A DNA stretch of 64,000 bases from Streptomyces asiaticus (GTDB lineage Bacteria; Actinomycetota; Actinomycetes; Streptomycetales; Streptomycetaceae): positions 8,184,001 through 8,248,000 of the forward strand of contig NZ_JAGSHX010000006.1 of assembly GCF_018138715.1 (NCBI RefSeq), written 5' to 3'. The notes beneath the pieces are model-generated. The model was given only the letters and a program-made list of their open reading frames with translations, was not told the DNA's origin and did not search any database. The first letter of the stretch is position 1. Every line of letters starts with the position of its first letter. Shown one piece after another: positions 1 through 64,000 of this stretch. A program made the translations under genes and the position numbers.

Positions 1-66
1 AAGGAGACCTACGAGGCGGGCATCCGCCACTCCCGTTCCCCCGGAAGCCCGCCGGTGGAGAGCTGA
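1..66 (+). CDS. C-terminal tail of a gene entering from the left edge
   Basis: Reading from base 1, 21 codons run to a TGA at 64-66. The tail is polar, Pro/Ser-rich and has no recognisable motif, so the product cannot be named. It converges on the lipoprotein gene that ends at base 80, which leaves only 13 bases between the two stops. The call rests on one open frame and position, so it is tentative. Confidence 0.35.
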   Translation, partial: KETYEAGIRHSRSPGSPPVES

Positions 67-79
67 CCACCGGGGCCGG

Positions 80-667
80 TCACCTGGACATGATGTGCAG
101 GACCGCCGTACCGTCCTCCCCGGCGGCCATCAGGATCACCACGGCGCCGGGCTGGGCGGCCGGCCGCATGGTGCTCACCCTTCCGCACACGTTGCTGCTG
201 CCGTGTTCGCGCAGCACGGTGAGGCATCCCTGGCCGGGGCCGCTCGCCCCGCCCCGGGAGCGGTTGCCGCCCGACTCCACCGTGTACGTGACCTTGTTCG
301 GGCCGATCTCGTCCACGGTCAGCGTCGCCGGACCGGCCGGGCCCTCGAAACGGACCGTCACCCGCTCGGACACCGCGACCTCGCAGTTGCCGTCCGCGCA
401 GGCGCCGATGTCACGCCCGTCCGCCGCCGACTCCGACGGTTTCGCCGAGGCGCCGGGATCGCCGGAAGGGCTGCCCGAGGGCCGTGCGGAACGGGACTCC
501 GACGGGTTCCCACCGTGCGAGGGTGCCCCGTCGGTCGTGTCAGAACCGCCGCAACCGGCCACGGTCAGGGCGGTCAGCACCACCATCACGGCCGCCGTAC
601 GGCCCAGTCCCGGCTGATGCGCTCGCGCCCCGCGCGTTCCACGTACCGATCTCATGGTGGTCATCAT
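80..667 (-). CDS. putative secreted lipoprotein, function unknown
   Basis: The 195-residue product starts with basic residues, a hydrophobic stretch at about 24-37 and a lipobox (LTVAGC) with Cys39 as the likely lipidated residue, so it should be anchored on the outer face of the membrane. A Ser/Pro/Gly-rich linker at about 40-85 precedes a C-terminal domain that contains four cysteines (two close together near residues 90-95) and beta-rich sequence. I do not recognise the domain. Two ATGs begin the frame (667 and 664), and no strong ribosome-binding site separates them. It lies 48 bases downstream of the acyl-CoA dehydrogenase and may be cotranscribed with it. Confidence 0.7.
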   Translation of the reverse strand: MMTTMRSVRGTRGARAHQPGLGRTAAVMVVLTALTVAGCGGSDTTDGAPSHGGNPSESRSARPSGSPSGDPGASAKPSESAADGRDIGACADGNCEVAVSERVTVRFEGPAGPATLTVDEIGPNKVTYTVESGGNRSRGGASGPGQGCLTVLREHGSSNVCGRVSTMRPAAQPGAVVILMAAGEDGTAVLHIMSR

Positions 668-715
668 GACCGGTGTCCCGGCGTGCCCGGGTGCGACATT
701 CCGTCGCGGGGCCGG

Positions 716-1855
716 TCAGGGGGCGAGTTGGCGGCTGATGATGAGCCGCTGGATCTGGTTGGTGCCCTCGAAGATCTGCATGATCTTCGCTTCGCGCATA
801 TAGCGCTCCACGGGGAAGTCGCGGGTGTAGCCGTAGCCGCCGAAGACCTGGACGGCGTCCGTGGTCACCTTCATGGCGGCGTCGGTCGCCGTCAGCTTGG
901 CGACGCTGGCCTGCCGGGTGTACGGGCGCCCCTGGTCGCGGCGGCGGGCCGCGTCCAGATAGGTGGCGCGCGCGGAGTCGACCGCGGCGGCCATGTCGGC
1001 CAGCAGGAAGCCGAGCCCCTGATGGTCGATGATCCTGCGGCCGAAGGCGGTGCGTTCGTGGGCGTAGCCGACCGCGGCGTCCAGGGCCGCCTGGGCGAGC
1101 CCGGTGGCGCAGGCGGCGACGCCCAGCCGGCCGGAGTCCAGGGCCTGGAAGGCGATGTGGAGCCCCTGGCCCTCGCCGCCGATGAGCCGGTCGGTGGCGA
1201 GGAGGGCGTCGTCCCAGAAGGCGGAGGTGGTGGGGATGGCGTGCAGGCCCATCTTCTCCTCGGGGCGGCCGAAGGTGAGGCCGTCGGTGTGGCCGGGCGC
1301 GAAGAAGCAGGAGATGCCATCGCTGCCGGGGGCGGTGCGGGCGAACAGGGCGTAGAAGTCCGCCTTGCCGCCGTGGGTGATCCACGCCTTGGTGCCGTTG
1401 ATCCGGTAGGCGTCGGGGGCCTTCTCGGCGCGGCAGGTCAGGGCTGCCGCGTCGGACCCGGCCTGGGGCTCGGACAGGCTGTACCCGCCGATGAGCCGGC
1501 CGCCGAGGATGTCCTCCGCCCAGCGTTCGCGCTGCCCGGTGGTGCCGAACGTGAGCAGGGGGAAGGCGGCGAGGGTGTGGACGCTGGTGGCGATGGCGAC
1601 GGCGGCCCAGCGCGCCGCCAGCTCCTCCAGGACCTGGAGGTAGACCTCGTAGGGCTGGCCGCCCCCGCCGAACTCCTCCGGGTAGGGCAGGCCCAGCAGC
1701 CCGGCGTCGCCCAGCAGGCGGAACAGGCCCTCGGGGTAGGTCTCGCCGCGTTCGTGCCCGTCGACGCGGGGGGCGAGCTCCTTGTCGGCGATCTCGCGGA
1801 CGAGGTCGAGCAGGTCCTCGGCCTCACGGGTGGGAAGCAGACGGTCGACGGGCAT
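716..1855 (-). CDS. acyl-CoA dehydrogenase
   Basis: The 379-residue protein has the normal length and layout of the FAD-dependent acyl-CoA dehydrogenase family: an alpha-helical N-terminal domain, a central beta domain (the YSLSEPQAGSD and WITHG segments contact FAD and substrate), and a C-terminal helical domain. The C-terminal motif FEGTNQIQR carries the expected catalytic glutamate at about residue 363. The family oxidises acyl-CoA thioesters to enoyl-CoA and passes electrons to ETF. It lies 56 bases downstream of the indolepyruvate ferredoxin oxidoreductase on the same strand. This suggests it acts on an acyl-CoA made by that enzyme, such as an aryl- or branched-chain acyl-CoA; this is inference from context. 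Confidence 0.93.
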   Translation of the reverse strand: MPVDRLLPTREAEDLLDLVREIADKELAPRVDGHERGETYPEGLFRLLGDAGLLGLPYPEEFGGGGQPYEVYLQVLEELAARWAAVAIATSVHTLAAFPLLTFGTTGQRERWAEDILGGRLIGGYSLSEPQAGSDAAALTCRAEKAPDAYRINGTKAWITHGGKADFYALFARTAPGSDGISCFFAPGHTDGLTFGRPEEKMGLHAIPTTSAFWDDALLATDRLIGGEGQGLHIAFQALDSGRLGVAACATGLAQAALDAAVGYAHERTAFGRRIIDHQGLGFLLADMAAAVDSARATYLDAARRRDQGRPYTRQASVAKLTATDAAMKVTTDAVQVFGGYGYTRDFPVERYMREAKIMQIFEGTNQIQRLIISRQLAP

Positions 1856-1911
1856 CAGGGGCGCTCCTGAGGTGCGGACGGGCGAGGAGAGGTGCTGAGG
1901 GGGGGCCGGGG

Positions 1912-4900
1912 TCAGACGGAGACGGCCGCGGGGGCGTCGGCGGAGGCGGTCAGATCGTCCAGGGCCGCGCGGGCCGTGGCGCGGAACTCCTCGACCCGGG
2001 CCAGCTTGATGTCCTCGTAGCCGCGGACGGCCTCGACGAGCCGCACCAGATCCTCCACGGCCGTGGCGTTGCCGGGCGTCAGACGGGCCAGGGCGTCGCG
2101 GACCAGGCGCGGGTACTCCTCGATCAGCGCCCGCTCCTGGCGGCGGACCTCGGCGTATCCGAAGAGGTCCAGCCGGGTGCCGCGCAGCCGCCGCAGGGCG
2201 CGGAGGAGCGAGAAGAGGGCGGGGGCCGTGCGGCGGAGCCGGATCTTGCGCTTCATGCCCAGCGCGCGCAGCGCCGGAGGGTGCAGCAGAACGGACACGT
2301 CGGCATCGGCACCGAACTCGTCCGCGATCCTGGCCCGTTCCACGGTGTCCAGATGGAGCCGGGCCACCTCGTACTCGTCCTTGTAGGCCATGAGCTTGTG
2401 CAGCCCCTCGGCGTAGGCGACGGCGATGCGCTCGCCCGCCTCGTCACCGGCCCGCCGCCGGGCCGTCGCGGCCACCTGCTCCACCTCGGTGGCGTACCGC
2501 TCGGCGTAGGCCCGGTCCTGATAGGCGATCAGGTCGGCGGCGCGCAGGGCGACGGTGTCCTGGAGCGTCCCGGGACCGGCGGCGGTGGCCGCGACGGTGC
2601 GCGCCTCGGGTGTGACCTCCAGGACCGGCCGTTCCGGCGCGGCCAGGGTGCGCCGTACGGCCTCGGGGTCGAGGGCGGCGGCGCGCCCCCAGCGGAAGGC
2701 CGCGAGGTTCTTCTCCACGGCCGTGCCCAGACGGATCGCGCCCTCGATGGCGTCTTCCGTCAGCGGGAGGCAGCCGCGCTGGAAGGCGGCTCCGACGAGG
2801 AGCATATTGGTCGGCATGTGATCGCCGAACAGGGCCTCGGCCATGCTCTGCGCATCGAGGTAGAGGTTGTCCCCGGGGCGGGTGGCCGACTCGATCCGCT
2901 CCAGGGCGTCGTCCGGGGAGCCGGGCACGACGACCCGGTTGGTCACCATGGCCGCGGTGGGGACGATGGCGGAGTTGACGACGGCGATGGTGTGGCCGGG
3001 GCGGGCGATGCGGAGATTGGCGTCGGCGGCCGCCCCGAGCAGATCGAAGCCGATGAGCACGTCGGCGGTCGCGCGGGAGGCGCGCACGGCACCGGTGACC
3101 GGAGTGGCCGAGATCCGTACGTCACTGACGACGGGCCCGCCCTTCTGGGCCAGCCCCGTCTGCTCCAGTCCCGCCGCGTAGCGGCCGTCGAGATGGGCGG
3201 CCCGCTGGAGCATCTGGGAGACGGTCACGACACCGGTGCCGCCGATGCCGGGCATCCGCAGCAGTGTGCTCTCCCCGTCCACCGCCGGGGTGGGCGCGGT
3301 CAGGGCCACGGGCGGCTGGGGGATGGCACGGGGCCGCTTGTCCTTCGCCTCCTTGGCCGCCTCCGCCTTCGCCTTTGTCGCGTTCGCCTTCGGCTCGACG
3401 AGGAGGAAGGAGGGACAGTCGCCCTTCAGACAGCTGAAGTCGGAGTTGCAGGACGCCTGGTGGATCCGGGTCTTGCGGCCGAACGTGGTGTCCACGGGCT
3501 GCACCGACAGACACGTGGACACGTCCCCGCAGTCGCCGCAGCCCTCGCAGACCCGCTCGTTGATGACCACCTTCTCGGCGGGGGTGGGCAGCTGACCGCG
3601 CTTGCGCAGCCGGCGCTCCTCCGCGGCGCAGCGGTCGTCATGGATGAGCACGGTCACGCCGTCGGTGGCGGCCAGCTCCTTCTCGGCCTCGGGCAGATCG
3701 TCGCGGTGGCGCACCGTGGCGATCGGGTCGAGGCGTACGCCGCGGTAGTCGGCCGGTGCCGCGGTGGTCACCACGACCCTCCGCACGCCCTCCAGGGCGA
3801 GCCAGCGGGTCAGCGCCGGGACGTCCAGCCGCCCCTCCGGCCGCTGACCGCCCGTCATCGCGACGGCGTCGTTGTAGAGGAGCTTGTACGTCATGGTCAC
3901 GCCCGCGGCGACCGCCGCGCGGATGGCGAGCGAGCCGGAGTGGTGGAAGGTGCCGTCACCGAGGTTCTGCACGAAGTGCCGGTCGTCGGTGAACGGGGCC
4001 AGGCCGATCCACTGCGCGCCTTCGCCGCCCATCTGGGTCAGCCCGATCTGGTGGCCGCGGCCCGCGCCATCGAGGGCGATCATGGCGTGGCAGCCGATGC
4101 CCGCGCCGACGAGGGTGTCATCGGCGGTGCGTGTGGAGGTGTTGTGCGGGCAGCCGGAGCAGAAGTAGGGCGTGCGCGCCGAGATGGTGGGCAGTGCGAT
4201 CCGGGGCGCGGGCGGCGGTGCCAGCGAGGCCAGCCGGGCGGTCGCGGTCCGCGGCAGCCGGTCCTGGCCGATGCGCTGGGCCAGGGCCTTGGCCACGTCC
4301 TCGGCGCCGAGGGTGCCGCGGGCAGTGAGCAGCGGCCGGCCGTTCTCGCCGCGGCGGCCGACCACCACGGGCGCGTCGGCGCTGCCGTACAGGGCGGCCT
4401 TGAGGTGCCCTTCGAGGAAGGGCACCTTGTCCTCGACGACCAGGACCTGGTCCAGATCGCCGGTCATGGCCACCAGGTCCTCGTCGCAGAGGGGGAACGG
4501 CATCGCCAGCCGGATCAGCCGGATACCGAGCGCCTCCATGTCCGCCTCGCCGATGCCGAGGTCGGCCAGGGCGCGCCGCACCACGGCGTACGAGGTGCCG
4601 GAGGCCACCACGCCCAAGGTGGCGTGTGCGGCGCTGAAGGTGACGCGGTTCAGCCCGGCCTCGCGGGCGTAGGCGCGCGCCAGGTCCAGTCGGCGGGTGA
4701 GCATGTCGTGCTCGGCGTCCACGGACGCGGGGCCGACCAGAGTGGGCGGCGCCCCGCGCGGGGCGGCGGGCGGGGCGGGGATGTCGGGCCGGAGCGCGTC
4801 CAGGTCGACGATCGCCGAGGCGTCCGCGATATCCGCGACGATCTTCAGCCCGGCCCAGAGGCCGGTGGCGCGGGACAGTGCCACGGCGTGCAGTCCGAGT

Positions 4901-5448
4901 TCGAGGATCTCGGGCACGGAGCCGGGCGCGAGCAGGGGCATGGCCAGGCTCTGGCACATCGGCTCGCAGGAGCTGGGCACGGTCGAGGACTTGCTCCCGG
5001 GGTCGTCGCCGATCCAGGCCACCGCGCCGCCCAGCGCCGCCGTACCGGCCACCGTCCCATGCCGCATCGCGTCGGCCGCGCGGTCGAGACCGGGATTCTT
5101 GCCGTACCAGAACCCGGTCACCGCCTCGTGGCGGCGTCCGGGCACCTGCCCCAGCAGCTGCGTCCCGGCCACGGCGGTGGCGGCCAGCTCCTCGTTGAGC
5201 CCGGGCCGGAACACCACACCGGCGGGGTCGAGAAAGCGGCGTGCCCGGGCCAGCTCCAGATCGACCCCGCCGAGCGGTGAGCCCGGATAGCCGGAGACGA
5301 ACGCGCGGGTGTCCAGGCCACGCGCCTCGTCCAGGCGGCGCTGTTCGAGGGTGAGCCGGACCAGGGCCTGGATGCCGGAGATCAGCACACGGCCGCCGCG
5401 GGCCGTGTAGGGGTCATCGAGAGAAACCGCGGCGGGGTCGGTGCTCAC
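1912..5448 (-). CDS. indolepyruvate ferredoxin oxidoreductase family protein (fused subunits)
   Basis: The 1178-residue protein has the alpha-gamma fusion architecture of aryl/branched 2-oxoacid:ferredoxin oxidoreductases, which convert arylpyruvates to aryl-acetyl-CoA with thiamine diphosphate. A pyrimidine-binding N-terminal domain is followed by an FCSGCPHNTST motif near residue 430 and a ThDP-binding segment (GDGTFHHSGS) near 490. A cysteine-rich ferredoxin-like stretch lies near 630-670 (CEGCGDCG and later cysteines), then the gamma domain and a helical C-terminal tail. GTG at 5448 is preferred over upstream in-frame starts because GAGGAGG lies seven bases before it and the family begins here. 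It is divergent from an Lrp/AsnC regulator. Confidence 0.93.
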   Translation of the reverse strand: MSTDPAAVSLDDPYTARGGRVLISGIQALVRLTLEQRRLDEARGLDTRAFVSGYPGSPLGGVDLELARARRFLDPAGVVFRPGLNEELAATAVAGTQLLGQVPGRRHEAVTGFWYGKNPGLDRAADAMRHGTVAGTAALGGAVAWIGDDPGSKSSTVPSSCEPMCQSLAMPLLAPGSVPEILELGLHAVALSRATGLWAGLKIVADIADASAIVDLDALRPDIPAPPAAPRGAPPTLVGPASVDAEHDMLTRRLDLARAYAREAGLNRVTFSAAHATLGVVASGTSYAVVRRALADLGIGEADMEALGIRLIRLAMPFPLCDEDLVAMTGDLDQVLVVEDKVPFLEGHLKAALYGSADAPVVVGRRGENGRPLLTARGTLGAEDVAKALAQRIGQDRLPRTATARLASLAPPPAPRIALPTISARTPYFCSGCPHNTSTRTADDTLVGAGIGCHAMIALDGAGRGHQIGLTQMGGEGAQWIGLAPFTDDRHFVQNLGDGTFHHSGSLAIRAAVAAGVTMTYKLLYNDAVAMTGGQRPEGRLDVPALTRWLALEGVRRVVVTTAAPADYRGVRLDPIATVRHRDDLPEAEKELAATDGVTVLIHDDRCAAEERRLRKRGQLPTPAEKVVINERVCEGCGDCGDVSTCLSVQPVDTTFGRKTRIHQASCNSDFSCLKGDCPSFLLVEPKANATKAKAEAAKEAKDKRPRAIPQPPVALTAPTPAVDGESTLLRMPGIGGTGVVTVSQMLQRAAHLDGRYAAGLEQTGLAQKGGPVVSDVRISATPVTGAVRASRATADVLIGFDLLGAAADANLRIARPGHTIAVVNSAIVPTAAMVTNRVVVPGSPDDALERIESATRPGDNLYLDAQSMAEALFGDHMPTNMLLVGAAFQRGCLPLTEDAIEGAIRLGTAVEKNLAAFRWGRAAALDPEAVRRTLAAPERPVLEVTPEARTVAATAAGPGTLQDTVALRAADLIAYQDRAYAERYATEVEQVAATARRRAGDEAGERIAVAYAEGLHKLMAYKDEYEVARLHLDTVERARIADEFGADADVSVLLHPPALRALGMKRKIRLRRTAPALFSLLRALRRLRGTRLDLFGYAEVRRQERALIEEYPRLVRDALARLTPGNATAVEDLVRLVEAVRGYEDIKLARVEEFRATARAALDDLTASADAPAAVSV

Positions 5449-5539
5449 GTGAGCCTCCTCGGCGTGTCTGGGGTGCGGCTCAAGGACAGCAACACCCACC
5501 GGAGGAGCACAAGTAACTTGCGGCCGATCCGGGTGAAGA

Positions 5540-5585
5540 CGCAAACTGCCGGGGAAATTCGCGAGTCTGACTAAAAGAGTTTGCG
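5540..5585. promoter_or_regulatory. inverted repeat in the divergent Lrp / oxidoreductase promoter region
   Basis: CGCAAACT at 5540-5547 and AGTTTGCG at 5578-5585 form perfect 8-base arms separated by 30 bases. They lie between the oxidoreductase start (5448) and the Lrp start (5634). Lrp/AsnC regulators commonly bind spaced repeats and control a divergent target, so this is a plausible operator. No binding evidence exists. Confidence 0.4.
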
Positions 5586-5633
5586 CGCGCTGTGCGGGTC
5601 GGGCGGGCGTGTGCGGCGCGGAGTGGAGGGCCG

Positions 5634-6074
5634 ATGCCCGAGTTCGACGATGTGGACCGGCAGTTGCTGCGCATGCTGCGCGAGGACGGGCGGCGCACCT
5701 TCTCCGAGATGGCACCCGAGGTGGGATTGTCGGTGGCCGCGGTCAAGCGCCGGGTGGACCGGCTCAAGGACGCCGGGGTGATCAAGGGCTTCACGGTGCA
5801 GATCGACCACACCAAGCTCGGCTGGGGCATCGAGGCGTTCGTGGAGCTGTCCTACACCGGTACGACACCGGTCGGGGAGATCGTCCGCACCTGCTACACG
5901 GTTCCCGAGGTGCAGGCCGTCTTCACCATCGCCGGTGACCCCGACGCGCTCGTGCACGTCCGGGTGCGGGACATCGAGCATCTGCAACAGGTCATCGACG
6001 GTCTGCGCCGCGTCGGCCTGGTCACCGGAACCAAGACGCTGATGGTGCTGGGCTCGTGGACACGGCACGCCTGA
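5634..6074 (+). CDS. Lrp/AsnC family transcriptional regulator
   Basis: The 146-residue protein has an N-terminal winged helix-turn-helix at about residues 4-60 (DRQLLRMLREDGR, then the recognition region around VAAVKRRVDRL). A C-terminal ligand-binding RAM/AsnC domain follows (FVELSYTG, VQAVFTIAGDPDALVHVRV). ATG at 5634 follows GGAGGG at a good distance. The family senses amino acids or related 2-oxoacids as oligomers. Divergence from the indolepyruvate-type oxidoreductase makes that gene and itself the obvious targets. Confidence 0.92.
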   Translation: MPEFDDVDRQLLRMLREDGRRTFSEMAPEVGLSVAAVKRRVDRLKDAGVIKGFTVQIDHTKLGWGIEAFVELSYTGTTPVGEIVRTCYTVPEVQAVFTIAGDPDALVHVRVRDIEHLQQVIDGLRRVGLVTGTKTLMVLGSWTRHA

Positions 6075-6091
6075 CCTGGGGGCGTGCCTAC

Positions 6092-6298
6092 GGGTGTCCG
6101 GCGGATCTTGGCGCCTGCGGCGGGCCACGCGGCGGAGCCGCATATCGATGCCTCCCCCTCCCCGCCCCTTCCCACAACTAGGGCTCCGCCCCAGCCCCCG
6201 GACCCCGGGGTCCAGGGGCGGAGCCCCTACCACGCGGCGGAGCCGCATATCGGTGCTGCGGGAAGGGGCGGGGAGGGGAAAGATCCGTCGGACAACCC
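6092..6298. repeat. intergenic GC-rich MITE-like repeat, copy A
   Basis: This roughly 200-base element lies between the Lrp and MarR stop codons. Ends at 6095-6109 and 6280-6294 are inverted repeats matching 14 of 15 bases (left end TGTCCGGCGGATCTT). Inside are two perfect 22-base direct repeats (6126-6147 and 6231-6252) containing GCGGAGCCGCATATCG. Two inverted pairs are nested inside them: one pairs CCCCTCCCCGCCCCTTCCC with its complement, the other GGGCTCCGCCCC with GGGGCGGAGCCC. No coding frame fits. A closely related copy lies at 18642-18843 and a partial one at 41991-42082. It could also act as a bidirectional terminator. Confidence 0.85.
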
Positions 6299-6299
6299 C

Positions 6300-6812
6300 C
6301 TAAGCGCGCTCGGGGCCCGCTTCGCCCTCTTCCGCGGCGAGGTTCTTCTCGACCTTCATGAGGATCCTGGCGAAGGCCTCGCGCTCCCCGTCGTCGAGCC
6401 CGTCCAGGATGTGCTCCTCCAGCCGCGCCCAGGTCTCCGCGACCTTGGGCCGCAGGGAGTAGCTCCGCTCCGAGGCCCGGACCAGCATGACGCGGCGGTC
6501 CTGCGGATCGCGGGCCCGGGTGACATGCCCGCCCTGCTCCAGCCGCCGCAGCATCAGGGTCACCGTCGACGGGTCCAGGTCGAGCGCCCTCGCCAGCTCC
6601 GACTGCCGGACCGACCCCGCGTCCCACAGGGTCATCATCAGGAATTCCTGGCCGGAGCAGAGGCCGGTCGGGCGCAGCAGCCTGCCCCCGGCGAGGCGGT
6701 GCAGGCGGGACACCCGCGCCAGGGTCTGACTGACGTGGCCGCCGTATCCGGCCTCCGTGGCGCCGGTGGGCTCGGCCTCCGTCGCGTCGATGTCCGGGAG
6801 CTCTCTGGTCAT
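6300..6812 (-). CDS. MarR family transcriptional regulator
   Basis: The 170-residue protein has the MarR winged-helix core at about residues 50-115, with a recognition helix in VRQSELARALDLDPSTVTLMLRRLE and a wing around RDPQDRRVMLVRAS. ATG at 6812 gives the MTRELPDID start; an upstream in-frame GTG at 6839 lies inside the palindromic operators and is less likely. It is divergent from an Old Yellow Enzyme gene, an arrangement typical of MarR repressors that sense electrophiles or aromatic compounds. Its stop is only a few bases from repeat A. Confidence 0.92.
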   Translation of the reverse strand: MTRELPDIDATEAEPTGATEAGYGGHVSQTLARVSRLHRLAGGRLLRPTGLCSGQEFLMMTLWDAGSVRQSELARALDLDPSTVTLMLRRLEQGGHVTRARDPQDRRVMLVRASERSYSLRPKVAETWARLEEHILDGLDDGEREAFARILMKVEKNLAAEEGEAGPERA

Positions 6813-6835
6813 GGTGGCAAGGCTATCGTGGCCGA

Positions 6836-6899
6836 CCAATCATTGGCCACCCAATGAATGGGTTATGGTGGCTTCGCCGCGAGGTCGTTGGTCGCCCAA
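6836..6899. promoter_or_regulatory. cluster of CCAAT/ATTGG palindromes, probable MarR operators
   Basis: Three overlapping or nearby sites share TTGG/CCAA half-sites: CCAATCATTGG at 6836-6846, CATTGGCCACCCAATG at 6841-6856 (perfect 6-4-6) and TTGGTCGCCCAA at 6888-6899 (4-4-4). They fill the gap between the MarR start at 6812 and the oxidoreductase start at 6962. The 4-base spacer repeated in two sites supports one dimeric regulator binding both. Confidence 0.6.
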
Positions 6900-6961
6900 T
6901 GATCTCGTTGCCGACTGTTGTGCCCCATCGACCGCATGCCCCACCGACCCCGGGAGCCGTT

Positions 6962-8026
6962 GTGTCCACACCCTTCGATCCGATCGACCTCGCCGGGCTG
7001 CGGCTCCGCAATCGCCTGGTCATGCCCGCCATGGGCCGTGCCCGTGCCTTCGGGCCCGGCAATACGGCCACCGGCTCCATGGCCACGTACTACGCACAGC
7101 GGGCCACGGCCGGGCTGATCATCACGGAGGGTTCGCAGCCGTCCGTGGTCGGCCAGGGCTTCCCCCACACCCCGGGGCTGCACAGCGCCGAGCAGATCGC
7201 CGCCTGGCGCCGCGTCACCGACGCGGTGCACGCCGAGGGCGGGACGGTCTTCGCCCAGATCTCGCACGTCGGCAGGGTCGGCGACCCCGGCCTGCTGCCG
7301 GACGGGCTGGTCCAGGTCGCTCCCTCGGCCGTCGCCGCACCCGGCCGGCTGTTCACCGTCGACGGGATGAAGGACTTCACCACCCCACGCGAGCTGACCT
7401 CCCAGGAGGTGCGGGAGACGATCGCGGACTTCGCCCAGGCGGCACGCAACGCCGTCGAGGCGGGGTTCGACGGGGTCGAACTGCACGCCGCCTACGGCTA
7501 CTTGATCCACCAGTTCCTGGCCCCCAGCTCCAATCTGCGCACCGATGAGTGGGGTGGTTCGACCGAGGGCCGGGTCCGGTTCGCGGCCGAGGTGGTCGCG
7601 GCCGTGTCGGCGGCCATCGGAACGCGGCGCACCGGGATACGGATCTCGCCCGGGATCCGTTACAACGGCATCGAGGAGCCCGACCTCGAGGCCACATACG
7701 TCCCGCTGATCCGTCGCCTGAACGAGACCGGCCCCGCGTATCTGCACATCGTCGAGGACTCCCGCGATCTGACCGGCATCCTCCGCAAGGAGTTCTCCGG
7801 AACCCTCGTCCTCAACCCCGCGACGGACGGGTTCACCAGCGCGGAGGAGCTGGCGCTCATCGAGGACGGTACGGCCGACATGCTGTCCTTCGGGGCGCTC
7901 TTCCTCGCCAACCCGGACCTTCCGGCCCGGCTGCGCGCGGGCGGGCCGTACAACACACCGGACGAGACGACCTACTACGGCGGCACCGACAAGGGGTACA
8001 TCGACTACCCGCGCCTGAATGCCTGA
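6962..8026 (+). CDS. Old Yellow Enzyme family alkene reductase
   Basis: The 354-residue FMN-dependent NAD(P)H oxidoreductase shows the family landmarks: FDPIDLAGLRLRNRLVM at the N-terminus, QISHVGR near residue 100, the GYLIHQFLAPSSNLRTDEWGG segment near 180, and a C-terminal phosphate-binding region. The family reduces activated C=C bonds in enones, maleimides and nitro-compounds. The active-site pair is His175 with Tyr178 at the position where classical members have Asn or His. GTG at 6962 is chosen because homologues start at (M)STPFDPIDL; the ribosome-binding site is weak. Expression is probably controlled by the divergent MarR protein. Confidence 0.92.
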   Translation: MSTPFDPIDLAGLRLRNRLVMPAMGRARAFGPGNTATGSMATYYAQRATAGLIITEGSQPSVVGQGFPHTPGLHSAEQIAAWRRVTDAVHAEGGTVFAQISHVGRVGDPGLLPDGLVQVAPSAVAAPGRLFTVDGMKDFTTPRELTSQEVRETIADFAQAARNAVEAGFDGVELHAAYGYLIHQFLAPSSNLRTDEWGGSTEGRVRFAAEVVAAVSAAIGTRRTGIRISPGIRYNGIEEPDLEATYVPLIRRLNETGPAYLHIVEDSRDLTGILRKEFSGTLVLNPATDGFTSAEELALIEDGTADMLSFGALFLANPDLPARLRAGGPYNTPDETTYYGGTDKGYIDYPRLNA

Positions 8027-8085
8027 GGGCCGGCCCTCCTGGCCACGGTCGTAGCCGTGCTCGATGTGGTGGTGCGCGAAGCCGC

Positions 8086-9018
8086 TCAGGCTGCGTGTGC
8101 CACGGTGAACCGCTCGACGGCGTCCCACAGTTCGCGCTCGCGCCGCGGGTCGTAGGACTCCTCCGACGACCGCGCCACCCGGGCGCGGTCGACGTAGGAG
8201 CCGGTCGGCGCCGCGGTCGTGCCCAGCACGACATCGGCGAGGTAGCGGCCCGCCGCGCCGCGGCCGGTGGCGAACGGCGTGAGGGCCATCACCGGCAGCA
8301 CGCGCCGCATGGCGAAGCGGGAGAGCGGACCGGCGTTGCGGGCGAGGCCGGTGCCGGGGACGAAACCGGGGTTGTACGCGATGGCGTCGATCCCGGCCGG
8401 AAGCCTCCGCGCGTACTCGTGCACGAGGTGGATGGCGGCCAGCTTGCTCGTCGAGTACGCGGTGCGCCCGCCCGCCGTGCCGGCCGGCTTGGCGAAGGCG
8501 CCCGGACGGGCCAGGACATCGGGGGAGTGCCAGACGGGGCCGGGCACCATGCCCATGTTGTGCCTGAAGTCCCCGAAGTGGGTGTCGCTGACGGTGATCA
8601 CGATCCGGGCGGGCGGGGCGAAGTGGTCCTGGAGCACCCGGACGAAGAGGTGGTTGGCCAGTACGTTGACGGCGAAGGTGGCCTCGTATCCGTCGGGGGA
8701 CTCGGTCAGCGCGTTGGTGTACTGCATCCCCGCGTTGCCCACGAAGCTACGCAGCGGTGGCAGATCACCGCGCTCCAGCCGGTCGCGGATCTCGGCGGCG
8801 GCGGAGCGGACGCTCTGGAGCGAGCCGAGGTCCGCAGGGACGTACGAGACCGTCTGCCCGCCCGTGGCGAGCTCCTCGGCGAGCCGGGCGCCGGAGGACG
8901 CGCGGGCCACGACGAGGAGGTGTGCGTCGGGCGACCGCCGCACGATGTGCTCCGCGGCGACGCGCCCGATCCCGCGGCTCGCGCCCGTCATCACGATGGT
9001 GTGCTGCGCAGCAGGCAT
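8086..9018 (-). CDS. short-chain dehydrogenase/reductase (SDR)
   Basis: The 310-residue protein has an N-terminal Rossmann motif TGASRGIG at about residues 10-17, the NAG motif (VGNAGMQY) near 90 and a catalytic YxxxK (YSTSK) near 185. It resembles the larger SDRs related to protochlorophyllide reductase and retinol dehydrogenase rather than the 250-residue classical form. AAGGAG precedes the ATG at 9018. The substrate is unknown. It is divergent from an XRE-type regulator, which probably controls it. Confidence 0.9.
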
Positions 9019-9168
9019 GGAAGGCTCCTTCGCTGGTCGGCCGATGGCGCCCGGCCGGGCGCGGCGGTTCCACGTTCGCCGCCCGTGCCCACGCCGGCCA
9101 GTGCCGTCCCCGTCACTAGGACCGGCAGTACCCAGGCTCATCCGGCGCCGCGCGGCGAGAATGCACCC

Positions 9169-10077
9169 ATGGCTTCCTCCCGCTCCGACTTCGCCGCGCT
9201 GCTGCGCGCCTGGCGCGACCGCCTCGCCCCGGCCGACGCCGGCTTCACCCCGAAGGCGAGCCGCCGCGCCCCGGGGCTGCGCCGCGAGGAGCTCGCCGAG
9301 CTGGCCGGGCTCTCCGTCGACTACATCCTGCGCCTGGAGCAGGGACGCGCGAAGCACCCCTCGGACCAGGTCGTCGGCGCCCTCGCCCGCGCCCTCCAGC
9401 TGTCCCGCGCCGAACGCGACCAGCTGTACCGGAGCGCCGGGCTGCTGCCGCCGCGGGACGGGACGGTCAGCTCCCACGTGCCCCCGGGCATCCAGCGGCT
9501 CGCGGCGCGCCTGGGCGACGTCCCGATCGGGGTGTTCACCGCCGACTGGACCCTGGTGTGGTGGAACGCGATGTGGAGCGCCCTGCACGGCGACCCCACC
9601 GTGCTCCCGGCCGCCGAACGCAACCTCGCCCGCGCCCTGTTCGGCACCGGTGCCGCCCGCGACCCGGTGCTCCGCGTCCGCCCCGAGCGCGGAACCGACA
9701 CCTTCGAAACCTCGATCGTGGCCGACCTCAAGGACGCCGTCTCCCGCTACCCCGCCGACGCCCGGCTCGCCCGTCTGGTGCGGGAACTCCGGGCGGAGTC
9801 CGAGGTCTTCGCCCACCACTGGGCCACCCGGGCGACCGCCGCCCAGCACACCTCGGACCGCAAGACGATCCGGCATCCGGAGATCGGCGACATCCTGCTC
9901 GACTGCGATGTGCTCATCGTCCCCGGCGCGGATCTGCGCATGGTCACCTACACGGCGGCGACCGGAACCAGCGACGCGGGCAAGCTGGACCTGCTCCGCG
10001 TCACCGGTCCCCACGGGTCAGGACGCGGGCAGCTCACCTCGGACCGTACGGGCCGCGGTGACCAGGTTCTCCAGTGA
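9169..10077 (+). CDS. XRE family regulator with MmyB-type ligand-binding domain
   Basis: The 302-residue protein begins with an XRE helix-turn-helix (about residues 8-80; [24 protein letters not shown]). It continues with the MmyB-like PAS-fold domain ([25 protein letters not shown]) typical of Streptomyces regulators that sit divergent to short-chain dehydrogenases. Family members appear to bind fatty-acid-like ligands. ATG at 9169 is chosen from the conserved start; a second ATG at 9161 is out of frame. The last 60 bases overlap the 3' end of metE in convergent orientation. The tail after about residue 285 is therefore constrained by metE coding and may be an extension. Confidence 0.9.
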
Positions 10078-12336
10078 GGCGCGGGTCTCCGGCCAGCCGC
10101 GGGTCTTCAGCCCGCAGTCGGGGTTGACCCACAGCCGCTCGGCCGGGATGGCCTTCAGCCCCGTCCGCAGCAGTTCGGCCGCCTCCTCCGCGCCGGGCAC
10201 CCGCGGGGAGTGGATGTCGTACACCCCGGGCCCGGCCTCGCGCGGATAGCCGTGGGCGGCGAGCTCGCGGGCCACCTGCATATGGGAGCGGGCGGCCTCC
10301 AGGCTGATGACATCGGCGTCGAGGTCGTCGATCGCCTGGACGATGTCGCCGAACTCGGCGTAGCACATATGGGTGTGGATCTGGGTGCCGGGGCGTACGC
10401 CGCCGGTGGTGAGCCGGAAGGCCTCGGTCGCCCAGGCCAGATAGGCGGGCCGGTCCGCCGTGCGCAGCGGCAGGGTCTCGCGCAGCGCGGGCTCGTCCAC
10501 CTGGATGACCGAGGTCCCGGCCGCCTCCAGGTCGTTCACCTCGTCGCGCAGGGCGAGCGCCACCTGGCGGGCGGTGTCGCCGCGGGGCTGGTCGTCGCGG
10601 ACGAAGGACCAGGCGAGCATGGTGACCGGTCCGGTGAGCATGCCCTTGACCGGGCGGTCGGTGAGCGACTGCGCGTACGCCGTCCAGCGCACCGTCATCG
10701 GCTCGGGGCGCGCGATGTCACCGGCCAGGATCGGCGGGCGGACGTAACGCGTGCCGTAGGACTGGACCCAGCCGTGCTGGGTGGCGAGGTAGCCGGTGAG
10801 CTGTTCGGCGAAGTACTGGACCATGTCGTTGCGCTCGGCCTCGCCGTGCACCAGCACATCCAGGCCGGTCTTCTCCTGGAAGGAGATCACCTCCTGGATC
10901 TCGGCCCTGATGCGCTCCTCGTACCCGGCCGTGTCGATCCGGCCCCCGCGCAGGTCGGCGCGGGCGGTGCGCAGTTCGCCGGTCTGCGGGAAGGAGCCGA
11001 TGGTGGTGGTCGGCAGCAGCGGCAGCCGGAGGTGGGCGCGCTGGGCCGCGGTGCGCTCGGCGTACGGCTGGGAGCGGCGGGCGTCGGCCTCGGTGACCGC
11101 GGCGGCGCGGGCGCGGACGGCCGGGTCGCGGGTGATGGGGGAGCCCGCGCGGGAGGCGAGATCGGCCCGGTTCGCGGCCAGCTCGGCGGTGATCGCGCCG
11201 GTGCCGCGGGCCAGGCCCCTGGCGAGGGTGACGATCTCCGCGGTCTTCTGCCGGGCGAAGGCCAGCCAGCGCAGGATCTGCGGTTCGATGTCCCGCTCGG
11301 GTGTCGTGTCGAGGGGGACGTGCAGCAGCGAGCAGGAGGCCGCCACATCGACCCGGTCCGCCAGGCCCAGCAGAGTGCCGAGCGTGGCCAGGGACTTCTC
11401 CAGGTCGTTGACCCAGATGTTGCGGCCGTTGACGACACCGGCGATCAGCCGCTTGCGGGGCAGTCCGCCGACGGCGGCCAGCGCGTCCAGATTCGCCGCG
11501 GCGGCCTCCGTGAAGTCCAGCGCCAGCCCCTCGACCGGGGCGTTGGCCAGCACCGGCAGCGCCTCGCCGAGGCGGTCGAAGTACGAGGCGACCAGCAGCT
11601 TCGGGCGGTCGGTGAGGGCGCCGAGGTCGCGATAGGCGCGGCCGGCCGCGTGCCGCTCGGCCGCGGTGCGGTCCTGGACCAGGGCGGGCTCGTCGAGCTG
11701 CACCCACTCGGCACCGGCCGCCCGCAGATCGGCCAGGACCTCGGCGTACACCGGAAGCAGCCGGTCCAGGAGGGTGAGCGGCTCGAAGTCCGCGGGCGCG
11801 TCGGGCGCGGGCTTGGCGAGCAGGAGGTAGGTGACGGGGCCGACGAGGACCGGCCGCGCGGCCGGCCCGAGGGCGAGGGCCTCCTTGAGCTCGGCGACCT
11901 GCTTGGCGGAGTCGGCCGTGAACACCGTGTCCGGGCCCAGCTCGGGGACCAGGTAGTGGTAGTTGGTGTCGAACCACTTGGTCATCTCCAGCGGCGCCAC
12001 GTCCTGTGTGCCCCGCGCCATCGCGAAGTACCCGTCGAGCGGGTCGGCGGCGACCGCGTCCCGGTGGCGGTCGGGGATGGCGCCGACCATGACGGTGGTG
12101 TCCAGCACATGGTCGTAGTACGAGAAGTCGCCGGTGGGGACCTCGTCGATGCCCGCCCCGGCCAGCTGGAGCCAGTTGGCGCGGCGCAGGTCGGCGGCGG
12201 TGGCCCTCAGCGCGTCGGCGGTGACGCGGCCCTTCCAGTAGCCCTCGATCGCCTTCTTCAGTTCCCGGTTCGGGCCCTGGCGGGGGTAGCCGTACACGGT
12301 GGCCCGTGCTGCCACGGCCGCGGACTTGGTGGTCAC
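10018..12336 (-). CDS. metE: cobalamin-independent methionine synthase
   Basis: The 772-residue protein has the two-domain layout and standard length of MetE, which transfers a methyl group from 5-methyltetrahydropteroyl-triglutamate to homocysteine in the cytosol. The N-terminal [14 protein letters not shown] signature is present. The zinc ligands are seen in the C-terminal half: [13 protein letters not shown] supplies His and Cys, GEAERNDM supplies Glu and [11 protein letters not shown] supplies Cys. A cobalamin riboswitch sits in its leader, so it should be switched off when B12 is plentiful and MetH can take over. It is convergent and overlapping by 60 bases with the XRE regulator. Confidence 0.98.
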
Positions 12337-12518
12337 GGAGATCTCCTTCGCGAGATGAATCCCTGAGGTCCCGGCGACGGGAGGAGGGCGCGAAGGGTGA
12401 CGGACCGGACGCCACGACGTCGCGCGGCAGGCGCGCGGTCGTCCGCCTGGTGCATGTTCGCCGACCCGCCCTCGAGGTCACCGGGATGTCCGCGCACGGG
12501 TGGTCCGTACGCGGGCAG

Positions 12519-12724
12519 ATGGCAGGTCTTCGGACTCACGGGCGCGCCCTCCTCAGGAGGACACCTACTGGCCGTCGCTTCCCAGGTCCCTCTCACCGGA
12601 CCCAGTGCGTATGACGGCGGTCGTTCCCGCTCACCGCTGCGGGGCAGTCCCGGATTCCCACCGGGTTCCCTCTTGCGACGTCCCGCCTGGCGGACGGGGC
12701 GAACCAGCTGCGCCGGCCAGCCTA
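12519..12724 (-). promoter_or_regulatory. cobalamin (adenosylcobalamin) riboswitch in the metE leader
   Basis: Read on the minus strand, the leader contains the conserved segments in order: GGGAACCCGGTGGGAATCC, then GGGACTGCCCCGC, a central region, the GCCAGTAG element and finally AGTCCGAAGACCTGCC. These are the hallmarks of the class I cobalamin riboswitch. It ends about 180 bases before the metE ATG, leaving room for an expression platform. Control of metE by such an element is known in Streptomyces; the boundaries are approximate. Confidence 0.93.
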
Positions 12725-12735
12725 CGGCATGGGAA

Positions 12736-12760
12736 ACCCCCGGCCGTGTCGGCCGGGGGT
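12736..12760 (-). terminator. hairpin terminator after the small secreted protein gene
   Basis: An 11-base-pair perfect stem (ACCCCCGGCCG and its complement) encloses a three-base loop, TGT. It lies 32 bases after the stop of the small secreted protein gene and just upstream of the metE riboswitch, so it would insulate metE. There is no long U-run, as is usual in Streptomyces. Confidence 0.75.
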
Positions 12761-12791
12761 GCCGCTCCTCACGGGCTCGTGGAGCGGGGGG

Positions 12792-13007
12792 TCAGCACGA
12801 GCTGGAGTCCGACTGGCCCACCAGATTGACCGGGACGGTGACGAAGGAGAACTGGTTGCTGGCGCATACGCCGGGGAAGGTCGTGGTCGTGCTGCTGGTG
12901 TTGTCGACGGTGACATCGGGGCCGTCCTCCGCGAGGGCACCGGTCGCGCCGACGGCGAGGGACGCGGCGGTGAGAGCGAGCGTGGACAGGGCGGTCCGCA
13001 TACGCAT
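12792..13007 (-). CDS. small secreted protein, unknown function
   Basis: The 71-residue product starts with a Sec signal peptide (MRMRTALSTLALTAASLAVG, cleavage near ALA-ED at about residue 26). This leaves a mature peptide of about 45 residues. The peptide carries a Thr/Ser-rich turn and two cysteines, one in the middle and one as the last residue, which could form a disulfide. AAGGAG lies six bases before the ATG. It is the size of chaplins and rodlins but lacks their recognisable patterns, so I do not assign it to either. Its own terminator and long upstream region suggest a monocistronic transcript. Confidence 0.75.
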   Translation of the reverse strand: MRMRTALSTLALTAASLAVGATGALAEDGPDVTVDNTSSTTTTFPGVCASNQFSFVTVPVNLVGQSDSSSC

Positions 13008-13321
13008 AGGAACTCCTTGCTGGGAATGAGCGGCCGGAAATGACCGGCTTCGCATGCATGGTGCCCCTTTGTCGGACGGATCGCGGCCCAACGTCCCCCC
13101 AATGGGGTAACGCGTCACCCGCTGTCACATCATGCGCCGCCGAGCCGTGCGTCGTCCTTGTCGACGAGGGTCTCGGAGAGCGAAGCGCGAGCATCAGTCT
13201 GCTGGCGATCTCGCTGGGCTCGGCGGGCCTCGGCGGGGCCTCTTCACGCGTCCATGGCGGTCGGCTCTGGCGCCTGCGGTCCCGTCGTCACCCGAGCCAT
13301 CGGTGAGCTGATTGCCTCAGC

Positions 13322-13363
13322 CGCAGATACGAGGGAAATTCAGATTTCTTCCTCGCATCTGCG
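13322..13363. repeat. hairpin in the long intergenic gap 13008-13444
   Basis: CGCAGAT at 13322-13328 pairs with ATCTGCG at 13357-13363. The stem continues inward with mismatches (CGAGG against CCTCG) to about 17 pairs around an AT-rich loop. It lies 80 bases before the molybdopterin-domain gene. The rest of the 437-base gap holds the divergent promoter regions of the secreted protein and the molybdopterin-domain gene; I see no convincing gene in it. Confidence 0.5.
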
Positions 13364-13444
13364 TGATCTTTGGTCTATCGGCATGGCATGTGCGTTTGCC
13401 TGGGATGGGTGTTCGGGTAACGCTCCTCCAGGAGGTGGTAGCCC

Positions 13445-13927
13445 GTGAGTGACTCCCTCGCAGCTGCCAGTACGGCCGCCGGTCCAATGGCGGAAGTCGC
13501 TCTCACCGGCGATCTGACCCGCCCCGCCCGGCTGACGGTGTCCGAGCTGCTCACCTGGCCCCAGCACCGGGCGCAGGTGAGCTTCGACTGCGCCACCAGC
13601 GGCATCCAGCGCCACCGCTTCACCGGGCCGTTCCTGCACGACGTCCTGGTCGCCGCCGGCCCCGGCTTCGACCCCGCCCGGCGCAAGGACCGGCTGCGCT
13701 TCCTGATCGCCGTACGCGGCGCGGACGGCCACCGCGCGCTGCTGTCCTGGGCCGAGATCGACCCGGACTTCGGCCGCGCCCCGGTCCTGCTCGCGGTCAC
13801 CATCGACGACACTCCGCTCGACCGCGCGGGCCCCCAGCTCGTCCTGCCCCAGGACCGCTGCGGCGCCCGGTACATCAGCGGCATCGAGGCGATCCGCGTG
13901 GACGGCGGATACACCGTCTGGACGTGA
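13445..13927 (+). CDS. small molybdopterin-dependent oxidoreductase domain protein
   Basis: The 160-residue protein matches the core of the sulfite-oxidase-type molybdopterin fold (LTVSELLTWPQH, FDCATSGIQRHRF, GPFLHDVL, and GPQLVLPQDRCGARYISGIEAI at the end). Cys49 in FDC sits where the molybdenum-ligating cysteine lies in this superfamily. It is about half the length of YedY and lacks a dimerisation domain and an export signal. Whether it binds a full cofactor is therefore uncertain. GTG at 13445 follows AGGAGGT. The ribosome-binding site argues that this short form is complete, not a fragment. Confidence 0.8.
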   Translation: MSDSLAAASTAAGPMAEVALTGDLTRPARLTVSELLTWPQHRAQVSFDCATSGIQRHRFTGPFLHDVLVAAGPGFDPARRKDRLRFLIAVRGADGHRALLSWAEIDPDFGRAPVLLAVTIDDTPLDRAGPQLVLPQDRCGARYISGIEAIRVDGGYTVWT

Positions 13928-13960
13928 TGGCCCCTGGTGGAGCCCGGTGGCGGCCGGGCG

Positions 13961-14812
13961 TCAGATCAGCGGACGGTACGCCGTGAGCGTGACGGACAGC
14001 GTCACATCGCAGGGCTCGGGCAGCCGCGCGATGCGCTCCTCCAGCCGCTCGCTCTGCTGATGCCAGGCGTTGGGGCCCATCCCCACCAGCTGCGGCAGGG
14101 CCTTGTGGTCCAGTGCCATGGTGCTCCGCGACCGCTCGCGGGCCACCTCGGTGAAATGCGCCGAGAGCCGGTCCGCCAGCCGCTCGTCCTTCTGCTCGCC
14201 CACCCGCAGCAGCCCCAGCGCCGCCACCAGTTCCCGTAGATGATCCGGCCGGGGCGTCACCACCAGCAGCACACCCTCGGGGCGCAGAATCCGCCGCAGC
14301 TCGGCCGGATTGCGCGGCGCGAAGACATTGAGGACCACCGACGCGGCCCCGTCGGCGAGCGGCAGCCCGTCCCAGGCGTCGGCCACCACCGCGCTGATCC
14401 GGGGGTGCGCCCGCGCGGCCCGGCGGGCGGCGAACTTGGAGATGTCGAGCAGGATCCCCTCGGAGTCCGGGAACTCCGACATCACCCGGGCAAGGTGATA
14501 GCCCGTGCCGCCACCGATGTCCACGACACAGCCGGGGTCCCCGCCCGCGGCCTCCGGTGCCGTCTCGCGCGCCAGCGCGGCCAGCGCCCCGGCGATCGGC
14601 GCGTAGTGACCGGCGGCCAGGAAGTCCGCGCGGGCCGCCACCATGGCGGCGGTGTCCGCGCTGAACTTGGCGGCGCCACGCAGCAGATTGACGTACCCCT
14701 GCTTCGCCACGTCGAAGTTGTGCCCCTGCGAGCACTCCAGCGTGCCGTCGGTCATCGTCATGGCGCCGGAGCAGTACGGGCAGTGAAGGTACCGAACCGC
14801 CTCTTTCCGCAT
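13961..14812 (-). CDS. 23S rRNA (guanine-N1)-methyltransferase, RlmA/TlrB type
   Basis: The 283-residue protein opens with a zinc-finger-like motif (Cys11, Cys14, Cys27, His31) followed by GYVNLL, both diagnostic of the RlmA(I)/RlmA(II) family. A class I SAM-binding domain follows, with VVDIGGGTGYHLARV and later VLNVFAPRNPAELRRILRPEG. The family methylates G745 or G748 in helix 35 of 23S rRNA; the G748 form (TlrB) gives tylosin resistance in macrolide producers. Sequence alone cannot tell the two apart, and no macrolide genes are nearby. ATG at 14812 is preferred over the upstream start because the zinc motif follows at once. Confidence 0.9.
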   Translation of the reverse strand: MRKEAVRYLHCPYCSGAMTMTDGTLECSQGHNFDVAKQGYVNLLRGAAKFSADTAAMVAARADFLAAGHYAPIAGALAALARETAPEAAGGDPGCVVDIGGGTGYHLARVMSEFPDSEGILLDISKFAARRAARAHPRISAVVADAWDGLPLADGAASVVLNVFAPRNPAELRRILRPEGVLLVVTPRPDHLRELVAALGLLRVGEQKDERLADRLSAHFTEVARERSRSTMALDHKALPQLVGMGPNAWHQQSERLEERIARLPEPCDVTLSVTLTAYRPLI

Positions 14813-14957
14813 CGTGTCCCCCGTTACCGCCGTTGTCCTGACAGGGTCCCAGCCTATGCGGATGATCCGGGGGTGCCGCACACCCGCCCCCTGCCGCGGC
14901 CGGCGGGCGCGCTCGTTCCTTCGCGGCCAGTCCGCCCGGCGCGGCCGCCCGGCGGCC

Positions 14958-16076
14958 TCAGCGGCGGCGGGCGGCGGCCTCGAAGCGGCCCACCCAGTAC
15001 GCGGTGCGGTCGAGATAGGCCGTCTCGGCCGCGCGGCCCGTCCGCCCGTACGCCCCGTTGTAGGTCCGGTAGCTCAGCGCCGTGGGTGGGGTGGCGGTGG
15101 CGGGTTCTATCTGGCTGCCCTCGTGCCACTCGTTGAACGAGGTGATCGAGACCCAGGTGGGCGGGCCCCCGTTGGCCGGGGAGAGGGCGTTGTTCCACTC
15201 CAGGTCGTAGGTGGCGCCGTCCGCGCGCTCCAGGGTGGGCGTGGTGTTGCCGGGCACGGCGCGGTCGTCGATGTAGCCGGGGCCGATGGACGGCGCCCAG
15301 ACCATGCCGTGGTCGCGGCAGTACGCGGCCGGACCGGCCCACTGCGGATTGTTGCCCGCGGCGATGGCGTCGTAGGTGTACATGCCGCCGAAGTGCGCCA
15401 CCTTTGACACGTCCGTGGTCTGGGCAAGCACGATCGCCCGGTCGGCCACCTGGTCCAGCGGGGTCCAGTCGGCGATCCGCAGGGACTCGAAGACGTAGTA
15501 CGCGCCACGGTTGCCGTGTGCCGCGTCCCGGTGGAAGGCCGGATGGCCGCCGTACCGCTGGATGAGATAGCCGATGTCGTCCACGACGGACCGCGCGGTG
15601 CGTCCGGCGTACGGCTCGATGTGCCAGGCCACCTCGAGCCCGTGTGCGGCCGCCGCGTCCAGGAGCAGCGGCACCCGCTGGTCCTCGTAGCCGCCCCGCC
15701 CCCACCAACTGGTGACGAGCACACCGGTGCGGGCCTGGGCCAGCCACCCCATGTGGCGGTCGACCACGGCGCGGTCGCCGGAGTCGTACGCACCGGCCAC
15801 CGGGTAGAAGTCGGAGCCGATCCGGTCGGGCGGGGTGAGGCCGCCCTGCGACCAGTGGCGCCAGGAGCCGCTGACCGCGGGGCTGCCGTACCAGGGGTAG
15901 GAGAAGATGTGCACGTCCGGCGAGGGCGCGAGCCGGGCCGCCGGTGAACTGGAGGCGGCGGGCACGGCGGCCGCCGCCCGGCCTTCCGCCGCGGCGGGGG
16001 ACCCGGCGCCCAGGGCGACGCCCGCGGCCGTGCGGGTCAGAAAGGTCCGGCGCGAGGTGCCGGGGCTCTGTGCCAT
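14958..16076 (-). CDS. exported GH99-like endo-mannosidase/mannanase family protein
   Basis: The 372-residue protein begins with a Tat signal (SRRTFLTRTAAG) and an Ala-rich cleavage region to about residue 48. The catalytic domain shows GH99 landmarks: IFSYPWYGSP near residue 56, the VTSWWGRGGYED segment near 120, HIEPY near 150 and SITSFNEWHEGSQIEP near 315. Family members cleave alpha-mannose linkages in N-glycans or fungal mannans with a retaining mechanism. It may therefore act on fungal or plant glycans outside the cell. It is divergent from the IclR regulator across a 252-base gap. Confidence 0.88.
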   Translation of the reverse strand: MAQSPGTSRRTFLTRTAAGVALGAGSPAAAEGRAAAAVPAASSSPAARLAPSPDVHIFSYPWYGSPAVSGSWRHWSQGGLTPPDRIGSDFYPVAGAYDSGDRAVVDRHMGWLAQARTGVLVTSWWGRGGYEDQRVPLLLDAAAAHGLEVAWHIEPYAGRTARSVVDDIGYLIQRYGGHPAFHRDAAHGNRGAYYVFESLRIADWTPLDQVADRAIVLAQTTDVSKVAHFGGMYTYDAIAAGNNPQWAGPAAYCRDHGMVWAPSIGPGYIDDRAVPGNTTPTLERADGATYDLEWNNALSPANGGPPTWVSITSFNEWHEGSQIEPATATPPTALSYRTYNGAYGRTGRAAETAYLDRTAYWVGRFEAAARRR

Positions 16077-16328
16077 CTCACGTTCCTTCCGTGGTGGAGG
16101 GGCACCTCGGAACCCTCGTCAGCGGGGGTCCTCGGGGCCGGCCGGCGCCGCCGCGTACAGCACATGGCTGTCTGCATATGAGCCCTCGCCCGATGCGAAG
16201 CGTTCAGGAAACCGAATGGCGTTGGAGTAACGGAACATAGGCTTGCCGTGATATAGCGTCAAGACGAGCTACGGAAGTTGTCGGGGGCCGGGGTCGGCGG
16301 GGCGCCGGGCCGGGGAGCGGAGGCTGGC

Positions 16329-17123
16329 GTGGAATCGGTGTCGGGAGCAGCGCGGGTCCGGCGTCACGAGGACGTCAAGTCCGCGGCGCGCGTCCTGGAA
16401 GTGCTCGAACTCCTGGGTGCCGAGGGCGCCCGGCTCTCGCTCGCCGACATGGCGAGCACCCTGTCCGTGCCCAAGAGCAGCCTGCACGCGGTGCTGCGCA
16501 CCATGGAGTCCCGCCGCTGGGTGGAGACCGACCCGTCCGGAACGCTGTACAGCCTCGGCCTCAAGGCGCTGCTGACCGGCACCGCCTATCTGGAGAGCGA
16601 CGACCTGGCCGGGATCGCCGGGCCCGTGCTCGACCTGCTGGCCGAGGAGACGGGCGAGGCCGTCCACCTCGGACGGCTGGACCACACCGATGTCGTCTAC
16701 CTGGCCAAGCGCGAATCCCGGCACGCCCTGCGGATGTACTCGGCGGTCGGCCGCCGGCTGCCCGCGCACGCCACCGCGCTCGGCAAGGCGATCCTGTCCC
16801 AGTACGACGCGGCGGAGGTCCAGCGCCGCCTCAACTGGCCGCTGGAGGCGCTGACTCCGAGCACCGTCACCGACCCGGACGAGCTCCTCGCCCAGCTCGC
16901 CGACGCCCGCAAGCGCGGCTGGGCGGCGGACGAGGGCGAGAGTTCGGTGGACATCCGCTGTGTGGCGGTCCCGCTCGGCACCGGGTACGGCGGCGGCGCC
17001 GCGATCAGCTGCTCGGCGCCGCGCAGCCGCATGGACGACGCCCGGCTGAGCGAGATCGCCGCCCATGTCACCGAGGCGGCCCACTCGTTGCGGACGCTGC
17101 TGAAGCGCCTCGGGGAGCACTGA
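16329..17123 (+). CDS. IclR family transcriptional regulator
   Basis: The 264-residue protein has an N-terminal winged helix (SAARVLEVLELLGAEGARLSLADMASTLSVPKSSLHAVLRTL-like, about residues 15-75) and a C-terminal IclR effector domain (AVHLGRLDHTDVVYLAKRES, AHATALGKAILS, GWAADEGESSVDIRCVAVPL). GTG at 16329 follows GGAGG at the right distance; a TTG 51 bases upstream is less likely. Such regulators control sugar-acid or aromatic catabolism. It lies upstream of an operator-like palindrome, a decayed enolase-superfamily gene and a Gfo/Idh dehydrogenase on the same strand. Confidence 0.93.
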   Translation: MESVSGAARVRRHEDVKSAARVLEVLELLGAEGARLSLADMASTLSVPKSSLHAVLRTMESRRWVETDPSGTLYSLGLKALLTGTAYLESDDLAGIAGPVLDLLAEETGEAVHLGRLDHTDVVYLAKRESRHALRMYSAVGRRLPAHATALGKAILSQYDAAEVQRRLNWPLEALTPSTVTDPDELLAQLADARKRGWAADEGESSVDIRCVAVPLGTGYGGGAAISCSAPRSRMDDARLSEIAAHVTEAAHSLRTLLKRLGEH

Positions 17124-17204
17124 GCCTCCGCACACCGCCGGGCGCCCGGGTCCGGCCGGATCCCGGTACGGACATTGACACCGCCCCTGAACCCTCTTTA
17201 CGTT

Positions 17205-17225
17205 CGAATGGACGATCGCCATTCG
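17205..17225. promoter_or_regulatory. CGAATGG-N7-CCATTCG palindrome, probable IclR operator
   Basis: Perfect 7-base arms at 17205-17211 and 17219-17225 lie 20 bases before the ATG at 17245 and just downstream of a possible -35 TTGACA at 17175-17180. A single matching half-site, CGAATGG, occurs at 16213-16219 upstream of the IclR gene itself, consistent with autoregulation. Confidence 0.55.
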
Positions 17226-17244
17226 GCTATGGGAATGGGAGCGT

Positions 17245-17526
17245 ATGTCCGCGCCGCGCGAGCCGCACCTCCCACTGGCAAAGGCCCCCTGGGCGGAGGA
17301 GCGCGGCGACAAGCTCCGCATCACCACCGTACGCACCTTCCTGACGGCGTCTCAGGGCTGTCTCGCCCCGCTGCTGCGCGGCCGCGACCCCAGCGATGTC
17401 GAGGACCTGCACCGTCTGGCCCTCAACCGGGAGCGTGCAGAGGCCGTGACGACGAACGAGACGAGCAGATGGGCGCCGCAGGCGCGGGGACTGACCGGGA
17501 GGGGACCACTGTGGGCGAGCCGCTGA
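17245..17526 (+). pseudogene. remnant of an enolase-superfamily (mannonate dehydratase/RspA-like) gene
   Basis: The 93-residue frame begins with KLRITTVRTFLTASQGC, which resembles the first strand of enolase-superfamily sugar-acid dehydratases. It then jumps directly to LAPLLRGRDPSDVEDLH, which resembles the LAPLLIGRDP...IEDLW segment normally found about 50-80 residues later. The following residues no longer fit and the catalytic barrel is absent. The simplest reading is an internal deletion plus loss of the 3' part. Its end overlaps the Gfo/Idh start by 16 bases. The family assignment is by eye and moderate. Confidence 0.5.
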
Positions 17527-18662
17527 GGATAGGGCTGGTCGGGGCGGGGAAGATCAGCGGGGCCTATCTGGACACGTTGGCGCGCCTGCCGGGACTGCGC
17601 CTGACCGCCGTGACCGACCTCAACCGGGCCCGCGCCGAAGCCGCGGCCAAAACCGCCGAGGCGTCCTCCGAGACCGCGAAGGGCGTGGCCGTCGCCGCGT
17701 CGGCCGGCGAGCTGATGGCACGCGAGGACGTCGACGCCGTACTCAACCTGACCATCCCGGCGGCGCACGCCGAGGTGGCGCTGGCCGCGCTCGCCGCGGG
17801 CCGGCATGTGTACGGCGAGAAGCCGCTGTCCGGCACCCGCGAGGAGGCCGACGCCATCCTGGTCGGGGCCGGGCGAGCGGGGCTGCGGGTCGGCTGCGCG
17901 CCGGACACCGTGCTCGGCCCGGGCACCCAGACCGCGCGCAGGGCCGTGGACGACGGGCTCATCGGCACACCGGTCGCGGCCACCGCCTTCATGGCCACCG
18001 CCGGACCCGAGGTGTGGCATCCGGACCCGGAGTTCTACTACCGGCCCGGCGGCGGGCCGCTGTTGGATATGGGCCCGTACTATCTGTCCGCCCTGGTGCA
18101 CCTGCTGGGCCCGGTGGTCCGGGTCACCGGGGCGGCCTCCCGGCCGCGCGCGCAGCGGAGTATCGGCAGCGGGCCGCGCGCGGGCGGACGCTTCGCGGTG
18201 GAGGTGGACACCCATGTCACGGGGGTTCTGGAGCATCGAGGCGGCGCGCTCACCACACTGCTGATGAGCTTCGATGTGCACGCGGCCCGGCTGCCGCGCA
18301 TCGAAGTCCACGGCAGTGAGGGCTCGCTGTCGGTGCCGGATCCCAACACCTTCGACGGCCCGGTGGAACTCTGGCGCGGTGGCACCTGGGAGCCGCTGGC
18401 GCCGTCGGCCGGATACCTGGGCTCCACCCGGGGCTACGGCCTCGCCGACATGGCTCGGGCGCTGGTGGAGGGCCGTCCGCACCGGACCTCCGCCGAGCTC
18501 GCCCGCCATGTCCTGGACGTGATGCTCACCCTGCTCGACGCCGTCCGGGAGCGGATCTCGCTGCCGGTCGGCACCACATGTTCCCGTCCCGAGCCCGTGC
18601 CCTTCGCCGACGAGCTTTTCATGTCGGCGGGCCATGGCCAGGGGGTGTCCGACAGATCGTGA
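17511..18662 (+). CDS. Gfo/Idh/MocA family oxidoreductase
   Basis: The 383-residue NAD(P)-dependent dehydrogenase has an N-terminal Rossmann domain with GLVGAGKISGAYL, the cofactor/substrate segment ending in YGEKPLS near residue 103 (Lys-Pro is the family signature), and a C-terminal alpha/beta domain (GGGPLLDMGPYYLSALVHLLG). GTG at 17511 follows GGGAGGGG. Substrates in the family are sugars, sugar acids or inositols. Its last codons and stop (VSDRS) are encoded by the left end of repeat B. The C-terminus therefore appears to have been altered or trimmed when that element inserted. Confidence 0.92.
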   Translation: MGEPLRIGLVGAGKISGAYLDTLARLPGLRLTAVTDLNRARAEAAAKTAEASSETAKGVAVAASAGELMAREDVDAVLNLTIPAAHAEVALAALAAGRHVYGEKPLSGTREEADAILVGAGRAGLRVGCAPDTVLGPGTQTARRAVDDGLIGTPVAATAFMATAGPEVWHPDPEFYYRPGGGPLLDMGPYYLSALVHLLGPVVRVTGAASRPRAQRSIGSGPRAGGRFAVEVDTHVTGVLEHRGGALTTLLMSFDVHAARLPRIEVHGSEGSLSVPDPNTFDGPVELWRGGTWEPLAPSAGYLGSTRGYGLADMARALVEGRPHRTSAELARHVLDVMLTLLDAVRERISLPVGTTCSRPEPVPFADELFMSAGHGQGVSDRS

Positions 18663-18843
18663 CGCCCGCGGCGGGCCACGCGGCGGAGCCGCATATCGAT
18701 GCTTCCCCCTCCCCGCCCCTTCCCACAACTGGGGCTCCGCCCCAGACCCCGGGGGTAAAGGGGCGGAGCCCCTGCCACGCGGCGGAGCCGCATATCGGTG
18801 CTGCGGGAAGGGGCGGGGAGGGGACAGTTCCGCCGGACACCCC
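18642..18843. repeat. intergenic GC-rich MITE-like repeat, copy B
   Basis: This copy is about 202 bases long and is bounded by perfect 10-base inverted ends, GGGGTGTCCG at 18642-18651 and its complement at 18834-18843. It carries the same two 22-base direct repeats as copy A (18677-18698 and 18776-18797) and the same nested inverted pairs. It differs from A mainly in the loop (AGACCCCGGGGGTAAA here). Its left end is translated as the end of the Gfo/Idh gene. Equal length and conserved ends in A and B support a mobile or formerly mobile unit. Confidence 0.85.
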
Positions 18844-19182
18844 GTAGGGCGGTGTCGAGTACGGGCACAAGGGTCCCCTCCACCCTGCCGAAGGCCCGTA
18901 CCGCGGCGCGGCGGCGCGCGCCTGTGCTCAGCACGTCCGCGAGTATCCCCCACCGCATACGGAGGGCTGTCCCGCGCCCACGAGGCGGTGAACGGATGAC
19001 CGGGCACAGGATTTTGTCAACGGGCTTTGCAAAGTGGGGCCGGCTCGGTACGGTCCCCTTACGCTCAACGGACGCGGTCCATCCCCCTCACCGAGGCTCG
19101 CATCCGTGCGGCGCCCCAGGCGCGACGGCGCGCGCTGTGCCCAACCCCCTTTGAGAATCACACTTCTCCCCGGAGGTTCCCC
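18844..19182 (+). other. intergenic region upstream of the ThuA-GH95 operon
   Basis: No gene is supported in these 339 bases. TTGTCA at about 19014 followed by a TGCAAAG-containing stretch is a possible weak promoter. CGGAGG before the GTG at 19183 is the ribosome-binding site of the ThuA gene. Nothing else stands out. Confidence 0.4.
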
Positions 19183-20004
19183 GTGCACAGGAAACGTCCC
19201 GACCTGCCCGTCCCCGGCCCCGCCCCGCGCCGCTCCGTGATGAAGGCCGCGGCCGGTGCCGTCCTGATCACCGCGGCGAACGCGCCCGCGTGGGCCGCGC
19301 CCGTCCGCAGGCGGCCGAAGGCGGGCCGGGTGCTGGTGTTCTCCAAGACGGCGGGCTTCCGGCACGACTCCATCCCCGACGGCATCGCCGCCATCCGGCA
19401 ACTGGGCACCCAGGCCGGGTTCGCCGTCGACGCCACCGAGGACGCCGCCGCCTTCACCCCCGGCAACCTCGCCCGCTACGCCGCCGTGGTCTTCCTGTCC
19501 ACGACCGGCGACGTCCTCGACACGGCCCGGCAGACGGCCTTCGAGGGCTATATCGCGGCGGGCGGTGGCTACGCGGGGGTGCATGCCGCCGCCGACACCG
19601 AGTACGACTGGCCGTTCTACGGCGGCCTGTGCGGTGCCTGGTTCCAGTCCCACCCGGCGATCCAGCAGGCCACGGTGAAAGTCGAGGACCACGGCCACCC
19701 GGCGACGGCCCACCTCGGAAACACCTGGGTGCGCACCGACGAGTGGTACAACTACCGCACCAATCCGCGCGGTACGGCCACCGTGCACGTGCTCGCCGCG
19801 CTGGACGAGTCCTCGTACAGCGGCGGCACCATGAACGGCGACCACCCCATCAGCTGGTACCAGGCGTACAAGGGCGGCCGGGCCTTCTACACCGGCCTCG
19901 GGCACACCAAGGAGTCCTACGCCGAGCCCGCCTTCCGGCAGCACCTCCTCGGCGGCATCACCTACGCCATGGGCATCACCTACGCCATGGGCGTGGCCAA
20001 GTGA
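19183..20004 (+). CDS. exported ThuA domain protein
   Basis: The 273-residue protein starts with an arginine-containing signal sequence (APRRSVMKAAAGAVLITAANAPAWA), then a ThuA-like glutamine-amidotransferase fold. Visible segments are VLVFSKTAGFRHDSIPDGI, VVFLSTTGDVLD, GGGYAGVHAAADTEYDW and the end motif GRAFYTGLGHTKESY. ThuA-like domains occur in sugar metabolism and in secreted carbohydrate-active proteins; the biochemical role is unsettled. GTG at 19183 follows CGGAGG. Its TGA overlaps the GTG of the GH95 gene (GTGA), so the two are translationally coupled. The C-terminus carries a six-residue tandem duplication. Confidence 0.88.
   Translation: MHRKRPDLPVPGPAPRRSVMKAAAGAVLITAANAPAWAAPVRRRPKAGRVLVFSKTAGFRHDSIPDGIAAIRQLGTQAGFAVDATEDAAAFTPGNLARYAAVVFLSTTGDVLDTARQTAFEGYIAAGGGYAGVHAAADTEYDWPFYGGLCGAWFQSHPAIQQATVKVEDHGHPATAHLGNTWVRTDEWYNYRTNPRGTATVHVLAALDESSYSGGTMNGDHPISWYQAYKGGRAFYTGLGHTKESYAEPAFRQHLLGGITYAMGITYAMGVAK
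19954..19989 (+). repeat. 18-base in-frame tandem duplication at the end of the ThuA gene
   Basis: The 18-mer GGCATCACCTACGCCATG occurs twice in succession and doubles the peptide GITYAM near the C-terminus. The copies are identical, so the duplication is recent or maintained. Confidence 0.9.
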
Positions 20005-22418
20005 CCCCCGACGTCCCGCGCCGGCGGTTCATGGCCCTCGCCGCCACGACCACCACGGGCCTCGCCACCACCGGCCTGCCCGCCGGGGCCGCCCACGCCG
20101 CTCAGCACGGCGGCCACCAGGCGGCGGACCGGCCGCTTGCGCTGTGGTACCGCGCGCCCGCCGCCGACTGGCTGAGCGCCCTGCCGCTGGGCAACGGGCG
20201 GCTCGGCGCGATGGTGTTCGGGGGCACCGAGACCGAGCGGCTCCAGCTCAACGCGGACACCGTCTGGGCGGGCGGGCCGCGGAATTACGACAACCACAAG
20301 GGTCTTGCCGCCCTGCCCCGCATCCGGCAGCTCGTCTTCGACGGCACGTGGCCCGAGGCCGAGACGCTGATCAACTCCGACTTCCTCGGTGTGCCCGGCG
20401 GCCAGGCCCAGTACCAGACCGTCGGCAATCTGCTCCTGACGCTGCCGACGGGCGGCACGGTGTCCGGCTACCGGCGGGACCTGGACCTGGACTCGGCGAT
20501 CGCCACCACCACCTACACCCGCGACGGTGTGACCTACACCCGCGAGGCGTTCGCCAGCGCTCCCGACCGCGTCATCGTCGTCCGGCTGTCCGCGTCGAAG
20601 AAGGGTGCCCTGTCCTTCGGCGCCACGTTCGACAGCCCGCTGCACACCTCCCTGTCCTCGCCCGACCCGCTCACCGCCGCGCTCGACGGGACCGGCGATG
20701 CCACGGGCGGCGTGGACGGCGCGGTGGGGTTCCGCGCGCTGGTGCGGGTGCTCGCCGAGGGCGGCACCACCACCAGCGCGGGCGGAACCGTCACCGTCCG
20801 GGGCGCCGACGCGGCCACCGTTCTGGTGGCCATCGGCACCACCTATGTGAACTGGGAGAACGCCCACGGCGACGCGGTGGGCCGGGCGGCGGCGGACCTC
20901 AACCCGGCGGCGAACCGCCCGTACGGACAGCTGCGCGGCCGCCATGTCGAGGACCACCGCGCGCTGTTCCGCCGTACCTCGCTGGACGTGGGCACCAGCG
21001 ACGCGGCGGCCCTGCCCACCGACGAGCGCGTCACCCGCTTCGCCTCCGGCGGCGATCCGCAACTGATCGAGCTGCACTTCCAGTACGGCCGCTATCTGCT
21101 CATCGCGGCATCCCGCCCCGGCACCCAGCCGGCCAATCTCCAGGGCATCTGGAACGACCTGACGAGCCCGCCCTGGGGCTCGAAGTACACCATCAACATC
21201 AATACGGAGATGAACTACTGGCCGGCCGCCCCCGCCAACCTCCTGGAGTGCTGGGAGCCGGTCTTCGCGCTGCTCGACGAGCTCGCCGTGGCCGGGCAGT
21301 CGACGGCGCGTACCCAGTACGGCGCGAACGGCTGGGTCACCCACCACAACACCGACGCCTGGCGCGGCACGGCGCCCGTGGACGGCGCGTTCTGGGGCAT
21401 GTGGCCGATGGGTGGCGCCTGGCTGTCCATGGCCATCTGGGAGCACTATCGCTACACCCGCGACACGGCGAAGCTGCGGGCGCGCTACCCCGTGCTCAAG
21501 GGCGCCGCCCAGTTCTTCCTCGACGCGCTGGTGACCGACCCGACCACGGGCGCGCTGGTCACCTGCCCCTCCGTCTCCCCGGAGAACGCCCACCACGGCG
21601 GGGGCGGCGGCTCGCTGTGCGCCGGGCCGACGATGGACATGCAGCTGCTGCGCGACCTGTTCGGCGCGGTGGCCTCGGCCGCCGACCTCCTCGGCACCGA
21701 CGCCGCCTTCCGGGACCAGGTGCTCGCCGCGCGCGGACGGCTCGCCCCGATGAAGGTCGGCGCGCGGGGTCAGCTCCAGGAGTGGCAGCAGGACTGGGAC
21801 GCGGGCGCCCCCGAGCAGCAGCACCGCCATGTCTCCCATCTGTACGGGCTGCATCCGAGCAACCAGATCAGCCGGACGCGCACCCCGGAGCTGTTCGCCG
21901 CGGCCCGCACCACCCTCGTCCAGCGCGGTGACGCGGGGACCGGTTGGTCGCTCGCCTGGAAGATCAACTTCTGGGCGCGGCTCCAGGAGGGGGACCGCTC
22001 CTACAAGCTGCTCACCGATCTGCTCACCCCGGAGCGCACCGCCCCCAACCTCTTCGATCTGCATCCGCCGTTCCAGATCGACGGCAACTTCGGCGCCTGC
22101 GCCGGAGTGACCGAATGGCTGTTGCAGAGCCAGCACGACGAACTGCATCTGCTGCCCGCCCTCCCGTCGAACCTGCCGGACGGGAGTGTGCGGGGCCTGC
22201 TGGTGCGGGGCGGTTTCGACGTGGACGTCAGCTGGCGGGGCGGTGCGCTGAGCGAGGCGCGGCTGGGGGCCAGGGCCGGAGGCCCTGCGCGGCTGCGCAC
22301 GGCGAAGGCGGTGCGGGTGACCTCCGGGGACGCACCCGTCGCCACCACCCGGCCGGAGCCGGGGGTCACGGCCTTCACCGCGAACGCGGGCGCCACCTAT
22401 GTGGTCCGTCCCGCCTGA
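20001..22418 (+). CDS. exported GH95 family alpha-L-fucosidase/alpha-galactosidase
   Basis: The 805-residue protein has a Tat-like N-terminus (RRRFMALAATTTTG). The GH95 layout follows: an N-terminal beta domain (LPLGNGRLGAMVFGGTETERLQLN), a helical barrel with NINTEMNYWPA near residue 405, SPEN near 530, HRHVSHLYGLHPSNQIS near 610 and FQIDGNFGACAGVTEWLLQS near 695, then a C-terminal beta domain. The Asn pair in NINTEMNYW and the acidic residues in SPEN and QIDGN match the known inverting mechanism. Substrates are fucosylated plant xyloglucan or host-type glycans. Its GTG overlaps the ThuA stop. The 3' end overlaps a HAD remnant on the other strand. Confidence 0.94.
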   Translation: MTPDVPRRRFMALAATTTTGLATTGLPAGAAHAAQHGGHQAADRPLALWYRAPAADWLSALPLGNGRLGAMVFGGTETERLQLNADTVWAGGPRNYDNHKGLAALPRIRQLVFDGTWPEAETLINSDFLGVPGGQAQYQTVGNLLLTLPTGGTVSGYRRDLDLDSAIATTTYTRDGVTYTREAFASAPDRVIVVRLSASKKGALSFGATFDSPLHTSLSSPDPLTAALDGTGDATGGVDGAVGFRALVRVLAEGGTTTSAGGTVTVRGADAATVLVAIGTTYVNWENAHGDAVGRAAADLNPAANRPYGQLRGRHVEDHRALFRRTSLDVGTSDAAALPTDERVTRFASGGDPQLIELHFQYGRYLLIAASRPGTQPANLQGIWNDLTSPPWGSKYTININTEMNYWPAAPANLLECWEPVFALLDELAVAGQSTARTQYGANGWVTHHNTDAWRGTAPVDGAFWGMWPMGGAWLSMAIWEHYRYTRDTAKLRARYPVLKGAAQFFLDALVTDPTTGALVTCPSVSPENAHHGGGGGSLCAGPTMDMQLLRDLFGAVASAADLLGTDAAFRDQVLAARGRLAPMKVGARGQLQEWQQDWDAGAPEQQHRHVSHLYGLHPSNQISRTRTPELFAAARTTLVQRGDAGTGWSLAWKINFWARLQEGDRSYKLLTDLLTPERTAPNLFDLHPPFQIDGNFGACAGVTEWLLQSQHDELHLLPALPSNLPDGSVRGLLVRGGFDVDVSWRGGALSEARLGARAGGPARLRTAKAVRVTSGDAPVATTRPEPGVTAFTANAGATYVVRPA

Positions 22419-22606
22419 CCGCCTCCCCGCAGCAGGGCGGGGAGGCCGGCCACCGAGTCCAGTACGTGGGTCGCCCCGGCCGCCCGGAACGCCTCGTCAC
22501 CGTGGGCCCCGGTGCGCACCCCGGCGACCAGCCCCGCCCCGGCCCGTACGCCGCTGAGGATGTCGTAGGAGGTGTCGCCGACGACGGCCACATCCAGGGC
22601 GGGGAG
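22397..22606 (-). pseudogene. C-terminal remnant of a HAD-superfamily phosphatase
   Basis: About 69 codons encode a clear HAD tail: DVAVVGDTSYDILSGVRAGA (motif IV, with the GDT-x(3)-D pattern), GVRTGAHGDEAFRAAGATHVLDSVAGLPALL, then a stop. The nucleophile motif DxD and the cap region are absent. Upstream sequence to 22743 has no HAD similarity or usable start. The gene is therefore 5'-truncated. The surviving tail overlaps the GH95 3' end by 22 bases. Confidence 0.6.
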
Positions 22607-22743
22607 GCGTACGCCGGGTAGTAGCGGAAGCTGTCGGCGTCGGCGACCGACTGGTCGTTCGGGTGGTCCACGCGGAGATCGTCGCAGACCGGGGCGCGGG
22701 CCACGGGCGGTGGCCGCCGTCGGCCCCGTTCCGCCCGGTGCCG

Positions 22744-23550
22744 CTACCGGGCCCCCGGGGCGCCGGACTCCAGCAGCCGGCCGCCGTTCCAGACCACACC
22801 GACCTGGCGGTAGTACGCGGCGATCGGTTCGCGGACCTCCAGCCGGGCCAGCTCCTCGGTGGGGGAGTCGAACAGCTCCAGCTCGGCGTCGCCGACCCAC
22901 GGCTGACCGCCCTCGAAGGAGGCGGCGCCGGACTCGATCAGCTCGTCGAGCGCGAGGCCCTTGCCGTTCTCGATCGACGGCAGCCGACGGTGGTGGGCCA
23001 TCGGGTGGCCGTTGACGAAGCCACCGGTCCCGGAGGGCTCGCGCAGGGTCACCACGACCTGGGCGAGGCGCCGGTCGGCCGCGGCGAGGGTCGCGCCGAA
23101 CCGGGCGCCGGGCTCGACGCGCGGGGCGGGCCCGTACGGGTGGGGGCGGGTCTGGTGGATGGAGCCGAGCTTCTTCGGATAGCCCTGGTGCAGGCCACGG
23201 GCGATCGCGAAGTCCTTGTCGACCCAGATGTAGACGCAGCGGGAGTACGTCCGGCCCCGGTACGTACAGCGGACGACCGCGAAGGTCTCCTTGTACTGGG
23301 AGAGCACCGGATCCAGCAGCTCCCGTCCACCGGCCGCGCAGGACTGCCAGTCGGCCCAGATCAGCGCGACCGCCCCCGGGTCCTCCTCGGCGGGCTCCAG
23401 CGGCTCCGGCAGGAGTTCACGCACCCGCGCGGGGTCGGTGCGGTACTCGATGGTGAGCAGATCGCCGGAGTAGTGCCACGGCGGGGCGGGGATGAGGGAC
23501 GCGGCGCCGGTGGCGGTCCTGGGCGGGAAGTAGCCTCGGACGCTGGTCAT
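22744..23550 (-). CDS. acetoacetate decarboxylase family protein
   Basis: The 268-residue protein carries family landmarks: IPAPPWHYSGDLLTIEYRTDPARVRELLPEPL near the start, the GYPKKLGSI motif near residue 125 (the Lys pair supplies the Schiff-base lysine in true decarboxylases), and a C-terminal VVWNGGRL segment. The family includes decarboxylases, aldolase-dehydratases and other Schiff-base enzymes, so the reaction is open. ATG at 23550 follows GGAG. It is the last gene of the aromatic-catabolism operon, 48 bases after the PLP decarboxylase. It might act on a 2- or 3-oxo acid made by ring cleavage. Confidence 0.85.
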   Translation of the reverse strand: MTSVRGYFPPRTATGAASLIPAPPWHYSGDLLTIEYRTDPARVRELLPEPLEPAEEDPGAVALIWADWQSCAAGGRELLDPVLSQYKETFAVVRCTYRGRTYSRCVYIWVDKDFAIARGLHQGYPKKLGSIHQTRPHPYGPAPRVEPGARFGATLAAADRRLAQVVVTLREPSGTGGFVNGHPMAHHRRLPSIENGKGLALDELIESGAASFEGGQPWVGDAELELFDSPTEELARLEVREPIAAYYRQVGVVWNGGRLLESGAPGAR

Positions 23551-23598
23551 GCCGTCACGCTCCTGACGCGGATGGGCTGAGGGGTTCAAGGGGGGCCG

Positions 23599-24960
23599 TC
23601 ACGTGCGCGCGAGCCGCTCCAGACGCTCGTGGAGCTGGTCGACATAGCCCTCGGACTCCGGCTTCATCAGCACACTCCGCAGGACGCGGGCCCCGTCGGC
23701 GTCCCGGACGAGCTTCGGATGGAGGGCCGTCAGCCGATCGGCGCCGACGCGGAGCGTGCTCACGAAGACGGGGTCGCCGTCCGTCATCCCCTCCTGGAGG
23801 ACGCGGTTGCTGGCCGCGTCGATCTGGGACAACGTGGCGGCCTCGGTCACCGGGAAGTAGCTGACGATGTCCAGCTCCGGGGCCTGGTACAGCTCCAGGT
23901 GCTCCGAACCCTCGATCAGTTCGGCCCAGCGCAGCGCCGCCCGCCGGCCCGCCGCGAGCGACTGCCCCAGCCCCTCCCGCGTGGGCGGTATCAGCTGGAA
24001 GGTGAGCCACAGCGCGGCGGCCGCCGCACCCGCGCGGGAACACTCCAGGCTGATCTCGCCGAGGTGCAGTTCCTCGGAGGTGAAGTACGTGTACGGCGAG
24101 TCGTGCAGATAGAACCGGCCCACCGAGGGGTCGCGGAACAGGACGGCGCCGCAGCCGTACGGCTGGAGGCCGTGCTTGTGCGGGTCCACGACGATGGAAT
24201 CCGCCTCGGCGATGGCCCGCCACGGCTCCTCGGGCAGGCCCTCCGGGCCCGGCGCCCCGGCCAGCAGGGTGAAGAAGCCGCCGTAGGCGGCGTCGACGTG
24301 GATGCGCACGCCGTAGCGCTCGCGCAGCGCCGCCGCCTCGTGGATCGGCTCGACGGCGCCGAGCCCGGTGGTGCCGGCGGTGAGCACGACGGTGCCGACG
24401 CGCCCGGTCCGCAGGACCCGCTCCAGCGCGTCGAGATCGATCCGGCCCAGGTCGTCCACCGGGACCGGATGGCCCTCCACTCCGAGGACACCGCACATCC
24501 GGCCGTGGGTGTAGTGGGCCTCGGTGCTGTAGGCGACGCCCTTGTCGGGGTGCAGTTCGCGTGCCACGAAGAGCGCCTCGAGGTTGGCGATGGTGCCGCT
24601 GGTGGTCAGGTGGCCGAGGTGGGTGTCGTAGCCGAACATCGTGGCGAGCTGCTGGACGGCCTCCCGCTCCATCTCGGCGGTGGCCGGGCCGCCGTCCAGA
24701 GCGTGGTTGTTGGGATTGATCAGCATCGCCGTGAGGTAGCCCACGACGGCCGCCGGATGCGGTGGCTTGAGCATCTGGCCCGCGTAACGGGGATGGAAGA
24801 AGGGGTAGTTGTCCTTGAGCCGCTCGGTGAAGACCTCGAACGCGGCGGCGAACCGGTCGTCGTCGACCGCCAGCGCCGGATGGGCCTGGTAGGGGCCGAA
24901 GCTCTTCACCCAGTCGGCGTTCGACGCCACGGCGGTGGCGAGCCAGGCATTCAGATCCAT
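23599..24960 (-). CDS. group II PLP-dependent amino acid decarboxylase
   Basis: The 453-residue protein has the fold type I decarboxylase landmarks: GHLTTSGTIANLEALFVAR near residue 118 (phosphate-binding), AHYTH near 155 (stacking residue), VHVDAAYGG near 220 (Asp to the pyridine nitrogen) and DPHKHGLQPYGCG with PLP lysine 262. The family includes tyrosine, DOPA, tryptophan and glutamate decarboxylases; substrate cannot be read off. ATG at 24960 is chosen because AAGGAG precedes it by eight bases, whereas the in-frame GTG at 24969 sits on that site. Placement in a homoprotocatechuate-type cluster suggests an aromatic amino acid substrate. Confidence 0.9.
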   Translation of the reverse strand: MDLNAWLATAVASNADWVKSFGPYQAHPALAVDDDRFAAAFEVFTERLKDNYPFFHPRYAGQMLKPPHPAAVVGYLTAMLINPNNHALDGGPATAEMEREAVQQLATMFGYDTHLGHLTTSGTIANLEALFVARELHPDKGVAYSTEAHYTHGRMCGVLGVEGHPVPVDDLGRIDLDALERVLRTGRVGTVVLTAGTTGLGAVEPIHEAAALRERYGVRIHVDAAYGGFFTLLAGAPGPEGLPEEPWRAIAEADSIVVDPHKHGLQPYGCGAVLFRDPSVGRFYLHDSPYTYFTSEELHLGEISLECSRAGAAAAALWLTFQLIPPTREGLGQSLAAGRRAALRWAELIEGSEHLELYQAPELDIVSYFPVTEAATLSQIDAASNRVLQEGMTDGDPVFVSTLRVGADRLTALHPKLVRDADGARVLRSVLMKPESEGYVDQLHERLERLART

Positions 24961-25046
24961 GTGGTCCACTCCTTGGTCGGGCGGTCGGGCGGTCGGGCCG
25001 GAGATTCTGTTCAGGGCAGCTGGTGCGGTCAGGGCAGCTGGTGTGC

Positions 25047-25895
25047 TCAGGGCCGCTTGGGCGGGCGGATGCCGCGGAACTCCCAGTCTCCCCCGAGGGC
25101 GGTGGACAGGACCTCCTCCGACGCGGTGGGCTGCGCTCCGACATCGCCGCGGATCGGGGTCGGGCCGGTGACGATGTGGTTGGTGAGCCGCCCCAGGCCC
25201 TCCACCTCCACATCGACCACGTCGCCGGGCTGTACGGGGCGGGAGTTGGCGGGTGTCCCGGAGAGCAGGACGTCACCGGGGTGGAGGGTGATGGTGCGGG
25301 CGATGTCGGCGACGAGGTAGTGCATGTCCCACTCCATCTCGTCGGTGGACCCGTCCTGTGCCAGGCGGCCGTTGACGTAGGTGCGCAGATACTTGCCGCG
25401 GAAGTCCCAGTCGGTGACCAGTCCCGGCCCCAGCGGGCACAGGGTGTCGGACCCCTTCACCCGGAGCATCGAACCGGCGTCGGTGTCCCGGAAGTCGTGC
25501 AGCCCGTAGTCGTTGGCGATGGTGTAACCGGCGATGTGCTCCGCCGCCTGGTGGGGCGCGATGTTCCGCGTGGTCTTCCCGATGACGATGGCCACCTCGC
25601 CCTCGTAGTTGAGCCACTTGCAGCCCTCGGGGCGGACGACGGCGCCCCGGTGGGAGGTGAGGGCCGAGGTCGGCTTGTGGAAGTAGGTGGGGGCGGCGGG
25701 GAGCCGGACCCGGAACTCGGCGACGCGGCTGCGGTGGTTGAGGTGGACCGCGATCACCTTGGAGGGGACCACGGGAGGCAGGTGGTGTGCCTCGTGGATC
25801 GCGACGCGGCGGCCGTCGCCGGTGAGGAGTTCATCGCCCTCGCGGACGGTCTCCACGACCGCGCCGTCGAGGAGGACGCGGCGGTACTCGGGCAT
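25047..25895 (-). CDS. fumarylacetoacetate hydrolase family protein, HpaG-like isomerase/decarboxylase
   Basis: The 282-residue protein contains the FAH-fold signatures FHKPTSALTSHRGAVVRP near residue 80, LNYEGEVAIVIGK near 105 (metal-binding acidic residues), GYTIANDYGLHDFR near 140, KGSDTLCPLGPGLV near 165 and GDVLLSGTPA near 225. In 4-hydroxyphenylacetate catabolism, such enzymes decarboxylate and isomerise the ring-cleavage product after oxidation. This is a single FAH domain, whereas E. coli HpaG has two. GAGGAG precedes the ATG, 11 bases after the dioxygenase stop. Confidence 0.88.
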   Translation of the reverse strand: MPEYRRVLLDGAVVETVREGDELLTGDGRRVAIHEAHHLPPVVPSKVIAVHLNHRSRVAEFRVRLPAAPTYFHKPTSALTSHRGAVVRPEGCKWLNYEGEVAIVIGKTTRNIAPHQAAEHIAGYTIANDYGLHDFRDTDAGSMLRVKGSDTLCPLGPGLVTDWDFRGKYLRTYVNGRLAQDGSTDEMEWDMHYLVADIARTITLHPGDVLLSGTPANSRPVQPGDVVDVEVEGLGRLTNHIVTGPTPIRGDVGAQPTASEEVLSTALGGDWEFRGIRPPKRP

Positions 25896-25906
25896 GTCGG
25901 CTCTCC

Positions 25907-26836
25907 TCAGGCGGGGCTGGACGGGGTGGTGGCGGACGTGGCCGGGCCGGTGCCGGTCCAGCCGTCCGCCGGGCGGTCGAACCAGAGGTGGGCCTGGCCG
26001 GTGCCGACGGAGTTCTCGTACGCGCCGTACTGGCGGGCCGGGGCCACGCACCCCCGCTCGCCGAGGGCGCCGGCCATCATCAGATAGTGGAAGAACCTCG
26101 CCTCGGGCTGGTACGTCCAGAACTCGTCCATGGTGTCGAGTACCTTGCCGTGGCGGCCCTCCTTGAGCCAGGCGATGCGCTCCTCGTCGGCCGCCCTCGC
26201 CTGGGGGGTGAAGACATGGCGCGGGTCGCTGGCCTCGTGGTCCCGGATCTCGCGCAGTGGCCAGAAGGTGTGCGAGAGGGCGCCGGAGGCGATCAGGAGC
26301 ACACGGCGGCCGGGGGTGGCGGCGATGCCGTCGGCCAGCGCCCGGCCCAGCCGGAAGTGGTCCTCCATGTCGCCGGTCTGGCACACCCCGATCGTCATCC
26401 ACCGCTTGCCGGGCAGCCCCTCGCCCAGGAACTTCCAGAGGTTGACGGTGGCGTAGTGGATCGGCAGGAAGGGGTCGTCGATCGGGGTGATGAAGGTGCC
26501 GTGTGCCTCGGCGAACCGGGCGACGGCGTGGGCGAGTTCGGGATCGCCCGGGAAGTCGTACGGCATCCGGCACATGCCCCGTGGCAGCTCGTCGGAGGTG
26601 AACAGCCCCGCGCGCCGCGAGTGGGCCGTCACGACGAACTCGACCGTGGTGGCCCAGTGGGAGTCCAGGACCACCACGGTGTCGTAGTCATCGCGTCCGA
26701 AGACGTCCTCGCGGAGCTGCCGGAGGCCGGTGACCAGGGTGATCTCCTTGCCCTCGTTGAGCTCGCGCCGGGTTTCCCCGGGGAGCACGATGGTGGGGAC
26801 GTGGGCGAGCAGACCCGCCCCGACGATCTCACCCAT
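25907..26836 (-). CDS. LigB-type extradiol dioxygenase, homoprotocatechuate 2,3-dioxygenase-like
   Basis: The 309-residue protein begins AGLLAHVPTIVLPGE, with the metal-binding histidine in HVP, and shows VVLDSHWATT near residue 58 and SGALSHTFWPLREIRDHEASDPRHVF near 180. All are typical of class III extradiol dioxygenases of the 3,4-dihydroxyphenylacetate branch, which open the catechol ring with Fe(II) and O2. Its ATG overlaps the stop of the dehydrogenase gene by eight bases, indicating coupled translation. The last ~15 residues are low-complexity Thr/Ser/Ala. Confidence 0.9.
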   Translation of the reverse strand: MGEIVGAGLLAHVPTIVLPGETRRELNEGKEITLVTGLRQLREDVFGRDDYDTVVVLDSHWATTVEFVVTAHSRRAGLFTSDELPRGMCRMPYDFPGDPELAHAVARFAEAHGTFITPIDDPFLPIHYATVNLWKFLGEGLPGKRWMTIGVCQTGDMEDHFRLGRALADGIAATPGRRVLLIASGALSHTFWPLREIRDHEASDPRHVFTPQARAADEERIAWLKEGRHGKVLDTMDEFWTYQPEARFFHYLMMAGALGERGCVAPARQYGAYENSVGTGQAHLWFDRPADGWTGTGPATSATTPSSPA

Positions 26837-28340
26837 GGTCGCTGAATCCCTCTCTGGCGGTCACGCGGTTCTTCAGATCGCAGTAGAAGTCGAAGCTCCA
26901 GGTGCCGCCCTCGCGGCCCACGCCGGAGAGCCGGGAGCCGCCGAAGGGCGCCCGCAGATCGCGTACGAAGAAGCAGTTGACCCAGACCGTGCCCGCCACC
27001 AGCCGGGCGGTGACGCGTTCGGCGCGCCGGTGGTCGCCGGTGGCCACGGTGGCGGCCAGTCCGTAGCGGGTGTCGTTGGCGAGGTGGATCGCCTCCGCCT
27101 CGTCCGCGAAGGTCTGGAGCGTCAGCACCGGGCCGAAGACCTCCTCCTGCGCGATCTCCGAGTCCTGGGCGACATCGGTGAGGAGGGTGGGCCGGTAGTA
27201 CAGACCGCCGAGCCGGGTGTGGGAGCCGCCGCCGAAGACCACGCGGGCCCCGGCCGCGATCGCTCGCCGTACGAAACCGTCGATCCGCTCGAGCTGGCGG
27301 GGGTGGATGGTGGGCCCGATGTCGGTGGCCTCCTCGCGTGGATCGCCCTGCGTCAGCCGGGCGGCCTTGCGCAGGAGGCGGTCGGTGAACTCGTCCGCGA
27401 CCGACTCCTCGACGAGGAGGCGGGTGGCGGCCAGACACACCTGCCCGGCGTTGTCGAACTGCTCCACGGCGAGGTCGGCGGCCAGTTCCAGATCCGCGTC
27501 CGCGAAGACCAACAGCGGTGACTTGCCGCCGAGTTCGAGGCTCAGCGGGGTGAGGTTCCGGGCGGCCGAGGCGGCGATGCGCCGGGCGGTCGGGACCGAG
27601 CCGGTGAAACTGATCCGGCGGACGTCCGGATGGGAGGTGAGGTCGTCGCCGATCTCGGAGCCATGGCCCTGGACCACGTTGAGGACACCGGGCGGCAGCC
27701 CCGCCTCGGCGGCGATGTCCGCGAGCAGTGAGGCGGTCAGCGGGGACCACTCCGCGGGCTTGAGCACCACCGTGTTCCCGGCGGCCAGGGCCGGGGCGAC
27801 CTTCCAGGTGGCCAGCATCAGCGGGGCGTTCCACGGCGTGATCAGCACACAGGGGCCCGCCGGGTCCCAGCTGATGTGATGGGTGTGGCCGGGGCCGGTG
27901 GGGCCGCCGGTGTGCGTCGTGAAGTCCTCGTGGCCCAGGGTGAGCCGCCAGTCCGCGAAGAAGCGGAAGTTGCGGGCGGCACGCGGTATGACACCCCGGC
28001 GGTGCGAGCGCAGCAGCGCGCCGTTGTCCGTGGTCTCGACGATCGCCAGCTCCTCCAGACGCTCCTCCACGCCGTCGGCGATGGCGTGGAGGACGCGGGC
28101 GCGCTCGGCCGGGGGAGTGGCGGCCCAGCCGGGGAAGGCGGCCTGGGCGGCGGCCACGGCGGCCTCGGCCTCGTCGGAGCCGCCGCGGGCGATCCGGGCG
28201 AGGGTGCTGCCGTCGATGGGTGAGAGGTCGGGGAAGGTGTCGGCGGACGCCACGCGCCGGCCGTCGATCCAGTGCCGGGTGTCGACGGCGACACCGGCGA
28301 TCAGAGCCTCGCTCACAGCTGTGTCCGGCCGTTGGGGCAT
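26829..28340 (-). CDS. aldehyde dehydrogenase, 5-carboxymethyl-2-hydroxymuconate semialdehyde dehydrogenase-like
   Basis: The 503-residue NAD(P)-dependent aldehyde dehydrogenase shows ITPWNAPLMLATWKVAPALAAGN near residue 165, SFTGSVPTARRIA near 245, the catalytic Glu in LELGGKSP near 270 and the nucleophilic Cys in FDNAGQVCLA near 305. Placement directly before an extradiol dioxygenase and an FAH-fold protein supports oxidation of the ring-cleavage semialdehyde. GGAGG lies eight bases before the ATG at 28340. A palindromic operator lies 17 bases upstream of that ATG. Confidence 0.92.
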   Translation of the reverse strand: MPQRPDTAVSEALIAGVAVDTRHWIDGRRVASADTFPDLSPIDGSTLARIARGGSDEAEAAVAAAQAAFPGWAATPPAERARVLHAIADGVEERLEELAIVETTDNGALLRSHRRGVIPRAARNFRFFADWRLTLGHEDFTTHTGGPTGPGHTHHISWDPAGPCVLITPWNAPLMLATWKVAPALAAGNTVVLKPAEWSPLTASLLADIAAEAGLPPGVLNVVQGHGSEIGDDLTSHPDVRRISFTGSVPTARRIAASAARNLTPLSLELGGKSPLLVFADADLELAADLAVEQFDNAGQVCLAATRLLVEESVADEFTDRLLRKAARLTQGDPREEATDIGPTIHPRQLERIDGFVRRAIAAGARVVFGGGSHTRLGGLYYRPTLLTDVAQDSEIAQEEVFGPVLTLQTFADEAEAIHLANDTRYGLAATVATGDHRRAERVTARLVAGTVWVNCFFVRDLRAPFGGSRLSGVGREGGTWSFDFYCDLKNRVTAREGFSDHG

Positions 28341-28356
28341 GTCCCGGTCCTCCATT

Positions 28357-28374
28357 TTGTTTGACCCCAAACAA
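28357..28374. promoter_or_regulatory. TTGTTTG-N4-CAAACAA operator before the dehydrogenase gene
   Basis: Perfect 7-base arms with an ACCC spacer lie in the 118-base gap between the MarR gene and the dehydrogenase gene. A second site with the same TTTG-N4-CAAA core (10 of 12 bases identical when reversed) lies at 29175-29186. The adjacent MarR protein is the likely ligand. Confidence 0.65.
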
Positions 28375-28458
28375 GCTAGACGTGCCACGGGGCCGGGTCA
28401 AGGTCGCCCCGGTGGCCGGGGCCTGGGGAGCCGCTCCGGGGACGTGCCCGGGGCGCGG

Positions 28459-29034
28459 TCACTGGCGGGAGCGGCGGCCCGAACGTCGCGGGGCGAGATC
28501 CCTTCCGTCGAGCAGCTGCCGTCGGCGCTCCTCGCCGTGCTCCTCCAACTGCGCCACGATCGCGCGCAGTCCGTTGGCCAGCCGCAGGCACTCCTCGGCG
28601 CTCAGCGGCGTGGCGACGAACGCCTCTTCGGCGTTGAACGCGGGGAAGAGGCGCTCCATGAGCTCCTCGCCCTCGGGGGTGAGCGAGAGCAGCACGCGCC
28701 GCCCGTCCTCGGGGTGGGACGCGCGGGCCACCAGGTGACGCGACTCCAGGGTGCGCGCGATCCCGGTCAGCGTCCCCTTGGAGATGCCCGCCTCTTCCGC
28801 GACCGACCAGGTCTCGGCCTCGCCCCAGATCCACAGCACCCACAGCACCACGAAGCCGGTCCAGGTCAGATCGTGCGGGCGCAGCGCGGAGTTCTCGAGA
28901 TGCTGGCGGACGGCCGCGGCGGCGCGGTGGATGTTCGCGATGGCGGCCATCTGTTCACGCTGCAACTCGAAACCGCCGAGTCGTTCCTGGACGGCCTGTT
29001 CGGTCTCGGCGATGGATCGGCGGCGCCCGGGCAC
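28459..29034 (-). CDS. MarR family regulator of the aromatic-catabolism cluster
   Basis: The 191-residue protein has a MarR winged-helix core (about residues 55-140; LTWTGFVVLWVLWIWGEAETWSVAEEAGISKGTLTGIARTLESR, wing HPEDGRRVLLSLTPEG). It has a longer helical N-terminus and a basic C-terminal tail. GTG at 29034 follows GAGGAGG. Its position between the meta-cleavage genes and a divergent ligase, with matching operators on both sides, makes it the probable repressor of the whole cluster, as HpaR/HpcR are in enteric 4-hydroxyphenylacetate operons. Confidence 0.9.
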   Translation of the reverse strand: MPGRRRSIAETEQAVQERLGGFELQREQMAAIANIHRAAAAVRQHLENSALRPHDLTWTGFVVLWVLWIWGEAETWSVAEEAGISKGTLTGIARTLESRHLVARASHPEDGRRVLLSLTPEGEELMERLFPAFNAEEAFVATPLSAEECLRLANGLRAIVAQLEEHGEERRRQLLDGRDLAPRRSGRRSRQ

Positions 29035-29174
29035 GGTGGATCCTCCTCGGCTTCGGGCGGCCTGGGCCGCCGGGTGATTCGTTCGCGCTCAAATGTAGCC
29101 CCAGCGCGCCGGATGCCGGGTGACGGCAACCCTTGTGGACGGCCCGGCCGCCTCGTATCGTGTGGCCTCCCTCG

Positions 29175-29186
29175 TTTGGCATCAAA
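29175..29186. promoter_or_regulatory. TTTG-GCAT-CAAA operator before the glutamine-synthetase-like gene
   Basis: The 4-4-4 palindrome lies between the divergent MarR start (29034) and the ligase start (29270). Its reverse complement matches the core of the 28357-28374 site in 10 of 12 bases with the same spacing. It could control both the regulator and the ligase. Confidence 0.55.
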
Positions 29187-29269
29187 TAATTCCGGCGCCC
29201 TCGGGGGCCGGAACAGAGCACGGGGCCGGAACGGAGCACACCGTCCGGCCCGCTTCCAGGGAGTGACCA

Positions 29270-30625
29270 TTGAGCGCCGAGACAGCCGACCGGGTCCACC
29301 GGAGGACCGAGGCGCTCGCGGCCGAGGGCATCGACGTCGTACGGGTCGCCTATCCCGACATGATGGGCTCCGACCGGAGCAGGGACATCCTGCTGCACCA
29401 TCTGCCGCATGCGGTCGGCCACGGGCTCGCCTTCAGCCGGGCCGTGTACCACACCGCGGCCCTGGGCGATCACTCCTCCATCCCCGGCGGCCTCGAAGCC
29501 GGTATGCCGGACTTCCTCGTCCGCCCCGACCTGACCACGCTCGTCGCCGTGCCGTGGGAACCGGGCGTGGCCTGGTGCATCGGCGACGTCCGGGACCCGG
29601 ACAGCGGGCTGCCCGTGCCCGAATCGCCCCGTGACCTGCTGCGTCAGATCATCGGCCGGCTGCTCGACGCGGATCTGACCGCGGTCGTGGGGCCGGAGCT
29701 GGAGTACGTCCTGCTCGACCCGGACCCGGACTCGCCCGTCGGCTGGCGGCGCTACGCCCCCGCCCCGGGCCATGTCTATACGACCGGCCGCAAGGGCGAC
29801 CCGGACGGACACCTCCTGCGCACCCTCCGGGCGTTGCACGCGCTCGGGCTCGACGTCAGCGGCGGCAACCGGGAGTTCGACAGCGGTCAGTTCGAGATCA
29901 ACCTCAGCCACTCCGAGGCGCTGGACGCCGCGGACCGGGCCTTTCGCTTCAAGGCGGCGGTCAGGGAACTCGCCCATGGGGAGGGCAGGTTGGCCACGTT
30001 CATGGCCAAGCCGTTCAACGACGGAGGCGGCTCGGGATTCCATGTCCACCTGTCCCTCGTGGACGCGGACGGCCGCAACGTCTTCGACGCGCCCCGGGAG
30101 CCGTACGGGCTGTCCGCCTCGGCGCGCCACGCCCTGGCGGGCGTGCTCGCCCACGCCCCCGCGCTCTCCGCGCTGCTCAACCCCACCGTCAACTCGTACA
30201 AGCGCTTCGGCCCGGACACCACGGCCCCCTGGCTGGTCAACTGGGGCCTGGACAACCGCAACGCCCTGGTGCGCGTCCCGCCCGAGCGCGGCGGCGCCGC
30301 CCGACTTGAGGCACGCCTCGGCGACGCCACCGCCAATCCCTACCTCGCCATCGCCGGTCTGCTCGCCGCGGCCCAGCTGGGCATCGCCGCCGCCGAGGAG
30401 CCCCCGACGCCGATGACCGGCGAGGGCCGCGACAGGGGCACCGCCACCCTGCTGCCGACCGACCTCGGCCGGGCCCTCGACGCCCTGGAAGGCGACGACG
30501 AGCTCACCGATGTGCTCGGCAAGCCCTTCGTCGACGCCTTCCTCACCTTCAAGCGCGATGAGCTCGCCAGGTTCCAGCGGTACGTCACCGACTGGGAGTT
30601 CCGCGAGTACGCGCGGCTCATCTGA
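29270..30625 (+). CDS. glutamine synthetase-like gamma-glutamyl-amine ligase
   Basis: The 451-residue protein has the GS fold: beta-grasp N-terminal domain, then VGPELEYVLLD near residue 143 (metal-binding Glu pair), SGQFEINLSHSEAL near 205, GSGFHVHLSL near 248 and KRFGPDTTAPWLVNWGLDNRNALVRVP near 305. It is shorter than GlnA-I and lacks its adenylylation tyrosine loop, as do ligases such as PuuA and Streptomyces GlnA3/GlnA4 that glutamylate amines. TTG at 29270 follows AGGGAG. Beside an amino acid decarboxylase, the natural inference is glutamylation of the amine it makes, but the substrate is not proven. Confidence 0.88.
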   Translation: MSAETADRVHRRTEALAAEGIDVVRVAYPDMMGSDRSRDILLHHLPHAVGHGLAFSRAVYHTAALGDHSSIPGGLEAGMPDFLVRPDLTTLVAVPWEPGVAWCIGDVRDPDSGLPVPESPRDLLRQIIGRLLDADLTAVVGPELEYVLLDPDPDSPVGWRRYAPAPGHVYTTGRKGDPDGHLLRTLRALHALGLDVSGGNREFDSGQFEINLSHSEALDAADRAFRFKAAVRELAHGEGRLATFMAKPFNDGGGSGFHVHLSLVDADGRNVFDAPREPYGLSASARHALAGVLAHAPALSALLNPTVNSYKRFGPDTTAPWLVNWGLDNRNALVRVPPERGGAARLEARLGDATANPYLAIAGLLAAAQLGIAAAEEPPTPMTGEGRDRGTATLLPTDLGRALDALEGDDELTDVLGKPFVDAFLTFKRDELARFQRYVTDWEFREYARLI

Positions 30626-30654
30626 GGCCGGCCCTCCCCAAGGCGCCGGAGGTC

Positions 30655-31386
30655 TCAGGCGAGATGCCGGGCGAAGAACCTCAGCGTGCTGTCCAGCTCG
30701 AAGGCCGGGATCTCCGCGTGTGCGCCGGGGCTGGCGTGCAGCGTCTTCTCGGCCGAGGCCAGGGCGTCGAACAGCGCCAGGCTCTGGTCGCGTGGCACCC
30801 GCTCATCGTCCCACTGCACCAGGAACTCCACCGGGACGGTGATCCGGGCGGCTTCCTCGGCCGAGGCCGAGGCCCCGCCCAGGCCCAGCACCGCCGCGCG
30901 GACCCGGGGTTCGGCGGCGACGAACGGAACGCCGAGGCCGCAGCCCAGCGAGATCCCCCAGTAGCCCACCGGGCCGTTGCCGACGTGGTCGAGTTGGCGC
31001 ACCGCGTCCAGGACCGCCCGCCATTCCGGGACGGTTTGGCGGGCCACGAGCGCCTGGAACTCGGCGATGAGTGGGGCCAGTTCCGCTCCGGCCTCCACAC
31101 GTGCCTGGTTCTCGGTGGCGATCCGGCCGTACTCCTCGTGCGGTGGCCGGTCGCCGTGTCCGGGCACATCGACCGCCACCGCCGCGAAACCGCACTCGGC
31201 CACGAAGCGGTGTGCACGGGCCAGGATGTCCGGGGCCTTCTTGTGCTGACCACCGCCGTGCCCCAGCAGAATCAGGGGACGGGCACTGGTGGCGCCCTCC
31301 GGCGTCCAGAGCACGCCGGGAATCTCACCGAGGGTGAAGAGCTGTTCGCGGACACCGTCGGACGACGTTTCAGAGATGAAGCGCAT
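30655..31386 (-). CDS. alpha/beta hydrolase (dienelactone hydrolase-like)
   Basis: The 243-residue cytosolic protein has the alpha/beta hydrolase landmarks: LILLGHGGGQHK near residue 38 (oxyanion region), VDVPGHGDRPP near 73, the nucleophile elbow GISLGCG with Ser near 145, QWDDERVP near 190 (acid) and GAHAEIP near 220 (catalytic His). ATG at 31386 has only a weak AAAGG upstream. No substrate can be named. It is convergent with the ligase gene, 29 bases apart. Confidence 0.88.
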   Translation of the reverse strand: MRFISETSSDGVREQLFTLGEIPGVLWTPEGATSARPLILLGHGGGQHKKAPDILARAHRFVAECGFAAVAVDVPGHGDRPPHEEYGRIATENQARVEAGAELAPLIAEFQALVARQTVPEWRAVLDAVRQLDHVGNGPVGYWGISLGCGLGVPFVAAEPRVRAAVLGLGGASASAEEAARITVPVEFLVQWDDERVPRDQSLALFDALASAEKTLHASPGAHAEIPAFELDSTLRFFARHLA

Positions 31387-31560
31387 TGCGTCGCAAGCCT
31401 TTCGGGATGCCTTCCACGGGCACTCCCTAGGCCATGCGGGAGAAGGAGGCCCGATCTGTCACAGTGTTGATCGGTCTCACCTCCTCGGTTCGCGGCAGCG
31501 CACGGCGGCCCTGAAAATACCACGAAGGCCAGTAGCGCCACGGCGCCCCGCGCCCCGCCG

Positions 31561-33932
<2,372 letters not shown>

Positions 33933-33962
33933 CGCCATGCCATGAGCCCACCCGGCGCCGTC

Positions 33963-34000
33963 TCATGAGTCCGCATGACACCTGTCACGCGGACTCATGA
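33963..34000. terminator. 38-base near-perfect palindrome after dgdA
   Basis: Arms of 12 bases (TCATGAGTCCGC and complement), one mismatch, then 5 more paired bases (TGACA/TGTCA) enclose a CC loop. This gives 17 of 18 possible pairs. It begins 30 bases after the dgdA stop and has no U-run. It is most likely a terminator, but its symmetry would also suit an operator for the broken regulator gene that follows. Confidence 0.6.
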
Positions 34001-34022
34001 CACACCGCACTCCTCCCGGCCC

Positions 34023-34287
34023 CGCCGCCCCGACGTGGCCGTCCTGGACATGCGGATACCCGGGCGGGACGGGGTGTCGGTGGCGGCGCGGCTGCGCGAG
34101 GAGCTGCCGGAGTGCGCCTCGACGATCGTCACCAGCCATGCCGGGGGCACCGATGGCGGAGATCGCGTCCCGCGCCGCGCTGTCGCCCGGGACGGTGCGC
34201 AACTACCTGTCCGCCGCCGCGGCCACACTCGGCGCGGAGAACCGCCATGTGGCGGCGCGGACCGCCCGCGAGCGCGGGTGGCTGTAG
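34023..34287 (+). pseudogene. broken NarL/DesR-type response regulator
   Basis: Frame 1 from about 34023 encodes a receiver-domain fragment (PDVAVLDMRIPGRDGVSVA, then LREELPECASTIVTSHAG). After about 34150 similarity continues in another frame with an HTH fragment (MAEIASRAALSPGTVRNYL, then AAAATLGAENRHVAARTARERGWL and stop at 34287). The N-terminal receiver start, the Lys/Thr part of the receiver, the linker and the first HTH helix are missing. No sensor kinase is adjacent. This is a deletion remnant, not a functional regulator. Confidence 0.75.
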
Positions 34288-34306
34288 GGGGGTCTGCCGA
34301 TAGCCG

Positions 34307-35350
34307 TCAGCGCGGGCGCCGGCGTCGGCGGCGGCCGACGAGGAGGGCGCCACCGCCCAGGAGCAGCGCCGCCACGCCCGCGGTCACCCACGCGGCGGCC
34401 GTGTCGGCGGGCCGGGACTCCGCCCGCGCGCGGGAGTCGGAGGGGTTGGCCGCGGGCGACGGCCGGGCCGAACCTTTGGCCGTGGCGGCCTTGATGATGA
34501 GGTCGGTGACCGCCTGGGGGTGGGCGATCATGGCCACGTGGGAGGAGTTGATCTCCACGGTGTGCGAGTGGGCGCGCTTGGCCTCGAAGCGCTCCTGCCG
34601 GGGGTTGATGGTCTTGTCCTGCCGGGCGACGAGGAACCACGACGGGATCTGCCGCCACGCCGCCACCTTGGCCTTCTCCGAGAACGCGGCCGTACTGGCG
34701 GGCCGTTGGGTCGCCGCCAGCAACTTCGCCGTACTGGCGGGCAGATCGGCGGCGAAGACCCGGTGGAGCTTGTCCCGCTTGAGGTACAGATCGGTGCCCC
34801 GCACCCCGCCACCGGCCCGGTACGGGACCGCCTTGATGGCGGTGGCGAGCTCGCTGGGGTACCGGGCGGCCAGCGCCTGCCCGCTCTCCCCCTTGTCGAG
34901 CATCTGGGCGGACACGTACACCAGCGACGTCACCCGGGAGTTCCCCGCCGCGGCCACGCTGATGACCGCGCCGCCGTAGGAGTGGCCCACCAGCACGATC
35001 GGGCCCTTGACGCTGTCCAGGACGGAGGCGATGTAGGCGGAGTCGGTGGTGAGGCCGCGCAGCGGGTTGGCGGGGGCGATGACGGGGTAACCGCGGCGCT
35101 CCAGCCGCTCGATGACACCGTTCCAGCTGGAGCCGTCCGCGAACGCGCCGTGGATCAGGACCACCGTGGGTTTACGGCCCGCCGCATCGTCCTCCGCGTC
35201 CTCCGCGGTGGCCGGGGCCGCCACCGCCGCGCACACCGCCATGGCGCATCCGGCCGCCGCGACGCGTGCCCGGATCCGTTCGCGTGCCCCGATCCGTCCG
35301 CGTGCCCGGATCCGTCCGTGTCCGGGGCCGAGAGCCGGAGACGCCGCCAT
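34307..35350 (-). CDS. exported, membrane-anchored alpha/beta hydrolase
   Basis: The 347-residue protein has a long basic N-terminus with Arg-rich repeats (residues 12-29), then a hydrophobic signal segment (AAAGCAMAVCAAVAAPATA). The hydrolase domain shows VVLIHGAFADGSSWNGV near 62, the nucleophile motif VLVGHSYGGAVIS near 118, VARQDKTINP near 250 and catalytic His in NSSHVAMIAHP near 275. A Ser/Ala/Pro linker leads to a C-terminal transmembrane helix (AAAWVTAGVAALLLGGGALLV) and an Arg-rich tail. The enzyme should therefore face outward on the membrane. Starts downstream of the Arg repeats are possible. Confidence 0.82.
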   Translation of the reverse strand: MAASPALGPGHGRIRARGRIGARERIRARVAAAGCAMAVCAAVAAPATAEDAEDDAAGRKPTVVLIHGAFADGSSWNGVIERLERRGYPVIAPANPLRGLTTDSAYIASVLDSVKGPIVLVGHSYGGAVISVAAAGNSRVTSLVYVSAQMLDKGESGQALAARYPSELATAIKAVPYRAGGGVRGTDLYLKRDKLHRVFAADLPASTAKLLAATQRPASTAAFSEKAKVAAWRQIPSWFLVARQDKTINPRQERFEAKRAHSHTVEINSSHVAMIAHPQAVTDLIIKAATAKGSARPSPAANPSDSRARAESRPADTAAAWVTAGVAALLLGGGALLVGRRRRRRPR

Positions 35351-35370
35351 GGTGTCCTCGTTTCCCTTGG

Positions 35371-35454
35371 GAGCTGTCGCTGGAGCTGTCGCTGGAGCTG
35401 TCGCTGGAGCTGTCGCTGGAGCTGTCGCTGGAGTTGTCGCTCCTCAACGTTGGC
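35371..35454. repeat. 12-base tandem repeat upstream of the exported hydrolase
   Basis: Six perfect and one degenerate copies of GAGCTGTCGCTG lie 20 bases before the hydrolase start on the minus strand and 130 bases from the pit promoter region. Copy number can change by slippage. The position in the leader could affect expression or RNA structure. The neighbouring hydrolase N-terminus also carries shorter repeats (CCCGGATCCGTCC-like, 35270-35325). Confidence 0.92.
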
Positions 35455-35582
35455 CGGACCCGCGGCGCGTGGCCGCGCGGCGGGGTCCGACCGGGTGAAG
35501 TAGGTGATCCACCAGGGTTGTGCCGCGCTGACAACGATTCCCACGACCTGCCCGCGTCGTCCTTGTACTGCCTTTGCCTCGA

Positions 35583-35604
35583 GTTCGCCGAGCATTGGCC
35601 TGAG
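35583..35604 (+). promoter_or_regulatory. weak PHO-box-like direct repeat before pit
   Basis: GTTCGCCGAGC followed by ATTGGCCTGAG gives two 11-base units, the first close to the Streptomyces PhoP unit GTTCACC plus four bases. The second unit is weak. It lies 18-39 bases before the pit ATG. Phosphate control of pit is plausible from the gene's role, but this site alone is marginal. Confidence 0.25.
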
Positions 35605-35621
35605 CTTGTTTGCCTACAGGA

Positions 35622-36776
35622 ATGGACCACATCACCTTCTTGGTGGCGGTCGTCATCGTCACGGCGCTCGCCTTCGACTTCACCAACGGATTCCATGACA
35701 CGGCCAACGCGATGGCGACCTCCATCGCCACCGGCGCGCTCACCCCCAGAACCGCGGTTCTGGTGAGCGGGATCCTCAACATCGTCGGTGCCTTCCTGTC
35801 CACCGAGGTCGCGAAGACCATCTCCGGTGGCATCGTCGACGACTCCCTGGTCACCCCAGGCATGATCTTCGCGGGGCTGGTCGGAGCGATCCTCTGGAAT
35901 CTGCTGACCTGGCTGGTCGGGCTGCCGTCGAGCTCGTCGCACGCCCTGTTCGGCGGGCTGATCGGCGCCGTGTGGGTCGGTGCGGGCTCTCATGGCGTGC
36001 ACTTTGACAAGGTTGTCGAGAAGGTGCTGATACCGGCGGTGGCCTCGCCGGTCGTGGCCGGTGTCGCCGCGCTGCTGGCCACCTACCTCGCGTACCGGCT
36101 CACCGACCGGGCCCGTAAGAAGTCCGTGACCAAGGGCTTCCGGGCCGGTCAGATCGCCTCGGCCTCGCTCGTCTCGCTCGCACACGGCACCAACGACGCC
36201 CAGAAGACCATGGGCGTCATCACGCTGACCCTGATCTCGACGGGCGCGCTCGGCCACGACGCCGGTCCGCCGCTGTGGGTGATCGCCTCCGCGGGCCTCG
36301 CCATCGGCCTCGGCACCTACCTGGGCGGCTGGCGGATCATCCGCACCATGGGCAAGGGCCTGACCGAGATCCAGTCCCCGCAGGGCTTCGCCGCCGAGAC
36401 CGCCTCCACGACCGTCATCCTCACCTCCGCCCACCTCGGCTTCGCCCTGTCCACCACCCAGGTGGCCTCCGGCAGCATCCTCGGCGCGGGTCTCGGCCGG
36501 CGGCTGGCGGAGGTGCGCTGGGGCGTCGCCGGCCGCATGGTCATCGCCTGGATGGTCACCCTGCCCGCCGCCGCGCTGGTCGGCGGTGTCTCCGCGAGCG
36601 TGGTCACGAACGGCGGAAACATCGGTGCGGCGGTCGTCGCGCTGATCGGCGCGGCCCTCGCCGGGGGCATCGTGTTCCTCTCCCGCCGTAACCCCGTGGA
36701 TGCGAAGAACGTCAACGACGCCCACGAGGTCACCATCCGCAACGAACCGCCGGCCAAGGTCGGCACGGCCGCATAA
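35622..36776 (+). CDS. pit: low-affinity inorganic phosphate transporter, Pit family
   Basis: The 384-residue multi-pass protein has both duplicated Pit signatures: FDFTNGFHDTANAMATSIATGAL near residue 15 and SLAHGTNDAQKTMGVITL near 190. It also has LVGLPSSSSHALFGGLIGAVWV near 95. Pit proteins carry neutral metal-phosphate with protons across the membrane. ATG at 35622 gives the MDHITFLV start. It is followed after 27 bases by a small membrane protein and then PPK2, an arrangement that links uptake to polyphosphate use. Confidence 0.95.
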   Translation: MDHITFLVAVVIVTALAFDFTNGFHDTANAMATSIATGALTPRTAVLVSGILNIVGAFLSTEVAKTISGGIVDDSLVTPGMIFAGLVGAILWNLLTWLVGLPSSSSHALFGGLIGAVWVGAGSHGVHFDKVVEKVLIPAVASPVVAGVAALLATYLAYRLTDRARKKSVTKGFRAGQIASASLVSLAHGTNDAQKTMGVITLTLISTGALGHDAGPPLWVIASAGLAIGLGTYLGGWRIIRTMGKGLTEIQSPQGFAAETASTTVILTSAHLGFALSTTQVASGSILGAGLGRRLAEVRWGVAGRMVIAWMVTLPAAALVGGVSASVVTNGGNIGAAVVALIGAALAGGIVFLSRRNPVDAKNVNDAHEVTIRNEPPAKVGTAA

Positions 36777-36803
36777 ATCCCAGATTTCCGGAGAGTTGAA
36801 ACG

Positions 36804-37037
36804 ATGCATCTCGACTGGACCGCACTCGGCCAGGTCACCGCGGTGAGCATCGGCGTCACCATTGCCGTGGTCACCGTCTTCGCCCTCGGCGTCCTGGGCG
36901 TCGCCCGCGTGGAGGCGGCCCGTGAGGAGAACGGCACCGGCTCGACCCTGGGCCTCACCCAGGCCGGACTGTGCTTCGTGGCGTGCGCGGCGGTGGTGGC
37001 CTACGGGATCTACCTGATCGTGCCGCAGTTCCACTGA
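36804..37037 (+). CDS. small two-helix membrane protein of the pit operon
   Basis: The 77-residue protein has transmembrane helices at about residues 8-35 and 50-73 and a charged loop (RVEAAREENG). GGAGAG precedes the ATG. Small proteins of this size and pattern commonly follow pit in Streptomyces, which suggests an accessory subunit, but no function is established. Confidence 0.85.
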   Translation: MHLDWTALGQVTAVSIGVTIAVVTVFALGVLGVARVEAAREENGTGSTLGLTQAGLCFVACAAVVAYGIYLIVPQFH

Positions 37038-37057
37038 GAACGGAAGGGAAGGACCGC

Positions 37058-38002
37058 ATGACAACGCCGCCCTTGCTGTCCGAGCTGGCCGACCTGACGG
37101 TCGACTACAGCGACCACGACGACCCCGTGCTCATCCGGCCGGACGGAAGCCCGGTCGACACCTGGCGGGAGAACTATCCCTACGCGCAGCGCATGGAGCG
37201 CAAGGAGTACGAGTGGCACAAGCGGCTCCAGCAGATAGAACTGCTGAAGCTCCAGAGCTGGATCAAGGAGACCGGACGCCGGCTCGTCATCGTCTTCGAG
37301 GGTAGGGACGCGGCCGGCAAGGGCGGCACCATCAAGCGCTTCACCGAGCACCTCAACCCGCGTGGCGCGCGGGTCGTGGCGCTGGAGAAGCCGACCGAGC
37401 GCGAACGCGGCCAGTGGTACTTCCAGCGGTATGTGGAGCACCTGCCGACCGCGGGGGAGATCGTGCTCTTCGACCGGTCCTGGTACAACCGGGCCGGTGT
37501 CGAGCGGGTCATGGGCTTCTGCTCCAGGGACGAGTACCGGCGCTTCATGCGCCAGGCGCCGCTCTTCGAGCGGATGCTCGTGGACGACGGCGTGGACCTG
37601 GTGAAGTTCTGGTTCTCGGTGTCCCAGAGCGAACAGCGCACCCGCTTCACGATCCGCCAGGTGGACCCCGTACGGCAGTGGAAGCTCAGCCCGATGGACC
37701 TCGCCTCGCTGGCCCGCTGGGACGACTACACCGCCGCGAAGGTCGCGATGTTCCATGACACGGACACGGAGTACGCGCCCTGGACGGTGGTCAAGAGCAA
37801 CGACAAGAAGCGGGCGCGGGTGGAGGCCATGCGCAGTGTGCTCGCCCGTTTCGACTACTCCAACAAGGACGAGGAGGTCGTCGGCACCCCCGACCCGCGC
37901 ATCGTGGGCGCGGCGGCGGGCCTGCTGGAGGAGGGCGAGGACGACACCAACGACGCTGCCGACGGCACCACGCGCGAAACCGACGACGCCGACAGGCGCT
38001 GA
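37058..38002 (+). CDS. ppk2: polyphosphate kinase 2
   Basis: The 314-residue protein has the PPK2 core: KRLQQIELLKLQSWIKETG, Walker A GRDAAGKGGTIKR at about 82-94, LEKPTERERGQWYFQRY, Walker B FDRSWYNRAGVERVMGF and the lid PLFERMLVDDGV. SPMDLASLARWDDYTAAK follows. PPK2 enzymes use polyphosphate to phosphorylate nucleoside mono- or diphosphates or run in reverse; a one-domain protein of this size fits class I. ATG at 37058 follows GGAAGGGAAGGA. Acidic low-complexity residues form the tail from about 285. It is 20 bases after the small membrane protein gene. Confidence 0.95.
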   Translation: MTTPPLLSELADLTVDYSDHDDPVLIRPDGSPVDTWRENYPYAQRMERKEYEWHKRLQQIELLKLQSWIKETGRRLVIVFEGRDAAGKGGTIKRFTEHLNPRGARVVALEKPTERERGQWYFQRYVEHLPTAGEIVLFDRSWYNRAGVERVMGFCSRDEYRRFMRQAPLFERMLVDDGVDLVKFWFSVSQSEQRTRFTIRQVDPVRQWKLSPMDLASLARWDDYTAAKVAMFHDTDTEYAPWTVVKSNDKKRARVEAMRSVLARFDYSNKDEEVVGTPDPRIVGAAAGLLEEGEDDTNDAADGTTRETDDADRR

Positions 38003-38045
38003 CGAGCACACCGAGGACGAGCACACCGAGGACGAGCACACGGAC
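38001..38045 (+). repeat. 15-base tandem repeat after ppk2
   Basis: GACGAGCACACCGAG occurs twice perfectly and a third time in part. It begins in the ppk2 stop region. It looks like former C-terminal acidic coding sequence now beyond the stop. The remaining 230 bases before phnD hold no gene and no promoter I can identify with confidence. Confidence 0.8.
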
Positions 38046-38274
38046 GCCGGACGCCAGGACGGGGCCCGCACACCCGGGCTCGGCCCTGGCGTCCGGCGGC
38101 GCGTCGGACCGCCCCGGGTTGTCCGGTCAAGCCGCCCGTTGTCTCCCGCATCGTTCAGACAGCCGTAACCGACGGCGCGGGGTGTGCACACCTGTTCTCC
38201 GCAGGGTGGGCGTCATCCCCGGTGCCCTCACTCCCCGAGAGGCCCGATTCGCCCCACCGCTCGAAGGACGACGC

Positions 38275-39213
38275 ATGCCTCGCCACCTCCGCATCCCCCT
38301 CGCCGCCGCGCTGCTGCCGCTCGTGCTCACGGCCTGCGGGGCCAGCGCCTCCGACAACGGCTCCACCTCGGAGGGACGGGACCCCGACACCCTGGTGGTC
38401 GCGGCGATCCCGTCGGAGAACTCCACCTCGCTCGCCCAGCAGTACGCCCCGATCGTCAAGCTGCTGGAGGCCGAGACCGGCAAGAAGGTCCAGATGCAGA
38501 AGGCGACCAGCTACGCCGCCGTCATCGAGGCGCAGCGGGCGCACAAGGCGGACGTCGCGCTGTACGGTCCGCTCTCCTACGTCGTCGCCAAGGACAGCGG
38601 AGCGGGGGTGAAGCTGGCCGGTGCGCTGGTCGCCGCCAAGGGCGGGACACCGGGCTACCAGTCGTACGGCATCACCCGCAGCGGCAACAAGGACATCAAG
38701 AGCCTCGCCGACTTCAAGGGCCGCAAGGTGTGCTTCGTGGACCCGACCTCGACGTCCGGCTATCTCTATCCGCAGTCCGGTCTGCTGAAGGCGGGCGTGA
38801 AGGCCGGCGACTACACCAAGGTCATGGCGGGCGGCCACGACGCCTCGGCGCTGTCGGTCGCCTCCGGTGACTGCGACGCGGGCTTCGCGTTCGACACCAT
38901 GGTGGACAGCGACCTGATCAAGCAGGGCAAGCTCAAGAAGGGCCAGCTGAAGACCGTCTGGAAGTCCACCGAGATCCCCGGCTCGCCCGCCGCGGTCTCC
39001 ACCGACCTCACCGCGAGCCTCCAGAAGAAGATCGTCGACGCGTTCGAGACCAAGGCCAACGCCGACTACATGGAGTCCAAGGGCTACTGCTCCGGCGACG
39101 GCTGCAAGATCGACGACAACTGGGGCTTCGTCGCGGTGAAGGACTCCGCCTACGACAGCGTCCGCGCGGTCTGCGACGCCACCAAGGACGCGCAGTGCAA
39201 GGGCGGCTCGTGA
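38275..39213 (+). CDS. phnD: phosphonate/phosphate ABC transporter substrate-binding lipoprotein
   Basis: The 312-residue lipoprotein has a signal with lipobox LVLTAC (Cys21). The PhnD/SsuA-like binding fold follows: LVVAAIPSENSTSLAQQYAPIVKLLEAETGKKV, YAAVIEAQRAHKADVALYGPLSYVVA, GYQSYGITRSGNKDIKSLADFKGRKVCFVDPTSTSGYLYP and AGGHDASALSVASGDCDAGF. Cysteines near the C-terminus may form disulfides. AAGGA precedes the ATG. Its TGA overlaps the phnC ATG. Homologous PhnD of Mycobacterium smegmatis belongs to a phosphate importer, so phosphate is as likely a ligand as phosphonate. Confidence 0.93.
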   Translation: MPRHLRIPLAAALLPLVLTACGASASDNGSTSEGRDPDTLVVAAIPSENSTSLAQQYAPIVKLLEAETGKKVQMQKATSYAAVIEAQRAHKADVALYGPLSYVVAKDSGAGVKLAGALVAAKGGTPGYQSYGITRSGNKDIKSLADFKGRKVCFVDPTSTSGYLYPQSGLLKAGVKAGDYTKVMAGGHDASALSVASGDCDAGFAFDTMVDSDLIKQGKLKKGQLKTVWKSTEIPGSPAAVSTDLTASLQKKIVDAFETKANADYMESKGYCSGDGCKIDDNWGFVAVKDSAYDSVRAVCDATKDAQCKGGS

Positions 39214-40169
39214 TGGCCACGGCCCCGACCGCCGTCAACGCCACCGCCACCGCCACCGGCTCCCCGGCCATCGCCTCCCCGGCCACCGGCTCCCCGGCCA
39301 CCGCCGGGGAGCCGGTGATCCGGCTGGACGGTCTGACGAAGCGGTTCGGCAGCGGCGCCGACTCCCTGCTCGCCCTGGACGAGGTGTCGTTCGAGGTGCG
39401 GCCCGGCGAGGTCGTGGCCCTGCTGGGGCTGTCCGGCTCCGGCAAGTCGACGCTGCTCTCGCTGCTCGACGGGCTCCAGGCGCCGACCTCCGGCGACGGC
39501 ACCGTCCTCGGCACCGCGCTGGCCCGGGCCGACCGGTCCGAGCTGCGCGCGCTGCGCCGCCGGATCGGCTTTGTCTTCCAGCAGTTCCATCTGGTGGGCC
39601 GGCTCAGCGTCCTGGAGAACGTGTGCACCGGCGCCCTCGGGTCGCTGCGCGGGCCCCGGCTGGGGCTGCTCAGCTATCCGCGGGCGGTGCGGGAACGCGC
39701 GCTGGACGGGCTGGAGCAGGTGGGCCTGGCCGCGCACGCCTTCCAGCGGGCGGACACCCTGTCCGGCGGCCAGCAGCAGCGCGTCGCGGTGGCCCGCGCC
39801 CTGATGCAGGAACCCGGCCTGCTGCTGGCCGACGAGCCGGTGGCCTCCCTCGACCCCGAGTCCTCGGCCCAGGTCATGCGGCTGCTGGCGCGCGTGGCCC
39901 GGGAGCGGGAGCTGACCGTGCTGTGCAGCCTGCACCAGGTCGATCTGGCCCTGTCCTGGGCGCATCGGATCGTCGGCCTGCGGTCGGGCCGGGTGGTGAT
40001 GGACGTCGCCACCGAGGGCATCGACCGCGCGACGGTGATGCGGCTGTACGAGGAGGTGGCCGCCGGGAGCGCCGAGGGCATGGCCGCGGCCGTCGCGGCG
40101 GGCTCGACCGTCGCCCGCCACCCCGTCTCCGCGTCCGTCCCCGTCCCCGCGCTCGCGAAGGGGGACTGA
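39213..40169 (+). CDS. phnC: phosphonate/phosphate ABC transporter ATPase
   Basis: The 318-residue ATPase has Walker A GLSGSGKST at 72-80, the Q-loop region FVFQQFHLVGRLSVLENV, signature LSGGQQQRV and Walker B LLLADEPVASLD. It also has the switch His in SLHQVDLALSWAHR. It has an unusual N-terminal extension of about 33 residues, Ala/Thr/Ser/Pro-rich with repeats of SPAT and SPAI, encoded by a stretch that folds into a 15-base-pair hairpin. It overlaps phnD by one base (TGATG) and is followed at once by the permease. Confidence 0.93.
   Translation: MATAPTAVNATATATGSPAIASPATGSPATAGEPVIRLDGLTKRFGSGADSLLALDEVSFEVRPGEVVALLGLSGSGKSTLLSLLDGLQAPTSGDGTVLGTALARADRSELRALRRRIGFVFQQFHLVGRLSVLENVCTGALGSLRGPRLGLLSYPRAVRERALDGLEQVGLAAHAFQRADTLSGGQQQRVAVARALMQEPGLLLADEPVASLDPESSAQVMRLLARVARERELTVLCSLHQVDLALSWAHRIVGLRSGRVVMDVATEGIDRATVMRLYEEVAAGSAEGMAAAVAAGSTVARHPVSASVPVPALAKGD
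39284..39317 (+). repeat. 15-base-pair perfect hairpin inside the start of phnC
   Basis: CACCGGCTCCCCGGC pairs perfectly with its complement across a four-base loop (CACC), 71 bases into phnC. It is stable enough to stall ribosomes or RNases. It could set a higher level of phnD than of phnC-phnE. Confidence 0.8.
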
Positions 40170-40291
40170 GTGTCGGTAGTCGAACAGCATCCCCCGGCCG
40201 CGCCCCCAGCGGACCCGGCCCGGGGCCCGGCGCCGCGGGTCCGCACCGGCGGTCCCTGGCCCGGCCCACCGCGGCCGGGCTCGGCGCGGCC

Positions 40292-41968
40292 ATGGCACTG
40301 CTGCTGTGCGTGGGCGGCGGCGTCTGGGCGTTCATCGCGCTCCGGCTCAACATCGCCACACTCATGGACAGCGCCGACAACGCGGTGGCCTTCCTCTCCC
40401 GGGCGCTCCCGCTGGACTTCCCGCCGATCGGTGAACTGCTCTCGCTGATCTGGCAGACGCTGGCCATCGTGGTCTCCGCCACCGTGCTCTCGGTGGTGCT
40501 CAGCGTGCCGCTGGCCCTGCTGGCGGCCCGTAACACCACCCCGGGGACCGCCGCCCGGGCCGCCGCGCGCGGGGTGATCGTGCTCTGCCGCGCGGTCCCC
40601 GAGGTGGTCTTCGCCATCGCCGCCTTCCGTGTCTTCGGGCTGGGCGGGATGACCGGTGTGGTCGCGCTCGGTGTCCACTCCGTCGGCATGGTGGGCAAGC
40701 TGTACGCCGACGCCGTCGAGCAGACCGACGAGGGCCCGCGCACCGCGCTGCGCGCGACCGGCGCCGGGCGGTTGCAGCAGATCACCGCGGCGGTGCTGCC
40801 GCAGGCGCTGCCGTCCCTGGTGGCCACCGCGCTGCACCGCCTCGACATCAACCTGCGCGCCTCGGCCGTGCTCGGCTTCGTCGGTGTCAACGGTCTGGGG
40901 TACGCGCTGTCCACGGCGATCACCACCCTCGACTACCAGCGGGCGATGGCGATCGCGCTGGTCCTGCTGCTGCTCTGCTTCGTGGCCGAGTCGATCTCCG
41001 GTGCGATCCGACGCACCCTGCTCCAGGACGTCACCGTGGCACGGCGGCCCCGCCGTTCGTGGCCGGTCTTCCCGGGCGCGCGCCGCGACAGCCGGCCGGG
41101 CGACACCGCCGCCGCCGGGGACGCCGCTGTGGACACCTCCGCGTCCCCGGCCGACGGTGCCACGTCCACGTCCACGCCCGTACGCCGCCGCAGCCTGCCG
41201 CGCTGGAGCGCCCGGCGGATCCGCCGGACCACCTGGCTGGTGCTCACCGTCGCCCTGGTCGTGGCCTCGGCCCTGCGCTCCGGTCTGTCCTGGGGCACCC
41301 TGCGGCGCGGCGCCGAGTCGTTCTTCCCGACGCTGGGCGACTTCCTGCCGCCCGGCACCGGGGGGATCGGCGGCCAGCTCTGGGCCGATCTGTGGGTCAC
41401 CCTCCAGATCGCGCTCGCGGGCACCCTCATCGGGCTGGTCCTGGCGCTGCCGCTGGGCACCCTCGCGGCGCGGAACGTGGTGGGGTCGCCCCGGGTGGCG
41501 CGGTTCTTCCGCACGGTCATCCTCCTGGTGCGGGCCGTCCCGGAGCTCGTCCTGGCGATCGTCTTCGTCGTCGTGACCGGCCTGGGCGCGGTCTCCGGCG
41601 CGCTCGCCCTCGGCGTCGGCTCGGTCGGTCTGCTCGGCAAGCTGGTGGCGGACTCCCTGGAGGAGACCGACCCCGGCCCGGCCCGCGCCCTGGTGGCCAC
41701 CGGTGCCCGCAGGCATCAGGTGTTCTTCGGGGCCGTTCTGCCCCGGGCCCGGCCCGCGGTGGTGGGGCATCTGCTGTACCAGCTCGACGTCAATCTGCGC
41801 TCGGCGACCCTGCTCGGCATCGTCGGCGCCGGTGGCGTCGGCTACGACCTGCTGAACGCGGCCCGGGTCCTCCAGTTCCCGGTGGTCACCACCATCGTGC
41901 TGATGGTGCTGGGGCTGGTGCTGCTCATCGAGGGGCTGGCCGTCTGGGCGCGCAAGGTGTATGCCTGA
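40292..41968 (+). CDS. phnE: phosphonate/phosphate ABC transporter permease, two PhnE domains fused
   Basis: From ATG 40292 the product has 558 residues. It contains two complete PhnE/MetI-type permease domains: about 1-240 (LIWQTLAIVVSATVLSVVLSVPLALLAARN, EQTDEGPRTALRATGA) and 330-558 (DLWVTLQIALAGTLIGLVLALPLGTLAARN, EETDPGPARALVATGA). A hydrophilic Ala/Ser/Thr-rich linker joins them. The start is uncertain. A GTG at 40170 overlaps the phnC stop region (TGAGTG) and opens a plausible N-terminus (MSVVEQHPP...), but in another frame. The true frame is open upstream and encodes RRSLARPTAAGLG before the ATG. A one-base indel near 40240-40260 would join them. Confidence 0.88.
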   Translation: MALLLCVGGGVWAFIALRLNIATLMDSADNAVAFLSRALPLDFPPIGELLSLIWQTLAIVVSATVLSVVLSVPLALLAARNTTPGTAARAAARGVIVLCRAVPEVVFAIAAFRVFGLGGMTGVVALGVHSVGMVGKLYADAVEQTDEGPRTALRATGAGRLQQITAAVLPQALPSLVATALHRLDINLRASAVLGFVGVNGLGYALSTAITTLDYQRAMAIALVLLLLCFVAESISGAIRRTLLQDVTVARRPRRSWPVFPGARRDSRPGDTAAAGDAAVDTSASPADGATSTSTPVRRRSLPRWSARRIRRTTWLVLTVALVVASALRSGLSWGTLRRGAESFFPTLGDFLPPGTGGIGGQLWADLWVTLQIALAGTLIGLVLALPLGTLAARNVVGSPRVARFFRTVILLVRAVPELVLAIVFVVVTGLGAVSGALALGVGSVGLLGKLVADSLEETDPGPARALVATGARRHQVFFGAVLPRARPAVVGHLLYQLDVNLRSATLLGIVGAGGVGYDLLNAARVLQFPVVTTIVLMVLGLVLLIEGLAVWARKVYA

Positions 41969-41990
41969 CCAGGCGCTCCGCCGCATGGCA

Positions 41991-42082
41991 GGGGCCCCGT
42001 CCCTGGACTCGGGGTCTGGGGCGGAGCCCCCCACGCGGCGGAGCCGCAGGTCGTCAGGCGCTGGGAAGGGGCGGGGAGGGGA
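41991..42082. repeat. partial copy C of the GC-rich intergenic repeat
   Basis: After the phnE stop, GGGGCGGAGCCCC-type sequence, one copy of the CACGCGGCGGAGCCGCA repeat (42032-42048) and the block GGGAAGGGGCGGGGAGGGGAA (42063-42083) match the right half of copies A and B. The left half and the inverted ends are not recognisable, so this is a truncated or diverged copy. It could terminate phnE transcription. Confidence 0.7.
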
Positions 42083-42204
42083 ACAGCCCGCCGCAGGCGG
42101 CTCGGCGGAGGACACGACAACTGTTCCCAGCGTTCACCCACTGGCAGCGGAATGGTTCGATTCGCTGACTTGTCGGGACAACTCGCGAGGACCAGAGTGG
42201 CCGG

Positions 42205-42933
42205 GTGTCCAGTCGAAGCCGCTACACAGAGATTGCCGAGGTGCTCGCCGCCGAGATAGCAGACCAACCGACTGACGTCCGCGTCGCCGGCGAGCACGAG
42301 ATCGCCGCCCGCTTCGGCGTCAGCCGGGCGGCCGCCCGCTCCGCCCTCCAGGAGCTGGAAGGCCGCCATCTGGTCCGCCGGGTCCGGGGCGCGGGCACCT
42401 TCGTCAACCGTCCGCTGGACTATGTGCTCTCCCAGAGCCGGGTCCCCTCGATGCACCAGACCATCCGCGAGGCGGGCGGGGTGCCGCGCACCGTGGTGCG
42501 CGACGTGACCACCGTCCCGGCCACCGGCGCCATCGCCGAGCGGCTGGAGCGCGAGGAGGGCAGCGCGGTCCACCTGCTGATCCGGCAGTCGTACATCGAC
42601 GGCCTGCTCAGCGGCTGGTCCCAGGAGTGGATCCCGGTCGACATGCTGCCGGAGCTGGACGCGGCCGTGCACGCCGTGGAGTCGCTGGACTCCATCCTGC
42701 GGCAGATGTGCGGGGTGACCCCGGTGCGCTCCTGGTGCCGGGTGAGTAGTGTGCTGCCGGACCGGCGGGTGGCGGAGGGGCTGGAGACGGCCCACAACCG
42801 GCCGGTGTGGCTGGTGGAGAGCCTGAGCCGGGACGCGGTCTCCGGCCGTGCGGTGATGTGCAGCTCCAGCTGGTCCCGCCCGGGCAGCATCCGGATCATC
42901 GTCGAACTGGACGGCCCGGCCGCCACCCCCTGA
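42205..42933 (+). CDS. GntR/HutC family regulator, PhnF-like by context
   Basis: The 242-residue protein has a GntR winged helix at about residues 5-72 (AGEHEIAARFGVSRAAARSALQELEGRHLVRRVRGAGTFVNRP). A UTRA effector domain lies at about 90-235 (HLLIRQSYIDGLLSGWSQEWIPVDMLPEL). In Mycobacterium smegmatis a GntR/HutC protein, PhnF, represses phnDCE next to it. The same pairing is seen here, although the regulator lies downstream and repeat C intervenes. GTG at 42205 has only a weak ribosome-binding site. A GTTCACC heptamer at 42132-42138 upstream is a lone PHO-box half-site. Confidence 0.9.
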   Translation: MSSRSRYTEIAEVLAAEIADQPTDVRVAGEHEIAARFGVSRAAARSALQELEGRHLVRRVRGAGTFVNRPLDYVLSQSRVPSMHQTIREAGGVPRTVVRDVTTVPATGAIAERLEREEGSAVHLLIRQSYIDGLLSGWSQEWIPVDMLPELDAAVHAVESLDSILRQMCGVTPVRSWCRVSSVLPDRRVAEGLETAHNRPVWLVESLSRDAVSGRAVMCSSSWSRPGSIRIIVELDGPAATP

Positions 42934-42982
42934 CCGCCCGCCCCGTCGCCCCGCCCCTCCACCCGGGCTACGGGCCCGCCGG

Positions 42983-44311
42983 TCACCGCCGGCGGCGTTG
43001 GACGTACAGCCGACGGCCCTCCGGGCCGGTCCACTCCAGCCGTACGACACCGGGCACGGCGGCGTCGGCGATGCGCGACGGATCGGACCAGTAGCCGAAG
43101 TTCGGATTGCGGAAGAACGTGGCCCACAGGCGGCCGCCGTGGTCCACGAAGACGTTGTTGTGGCCGGCGCCGACACCCGCGGTCCACCGCTTGGAGTACG
43201 GCCCCTCGAAGCGGTCCGACACGGCGATGACGGCGTCGTAGTGGTACTGGACCCGGCCCGGACCGGGTGGGTCGTAGGCGTAGCGGGTGGTGCCGTCGGG
43301 ATTGGCCGACGTCCGGTTCCACGCGGCCTGGAGGAGGTAGTACGCGCCCCCGTGCTTGAACACATACGCACCCTCGAGATACGGCTCGGGGGAGTAGGGC
43401 CGCTGCCGGAACGCCGGGAGGCCGGTCGTCGGGACGATGTCCTCCATGTCGTCCCGGAACCTCGCGTACAGGTTGTTGTGCAGCACGAGCCACGCGTCGT
43501 CGCCCTCGGTGAAGAGGCTGCCGTCGATGTGGTGGTACGCGCCGGGCTCGATGAAATCCGGCCCCCCGATGAACGGGTCGCCGAAGGGCTTGTCGTGATT
43601 GCCCTCGATGAGCCGGTACGGGCCCTCGATGCCGCCCTCGCTCACCAGCAGGAACGAGCCGACCTTCCGCGAGTGGTCGCCCATGCACGCGACGATGTAC
43701 CAGGTGCCGCGGAAGTAGTGCAGCTCCGGGGCCCAGACCTGGCCACGCTTGCCGAACCGCTCGTCGTACCAGTACTCCTGCCACGGGGCGACGACGGTGC
43801 GTCCGGGCCGGTTCTCGCCGGTGAACTCGGGCGACCACACCTTGCCCCGCTCGGCGCCGGGCCGGATGCCGGTCGTGTCGACCAGCCTCCAGGGGCCCCG
43901 CAGGGACGGGGCCACCCACACGAAGATGCCGTCGTTCCACGGGCCGGCGGCGGTGAGCCCCGGCACGCGGGTGGTGCCCGTGGCCACGTAGACCGGACGG
44001 CCGGCCACGACGAAGCAGTTGACGTAGGTGTCCCGCATCCAGACCACGCCCCGCTCCTGGTCGCGGGGGCGCGGTTCGAGCGGGAGGAGGAAGGAGTTGT
44101 CCTTGCGCGGCCACAGGTCCGGGCGGGTGTCCGCGAGGCCGTAGGGGGTGAGTTCGGGCCAGTTCGACGGGTAGCGCCGCAGCGCGGCGGCCTCCGGGGG
44201 TGATGCCTGGGCGGCGCCGGGCAGTCCCGCCGCCACGCCCAGGGAACCCGCGACTCCGGCCAACAATGTGCGTCTGTGGATGGGCGACCTGTTCTCGGAG
44301 CTGGTTGGCAT
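42983..44311 (-). CDS. exported GH43-like glycoside hydrolase
   Basis: The 442-residue protein begins with a Tat-type signal (HRRTLLAGVAGSLGVAAGLPGAAQA, to about residue 37). Five-bladed propeller sequence follows, with repeated motifs: VWSPEFTGEN, GQVWAPELHYFRGTWYIVACMGDH, GSLFTEGDDAWLVLHNN and GAYVFKHGGAYYLLQAAWN. The family cleaves arabinose- or xylose-containing and other beta-linked glycans outside the cell. Conserved acidic residues can be seen in the blades but the catalytic trio was not aligned. ATG at 44311 lacks a clear ribosome-binding site. It is divergent from the aconitase gene. Confidence 0.82.
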   Translation of the reverse strand: MPTSSENRSPIHRRTLLAGVAGSLGVAAGLPGAAQASPPEAAALRRYPSNWPELTPYGLADTRPDLWPRKDNSFLLPLEPRPRDQERGVVWMRDTYVNCFVVAGRPVYVATGTTRVPGLTAAGPWNDGIFVWVAPSLRGPWRLVDTTGIRPGAERGKVWSPEFTGENRPGRTVVAPWQEYWYDERFGKRGQVWAPELHYFRGTWYIVACMGDHSRKVGSFLLVSEGGIEGPYRLIEGNHDKPFGDPFIGGPDFIEPGAYHHIDGSLFTEGDDAWLVLHNNLYARFRDDMEDIVPTTGLPAFRQRPYSPEPYLEGAYVFKHGGAYYLLQAAWNRTSANPDGTTRYAYDPPGPGRVQYHYDAVIAVSDRFEGPYSKRWTAGVGAGHNNVFVDHGGRLWATFFRNPNFGYWSDPSRIADAAVPGVVRLEWTGPEGRRLYVQRRRR

Positions 44312-44439
44312 GAGCACAGCATGCGGACGCCCGTCGATTTTCGTCAAGAGCCAGGAAAAAAGATGACGCGGCGTGGACCGGGTACCCGATGGGGGCGCCC
44401 GGAGGGTCCGGACGCTCCGCCCGGAAAGGCGGTGGCTCA

Positions 44440-46419
44440 ATGGATCTGCCCCGTGCCCGTGCGCACGGCACCGTGACCCAGCGGCTCATCGGTGATCATC
44501 TGTTGTCCGGCCGGATGGATCCGGGGGAGGAGATCGCGCTGCGGGTGGACCAGACGCTGACGCAGGACGCCACCGGCACGCTGGTGATGCAGGAGCTGGA
44601 AGCGCTGGACCTGGACCGGGTCCGCACCGAGACCAGCGTCCAGTACGTCGACCACAACATCCTCCAGGCCGACGAGCGCAATGCCGAGGACCACCTCTTC
44701 CTGCGCTCGGCCGCCCGCCGCTTCGGCCTGTGGTTCTCCAAACCCGGCAACGGCGTCTCCCACCCGACCCATATGCACCACTTCGGCGCCTCCGGCAAAA
44801 CCCTGGCCGGTTCCGACTCGCACACCTGCGCCGCCGGTTCCCTGGGCATGCTGGCGATCGGCACCGGCGGCCTGGAAGTGGCGCTCGCCATGGCCGGACG
44901 GCCGCTCCACCTCACCATGCCGAAGGTCTGGGGCATCCGGCTGACCGGGGAGCTGCCCCCGTGGGTCAGCGCCAAGGACGTGATCCTGGAGCTGCTGCGC
45001 CGGCACGGGGTGCAGGGAGGCGCCCATCGTGTCCTGGAGTACCACGGCCCCGGGCTGGCCTCCCTCACCGCGATGGACCGCCATGTCATCGCCAACATGG
45101 GGGCGGAACTCGGCGCCACCACCACCGTCTTCCCCTCGGACGGGGCGGTGCGCGGCTTCCTCGACGGGGTGGGGCGCGGCGATGACTTCATCGAGATCAC
45201 CGCGGCGGAGGACGCGTCCTACGACCTCGACGAGGAGATCGACCTGTCGTCACTGGAGCCGCTCATCGCACGGCCCACCTCCCCGGGAAACGTCGTACCG
45301 GTCAGGGAAGCCGCCGGGGAGCCCATCGCCCAGGCCGTCATCGGCTCCTCCGCCAACCCCGGATTCCGCGACTTCGCCGTCCCGGCCGCCATGGTGGCCG
45401 GGCGCCAGGTCCCGGCCGGGGTGAGCCTCGACATCAACCCGACATCCCGCGAGATCCTCCAGGACCTGACGCGCTGCGGCGCGACGTTCGACCTGATCGC
45501 CGCCGGTGCCCGCATCCACCAGTCGGGCTGTCTGGGCTGCATCGGCATGGGGCAGGCCCCGGCCTCGGGAAGCAACTCCCTGCGCACCTTCCCGCGCAAC
45601 TTCCCCGGTCGCTCCGGCACCGCGGACGACGCGGTGTGGCTGTGTTCACCGGAGACCGCCACGGCCTCCGCGCTGACCGGCGCCATCGCGGATCCGCGCG
45701 ACTGGGCCGACCGCGTCTCGGTGGCGGCCCCTCCCACGCCGGACGCCCCCGACCCGCCCTCGAACAACGACGCCATGCTGGAACCACCGCTGCCACCGGC
45801 GGAGGCGGCAAGCGTCCGGCTGGTACGCGGCCCCAACATCTCCGCGCTGCCGGAGCTGGATCCGCTGCCGGACAGCATGCACGGCCCGGTGCTCCTCAAG
45901 GCCGGTGACGATGTCTCGACCGACGAGATCTCCCCGGCCGGGGCGGCCGCCCTGCCCTACCGCTCCAACATCCCCAAGCTGGCGGAATTCACCCTCGTCC
46001 GGCTGGACCCCGACTATCCGCGGCGCGCCGAGGCGGTCCGGGAGGACACCGGGCATCTCATCGTCGCCGGTGCGAACTACGGCCAGGGCTCGTCCCGCGA
46101 ACACGCCGCCATCGCCCCGCGCTACCTCGGCCTGCGGGCCGTCATCGCCAAGTCCTACGCCCGCATCCACTGGCAGAACCTGGTCAACTTCGGTGTGCTG
46201 CCGCTCGAATTCGAGGATCCCGCCGACTACGACCGCATCGGCCCCGACGACCGGCTGCATGTGTCCGGTCTGCACGAGGCCCTCGCCCCGGGCGGCGAAC
46301 CGGCCCTCCGCGTCCGCAACGCGACCCGGGACGAGGAATACACCGTCCGCCACCGCCTCTCGCCCCGGCAGCGGGAAGCGGTGCTCGCGGGCGGTATCAT
46401 CCCGGCTCTCGCACCCTGA
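44440..46419 (+). CDS. aconitate hydratase (short, Aquifex-type)
   Basis: The 659-residue protein has the aconitase layout with [4Fe-4S] ligands Cys130 (GSDSHTCAAGSLG) and Cys364/Cys367 (GCLGCIGMG). A C-terminal swivel domain follows (DDVSTDEISPAG, GANYGQGSSREHAAIAPRYLGLRAVIAKSYARIHWQNLVNFGVLPL). It is much shorter than the roughly 900-residue main Streptomyces aconitase and resembles the compact type first annotated in Aquifex. It may isomerise citrate or a related tricarboxylate. ATG at 44440 gives the MDLPRARAHG start. It runs into a YceI gene with a 10-base gap. Confidence 0.92.
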   Translation: MDLPRARAHGTVTQRLIGDHLLSGRMDPGEEIALRVDQTLTQDATGTLVMQELEALDLDRVRTETSVQYVDHNILQADERNAEDHLFLRSAARRFGLWFSKPGNGVSHPTHMHHFGASGKTLAGSDSHTCAAGSLGMLAIGTGGLEVALAMAGRPLHLTMPKVWGIRLTGELPPWVSAKDVILELLRRHGVQGGAHRVLEYHGPGLASLTAMDRHVIANMGAELGATTTVFPSDGAVRGFLDGVGRGDDFIEITAAEDASYDLDEEIDLSSLEPLIARPTSPGNVVPVREAAGEPIAQAVIGSSANPGFRDFAVPAAMVAGRQVPAGVSLDINPTSREILQDLTRCGATFDLIAAGARIHQSGCLGCIGMGQAPASGSNSLRTFPRNFPGRSGTADDAVWLCSPETATASALTGAIADPRDWADRVSVAAPPTPDAPDPPSNNDAMLEPPLPPAEAASVRLVRGPNISALPELDPLPDSMHGPVLLKAGDDVSTDEISPAGAAALPYRSNIPKLAEFTLVRLDPDYPRRAEAVREDTGHLIVAGANYGQGSSREHAAIAPRYLGLRAVIAKSYARIHWQNLVNFGVLPLEFEDPADYDRIGPDDRLHVSGLHEALAPGGEPALRVRNATRDEEYTVRHRLSPRQREAVLAGGIIPALAP

Positions 46420-46429
46420 GGTGAGTGCT

Positions 46430-46990
46430 ATGACACTGAGCGACGGCACGTATCGGATAGGCCCGCCGGACGCCCGGCTGCTGATCAGGACCAGCCGTAC
46501 CGGGCTCGGCCGGAGGGCGGGGCACGATCTGACGCTCGAGGCCACCCGCTGGTCCGGGGACGTGGCGATGGTGGCCGACGCGCCTGAGCGGTCGTCGGTG
46601 AGCGTGACGGTCGAGACGGACTCGTTGGACGTACGGGAGGGGACCGGCGGGCTGAAGCCACTCACCGAGGGCGACCGGGCCGACATCAAACGGACGCTGG
46701 AGGGCAAGGGGCAACTGCACACCGCGGAGCACCCCACGATCACCTTCCGCTCCACCCACATCACCGGTACGCCCCAGTCCTTCGAGATCACGGGTGACCT
46801 CACCATCAAGGGCCGGACCCACCCGGTGACGGTGCACGGGAGCGCCGATCCGGACGGCACGCTGCGTGGCTCGGCGTCCTTCACCCAGTCCACCTGGGGC
46901 ATCAAGCCGTACACCGCGTTCCTGGGCGCGTTGAAGCTGGCCGACGAGGTCCGGGTGGAGTTCATCTGCCCCGGCGTGGCGGGCCGTTGA
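46430..46990 (+). CDS. YceI family protein
   Basis: The 186-residue protein has the lipocalin-like YceI fold: GTYRIGPPDARLLIRTSRTG, GHDLTLEATRWSGDV, VETDSLDVREG, LHTAEHPTITFRSTHITG, GDLTIKGRTHPVTV and SFTQSTWGIKPYTAFLGALKLADEV. YceI proteins bind isoprenoid or amphiphilic ligands. There is no signal peptide, so this one is cytosolic. GAGGTGA precedes the ATG. It probably shares a transcript with the aconitase gene. The stop codon lies in the loop of a strong terminator. Confidence 0.92.
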   Translation: MTLSDGTYRIGPPDARLLIRTSRTGLGRRAGHDLTLEATRWSGDVAMVADAPERSSVSVTVETDSLDVREGTGGLKPLTEGDRADIKRTLEGKGQLHTAEHPTITFRSTHITGTPQSFEITGDLTIKGRTHPVTVHGSADPDGTLRGSASFTQSTWGIKPYTAFLGALKLADEVRVEFICPGVAGR

Positions 46991-47006
46991 GGGCCCGCCA
47001 CGCCGG
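46971..47006. terminator. 15-base-pair terminator hairpin between convergent genes
   Basis: CCGGCGTGGCGGGCC at 46971-46985 pairs perfectly with 46992-47006 around a six-base loop that contains the YceI stop codon. It sits 21 bases from the end of the sulfatase gene and can serve both strands. Confidence 0.85.
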
Positions 47007-47027
47007 GGGCGCGGCCGGGGGATGCCG

Positions 47028-48548
47028 CTAGCTGTCGGTCCGGGACGCGTCCTGGCAGCTTTCCGCGCCCTTGCACCGCTGAAGCGCGGTGAGGGTGCGA
47101 TGCAGGGCGGCCCGTTGCTCGGCCGAGAGGGACGCCGCCCGGTTGTTCAGCTGCTCGGGGTCGGAGTCAAGATCGTAGAACTCCCGCTCTCCATCGGTGT
47201 ATTCGACATAGAGGGAGTCATCGGTGCGCATCGCCGCGTAGGTCGGCGGGTCGCCCGCGTTCTTGGGCGCTGCGTCGGGATCGCCCTTCTTGGACGCCGC
47301 GCGATGGTGCTCGACCAGGACGGCATCACGCCACTCGTCCTCGGTCCGGCCGTGCATCAGGTCGCCCAGGCTGCGCCCGTCCACGGTCGACGGCGGGTCC
47401 ACGCCCGCGAGGTCCAGGAAGGTCGGGTTGAGGTCGACGTTCTCGGCGAGCTGGGACACCTTCTTACCCGCCGGAACATCGGGTCCGGTGACCATCAGCG
47501 GCACGTTGATATCGGTGTCGTAGGCGGTCTGCTTTCCGGTGCGGAGCCGGTGTTCACCCATGTGGAAGCCGTTGTCCGACCCGAACACGATATAGGTGTT
47601 GTCCGCCAGGCCCTTGTCCTCGAGCGTCTTCTCCAGCTGCCCGATCATGTCGTCGACCGCCTGGACCGAGCGCGCTCGCTTGGCGAAATTCCGGTCGATC
47701 CCCTTCTGTTCCTTCGACGTCAGCGGTGACAATGAGCGCTGCCATTCCGGCGCGTTAAGGGTCGCCTTGTCATAGGCATCGGTCTGCGGAGCCTTGAGCC
47801 CCGGGAACTTGCCCTTGTCGCGCGGCGCGGGTGTGTAGGGGCCGTGCGGTGCGAACGTGGCCACCTCCAGCATGAACGGCTTCTTCTCTTCCGCCGAGGA
47901 GCCGATGAACGAGGTGGCCTTCTTCGCCAGGACGTCCGTCAGATAGTCCTGGGGGGCCTTTCCATAGGGCACGACCTTGCCGTTCTCGTTCAGCTCGTAG
48001 TTGTACTCATTGTAGCCCTCCCCGGCGACGTCCCACTCGTCCCAGCCGGCGGGCACATAGGGCTTGTCGGTGCCGTTCTTGTCGCCCGGCTGGTATCCGT
48101 TGAGGTACTTGCCCATGAACCCGGTGCGATAGCCGGCGCGTTGCATCGCGGGCCCGAAGGTCTTCTTTTCGTTGCCGTTCTTCAGAAAGGCGCGGTAGCC
48201 GCCGTCGTCGCCGCTGTTGGTGAAGACACCGGTGTTGTGCGGGAATTGACCGGTGAGTATGGACGTACGCGACGGGCAGCACAGCGAGTCGGTGGCGAAG
48301 AAGTTACTGAAGGTCATCCCCTTCTTCTGCATCTCCTGTACGTGCGGCATGTACTTCACGAGATTCCATGCCAGGTCGTCGGTGAGGACGTACACGATGT
48401 TGGGCTTCGTGCCGGAACGCGAGGCGTCGGTGTCAGAGGTGGCACCTTCGGCCGTGTTCCCCATTCTGTTGTTGCACGAGGCCAACATCGCGATGGCCAG
48501 GGCCGCACCCAGGGCGGCGAGGACACGTGGACGGCGACTGCCGAACAT
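47028..48548 (-). CDS. sulfatase family lipoprotein (arylsulfatase-like)
   Basis: The 506-residue protein has a lipobox (MLASC, Cys25) and the sulfatase fold: PNIVYVLTDDLAWNL at about 49-63 (calcium-binding Asp pair), and the formylglycine motif CCPSRTSILTG with modifiable Cys90 in C-x-P-S-R. GYRTGFMGKYLNGY and FGSDNGFHMGEHRL (second metal/substrate site) follow. It should remove sulfate from an extracellular ester on the cell surface. AGGAGG precedes the ATG at 48548. Two late cysteines may form a disulfide. Confidence 0.93.
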   Translation of the reverse strand: MFGSRRPRVLAALGAALAIAMLASCNNRMGNTAEGATSDTDASRSGTKPNIVYVLTDDLAWNLVKYMPHVQEMQKKGMTFSNFFATDSLCCPSRTSILTGQFPHNTGVFTNSGDDGGYRAFLKNGNEKKTFGPAMQRAGYRTGFMGKYLNGYQPGDKNGTDKPYVPAGWDEWDVAGEGYNEYNYELNENGKVVPYGKAPQDYLTDVLAKKATSFIGSSAEEKKPFMLEVATFAPHGPYTPAPRDKGKFPGLKAPQTDAYDKATLNAPEWQRSLSPLTSKEQKGIDRNFAKRARSVQAVDDMIGQLEKTLEDKGLADNTYIVFGSDNGFHMGEHRLRTGKQTAYDTDINVPLMVTGPDVPAGKKVSQLAENVDLNPTFLDLAGVDPPSTVDGRSLGDLMHGRTEDEWRDAVLVEHHRAASKKGDPDAAPKNAGDPPTYAAMRTDDSLYVEYTDGEREFYDLDSDPEQLNNRAASLSAEQRAALHRTLTALQRCKGAESCQDASRTDS

Positions 48549-48632
48549 GGCGCAACCTCCTACGAGTTGTGCGTCTTCGTCGCCGGGAACCGTAGGAGGC
48601 GGCTTTGTGTGATTCTTGTGAGACACCGGCGC

Positions 48633-48654
48633 CCCGGGCCATGAGCGGCCCGGG
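48633..48654 (-). terminator. hairpin after the luciferase-like oxidoreductase gene
   Basis: CCCGGGCC and GGCCCGGG form a perfect 8-base-pair stem with a six-base loop (ATGAGC), 45 bases after the stop of the luciferase-like gene and before the sulfatase gene. Confidence 0.6.
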
Positions 48655-48698
48655 ACGCCTGCCGTGAGCTTGTCCGATCAGCGCGGTGGCCTCGTCGC

Positions 48699-49676
48699 CT
48701 ACGGCGTGGCGGCGTGCTGTTTGACGAGTTCGTAACTGCGCAGGCGTGCCGCCAGCGAGTAGACCGGTGTGACCAGCATCAGCTCCTCCGCGCCGGTCGC
48801 CTTCGCCACCTCCGCCAGCCGCCGCAGGACCGTCTCGGGCGTGCCGTACGCCTGATGGGCCCCGAACGCCGCGACCCCCGCCCGCTCCTCCGCGGTGAAG
48901 GGGTGCGCCGACGCCTCTTCGGGCGAGGGGAACGGGGTCTCGCTGTGGCCCTTGAGGAGTCCGGCCTTGACGACGTTCATCGGGCCCGCGAACCACCTGG
49001 CCTCGTCCTCGGTCTCGGCGCACACGGTTTCCACGCACACCAGCACACGGGGGCTCTCGCACCACGGGGAGGGGGAGAAGTGGGCACGGTAGTGGTCGAG
49101 CGCGGCGAGGGTGTTGTCGGGGCGGATGTGATGGGCGAAGGCCATGGGCAGGCCGAGCCGCGCGGCGAGCGCCGCACCGGCCTCGCTGGAGGCCAGCAGC
49201 CACGGCTCCGGGAGCGTGCCGAGCGCGACCTCCTCGACCAGGAACCGCAGCGTCGCCGCCACATCGTCCCGGTACTCGTCGTCCGTCGTCGCACCGGCGC
49301 CACGCCGCAGCGCCCGGGCCGTGGCCTCGTCGAAGGTGCCGGGACCGCGGCCGATGCCCAGGTCGATCCGGTCGGGGTGCAGCGCGGCGAGGGTGCCGAA
49401 CTGCTCCGCCAGCATGATGGGGGCGTGGTTGGGGGCCAGTACACCTCCGGAACCCAGCCGGATGGCCGAGGTCGACGCGGCCGCGTGGGCGGTCAGGACC
49501 ACGGGCGGGAAGGCGCCGATGGCGGGGGAGTGGTGGTGCTCGGCGTACCAGAGTCGGCGGTAGCCGAGGGCGTCGAGACGCTGGGCGAACGCGGTGGTGT
49601 CACGCAGCGTGTCCACGGCTCGCGTACCAGCTTGGACCATGGCGACTTCCAGCGCGGAGAGCGGCACATCGATCAT
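48699..49676 (-). CDS. LLM class flavin-dependent oxidoreductase
   Basis: The 325-residue protein has the bacterial luciferase-like TIM barrel: LSALEVAMVQAG at the start, RLWYAEHHHSPAIG near 43, IRLGSGGVLAPNHAPIMLAEQFGTLAALHPDRIDLGIGRGPG near 70 and AHHIRPDNTLAALDHYR near 180. VYGTPETVLRRLAEV-like sequence lies near 283. It matches the MsnO8-like group, which uses FMN or F420. The substrate is unknown. It is divergent from a PPOX-fold protein across 120 bases. Confidence 0.92.
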   Translation of the reverse strand: MIDVPLSALEVAMVQAGTRAVDTLRDTTAFAQRLDALGYRRLWYAEHHHSPAIGAFPPVVLTAHAAASTSAIRLGSGGVLAPNHAPIMLAEQFGTLAALHPDRIDLGIGRGPGTFDEATARALRRGAGATTDDEYRDDVAATLRFLVEEVALGTLPEPWLLASSEAGAALAARLGLPMAFAHHIRPDNTLAALDHYRAHFSPSPWCESPRVLVCVETVCAETEDEARWFAGPMNVVKAGLLKGHSETPFPSPEEASAHPFTAEERAGVAAFGAHQAYGTPETVLRRLAEVAKATGAEELMLVTPVYSLAARLRSYELVKQHAATP

Positions 49677-49796
49677 GCTGTGAGCATACGGAGTGCCGGT
49701 GGTGTGCGGCAGCGGTTCCCCGACCCCGGGTGTTCGGAACCCCGGTGGTCAGGGTAGGCGTTGACGGTTTGGCCTACGAAAGAGGAGCGAGACCGC

Positions 49797-50237
49797 ATGG
49801 CTGCCACGCTGGACGACATCACCCGCACCTGGCTCCGGGAACCCCGGTTCTGGCAGGTGGCCACGTTGAACCCGGACGGTTCGCCGCAGCTGACGCCGAT
49901 GTGGGCCGATCTGGAGGACGGCCTTGTGGTGATCAACACCTCGGCGGGCCGGGTCAAGGAGGAGAACCTCCGGCGTGATCCCCGCGTGTCGCTGTGCTGC
50001 ATGGACACCGAGGACCCGTATCACCGGGTGGAGATCCGGGGCAGCGCCGTCCGCTTCGTCGAGGGCGATCCGGCCGTACGGGTGATGGACCGTCTCGCGC
50101 GGAAGTACCTGGGCACGGAGACGTTCCCCTGGCTGGCCCCCGGCGAGGTGCGGGTGGCGGTCTACATCGAGCCGCACCATGTCCACCGCGTGGTCGGCGT
50201 GGAGAAGTTCCGGCCGGGGGTGCTGCCGGAGGCGTGA
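49797..50237 (+). CDS. PPOX class F420-dependent oxidoreductase-like protein
   Basis: The 146-residue protein has the split-barrel flavin/deazaflavin-binding fold: FWQVATLNPDGSPQLTPMWADLEDGLVVINTSAGRVKEENLRRDPRVSL-type sequence near 18-70 and VEIRGSAVRFVEGDPAVRVMDRLARKYLG near 85. Such proteins use F420 or bind FMN or heme degradation products. GAGGAG precedes the ATG. No partner can be inferred beyond the divergent luciferase-like gene. Confidence 0.9.
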   Translation: MAATLDDITRTWLREPRFWQVATLNPDGSPQLTPMWADLEDGLVVINTSAGRVKEENLRRDPRVSLCCMDTEDPYHRVEIRGSAVRFVEGDPAVRVMDRLARKYLGTETFPWLAPGEVRVAVYIEPHHVHRVVGVEKFRPGVLPEA

Positions 50238-50332
50238 GGACGCCCCCGCGGCCGCTCGAGCGGGGACCGTCCTCTCCTCTCTGTGGGACGCTGGTCGACA
50301 GGGGACGTATCCGGACATCGGGGGAGTGCGGG

Positions 50333-53300
50333 GTGGACGAGGAGCGGCGCCGCGACGACGGCGAGGACGAGGCGCGGGCGCTGCGCGTGTGGGCCACCGT
50401 AGCGGCCCGCCAGGCCCAGGACGTGTTGCGGCGCGCGGCGGACGACCCGGCGCGGCCCGTCGCGCTGTCCCGGACGATCGAGCATCTTGCCGCCATCGAG
50501 CGGCTGTTGCCCGCGGACGATCCGCTCCGCGACCGCTTCGTGCCCTTGCTGGGCGTCATGGTGTGCATGCGGTTCGTCGGCCGTGGGACGGACGACACGT
50601 CCGAGGACGCCCGGCTCGAACGGGAGCATGCCCTGCGCCATCTGCGCTGGGCCGACCGCACCAGACCGCTCACCGACCCGTTCGCGGTGAAGGCCCGGAG
50701 CGCGCTGCTCCAGCTGCTCGTCCCGGAGCACTGCGCACGGGCCATGCGCGCGTGGCGCCATGGCCCCCGCCGGAAGCCGCCGCTCCGGGCCTCGGGTTCG
50801 TTCCGGGCCTCGGGTCCGCGGCCGCCGACCGCACCCTCGCGGGAGGACCTGGCGGAGGCCAGGGAGGTTCTGAAGCGCCTCACCGCCGGCCCGGAGGATC
50901 CGGACCTGCGCGGGATCCTCGGGTTCCTCGCGTCGGAGATCGAGCCGGCGCGGTCCTCGTCCTCCTCCGGCCCCGCCGCCCCGCCCGGGGGGAGTGCGGC
51001 GGTCGCCGCGGAGTCGCCCGATGGGATGGCCCCCGGGGAGCGTGCCGAGGACCCACTGGCCGCCGCTGTCCAGGGCGTACTGCGCTGGGCCACGGACGAC
51101 ATACCGCGGTTCACCGAGCTCGTGGTGTGGCTGTACCGGGCCGTGGACCACCCCACGAACTCCCCCGAGAAGGCCGACGCGGAAGTGGCGGCCCTGGGTC
51201 TGGACCGGCCGGGCCTCGCCCCGCTGCGCGAGCTGCTGACCGGGCTCGGCTCGGGCGGGGGCGACCCGCGGGCGCTGGCCCAGGAGGTCCGGCGCGGCGC
51301 GGACGTCGCCCGGCGCGCCCTGCGGGAGCTGCCGGCGCACACGCCCCAACGGGCCCGCGTCGCCAGGCTGCACGCCGCCCTGCTGGTGTGGGCCAACCTC
51401 CTGGTGCCCGGCACGATGGACTTCGACGAGGTGGACGAGGCCATGGCGGAGCCGGGGCCGGATCCCGGCGACCGTCCCAGCGGCCCGGGGTACGTCGGTC
51501 TGGAGAAGCGGCTGGCCACTCTGGTCGATGCCGTACGGGTCTCCCAGAGCGGCGATCTGGCGCACCTGGAGACCAGCGCAGCCCGGCTCCGGGAGATGAT
51601 CGACACCTTGTCCGGGGACGGCGAGAGGACCGCGACCGCCCGCCGTTCCCTGGCCGCCGGCCTGGCCGGGCGGCTCCATGAGGCGGCGCTGCTCGGAGGC
51701 GGCCTCCAGACCGCCGACGCCGCGCTGACCATGGCCAGGGAGTTGCGCGTCGTCCACGAGGACGAGGGCTCACCGCCGTCCATGTCCACGCTCACCTCGG
51801 CGGTGTTCGCCGCCCATCACGAGCTGGCTCTGGTCCGCCGCGGTGGGGACCCCACCGTGCTGCCGCGCCTGGTCGAGGAGTTGACCGGTCTGTACGCGAT
51901 ACTGCCGCCCGACCAGGAGAACCGCTTCGCCCTCGCCGGCGTCCTGGCCGAGGTCCATCAGGAACACGCCGCCCGTACCCAGGATCCGGAGGAACGCCGC
52001 GCCGCGGCCTGGTATCTGAGGGAGGTGGTGGAGACCGACCCGCGGGGCATCGCCCCCATGCTCGCACCGTACTTCCCGGCCGTACGCGCCGCCGCGCTGA
52101 TCCAGCTGATCATGATCGAGCCCAGCCGGGAAGCCGCCGACGAGGCCATCGCCGAGGTCCACCGGATCCTCGAGGGCCCGCAGCCCTCCCCCCACCAGGA
52201 ACTCCGGTCGCGGTACCAGCTCGGCCGGGCCCTGCTGCACACGGCCCGCCACCTCGACGACCCGGATCTGCTCGACCTGTGCATCACCGAGCTGTCCCGG
52301 GTTCGTGAGCTGATCGCCCGGGGCGATGGCCCGCCGCACACCGCGGATGCCCTGACGCAGCTGTCCGAGGCCCACTGGCTGCGCCGCGACCGCGGCGGTC
52401 CGCGCGCCGCCGCGGACCGCGAGGCCGCCCTGGCCGCCCGAAGGGAGGCGCTGGTCAGGGTGTCCGCCGACGTCCTGCTCCAACTCGGCTCCGAGCACGG
52501 TCTGTCCGTGGCCCGCTTCGGGTCGGCACAGGCGCTGTGGCTGGCCTACTGGACCACCGTGTGCGGCCGCCCGGACGATGCGGTGAACGCGCTGGAGCTG
52601 GGCCGGGCCCTGGTGCTGCGGGCCGCCGCCGCGTCCCGTGGCATTCCCGAACTCCTCGAGGCCCGGGGACACCCGGATCTGGCCCGGCAGTGGCGCGCCG
52701 AGGTCGCCACGGACGTGCCCCGGTCCGACGCCACGGCCGCGCCGCCGGGCCAGGCCGCCGGTCAGCAGGTTCCGAGCACCCTGCGAGCCAGGGCACTCGA
52801 CGCGCTGGGCGCGGGCACCGGTACGGAGGCATGGAAACTGCTCGGCCCCCCGGACCTGCCGGCCCTGAAGGCCGGTCTCACCGCCTCCGGCGCCGACGCG
52901 CTCGTCCATCTCGTCCCCGGGCAGCGCCCCGGCATGCCCGGCTTCGCCCTGGTCCTCCGCCCCGACAGCGCGCAGCCCGAAGTCCTGAAGCTGCCATTGC
53001 TGACCCCCGGCAGCCCGCCGCTGGAGCGCTACCTCGACGTCACCGCCCGGCGTACCGGGGCAGCCGGCGCCACGGCCGATCCGGGCCGTCGGACGGAGTG
53101 GGACGGGAGCTGGGAAGCGGCGTTGCGCGAACTGTGCGACTGGGCCTGGCCCGCCGCGATGGGCCCCGTCCTGGCCGCCGTGGGCCCGCTCCACCAGCCG
53201 CCCAGGATCGTGCTGGTGCCGTGCGGGCCACTCGGCGCGGTCGCCTGGCACGCGGCCCGCACCCCGTACGGGACCGGCGGGCGCGAGTACCGGTACGCCT

Positions 53301-54094
53301 GCGAGGAGGCAGTGCTCAGCTACGCCCCCTCCGGCGCCGAGTTCCTGCGGGCCGCGCCCCGGGACCGGCTGCCCACCACCGCCGGGCAGGTCCTGGTCGC
53401 CGACCCCGAACTCAGCCTCGTATGGGCCGAGATCGAGGCGGAGGCGCTGCACACGGCCTGCTACCCGGACGGCCTCCGCTACGGCGAGTTCCCCACGGCC
53501 GACCTCAGCGACGCGCCGGGGACACCCGAGGACATCCTGGCCGCCTTGCCCGGTGGCGGCTCACCGGTGGCCGTTCTGCACATCTGCTGCCATGCCCTGG
53601 CCGGTCCGGACCCCACGCGCTCGGCACTCTGGCTCGCCGCCCCGCCCACCGGGCCCGAGGACGCCGGACGCCTGACCGTGGCCCGCATCCTGGACGGCGC
53701 CGCCACCGAACAGCCGCGCGCCGCAGGCCCGTTGGTGGTGCTCAGCGCCTGCGAGACGGACCTGAGCACCCGCGACCACGACGAGGCCCTGACCCTGTCC
53801 ACCGCCCTGGTCGCCCGTGGCGCGGCCGATGTCATCGGTTCGCGCTGGGCCGTGAACGACGCCCCGACGGCCCTGATGATGGCCGTCTTCCACGACTTCG
53901 TCACCACACACGGCCTCGCCCCGGTGGACGCCCTGCGCGCGGCCCAGCTCTGGATGCTCGACCCGCGCCGCGAGCCCCCGCCCACCCTCCGCGGTGAACT
54001 CCGCGGCGAGGCCACCCGCACCGACCTCGACCACATCCACTTCTGGGCCGCCTTCACCCACCAGGGCAACCCGGCGGCCCGGGACGCACACTGA
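50333..54094 (+). CDS. large CHAT domain (caspase-like) protein with helical repeat N-terminus
   Basis: The 1253-residue protein has a long Ala/Leu/Arg-rich helical region (about 1-890) compatible with degenerate TPR-like repeats. It has no signal peptide or membrane helix. The C-terminal CHAT peptidase domain (about 960-1253) carries a likely catalytic pair: His1087 in ICCHALAGPD and Cys1140 in VVLSACETD, followed by the typical GAADVIGSRWAVND. CHAT proteases cleave partners or self-process; some act in bacterial defence with gasdermin or CRISPR partners, others in peptide-modification or regulatory roles. No such partner is visible nearby. GTG at 50333 follows GGGGAG. The family is common in Streptomyces and mostly uncharacterised. 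Confidence 0.9.
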   Translation: MDEERRRDDGEDEARALRVWATVAARQAQDVLRRAADDPARPVALSRTIEHLAAIERLLPADDPLRDRFVPLLGVMVCMRFVGRGTDDTSEDARLEREHALRHLRWADRTRPLTDPFAVKARSALLQLLVPEHCARAMRAWRHGPRRKPPLRASGSFRASGPRPPTAPSREDLAEAREVLKRLTAGPEDPDLRGILGFLASEIEPARSSSSSGPAAPPGGSAAVAAESPDGMAPGERAEDPLAAAVQGVLRWATDDIPRFTELVVWLYRAVDHPTNSPEKADAEVAALGLDRPGLAPLRELLTGLGSGGGDPRALAQEVRRGADVARRALRELPAHTPQRARVARLHAALLVWANLLVPGTMDFDEVDEAMAEPGPDPGDRPSGPGYVGLEKRLATLVDAVRVSQSGDLAHLETSAARLREMIDTLSGDGERTATARRSLAAGLAGRLHEAALLGGGLQTADAALTMARELRVVHEDEGSPPSMSTLTSAVFAAHHELALVRRGGDPTVLPRLVEELTGLYAILPPDQENRFALAGVLAEVHQEHAARTQDPEERRAAAWYLREVVETDPRGIAPMLAPYFPAVRAAALIQLIMIEPSREAADEAIAEVHRILEGPQPSPHQELRSRYQLGRALLHTARHLDDPDLLDLCITELSRVRELIARGDGPPHTADALTQLSEAHWLRRDRGGPRAAADREAALAARREALVRVSADVLLQLGSEHGLSVARFGSAQALWLAYWTTVCGRPDDAVNALELGRALVLRAAAASRGIPELLEARGHPDLARQWRAEVATDVPRSDATAAPPGQAAGQQVPSTLRARALDALGAGTGTEAWKLLGPPDLPALKAGLTASGADALVHLVPGQRPGMPGFALVLRPDSAQPEVLKLPLLTPGSPPLERYLDVTARRTGAAGATADPGRRTEWDGSWEAALRELCDWAWPAAMGPVLAAVGPLHQPPRIVLVPCGPLGAVAWHAARTPYGTGGREYRYACEEAVLSYAPSGAEFLRAAPRDRLPTTAGQVLVADPELSLVWAEIEAEALHTACYPDGLRYGEFPTADLSDAPGTPEDILAALPGGGSPVAVLHICCHALAGPDPTRSALWLAAPPTGPEDAGRLTVARILDGAATEQPRAAGPLVVLSACETDLSTRDHDEALTLSTALVARGAADVIGSRWAVNDAPTALMMAVFHDFVTTHGLAPVDALRAAQLWMLDPRREPPPTLRGELRGEATRTDLDHIHFWAAFTHQGNPAARDAH

Positions 54095-54131
54095 ACCCGG
54101 CTCCGCGCCCCCGCGCCGTCCGGGGAGGCGG

Positions 54132-54788
54132 CTATCCGAGGACGAGCGGGAGCTTCGCGGCCAGGTCGCCCAGGTCGGCCCGCTCCTCTGCGGTCGGGGC
54201 CCGTCGCCCGGTGCCGACCAGCAGCGTGTCCTTGTCGGACCACGACGCGGGGAACGCCGCCCCGGCGATCCTCTCCAGCATCCCGCGCGCCCCGGCGAGA
54301 CTCTCGGCGGGAGGGTCCGCCGCGCCCGGGAGGTGGGCGATCAGGTCGAGATGGTGCAGGGTCCACTCCATGACGTACGCGGAGAGGTAGTCGCCCGCGG
54401 TGAGCACCACATCGCGGGTGCCGACCCGGAGGGCCGGGTCGGCGAGCCCGGCCGCGCGCCCGGCGGCGGAGCCCACGTCGTCGAGGTGGAACTTCAGCAG
54501 CCACGGCTCCTCGTACGCGGCGGCCAGCCGGACGATCAGCGCGTCGAGCGGGTCGTCGCCGGTCGGTGGCGTGTCGGCCACTTCCCAGTAGGTCACCGCG
54601 TCGCGCGTGGGTTCCGCGTCGGTGGGGGTCGCCAGGGTGATCAGGACGTCCTGGGCGTCGATGACCAGGTGGCACACCAGGTCCCGGACGAGCCAGCCGG
54701 CACAGCCGGAGGGCCGTGCGAAGTCCTCGTCCGGGAGCTCGGCGACCGCCGTGCGCAATGCCGTCCACGAGCGTGAGAAGAGATCCAC
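54132..54788 (-). CDS. MDMPI/DinB-like four-helix protein (maleylpyruvate isomerase N-terminal fold)
   Basis: The 218-residue protein matches the mycothiol-dependent maleylpyruvate isomerase N-terminal domain: LPDEDFARPSGCAGWLVRDLVCHLVIDAQDVL near residue 18, with the metal-binding His in CHL, and AYVMEWTLHHLDLIAHL near 145 with further histidines. Members bind a divalent metal and may act as mycothiol-dependent transferases or have no known role. GTG at 54788 is the only reasonable start. It is convergent with the CHAT gene. Confidence 0.85.
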   Translation of the reverse strand: MDLFSRSWTALRTAVAELPDEDFARPSGCAGWLVRDLVCHLVIDAQDVLITLATPTDAEPTRDAVTYWEVADTPPTGDDPLDALIVRLAAAYEEPWLLKFHLDDVGSAAGRAAGLADPALRVGTRDVVLTAGDYLSAYVMEWTLHHLDLIAHLPGAADPPAESLAGARGMLERIAGAAFPASWSDKDTLLVGTGRRAPTAEERADLGDLAAKLPLVLG

Positions 54789-54910
54789 GGCCGCAAGCTA
54801 GCAGTGCGCCGCCCGCTCCGCGAGCGATTTCTTCCCCGCCCGTGCGAACGCCCAACTCGGGCCCGAGAGTGGGGAATTGGTGGGGCGTCGACGCCATCGG
54901 CCCCGGCCCG

Positions 54911-55375
54911 TCACGTGTCGTAGTGGCGTACGTCGTCGAGGTATTCGCGCGCCCGCTCCTGGACCAGCGGGGGCAGCTCCCCGGCGGCCAGATCCGCGAA
55001 GGTGGTCTTCTCCAGCACCTGCCGCAGACTCGCCCGCACCGCGCGCCACACATCCGGCAGCACCGCCGCCGCTCCCGGGTACTCCAGACCGCTGAGGCCC
55101 ACGTCCCGTACGTTGGCCAGCGGGCCGTCGATGGCGCGGATCGCGTCGGCGAGGGTGATCTCCTTCGCCGGGCGCGCCAGCAGATATCCGCCTTCCGGGC
55201 CCCGCACACTGCGCACCAGATGGGCCAGGCGCAGCTCGCGCAGGATGCCGAAGAGGAAACGCAGGGGGATGTCCTGCCGGGTCGCCACCTGTTCGGCGGT
55301 CAGGGGTGAGCCCTCCGCGGCCGCCAGTTCGGCCATCGCCCGGACGGCATAGTCCGACTTGGCTGTGATCCGCAC
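54911..55375 (-). CDS. Rrf2 family transcriptional regulator
   Basis: The 154-residue protein has the Rrf2 winged helix: MRITAKSDYAVRAMAELA, LTAEQVATRQDIPLRFLFGILRELR, VRSVRGPEGGYLLARP and EITLADAIRAIDGPLA. The three clustered cysteines of Fe-S-type Rrf2 proteins (IscR, NsrR) are absent. It should therefore respond to something other than an iron-sulfur cluster, or be constitutively apo. GTG at 55375 begins the conserved sequence. It is divergent from the FAD/TPR fusion gene across 220 bases holding a palindrome. Confidence 0.92.
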   Translation of the reverse strand: MRITAKSDYAVRAMAELAAAEGSPLTAEQVATRQDIPLRFLFGILRELRLAHLVRSVRGPEGGYLLARPAKEITLADAIRAIDGPLANVRDVGLSGLEYPGAAAVLPDVWRAVRASLRQVLEKTTFADLAAGELPPLVQERAREYLDDVRHYDT

Positions 55376-55484
55376 CAGGGCAAGTTATCACGCACGTCCG
55401 TTTCATGGGGTCGGGCCCCATACCACCGGCTTGGGCATCCACCCTGGTGGCGGTCAAGGTCGCCGCGTTGTTCCGCCATGAGTT

Positions 55485-55506
55485 CACCAAGTTCATTGAA
55501 TTGGTG
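55485..55506. promoter_or_regulatory. CACCAA-N10-TTGGTG palindrome between the Rrf2 and FAD/TPR genes
   Basis: Perfect 6-base arms flank an inner TTCATTGAA palindrome. The site lies 110 bases upstream of both divergent starts. It is a candidate Rrf2 operator. It also contains GTTCACC and GTTCATT nine bases apart, which is the wrong spacing for a PHO box. Confidence 0.35.
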
Positions 55507-55595
55507 CACTTAGAGGGCTACGGTACCGGTTGCGTGAGCGGGGCATTGATCCTTTCCTGCTCCGCCGCCGGTTCCGGGGAAGCAGGAGGTATCAC

Positions 55596-58355
55596 ATGGC
55601 ATCGCCAGAGCCGTGTAGCACATCAGGGCCGTGTACGAGGACCGTCGCCGTCGTGGGGGCGGGGGCCGCCGGCGCGCTGGTGGCGATCCAGCTCTGCGAG
55701 ACCGCGGCACGCCGCCGTGTCCCGTTCGAACTCCTGCTGATCGACCCGGCCCCGGAGGCCGGCCGTGGCATCGCCTACTCCACCCTCGACCGGCGCCACC
55801 GCCTCAATGTGGTGGCGGGCAGGATGAGCTGCTACCCCGACGATCCCGGACACTTCGTGCGGTGGCTGTGCCACCACGGCGAACCGGGCGTGCGGAGCGG
55901 CGACTTCGCGGAGCGCTACCGCTACGGCGCCTACCTCGCCGACACCCTGGGCCGGGCCATCATGGCGGCGCAGGGCGTGGTCACCGTCCGCCGACTGCGC
56001 ACCCGGGCCACCGGCTGCCACTGGACCACTCTCCCCGGCGGGGACCCGCGGGCCCGGCTGGAGCTCGCCGACGGCCGTACCGTCGAGGCGCACCGCGTGG
56101 TGCTGGCCACCGGGCCGTCCCGCGCCACCTCCGCCTGGGCCCCCGAGGAACTGCGTGGCAGTGACCGCTTCATCGCCGACCCCTGGGCGCCGGGCGCACT
56201 GGACGCCGCCCTCCAGGACGGGCGGAAGGAGGATGTGCTCCTCGTCGGCACCGGGCTGACCGCGGTGGACCTCGCCATGACGCTCGACCGCCCCGGCCGC
56301 ACGGTGCACGGCGTGTCCCGTGGCGGACGGCTGCCGCAGGCGCATGCGGTGGACCCGCTGCCCGCCGCCACGTGTGCGACGCCCCTGCACGGTCTCTCCC
56401 TGGCGGCGCTGCGGGCCGCGGTACGTCAGCACATCGGCCGCGTCATGCGTACCCACGGCGACTGGCGGCCCGCGGTGGACGGACTGCGCCCGGTCACGGC
56501 CGAGATCTGGGCATCGATGTCCACCGCGGAGCGAGCCGAGTTCGTGGAGCGGGACGGCTCGTTGTGGAACACCCACCGCCACCGCATGCCCCCGGCCACC
56601 GCCGAGGCGGTCGGGCGCATGCGCCGCACCCGGCGGATGCGGACGTACCAGGGGCGGCTCGACTCCGCCTCGGCACGCCCCGACGGCTCCCTGACCGTGT
56701 CCCTCACCACGGCCGACGGCCCGCGCACGCTGCCGGTGGGCTGGGTGGTGGACTGTACGGGTCCGGGCCTGCGGCTCTCCGACACGGCCGATCCGCTGTG
56801 GCGGAGCCTGCTCGACCAGGGCGCCGCGATGCCCGGCCCGCTCAGCATGGGCGTCGCCACCGACCACGGACGGCTGCGTGGCGCCGACGGCGGCACCACA
56901 CGCCCGGTGTGGACCCTCGGCGCGCCCCGCCGTGGCGAGTTGTGGGAAACCACCGCCATCCCGGAGATCCGGGCACAGGCCGCCACCATCGCCGAGGCCG
57001 TCCTCGACCCCTGGACGGCACCCGCGCTCCCCGCCACCGGCGGCCCGGCCCGGCGCCGGACACGTCGGCCCACGGACACCTCGGGTATGCCCCTCAGCAC
57101 CCACGCTGCCGCCGCCACCGCCTACCGCCTCGGCGTGGACCGGCTGCTGAAGGTCCGTACCGGGGCCGCGCAGGCGCTCCGCCGCTCCGTGGCGCTCGAC
57201 CCCGGCTTCGCCCTCGGCCACGCCGCGCTCGCGCTCATCGGCCATGAGTGCGGGGCCGACGTGGACGTCCCGCGCGCCCTGGCCGACGCCCGGCGCGCGG
57301 TGCGCGAGCGGGCCGACACTTTCGAACGCTCCTTCGTGGACGTCGTCTCCCGCCGCGTCCTGCACCCACCCGCGGACGGCGACGCCGCCCTCCTGCGCCA
57401 CCTGGAGGAGTACCCGGGCGACGCGCTGGCGCTCGCCGTCGCCGTGCCCACCATCGCCTTCTCCGGTCTGCGCGATCTCGACGGCACCACCGCGCTCCGC
57501 GTGGTCGAGCGCACCGCCCCGGCGCACGGGGAAGGCTGGTTCCACACCTCCCTGCTCGCCTTCATGCGCCAGGAGCAGGGGCGTTACGACGAGGCCGGAG
57601 CCCTGGCCGAGCGGGCCCTGGCCGCCGAACCCGCCTCCGGCCACGCCATGCACGCCCTCGCCCATGTGCACTACGAGTCCGGCGACCACCGGACGGGCCG
57701 TGAGCGACTTCAGCGATGGCTGGCCCACCAGGGCCGCGGCGGAGCACACCGCGCCCACTTCTCCTGGCACGCCGCCCTGCACGAACTCGCCCTCGAGGAC
57801 ACGGCGGCGGTGCGCCGCCGGTGGGCGGAGCAGCTGTCGCCCGGGAAGGTGTACGGGGTCCGCGCCCTGGTCGACTCCGGCTCCCTGTTGTGGCGCGCCC
57901 GGCTGGCGGGTGCGTGGCAGGGCCCGCTCCCGATCGGCGACGTCCTGGACACGGCGCCCGCGGACGTCCTGGAGCGTCCGGCCACCGCGTTCGTCGCGCT
58001 GCACGCCGCCATCGCCCTCACCGCCGCGGACGACCTGCCGGGGCTGCGACGGCTGCGGGTTCACGCCCTGCGCGCCGATGAGGTGCAGCGAAGTGTCATC
58101 GCGCCGCTGTGCGCGGCGTTCGAGGACATCCTGGAAGAGCGCTGGACCGACGCGGCGCGTGGATTGGAGCGCCTCCTGCCACGGCTCCCCGGTGTGGGCG
58201 GCAGCGCCGCGCAGCGCGAGATCGTGGAGGAGGCCCTGCTGCACGCGCTGGTGTCCGCGGGCCGGTGTGAGGCGGCCCGGGATCGCCTGGAGGAGCGGCT
58301 GGACCGCCGTTCCTCGCCCCATGACCGGCGACGGCTGACGGCCCTCTCCTCCTGA
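55596..58355 (+). CDS. fusion of FAD/NAD(P)-binding domain and TTC38-like TPR domain
   Basis: The 919-residue single frame joins two unrelated parts. Residues 1-480 are an FAD/NAD(P)-binding protein of the PF13454 type: TVAVVGAGAAGALVAIQL near 15, the GRGIAYSTLDRRHRLNVVAGRM segment, DVLLVGTGLTAVDLAMTLD near 212 and VVDCTGPG near 385. Residues 498-919 resemble the TTC38 tetratricopeptide family: AYRLGVDRLLKVRTGAAQALRRSVALDPGFALGHAALALIGHE-type sequence, EGWFHTSLLAFMRQEQGRYDEAGALAERALAAEP and FSWHAALHELAL. AGGAGG lies eight bases before the ATG. An internal ATG at codon 498 falls exactly at the junction, so a separate TPR product is possible. Confidence 0.85.
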   Translation: MASPEPCSTSGPCTRTVAVVGAGAAGALVAIQLCETAARRRVPFELLLIDPAPEAGRGIAYSTLDRRHRLNVVAGRMSCYPDDPGHFVRWLCHHGEPGVRSGDFAERYRYGAYLADTLGRAIMAAQGVVTVRRLRTRATGCHWTTLPGGDPRARLELADGRTVEAHRVVLATGPSRATSAWAPEELRGSDRFIADPWAPGALDAALQDGRKEDVLLVGTGLTAVDLAMTLDRPGRTVHGVSRGGRLPQAHAVDPLPAATCATPLHGLSLAALRAAVRQHIGRVMRTHGDWRPAVDGLRPVTAEIWASMSTAERAEFVERDGSLWNTHRHRMPPATAEAVGRMRRTRRMRTYQGRLDSASARPDGSLTVSLTTADGPRTLPVGWVVDCTGPGLRLSDTADPLWRSLLDQGAAMPGPLSMGVATDHGRLRGADGGTTRPVWTLGAPRRGELWETTAIPEIRAQAATIAEAVLDPWTAPALPATGGPARRRTRRPTDTSGMPLSTHAAAATAYRLGVDRLLKVRTGAAQALRRSVALDPGFALGHAALALIGHECGADVDVPRALADARRAVRERADTFERSFVDVVSRRVLHPPADGDAALLRHLEEYPGDALALAVAVPTIAFSGLRDLDGTTALRVVERTAPAHGEGWFHTSLLAFMRQEQGRYDEAGALAERALAAEPASGHAMHALAHVHYESGDHRTGRERLQRWLAHQGRGGAHRAHFSWHAALHELALEDTAAVRRRWAEQLSPGKVYGVRALVDSGSLLWRARLAGAWQGPLPIGDVLDTAPADVLERPATAFVALHAAIALTAADDLPGLRRLRVHALRADEVQRSVIAPLCAAFEDILEERWTDAARGLERLLPRLPGVGGSAAQREIVEEALLHALVSAGRCEAARDRLEERLDRRSSPHDRRRLTALSS

Positions 58356-58429
58356 CCACCCGCCGTACCGGCTGGTGCGCGCCCCGGCCCCGATCCCCGG
58401 GCCGGGGCGGTGACATGTGAGGGGATGAC

Positions 58430-58445
58430 AGTGGACCAGACCACT
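58430..58445. promoter_or_regulatory. DasR-type dre site 1 upstream of the LPMO gene
   Basis: AGTGGACCAGACCACT matches the symmetric dre form AGTGGTCTAGACCACT in 14 of 16 bases. It lies upstream of the -35 element of the LPMO promoter. DasR represses chitin and N-acetylglucosamine genes in Streptomyces. Confidence 0.75.
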
Positions 58446-58458
58446 TCCGTCCGATGTC

Positions 58459-58486
58459 TTGACCGTGAACGGACAGCGGGTATGGT
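58459..58486 (+). promoter_or_regulatory. probable promoter of the LPMO gene
   Basis: TTGACC and TATGGT are separated by 16 bases, close to the housekeeping sigma pattern. The -10 element overlaps dre site 2, so DasR binding there would block RNA polymerase. Start would fall about 135 bases before the ATG. Confidence 0.5.
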
Positions 58487-58496
58487 CTAGACCTAG
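58481..58496. promoter_or_regulatory. DasR-type dre site 2 overlapping the -10 element
   Basis: TATGGTCTAGACCTAG keeps the central GGTCTAGACC palindrome of the dre consensus and 11 of the 12 core bases. Centre-to-centre distance to site 1 is 51 bases, about five helical turns. Confidence 0.7.
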
Positions 58497-58629
58497 TGCG
58501 GCGCTCATTCACGGCCGCCCCTTGCGGCCCGTGCAGCGCTCCGTGCAGCCACCCCCCACATCCCCCCACATCCTCACCTTCGGCAAGGACTTCCCGTCTG
58601 GCGTGGGGCCTCGCCGTGAAGGAGTTGGC

Positions 58630-59148
58630 ATGAACATGAAGCGAAAGTTGGCGGTTGTCGTCGGCGCGGGGATAGCCCCCATGATCGCTCTGAGCCTCCC
58701 CGCGAGCGAGGCGAGCGCGCACGGCTACATCTCCACCCCGCCGAGTCGCCAGGCCCAGTGTGCGGCCGGGACCGTCTCCTGCGGCGACATCAAGTACGAG
58801 CCGCAGAGCGTCGAAGGCCCCAAGGGACTGACGAGTTGCAGCGGTGGCAATGCGAAGTTCTCCGAACTCGACGACGACGGCAAGGGCTGGGCGGTCACGC
58901 CCATCCCGTCCAAGGCCGACTTCACCTGGAAACTGACCGCGCGTCACGCCACCAACACCTGGCAGTACTTCGTCGGCGGCCAGAAGGTCGCGGAGGTCAA
59001 CGACGGCGGGGCGCAGCCGGGCGAGACCGTCACTCACCAGGTGGACTTCGGGAGCCTGAAGGGCAAGCAGAAGGTGCTCGCGGTCTGGAACATCGCGGAC
59101 ACCGCCAACGCCTTCTACGCCTGCATCGATGTGAACATCGGCGGCTGA
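58630..59148 (+). CDS. AA10 lytic polysaccharide monooxygenase (chitin-active type)
   Basis: The 172-residue protein has a signal peptide ending in ASA and a mature N-terminal His31 (HGYISTPPSRQAQC), the copper-binding residue of AA10 enzymes. His106 (TARHATNTWQYF) completes the histidine brace. Cysteines at 44, 51, 70 and near 166 can form the usual disulfides, and TANAFYACIDVN near the end is typical. The mature enzyme is a single catalytic domain of about 142 residues with no binding module. It should cleave crystalline chitin (or cellulose) oxidatively outside the cell. GGAG precedes the ATG. Two dre sites upstream point to chitin control. Confidence 0.95.
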   Translation: MNMKRKLAVVVGAGIAPMIALSLPASEASAHGYISTPPSRQAQCAAGTVSCGDIKYEPQSVEGPKGLTSCSGGNAKFSELDDDGKGWAVTPIPSKADFTWKLTARHATNTWQYFVGGQKVAEVNDGGAQPGETVTHQVDFGSLKGKQKVLAVWNIADTANAFYACIDVNIGG

Positions 59149-59199
59149 ACGCGGGCAGGTGAACGCAGGCGGTTCGAACATCGGCGGTTGAACACCGGA

Positions 59200-59226
59200 G
59201 GCCGGTCGTCCCTGAGGCGGCCGGCC
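59200..59226 (+). terminator. hairpin terminator after the LPMO gene
   Basis: GGCCGGTCG pairs with CGGCCGGCC (one G-U pair) across a nine-base loop, 51 bases after the LPMO stop and before the convergent DUF418 gene. Confidence 0.6.
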
Positions 59227-59264
59227 TTCGGCGTCGCCGCGTGTGCGGTGCGCGTGGCGCCCGG

Positions 59265-60488
59265 CTATCGGGGGCCGTACGTAAGCCTCCGCAGCAGCTT
59301 TTCTGCGGGCCCCGGAAGCGACCGGCGCTGGAGGAAATGGGCCCCGGCCACCGTGGCGAGCCACACCAGGACGGCGCTCAGAAACGCGGCGAGCGTCGGG
59401 CTGCCGGTCCGCTCCCCGAGCGCGAGGGCGAACGGCGAGAGCAGCACCACCCACGCGAGGGACTGGAACAGATAGCCGCTCAGTGACCGCTGGCCGAGAG
59501 CCGCCAGCGCCTCCACGGGAAGCTTCCGCCGCGAGGCGGAGCGGGTCTTCGACAGGCGCAGGGCGAGGAGCCCGAAGAGCGCCACATATCCCGGGCCGCC
59601 GAACTGGCCGCTCACTTCGTACAGGCTCAGGAACGCGTCCGCTGTGGCGTCGTCGACATGGACGAATCCGCCGCTGACCAGGCCGATCGGCACCCCGCCC
59701 GCGAAGGCCGCGCCGAGTGCGACCACGGCGGTGCGGACCAGCAGCCGCCGGTGGCGGGCCGGGTCCTCCAGGATGCCGCGCCGCGCGGCCCACGCGCCCA
59801 GCCAGACGATCACGATGAACCCCAGCACGGTCAGCGTGTGGATCGGCCACTCGCGGAGCCGGTCGGTCACGGAGGTGAGGTAGTCGGGGGCCGAGAGGGA
59901 ATCGACATCGTCCGTCGGTACGGCGGCGGATCCCGGGCCGCTGTGGGTGGCGCGGTACCCGGCCACGGCCGCCAGGGCGGCGGCGTACACCGCCGTGCAC
60001 CCCCACAGCCACAGCACGACGCGCTGCACACGTTCGCCGCGGCGCAGGAGCAGCAGGGTGAAGACGATGCCGACGATGCCGTAAGCCCCGAGGAAATCAC
60101 CGAAGTTGAGCAACGCGGCATGGACGAGGCCGAAGGCGACGAGCCACGCGTTGCGCTTCAGCAGCACCGAGCGGGCCGCGCCGGGCCCGGACCCCTCCGC
60201 GTCCTGTCTGCGGGTGAGCTGCACCAGCCCGTAGCCGAACATCACGGCGAACATCGGATAGGCGCGGGCGTGCACGAAGACGAACATGAAGAGGTTGAAC
60301 GGGCGCTCCCAGCCGTGTGGCGACGCCTCGGCGCCCGGCTGGTTGCCGAAGGCGGCCACCGCGGCGTTCGCGAGCGCGATGAACAGCAGCATGGAGCCCC
60401 GCGCCAGATCGGGGGCCAGGGCCCGTTCGGTCCGGCGGACAGGGCCCCGTGCGGGGCCCGGGGCGTGGGACTGCGTTGTGGCTGTCAC
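59265..60488 (-). CDS. DUF418 family multi-pass membrane protein
   Basis: The 407-residue protein has about eight to ten hydrophobic helices. It shows the features of the DUF418 group: APDLARGSMLLFIALANAA near the start, FMFVFVHARAYPMFAVMFGYG near 85, RRNAWLVAFGLVHAALLNFGDFLGAYGIVG-type sequence near 130 and the C-terminal LGQRSLSGYLFQSLAW with a conserved aromatic end. The function is unknown; the group is related to acyltransferase-like membrane proteins. GTG at 60488 follows GGAGAGAG. It is divergent from a TetR gene, which probably represses it. Confidence 0.88.
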   Translation of the reverse strand: MTATTQSHAPGPARGPVRRTERALAPDLARGSMLLFIALANAAVAAFGNQPGAEASPHGWERPFNLFMFVFVHARAYPMFAVMFGYGLVQLTRRQDAEGSGPGAARSVLLKRNAWLVAFGLVHAALLNFGDFLGAYGIVGIVFTLLLLRRGERVQRVVLWLWGCTAVYAAALAAVAGYRATHSGPGSAAVPTDDVDSLSAPDYLTSVTDRLREWPIHTLTVLGFIVIVWLGAWAARRGILEDPARHRRLLVRTAVVALGAAFAGGVPIGLVSGGFVHVDDATADAFLSLYEVSGQFGGPGYVALFGLLALRLSKTRSASRRKLPVEALAALGQRSLSGYLFQSLAWVVLLSPFALALGERTGSPTLAAFLSAVLVWLATVAGAHFLQRRSLPGPAEKLLRRLTYGPR

Positions 60489-60559
60489 CTGGATCTCTCT
60501 CCGTCCTGACATGAGGGCCCAGCGGGCAAGGGGCATGGGCGAGCCCTCGCCGCCCGGGC

Positions 60560-60594
60560 TTAGTATAAGCAATAATCTATATGGTAGATACTAA
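60560..60594. promoter_or_regulatory. AT-rich TTAGTAT/ATACTAA palindrome, probable TetR operator
   Basis: Perfect 7-base arms at 60560-60566 and 60588-60594 flank 21 AT-rich bases containing CTATATGGTAG. This is the most AT-rich stretch seen in the window and lies in the divergent DUF418/TetR promoter region, where RNA polymerase contacts are expected. Confidence 0.65.
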
Positions 60595-60652
60595 GTGGCG
60601 GTAGGCCATGATGTACCCGGTGAGCAATCGAGGCACGAGAAGGAGAAGCGCG

Positions 60653-61435
60653 ATGTCGGCCGAGCAGGAGGAGGCGCCCGCCGAGCTGGCCCGCCTGTGG
60701 CGGCTCCCGGTCCCGGCCTCGGGCCTCGGCCGGCCCGCCGCGCTCGACACCGAGCGCGTGGTACGGACGGGGGTGGAACTGGCGGACCGCGACGGGCTGA
60801 CGGGCGCGACCCTGCCGAAGATCGCGAAGGAGCTGGGCGTCTCCCCGATGTCCCTCTACCGCCATGTGGGATCCAAGGACGAGCTCCTCGTCCTCATGCG
60901 GGACCTGGCGCTCGGCTCTCCGCCCGAGGTCGAGACCGCGCCGGACCGGTGGCGTGAGGGGCTACGGCAGTGGACCGTCGCCCAGCGGCTGGTCCACCAC
61001 GACCGGCCCTGGCTCCCCCGCCTCCCCATCGCGGGGCCGCCGATGGGGCCTCATGAGATCGCCTGGATGGAGGCGGGCCTGAGCGCGCTGAGCGGCACGG
61101 AGCTGGACTGGGCCGCGAAGGTCGGCAGTCTGACCCTGCTCAGCGGCTATGTGCGCCACGCCTCCCTGCTGTCCCAGGAACACGCGCAGGGCAGGAGCGA
61201 AACGGGCCTGAGCCAGGAGGAGACCGAGCGGGCCTACGGCAGGACCCTGGCGCGGCTCATCACCCCGGACCGATTTCCGCAGGTGGCGCTGTTGTTCTCG
61301 TCGGGCCTGTTCGAGTCGGCGCCCGAGGGGGCGTACGACGACCCGGCGACCGACCATGACTTCGTCTTCGGGCTGGAACGCGTCCTCGACGGGATCGCTG
61401 TGGCGGTGGATCGTGCGCGGGCGGGGACGGGCTAG
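60653..61435 (+). CDS. TetR family transcriptional regulator
   Basis: The 260-residue protein has a TetR helix-turn-helix at about residues 30-80 (RVVRTGVELADRDGLTGATLPKIAKELGVSPMSLYRHVGSKDELL). Its all-helical ligand domain is of the TetR_C_1 (classical TetR-like) length. A 25-residue N-terminal extension precedes the HTH. GAGAAGGAG precedes the ATG at 60653, preferred to an ATG 45 bases upstream. It probably represses itself and the divergent DUF418 gene through the AT-rich palindrome. Confidence 0.93.
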   Translation: MSAEQEEAPAELARLWRLPVPASGLGRPAALDTERVVRTGVELADRDGLTGATLPKIAKELGVSPMSLYRHVGSKDELLVLMRDLALGSPPEVETAPDRWREGLRQWTVAQRLVHHDRPWLPRLPIAGPPMGPHEIAWMEAGLSALSGTELDWAAKVGSLTLLSGYVRHASLLSQEHAQGRSETGLSQEETERAYGRTLARLITPDRFPQVALLFSSGLFESAPEGAYDDPATDHDFVFGLERVLDGIAVAVDRARAGTG

Positions 61436-61484
61436 AACGGGACGGGACAGGGGGCGGTGACGTCACGCGAGGGCACGGAGCGGG

Positions 61485-61949
61485 TCAACCCGGTGTCGCG
61501 GAGGCTGTGGCACGTCCCGACATCCGTCCTCGTCGGGCGATGACCGCGGTCACGGTCTTGCCCCCCGGCTCCTCGCTGACGGTCGTGGCCGTGGCCATGC
61601 CGCTGATCATCTGCCAGCCGAAACCACCGGTCTCGCCGCGGACATCCGGAGCGCGCCGGCGCGGCGGTACACGGCTGGCATCGCCGACGGCGATGGTGAT
61701 GGCATCAGGGTCGGCCGACACGCGCAGTGAGCAGAACCGGCCGCCCGAGTGCCGTACGGCATTGGTGACCAGCTCCGAGACGACCAGCATCACCGCGTCG
61801 GCGGCGCCCTGACCGGGCGCCGGACGCAGTCCTTCCAGAAGGGTGCTGGTGAGATGTCGTGCGTGCGCGGCCGCTTCGGGGCGGCATTCCAGAGTCTCCC
61901 GCACCGCGGACGGCGAGGCGGCCGTCCGCTGGGCCGTGGCGGTGTGCAT
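61485..61949 (-). CDS. RsbW-like ATP-binding protein (HATPase_c_2)
   Basis: The 154-residue protein has the GHKL ATPase fold of anti-sigma/serine kinase proteins: VMLVVSELVTNAVRHSGG (N-box), SLRVSADPDAITIAVGDAS (G1 box) and RGETGGFGWQMISGMATA (G2 region). GAGGT precedes the ATG at 61949. Streptomyces encode many such orphan proteins. They act as anti-sigma factors or in light- and stress-linked multicomponent systems. No anti-anti-sigma or sigma gene is adjacent. Confidence 0.9.
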   Translation of the reverse strand: MHTATAQRTAASPSAVRETLECRPEAAAHARHLTSTLLEGLRPAPGQGAADAVMLVVSELVTNAVRHSGGRFCSLRVSADPDAITIAVGDASRVPPRRRAPDVRGETGGFGWQMISGMATATTVSEEPGGKTVTAVIARRGRMSGRATASATPG

Positions 61950-62038
61950 GACGCTCACCTCTTTTCATCGGGTATGTATCGCGCGGTTGGCGGTTTCCAC
62001 GCGCTTACCCGATGCGGCGCTCCCGAAAAGGGGCGTCC

Positions 62039-63073
62039 TCAGGATCCCTTTCCGTAGGTGCGCGGTGCGGAGGTGGAGGGCGGGAGACCGCCGTTGAAAC
62101 GGGTGTCGACATAGTCGGCGAACGAGAAGCGGCGCGGGGTGAGCTTCAGCTTCGCGAAGGTGTCCGCGATCTCCTGCTCGGAGGCGATGGCGGGCTTGTC
62201 GACGGCGACGTTCACCCGGGTGCCGTTGGTCCGCTTCACCGAGTCCAGCGCCACCTGGTACGGCAGCCCGGTCTCCTTGCCCCACACCTTGGCCCACTCC
62301 TCGGGGTGCTTGTACACCCAGTCCTGGGCCCGGCGCAGCCGCCCGAGATAGTCCTTGACGGCCTTGACCTTCTTCTCGTCCTCGAGGGAGGAGGGGTTGG
62401 CCACCTGGAAGTTGAGGCCGTTGACCACGCCCCGGCCCGTGGTGAGGACCCGCGCGTCGGACTGGCGCAGCGCCTGGGAGGTGTACGGGTCCCAGACGGC
62501 CCAGGCGTCCACCTTGCCGCGGCTGAAGGCGGCCAGCGCGTCGGCGGGCTGGAGGAAGCTGACCTTGACGTCCTTGATCGAGAGCCCGGCCTTGGCGAGC
62601 GAGGCGACCAGTTGGTAATGGGCCGAGCTGCCCTGCGCGACCGCCACCGACTTGCCCTTGAGGTCGGCCGTCCTCTTCACCGGCGACCCTTTCTTGACCA
62701 GGATCGCCTCCCCGTCGGACGTGCCGTGCTTGGCGGCCACGACCTTGATGTGGGACTTGGCGGCCGCGGCGAAGACCGGCGGGGTGTTGCCGACCCCGCC
62801 GATGTCCACGGCCTTGGCGCTCACGGCCTCCAGGATCGGCGGGCCGGAGGTGAACGTCGACCACTTGATCTTGTACGGGAGGTTCTTGAGCTGCCCGGCG
62901 GCGCGCAGCACCGCCTCGTCATTGCCCTTCTGGTCACCCACGTTGAGGGTCACATCGCCCTTGCCGTCGGTGTTGCCGGAGGAGCCGGAGTTGTTCTGCG
63001 CGTGCGAGCTGACGCAGGCGGACAGCAGCAGGGCGAGGGGGAGGGACAGGGCGGGGACGATACGCCGTCTCAT
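62039..63073 (-). CDS. ssuA: aliphatic sulfonate ABC transporter substrate-binding lipoprotein
   Basis: The 344-residue lipoprotein has lipobox LLLSAC (Cys20). The SsuA/TauA-type fold follows: VTLNVGDQKGNDEAVLRAAGQL, SGPPILEAVSAKAVDIGGVGNTPPVFAAAA, LKGKSVAVAQGSSAHYQLVASLAKAGL and SRGKVDAWAVWDPYTSQAL. It should bind alkanesulfonates at the membrane surface. It lies downstream of the ATPase gene across 140 bases containing tandem hairpins. Its product may thus be made at a different level. Confidence 0.93.
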   Translation of the reverse strand: MRRRIVPALSLPLALLLSACVSSHAQNNSGSSGNTDGKGDVTLNVGDQKGNDEAVLRAAGQLKNLPYKIKWSTFTSGPPILEAVSAKAVDIGGVGNTPPVFAAAAKSHIKVVAAKHGTSDGEAILVKKGSPVKRTADLKGKSVAVAQGSSAHYQLVASLAKAGLSIKDVKVSFLQPADALAAFSRGKVDAWAVWDPYTSQALRQSDARVLTTGRGVVNGLNFQVANPSSLEDEKKVKAVKDYLGRLRRAQDWVYKHPEEWAKVWGKETGLPYQVALDSVKRTNGTRVNVAVDKPAIASEQEIADTFAKLKLTPRRFSFADYVDTRFNGGLPPSTSAPRTYGKGS

Positions 63074-63098
63074 GTCAGCGGGGTCCGTTCGGGAGATC

Positions 63099-63208
63099 CG
63101 GGAAGTACGGGAAGTACGGGAAGTTCTGGAGGGATTCGGGGCTGGACTTGATGGTTCGGGATGGACCTGGCGGTTCGGGAGGAACCGGGCGGTTCGGGAG
63201 GAACCGGG
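63099..63208. repeat. two sets of short tandem repeats between ssuB and ssuA
   Basis: CGGGAAGTA is repeated three times at 63099-63125 (last copy one base different). A 19-base unit, CGGTTCGGGAGGAACCGGG, is repeated twice at 63171-63208, and each copy is itself a CGGTTC/GAACCG hairpin. The hairpins lie just after the ssuB stop on the transcribed strand. Confidence 0.85.
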
Positions 63209-63213
63209 CGGCT

Positions 63214-63981
63214 TCAGGCGACCTTGTGGACGGCGGCCGGTTCGGGCGCCTTCACACCCAGCCGGTCCAGCAGCTCGGTGCGCAGCTCAGCGAGGAGCGG
63301 ATCGGCGATGTCGCGCGGCCGGTCCCGGTCCACCCGGATCTGATGCGCGATGACGCCCCCGTCCATCACCAGGACGCGGTCGGCGAGCAGCAGCGCCTCC
63401 TCCACGTCATGCGTGACCAGCAGCACCGCGCAGCCGCGCCGCTGCCACAGCTCGGCCACCAGCTGCTGGGCGGTGATCCGGGTGAGCGCGTCCAGCGCGC
63501 CGAACGGCTCGTCCAGCAGCAGCAGATCGGGCTCGCGCACCAGCGCACGGGCGAGCGAGGCGCGCTGGGCCTCACCGCCGGAGAGTGTCTTGGGCCAGGC
63601 GTCGACGCGATGGCCGAGACCGACCTCCTTCAGCGCCCGCTCGGCCACGGCCCGCCCGGGGCGGCCGTCCAGCCCGAGCAGCACATTGCGCCACACCCGC
63701 TTCCAGGGCATCAGCCGGGGTGCCTGGAAGGCGACGGCCTTGCGGCGCGGCACCAGCACCTCGCCCTCGATCTCCCGGTCCAGCCCGGCGAGCACCCGCA
63801 GCAGTGTGGACTTGCCGCAGCCGCTGCGGCCGAGCAGCGCCACGAACTCGCCCGCCGGTATGTCCAGTTCGAGGTTGTCGATGACCGCGCGGCCGTCGAA
63901 CGAGCGGGTCAGCGAGCGCACCCGCACCGCGGCATCGCCGCTCCCGTCCCCCTTCCCCAAATCCTTCGCCGGGGAGTTCAC
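63214..63981 (-). CDS. ssuB: aliphatic sulfonate ABC transporter ATPase
   Basis: The 255-residue ATPase has Walker A GRSGCGKST at 51-59, Q-loop sequence VAFQAPRLMPWKRVWRNVLLGL, signature LSGGEAQRASLARALV and Walker B LLLLDEPFGALDALTR. The switch His lies in LLVTHDVEEALLLADRV. These match the SsuB/TauB nitrate-sulfonate-taurine group. GTG at 63981 overlaps a TGA at 63978-63980 of the preceding gene (GTGA), showing coupling to the permease gene. Confidence 0.93.
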   Translation of the reverse strand: MNSPAKDLGKGDGSGDAAVRVRSLTRSFDGRAVIDNLELDIPAGEFVALLGRSGCGKSTLLRVLAGLDREIEGEVLVPRRKAVAFQAPRLMPWKRVWRNVLLGLDGRPGRAVAERALKEVGLGHRVDAWPKTLSGGEAQRASLARALVREPDLLLLDEPFGALDALTRITAQQLVAELWQRRGCAVLLVTHDVEEALLLADRVLVMDGGVIAHQIRVDRDRPRDIADPLLAELRTELLDRLGVKAPEPAAVHKVA

Positions 63982-64000
63982 TTGCCGGTGAAGTTCGGTC
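63978..64000 (-). CDS. C-terminal end of a gene running off the window, probably the sulfonate permease
   Basis: Only the last six codons and stop are present (PNFTGK then TGA). The GTGA overlap with the ATPase gene and the usual ssu gene content make the permease subunit the likely identity. This is inference from context alone. Confidence 0.45.

Follow-up and report, generated by a model that had tools for sequence, protein, structure and literature searches.

A gene cluster in the window, by which we mean the whole 64,000-nucleotide stretch of Streptomyces asiaticus DNA analysed here, probably directs the catabolism of a hydroxylated phenethylamine whose amine would be kept in gamma-glutamyl amide form while the ring is opened. 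In its fuller form, the proposal is a route for the amine of tyrosine or DOPA, found in several actinobacterial families, in which the ring is dismantled while the amine is glutamyl-protected, cleavage leads to gamma-glutamyl-gamma-aminobutyraldehyde and onward into Puu/GABA metabolism, and an ADC-superfamily protein acts as the final hydratase-aldolase; we regard this fuller version as evenly balanced between right and wrong. The preliminary description of this DNA had placed the decarboxylase, the ligase and the extradiol block in one system, which our analysis supports, while its views of the fate of the amine, of the ADC protein as an HpaG domain and of a single operator had to be revised.

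Amine oxidases acting ahead of the homoprotocatechuate route are the usual explanation for the way in which bacteria dispose of tyramine and dopamine. If our reading is correct, glutamyl-protected ring cleavage would be a second solution to the breakdown of these amines, by which a catecholamine is converted to GABA and pyruvate without any amine oxidase, and aromatic amine breakdown would be tied to GABA. It would also explain the GS-like proteins beside "homoprotocatechuate dioxygenases" across many actinobacteria, assign a role to one class of ADC-superfamily proteins, and predict the real roles of genes named 3,4-dihydroxyphenylacetate dioxygenase, catechol 1,2-dioxygenase and aspartate aminotransferase. 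No title or abstract opening retrieved from the literature, which was searched largely outside the subscription journals, described a glutamyl-masked ring-cleavage route for aromatic amines.

Organization of the cluster

Pfam assignments bear out the gene order first noted. Behind a MarR-family regulator (28459..29034, reverse strand; PF01047), five genes follow on the same strand: an HpaE-like aldehyde dehydrogenase (ALDH; 26829..28340; PF00171, Aldedh), a LigB-type extradiol dioxygenase (25907..26836; PF02900), an FAH-fold protein resembling the C-terminal part of HpaG and proposed to be an isomerase/decarboxylase (25047..25895; PF01557, FAA_hydrolase, 3e-54), a group II PLP decarboxylase proposed to act on DOPA or tyrosine (23599..24969; PF00282, Pyridoxal_deC), and the ADC-superfamily protein (22744..23550; PF06314, 4e-58). 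A glutamine-synthetase-like gene, predicted to encode a gamma-glutamyl amine ligase, diverges from them (29270..30625, forward strand; PF00120, Gln-synt_C, 2e-94). From the coordinates, ALDH and LigB overlap by 8 bases, and the gaps are 11 bases between LigB and FAH, 77 between FAH and the PLP decarboxylase, and 48 between the latter and ADC; the ALDH also has an alternative in-frame ATG start, ending at 28355.

Among 45 window ORFs, a selection of the possible ORFs in which 2 matched no Pfam family, we found no amine oxidase, HpaB, HpaC or aldolase family, as previously claimed, and no P450 or Rieske family; the sole hydratase by name was an aconitase-family protein (44389-46419). Elsewhere in the genome, HpaB (PF03241) gave no match in a search that was positive in 4 of 14 control genomes, P450 gave no match above 42%, and one tyrosinase was found, a combination consistent with DOPA as the substrate.

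Two operators flank the regulator

Instead of the one MarR operator described earlier, two copies were found: TTGTTTGACCCCAAACAA (28357..28374), immediately before the ALDH start and recovered by motif search with 0 mismatches, and TCGTTTGGCATCAAATAA (29172..29189), between the MarR gene and the ligase, an exact TYRTTTGN4CAAAYRA site. This motif occurs exactly twice in the 11.88 Mb genome, both times flanking the MarR gene, and never in reversed form. With TTGTTTGN4CAAACAA and up to three mismatches allowed, the same two sites were among the three best in the genome (0 and 2 mismatches). A wider MarR regulon was considered and set aside, as the third site with 0-2 mismatches, TTGTTTCACGTGAAACAA (2 mismatches), resembles what we take to be a chromosome-partition (parS) site; placement of the PuuC/PuuD step of the window strain in a second regulon member was likewise set aside, as its genome holds no further exact operator. 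The MarR protein, which reaches 51.7 bits with the NCBIfam HpaR model (cut-off 121) and has relatives in 54 of 92 Streptomycetaceae loci and 13 of 34 distant loci, presumably binds both operators.

The operator upstream of the ALDH operon is conserved in relatives. Related stretches contain 114 exact sites in 93 stretches, all within 450 bp of the start of a cluster gene and none reversed, counts to be read with the fact that the motif was derived partly from these same loci; 79 of 83 ligase starts carry one. Of the 28 other genomes positive for LigB, 18 were surveyed, together with 4 LigB-negative ones. The operator was present in all 18 of the former (25 sites) and had 0 sites in the 4 latter, and the reversed motif had 2 sites in the 22 genomes. 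Within about 10 kb of LigB lay 23 of the 25 sites; the only two away from the cluster, in two genomes, both stand at the start of decarboxylase orthologs (83% and 85%). The motif is thus common to the ligase, the ring-cleavage genes, some ALDH2 genes (see below) and the off-site decarboxylases.

The ligase and its linkage to the ring-cleavage genes

The ligase keeps the metal, ATP and glutamate residues in alignment and has lost the ammonia-site glutamate: the Glu327 flap position holds Thr in the window ligase, Tyr in PuuA and Glu in GlnA, and Glu327 is kept in none of 100 ligases read at that position, the window ligase included. Its score with the gamma-glutamylputrescine synthetase equivalog NF045547 is 261 bits, below the 650 cut-off. 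The flap residue sets type 2 apart from the remaining Streptomycetaceae loci. Its use as a marker of P450 loss was rejected, since two loci with neither P450 nor decarboxylase in the stretch (L050 and L059) belong to the all-Leu group, so that the residue marks type, not P450.

Across genomes, the ligase was found in the same locus as the dioxygenase block in 83 of 92 Streptomycetaceae loci (a set in which L060 and L125 are one locus counted twice) and in 18 of 34 distant actinobacterial loci; of these 34, 28 carry ALDH, 17 FAH and 17 ADC. The linkage envisaged earlier was therefore found for the ligase; the decarboxylase is physically linked in just 7 of 92 and 15 of 34 loci, and two off-site copies share the operator.

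Decarboxylase and P450

The two NCBIfam models that best match the window decarboxylase, TIGR03811 and TIGR03812, are tyrosine decarboxylases, at 122 and 121 bits and below cut-offs of 905 and 299 bits, respectively. Its best solved matches are 6ebn, 5hsi and 7cwx, to which the PLP lysine, an upstream histidine and DPHK..G..PY align, residues that we assume to include the catalytic ones. These similarities are the basis for proposing DOPA or tyrosine as its substrate, in a family that is large (at least 7998 scored candidates). For the two distant decarboxylases tested, diaminobutyrate decarboxylase models match best, so that an aromatic substrate is no more than possible there.

A P450 is present in 73 of 92 Streptomycetaceae loci and 20 of 34 distant ones (some weak), accompanied in type 1 relatives by a ferredoxin and a reductase. 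Against our reading, 85 of the 92 lack the decarboxylase and 12 carry neither it nor P450, among them L050 and L059, which are long stretches with the ligase and no P450 or ferredoxin. No Streptomycetaceae locus carries both genes. That the two genes are mutually exclusive alternatives was nevertheless set aside in view of nine distant loci with both, their P450 being at least 50% identical to a query; together with the two off-site decarboxylases under the operator, these loci indicate that decarboxylase and P450 can share one pathway. Decarboxylase-bearing loci fall in two places in a tree of loci built by a quick method without a mixture model from 58 of 94 complete rows, which carried a long-branch warning and excluded 8 of 102 stretches lacking a complete set, including L105 (type 2).

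Ring-cleavage enzymes and the fate of the amine

LigB, aligned to 8iq8 over residues 1-286, scores 107 bits with the HpaD model TIGR02298 (cut-off 316), and the ALDH scores 531 bits with the HpaE model TIGR02299 (cut-off 638). The FAH protein, aligned to residues 216-426 of 1gtt, reaches 204.5 bits with the C-terminal HpaG model TIGR02303 (cut-off 276.4) and 110 of 229 bits with the N-terminal one. In the ADC protein, a PKK(L/F)G lysine motif aligns with its nearest solved chains, 6eej, 4zbo and 4jm3, which are ADC-superfamily proteins; it had been suggested to replace the second HpaG domain, which is not supported, and we think that a hydratase/aldolase step suits it better. The likeness extends to 4zbo, which we take to be SbiADC, and to MppR (4jm3), from which it differs in scoring below the MppR cut-off (171 bits against 380). 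A hydratase/retro-aldolase role would presumably follow from work on the relatives SbiADC and Swit_4259; we know of no catabolic role for the branch to which the window protein belongs.

In the related loci, these enzymes are accompanied by genes of the Puu type. A PuuC-like dehydrogenase (ALDH2) occurs in 76 of the 92 Streptomycetaceae and 4 of the 34 distant loci, a PuuD-like hydrolase in 75 and 4, and an APC permease is also present. Aligned with E. coli PuuC over 482-489 residues, four ALDH2 proteins show 47-50% identity; PuuC is also the best model for ALDH2 (557-580 bits, cut-off 850), and the PuuD scores are below cut-off. A PuuB query matched nothing in 127 stretches and, as a positive control, matched relatives elsewhere in the genome of the window strain. 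The presence of PuuC- and PuuD-like genes without PuuB fits the opening of the ring of a still-glutamylated amine, and it is on this point that the amine oxidase and standard homoprotocatechuate route expected earlier were replaced.

That conventional route would still account for part of the data. In it, an unlinked amine oxidase would yield the arylacetaldehyde, ALDH2 the arylacetate and P450 3,4-dihydroxyphenylacetate, which LigB, the HpaE-like dehydrogenase and the FAH protein would then process, leaving the ligase to detoxify surplus amine. LigB and ALDH are indeed best matched by Hpa models and FAH strongly by HpaG models, most source names among 120 LigB relatives listed are 3,4-dihydroxyphenylacetate 2,3-dioxygenase, phenylacetaldehyde dehydrogenase and HpaE models likewise recognise three ALDH2 proteins at 469-493 bits, and PuuB-like oxidoreductases exist in the window strain away from the cluster. 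However, all Hpa scores lie under the equivalog cut-offs, ALDH2 is matched best by PuuC, the PuuB query found no PuuB-like oxidase in the related stretches, and the PuuD-like hydrolase is left without a role; we consider this route unlikely, if still deserving of attention.

Proposed pathway

In the masked-amine route that we favour, the PLP decarboxylase would convert an aromatic amino acid, probably DOPA in the window strain and probably tyrosine in P450-bearing relatives, to dopamine or tyramine, to which the ligase would join glutamate. In type 1 and distant relatives, P450 would add the second ring hydroxyl, the order of these two steps being our suggestion. LigB would then cleave gamma-glutamyl-dopamine beside the diol, the HpaE-like dehydrogenase would oxidise the semialdehyde, the FAH protein would isomerise and decarboxylate the product, and the ADC protein may hydrate and cleave the 2-oxo acid to pyruvate and gamma-glutamyl-gamma-aminobutyraldehyde. 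The last compound is a known PuuC substrate, and we infer that the two-carbon side chain predicts precisely this aldehyde. A PuuC-like dehydrogenase and a PuuD-like hydrolase would release GABA and glutamate, no amine oxidase would be needed, and the MarR protein would control the cluster through the one operator motif. In the window strain, PuuC- and PuuD-like genes are absent from the cluster, and its genome offers no close ortholog of either protein of the relatives, the best match to ALDH2 being at 51% and the single one to PuuD at 41%; the last steps would therefore have to be borrowed from other enzymes.

Comparison with known systems

The cluster shares a LigB dioxygenase, an HpaE-like dehydrogenase, an HpaG-like FAH protein and a MarR-type regulator with the Hpa pathway; it differs in scores below the equivalog cut-offs, in that no HpaB/C was found and no HpaF-, HpaH- or HpaI-type gene was recognised among its genes, and in the addition of the ligase, the ADC protein and the decarboxylase (or P450 in relatives). 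It resembles the Puu pathway in a ligase without the Glu327 flap and, in relatives, in the PuuC-like and PuuD-like proteins and the permease, whereas PuuB is missing from the 127 stretches and ring cleavage would supply the aldehyde that the Puu pathway obtains by oxidising a second amine. GlnA2, GlnA3 and GlnA4 of Streptomyces coelicolor are likewise actinobacterial GS-like amine ligases, for which the available text of the reports describes polyamines and ethanolamine and mentions no ring-cleavage genes (PMC8998196, PMC5403932, PMC6529630).

The accessible part of a study of AtdA1 and NpaA1 describes a GS-like ligase that masks an aromatic amine ahead of oxygenation, the amine being on the ring and removed by a ring-hydroxylating dioxygenase (PMC11335346). 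In our cluster, by contrast, the amine would be an alkyl one that stays masked through ring opening. An arylamine pathway of the aniline type, with a gamma-glutamyl anilide, P450 in place of the Rieske dioxygenase and LigB cutting the ring, is very improbable. Aniline and 1-naphthylamine clusters are, as far as that text goes, also marked by GS-like and glutamine-amidotransferase-like genes (PMC11335346), and an amidotransferase-like family occurs in 6 of 34 distant loci, in L040 and under the operator in one surveyed genome (G004). Nevertheless, an amino acid decarboxylase sharing the operator would yield an alkyl amine, not aniline; the cluster has HpaE- and HpaG-like enzymes and its relatives a PuuC-like dehydrogenase; and no Rieske family was found among the 45 window ORFs, P450 occurring in 73 of the 92 related loci instead. 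Least probable is a loose neighbourhood, in which a polyamine-type ligase adjoins a meta-cleavage operon by chance and the decarboxylase serves acid stress or acts on some other amine; this reading draws on the commonness of ALDH and decarboxylase families in streptomycetes and on the rarity of decarboxylase linkage, but is opposed by the frequent linkage of the ligase and by a rare operator motif shared by the ligase, the ring-cleavage genes, some ALDH2 genes and the off-site decarboxylases.

A class III aminotransferase (32523..33932, forward strand; PF00202) adjoins the cluster, of which it is an uncertain member, and is possibly a GABA transaminase. It is linked in only 3 of 92 Streptomycetaceae loci (L034-L036) and in 10 of 34 distant ones, and PRK08117 is the best family for the window protein and for the two distant ones tested.

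Gene content and the common operator

The cluster comprises seven genes, with those for an acetoacetate-decarboxylase-family (ADC) protein, a PLP decarboxylase, an FAH-fold protein, LigB, an HpaE-like aldehyde dehydrogenase (ALDH) and a MarR regulator on the minus strand and that for a glutamine-synthetase-like (GS-like) ligase diverging on the plus strand; ORF coordinates and Pfam matches thereby bear out the preliminary description of these genes. The genome measures 11.88 Mb, and S. iranensis, among the nearest named Streptomyces relatives, matches it at 96% over four core proteins. When the seven genes were compared with curated NCBIfam models, the nearest family was recognisable for each, and none reached the cut-off: LigB scored 107 of 316 bits (HpaD), ALDH 531 of 638 (HpaE), the FAH protein about 204 of 276 (HpaG C-terminal), MarR 52 of 121 (HpaR), the decarboxylase 122 of 905 (tyrosine decarboxylase), the ADC protein 171 of 380 (MppR) and the ligase 284 of 470 (type III glutamate-ammonia ligase). 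We read this pattern of sub-cut-off scores as kindred chemistry on another substrate.

Two operators were located, at 28357-28374 (TTGTTTGACCCCAAACAA), 5' of the ALDH operon, and at 29172-29189 (TCGTTTGGCATCAAATAA), between the MarR and ligase genes. A relaxed motif derived from the window and its relatives, TYRTTTGN4CAAAYRA, occurs exactly at two sites in the strain's own genome, both in the cluster, and its reversed form at none. Across 93 stretches (92 Streptomycetaceae loci and the window, 1.86 Mb), 114 exact sites were found, all within 450 bp of the start of a cluster gene, and none for the reversed motif; 79 of 83 ligases have an exact operator within 450 bp of their start, and 18 sites precede ALDH2 (a separate PuuC-like dehydrogenase of the relatives), six of them also lying before a divergent ALDH. 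As the motif was derived from such loci, its presence there is partly built in; however, its rarity elsewhere and the sites outside the clusters are not products of the derivation. We scanned 22 further genomes: 18 of the other 28 that carry LigB, and four that lack it. The 25 exact sites fell in all 18 LigB-bearing genomes and nowhere else, the four LigB-negative genomes having none, and by coordinates 23 of them are about 10 kb or less from LigB. The reversed motif gave two sites in the 22 genomes.

The two remaining sites (G004:C4:809686 and G023:C26:97274) overlap the longest-ORF start of orthologs of the window decarboxylase (83% and 85%) and thus lie at the decarboxylase promoter. In the second genome a MarR ortholog (68%) adjoins this gene, and both genomes carry a P450-bearing cluster at another place (L117 and L121), so that here the decarboxylase has the operator though it is no neighbour. 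Linkage and a common operator are well supported by computation. The first genome, G004, has a further operator site 5' of a class I amidotransferase gene. This operator belongs to a second glutamine-amidotransferase-like family of class I, which recurs among the loci (L040:5222-5920, L173:16171-16893 and L228:9205-9897); the best model was PRK07053 in the two members tested, and the family could perhaps hydrolyse gamma-glutamyl amides.

Two architectures in Streptomycetaceae

The 92 loci consist of 80 kept from 285 and 12 more, L060 and L125 being the same locus. A P450 gene is present in 73. In the usual order of these loci, which we call type 1, the P450 and ligase genes diverge from those for ferredoxin, reductase, ADC, ALDH, LigB and FAH, after which come TetR, an APC permease, ALDH2 and a PuuD-like hydrolase. 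The two divergently placed leaders of the S. scabiei locus (L072), P450 and ligase, overlap by four bases when each ORF is given its longest extent. The window layout (type 2), with the ligase divergent from MarR, ALDH, LigB, FAH, PLP decarboxylase and ADC, is found in seven loci, two of which (L040 and L069) also have ALDH2 and PuuD. Both the P450 and the decarboxylase are missing from twelve loci, of which about half are shortened stretches and the remainder 20-kb ones. Overall, the ligase occurs in 83 loci, ALDH2 in 76, the PuuD-like gene in 75, ADC in 88, FAH in 90 and ALDH in 91.

Both types coexist in S. dysideae RV15 and in Streptomyces sp. A012304. In a tree built by a quick method from four core proteins, two separate places are taken by type 2, a window clade of five and L040/L069, and therefore either the exchange took place twice or the core genes recombined. 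In Streptomyces sp. A012304, which also carries the type 1 cluster L065, the type 2 ligase (L069:7192-7605) is only a short ORF of 137 aa and may be broken or misassembled.

The ligase and the Puu relatives

Alignment of the window ligase with E. coli GlnA and PuuA showed that E129, E131, E212, E220, H269, R321, R339, E357 and R359 are retained, and that the Glu327 flap is not. The former make up the metal, ATP and glutamate sites, and the flap serves ammonia; the loss of Glu327 with the other sites kept therefore makes an amine ligase the most likely assignment. Amine ligases are reported to have lost both the flap and Asp50' (PMC11335346); Asp50 is kept as Asp in the window ligase, which thus lacks this second mark. 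Glu stood at the flap position in none of 100 ligases: the residue is Thr or Ala in 7/7 of type 2 (L069 having no residue there), Leu in 76/76 of the other Streptomycetaceae loci, including three without P450 in the stretch (L050, L059 and L062), and Leu, Met, Ile or Phe in 17/17 distant loci. The altered site of type 2 is as expected if its ligase acts on a different amine, although the pattern could also come from shared ancestry.

With the E. coli Puu proteins as queries against 127 stretches (the window and 126 loci), relatives of PuuA were found in 100, PuuD in 79, PuuP in 87 and PuuE in 14; PuuC matched in 122, a count that takes in the other ALDH. Identity to PuuC was 47-50% for four ALDH2 proteins and 41% for the window ALDH. 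The oxidase search, of PuuB type, gave no relative in the 127 stretches; as the same query matched elsewhere in the strain's genome (6e-39), this absence is not due to blindness of the query.

A proposed pathway

The homoprotocatechuate (Hpa) route (PMC12718150) employs a dioxygenase, a semialdehyde dehydrogenase, isomerases/decarboxylase, a hydratase and an aldolase to convert 3,4-dihydroxyphenylacetate to pyruvate and succinic semialdehyde, the latter keeping the ring side chain. We infer, intermediates included, that the same steps on gamma-glutamyl-dopamine (side chain CH2CH2-NH-gamma-glutamyl) would give pyruvate and gamma-glutamyl-gamma-aminobutyraldehyde. In the K-12 annotation, PuuC is named for this aldehyde and PuuD for gamma-glutamyl-gamma-aminobutyrate. 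Such a course would explain why PuuA-, PuuC- and PuuD-like genes recur and PuuB is missing; it would also account for the class III aminotransferase and the SSADH-like gene that accompany some distant loci. The general class, ring opening of a gamma-glutamylated aromatic amine with a Puu-type finish, is likely, and dopamine or tyramine is our best guess for the amine. Two known pathways would be recombined here, a combination that we did not find described in the literature searched.

Among solved structures, 6eej/4zbo and MppR are nearest to the ADC protein, and its lysine motif PKK(L/F)G aligns with theirs. Relatives of this protein perform aldol and dehydration chemistry, and the lysine of the motif forms Schiff bases with 2-oxo acids; because of this chemistry, we would place the ADC protein at the hydration/aldol step of the lower pathway, for which no other candidate was seen within the cluster. 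The initial suggestion that it could replace the second HpaG domain was not supported; in our view its solved relatives and lysine motif fit the hydration/aldol step better.

In its own genome the window strain lacks HpaB and any close ortholog of the P450 found in related clusters (the best match stands at 40% and no match exceeds 42%), and has one tyrosinase; DOPA, already a catechol, is thus the likeliest substrate of its decarboxylase, judging from this gene content, and another, unlinked hydroxylase might alternatively supply the ring hydroxyl. Close orthologs of ALDH2 and PuuD are likewise absent from this genome (best 51% and 41%). Its PuuD relative (L162) has another GS-like gene (35%) within about 4 kb and an ALDH within about 5 kb, so that the last steps could come from a general amine locus.

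Distant relatives and other genes of the window

Of 396 genomes from across the phylum, 37 have LigB relatives at E <= 1e-25, including the window's own and two congeners; of the remaining 34, 32 show 49-56% identity and two 43% and 31%. These 34 loci, many shortened by contig ends, contain ALDH (28), P450 (20, a few weak), ligase (18), FAH (17), ADC (17), PLP decarboxylase (15), MarR (13), class III aminotransferase (10), SSADH-like dehydrogenase (9), and PuuD-like and PuuC-like genes (four each). One locus, L165, groups PuuC-like, acyl-CoA-dehydrogenase-like, P450, PuuD-like, ligase, MarR, FAH, ALDH, LigB and ADC genes. The two distant decarboxylases tested belong to another subfamily, with diaminobutyrate decarboxylase as best models. 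A LigB relative of 57-58% lies in a different cluster (L119) with flavin-reductase-like, asparagine-synthase-like and PLP-decarboxylase-like ORFs, recognised by eye from the ORF starts, and this cluster looks like one for biosynthesis, not breakdown.

Elsewhere in the window, a 2-oxoacid:ferredoxin oxidoreductase-like protein (POR, DUF6537, TPP) is encoded at 1912-5715 (-), its start overlapped on the opposite strand by an Lrp/AsnC regulator ORF at 5592-6074 (+); the pair may represent a second route of amino acid catabolism. The ORF 3' of the ADC gene (22397-22900, -) has no Pfam match, resembles by eye the end of a HAD-type phosphatase and is perhaps a decayed gene. The stretch 38119-42933 (+) encodes a phosphonate-type ABC transporter and, after it, a GntR/UTRA regulator, and a 1366-residue ORF at 49994-54094 (+) ends in a CHAT (caspase-like) domain.
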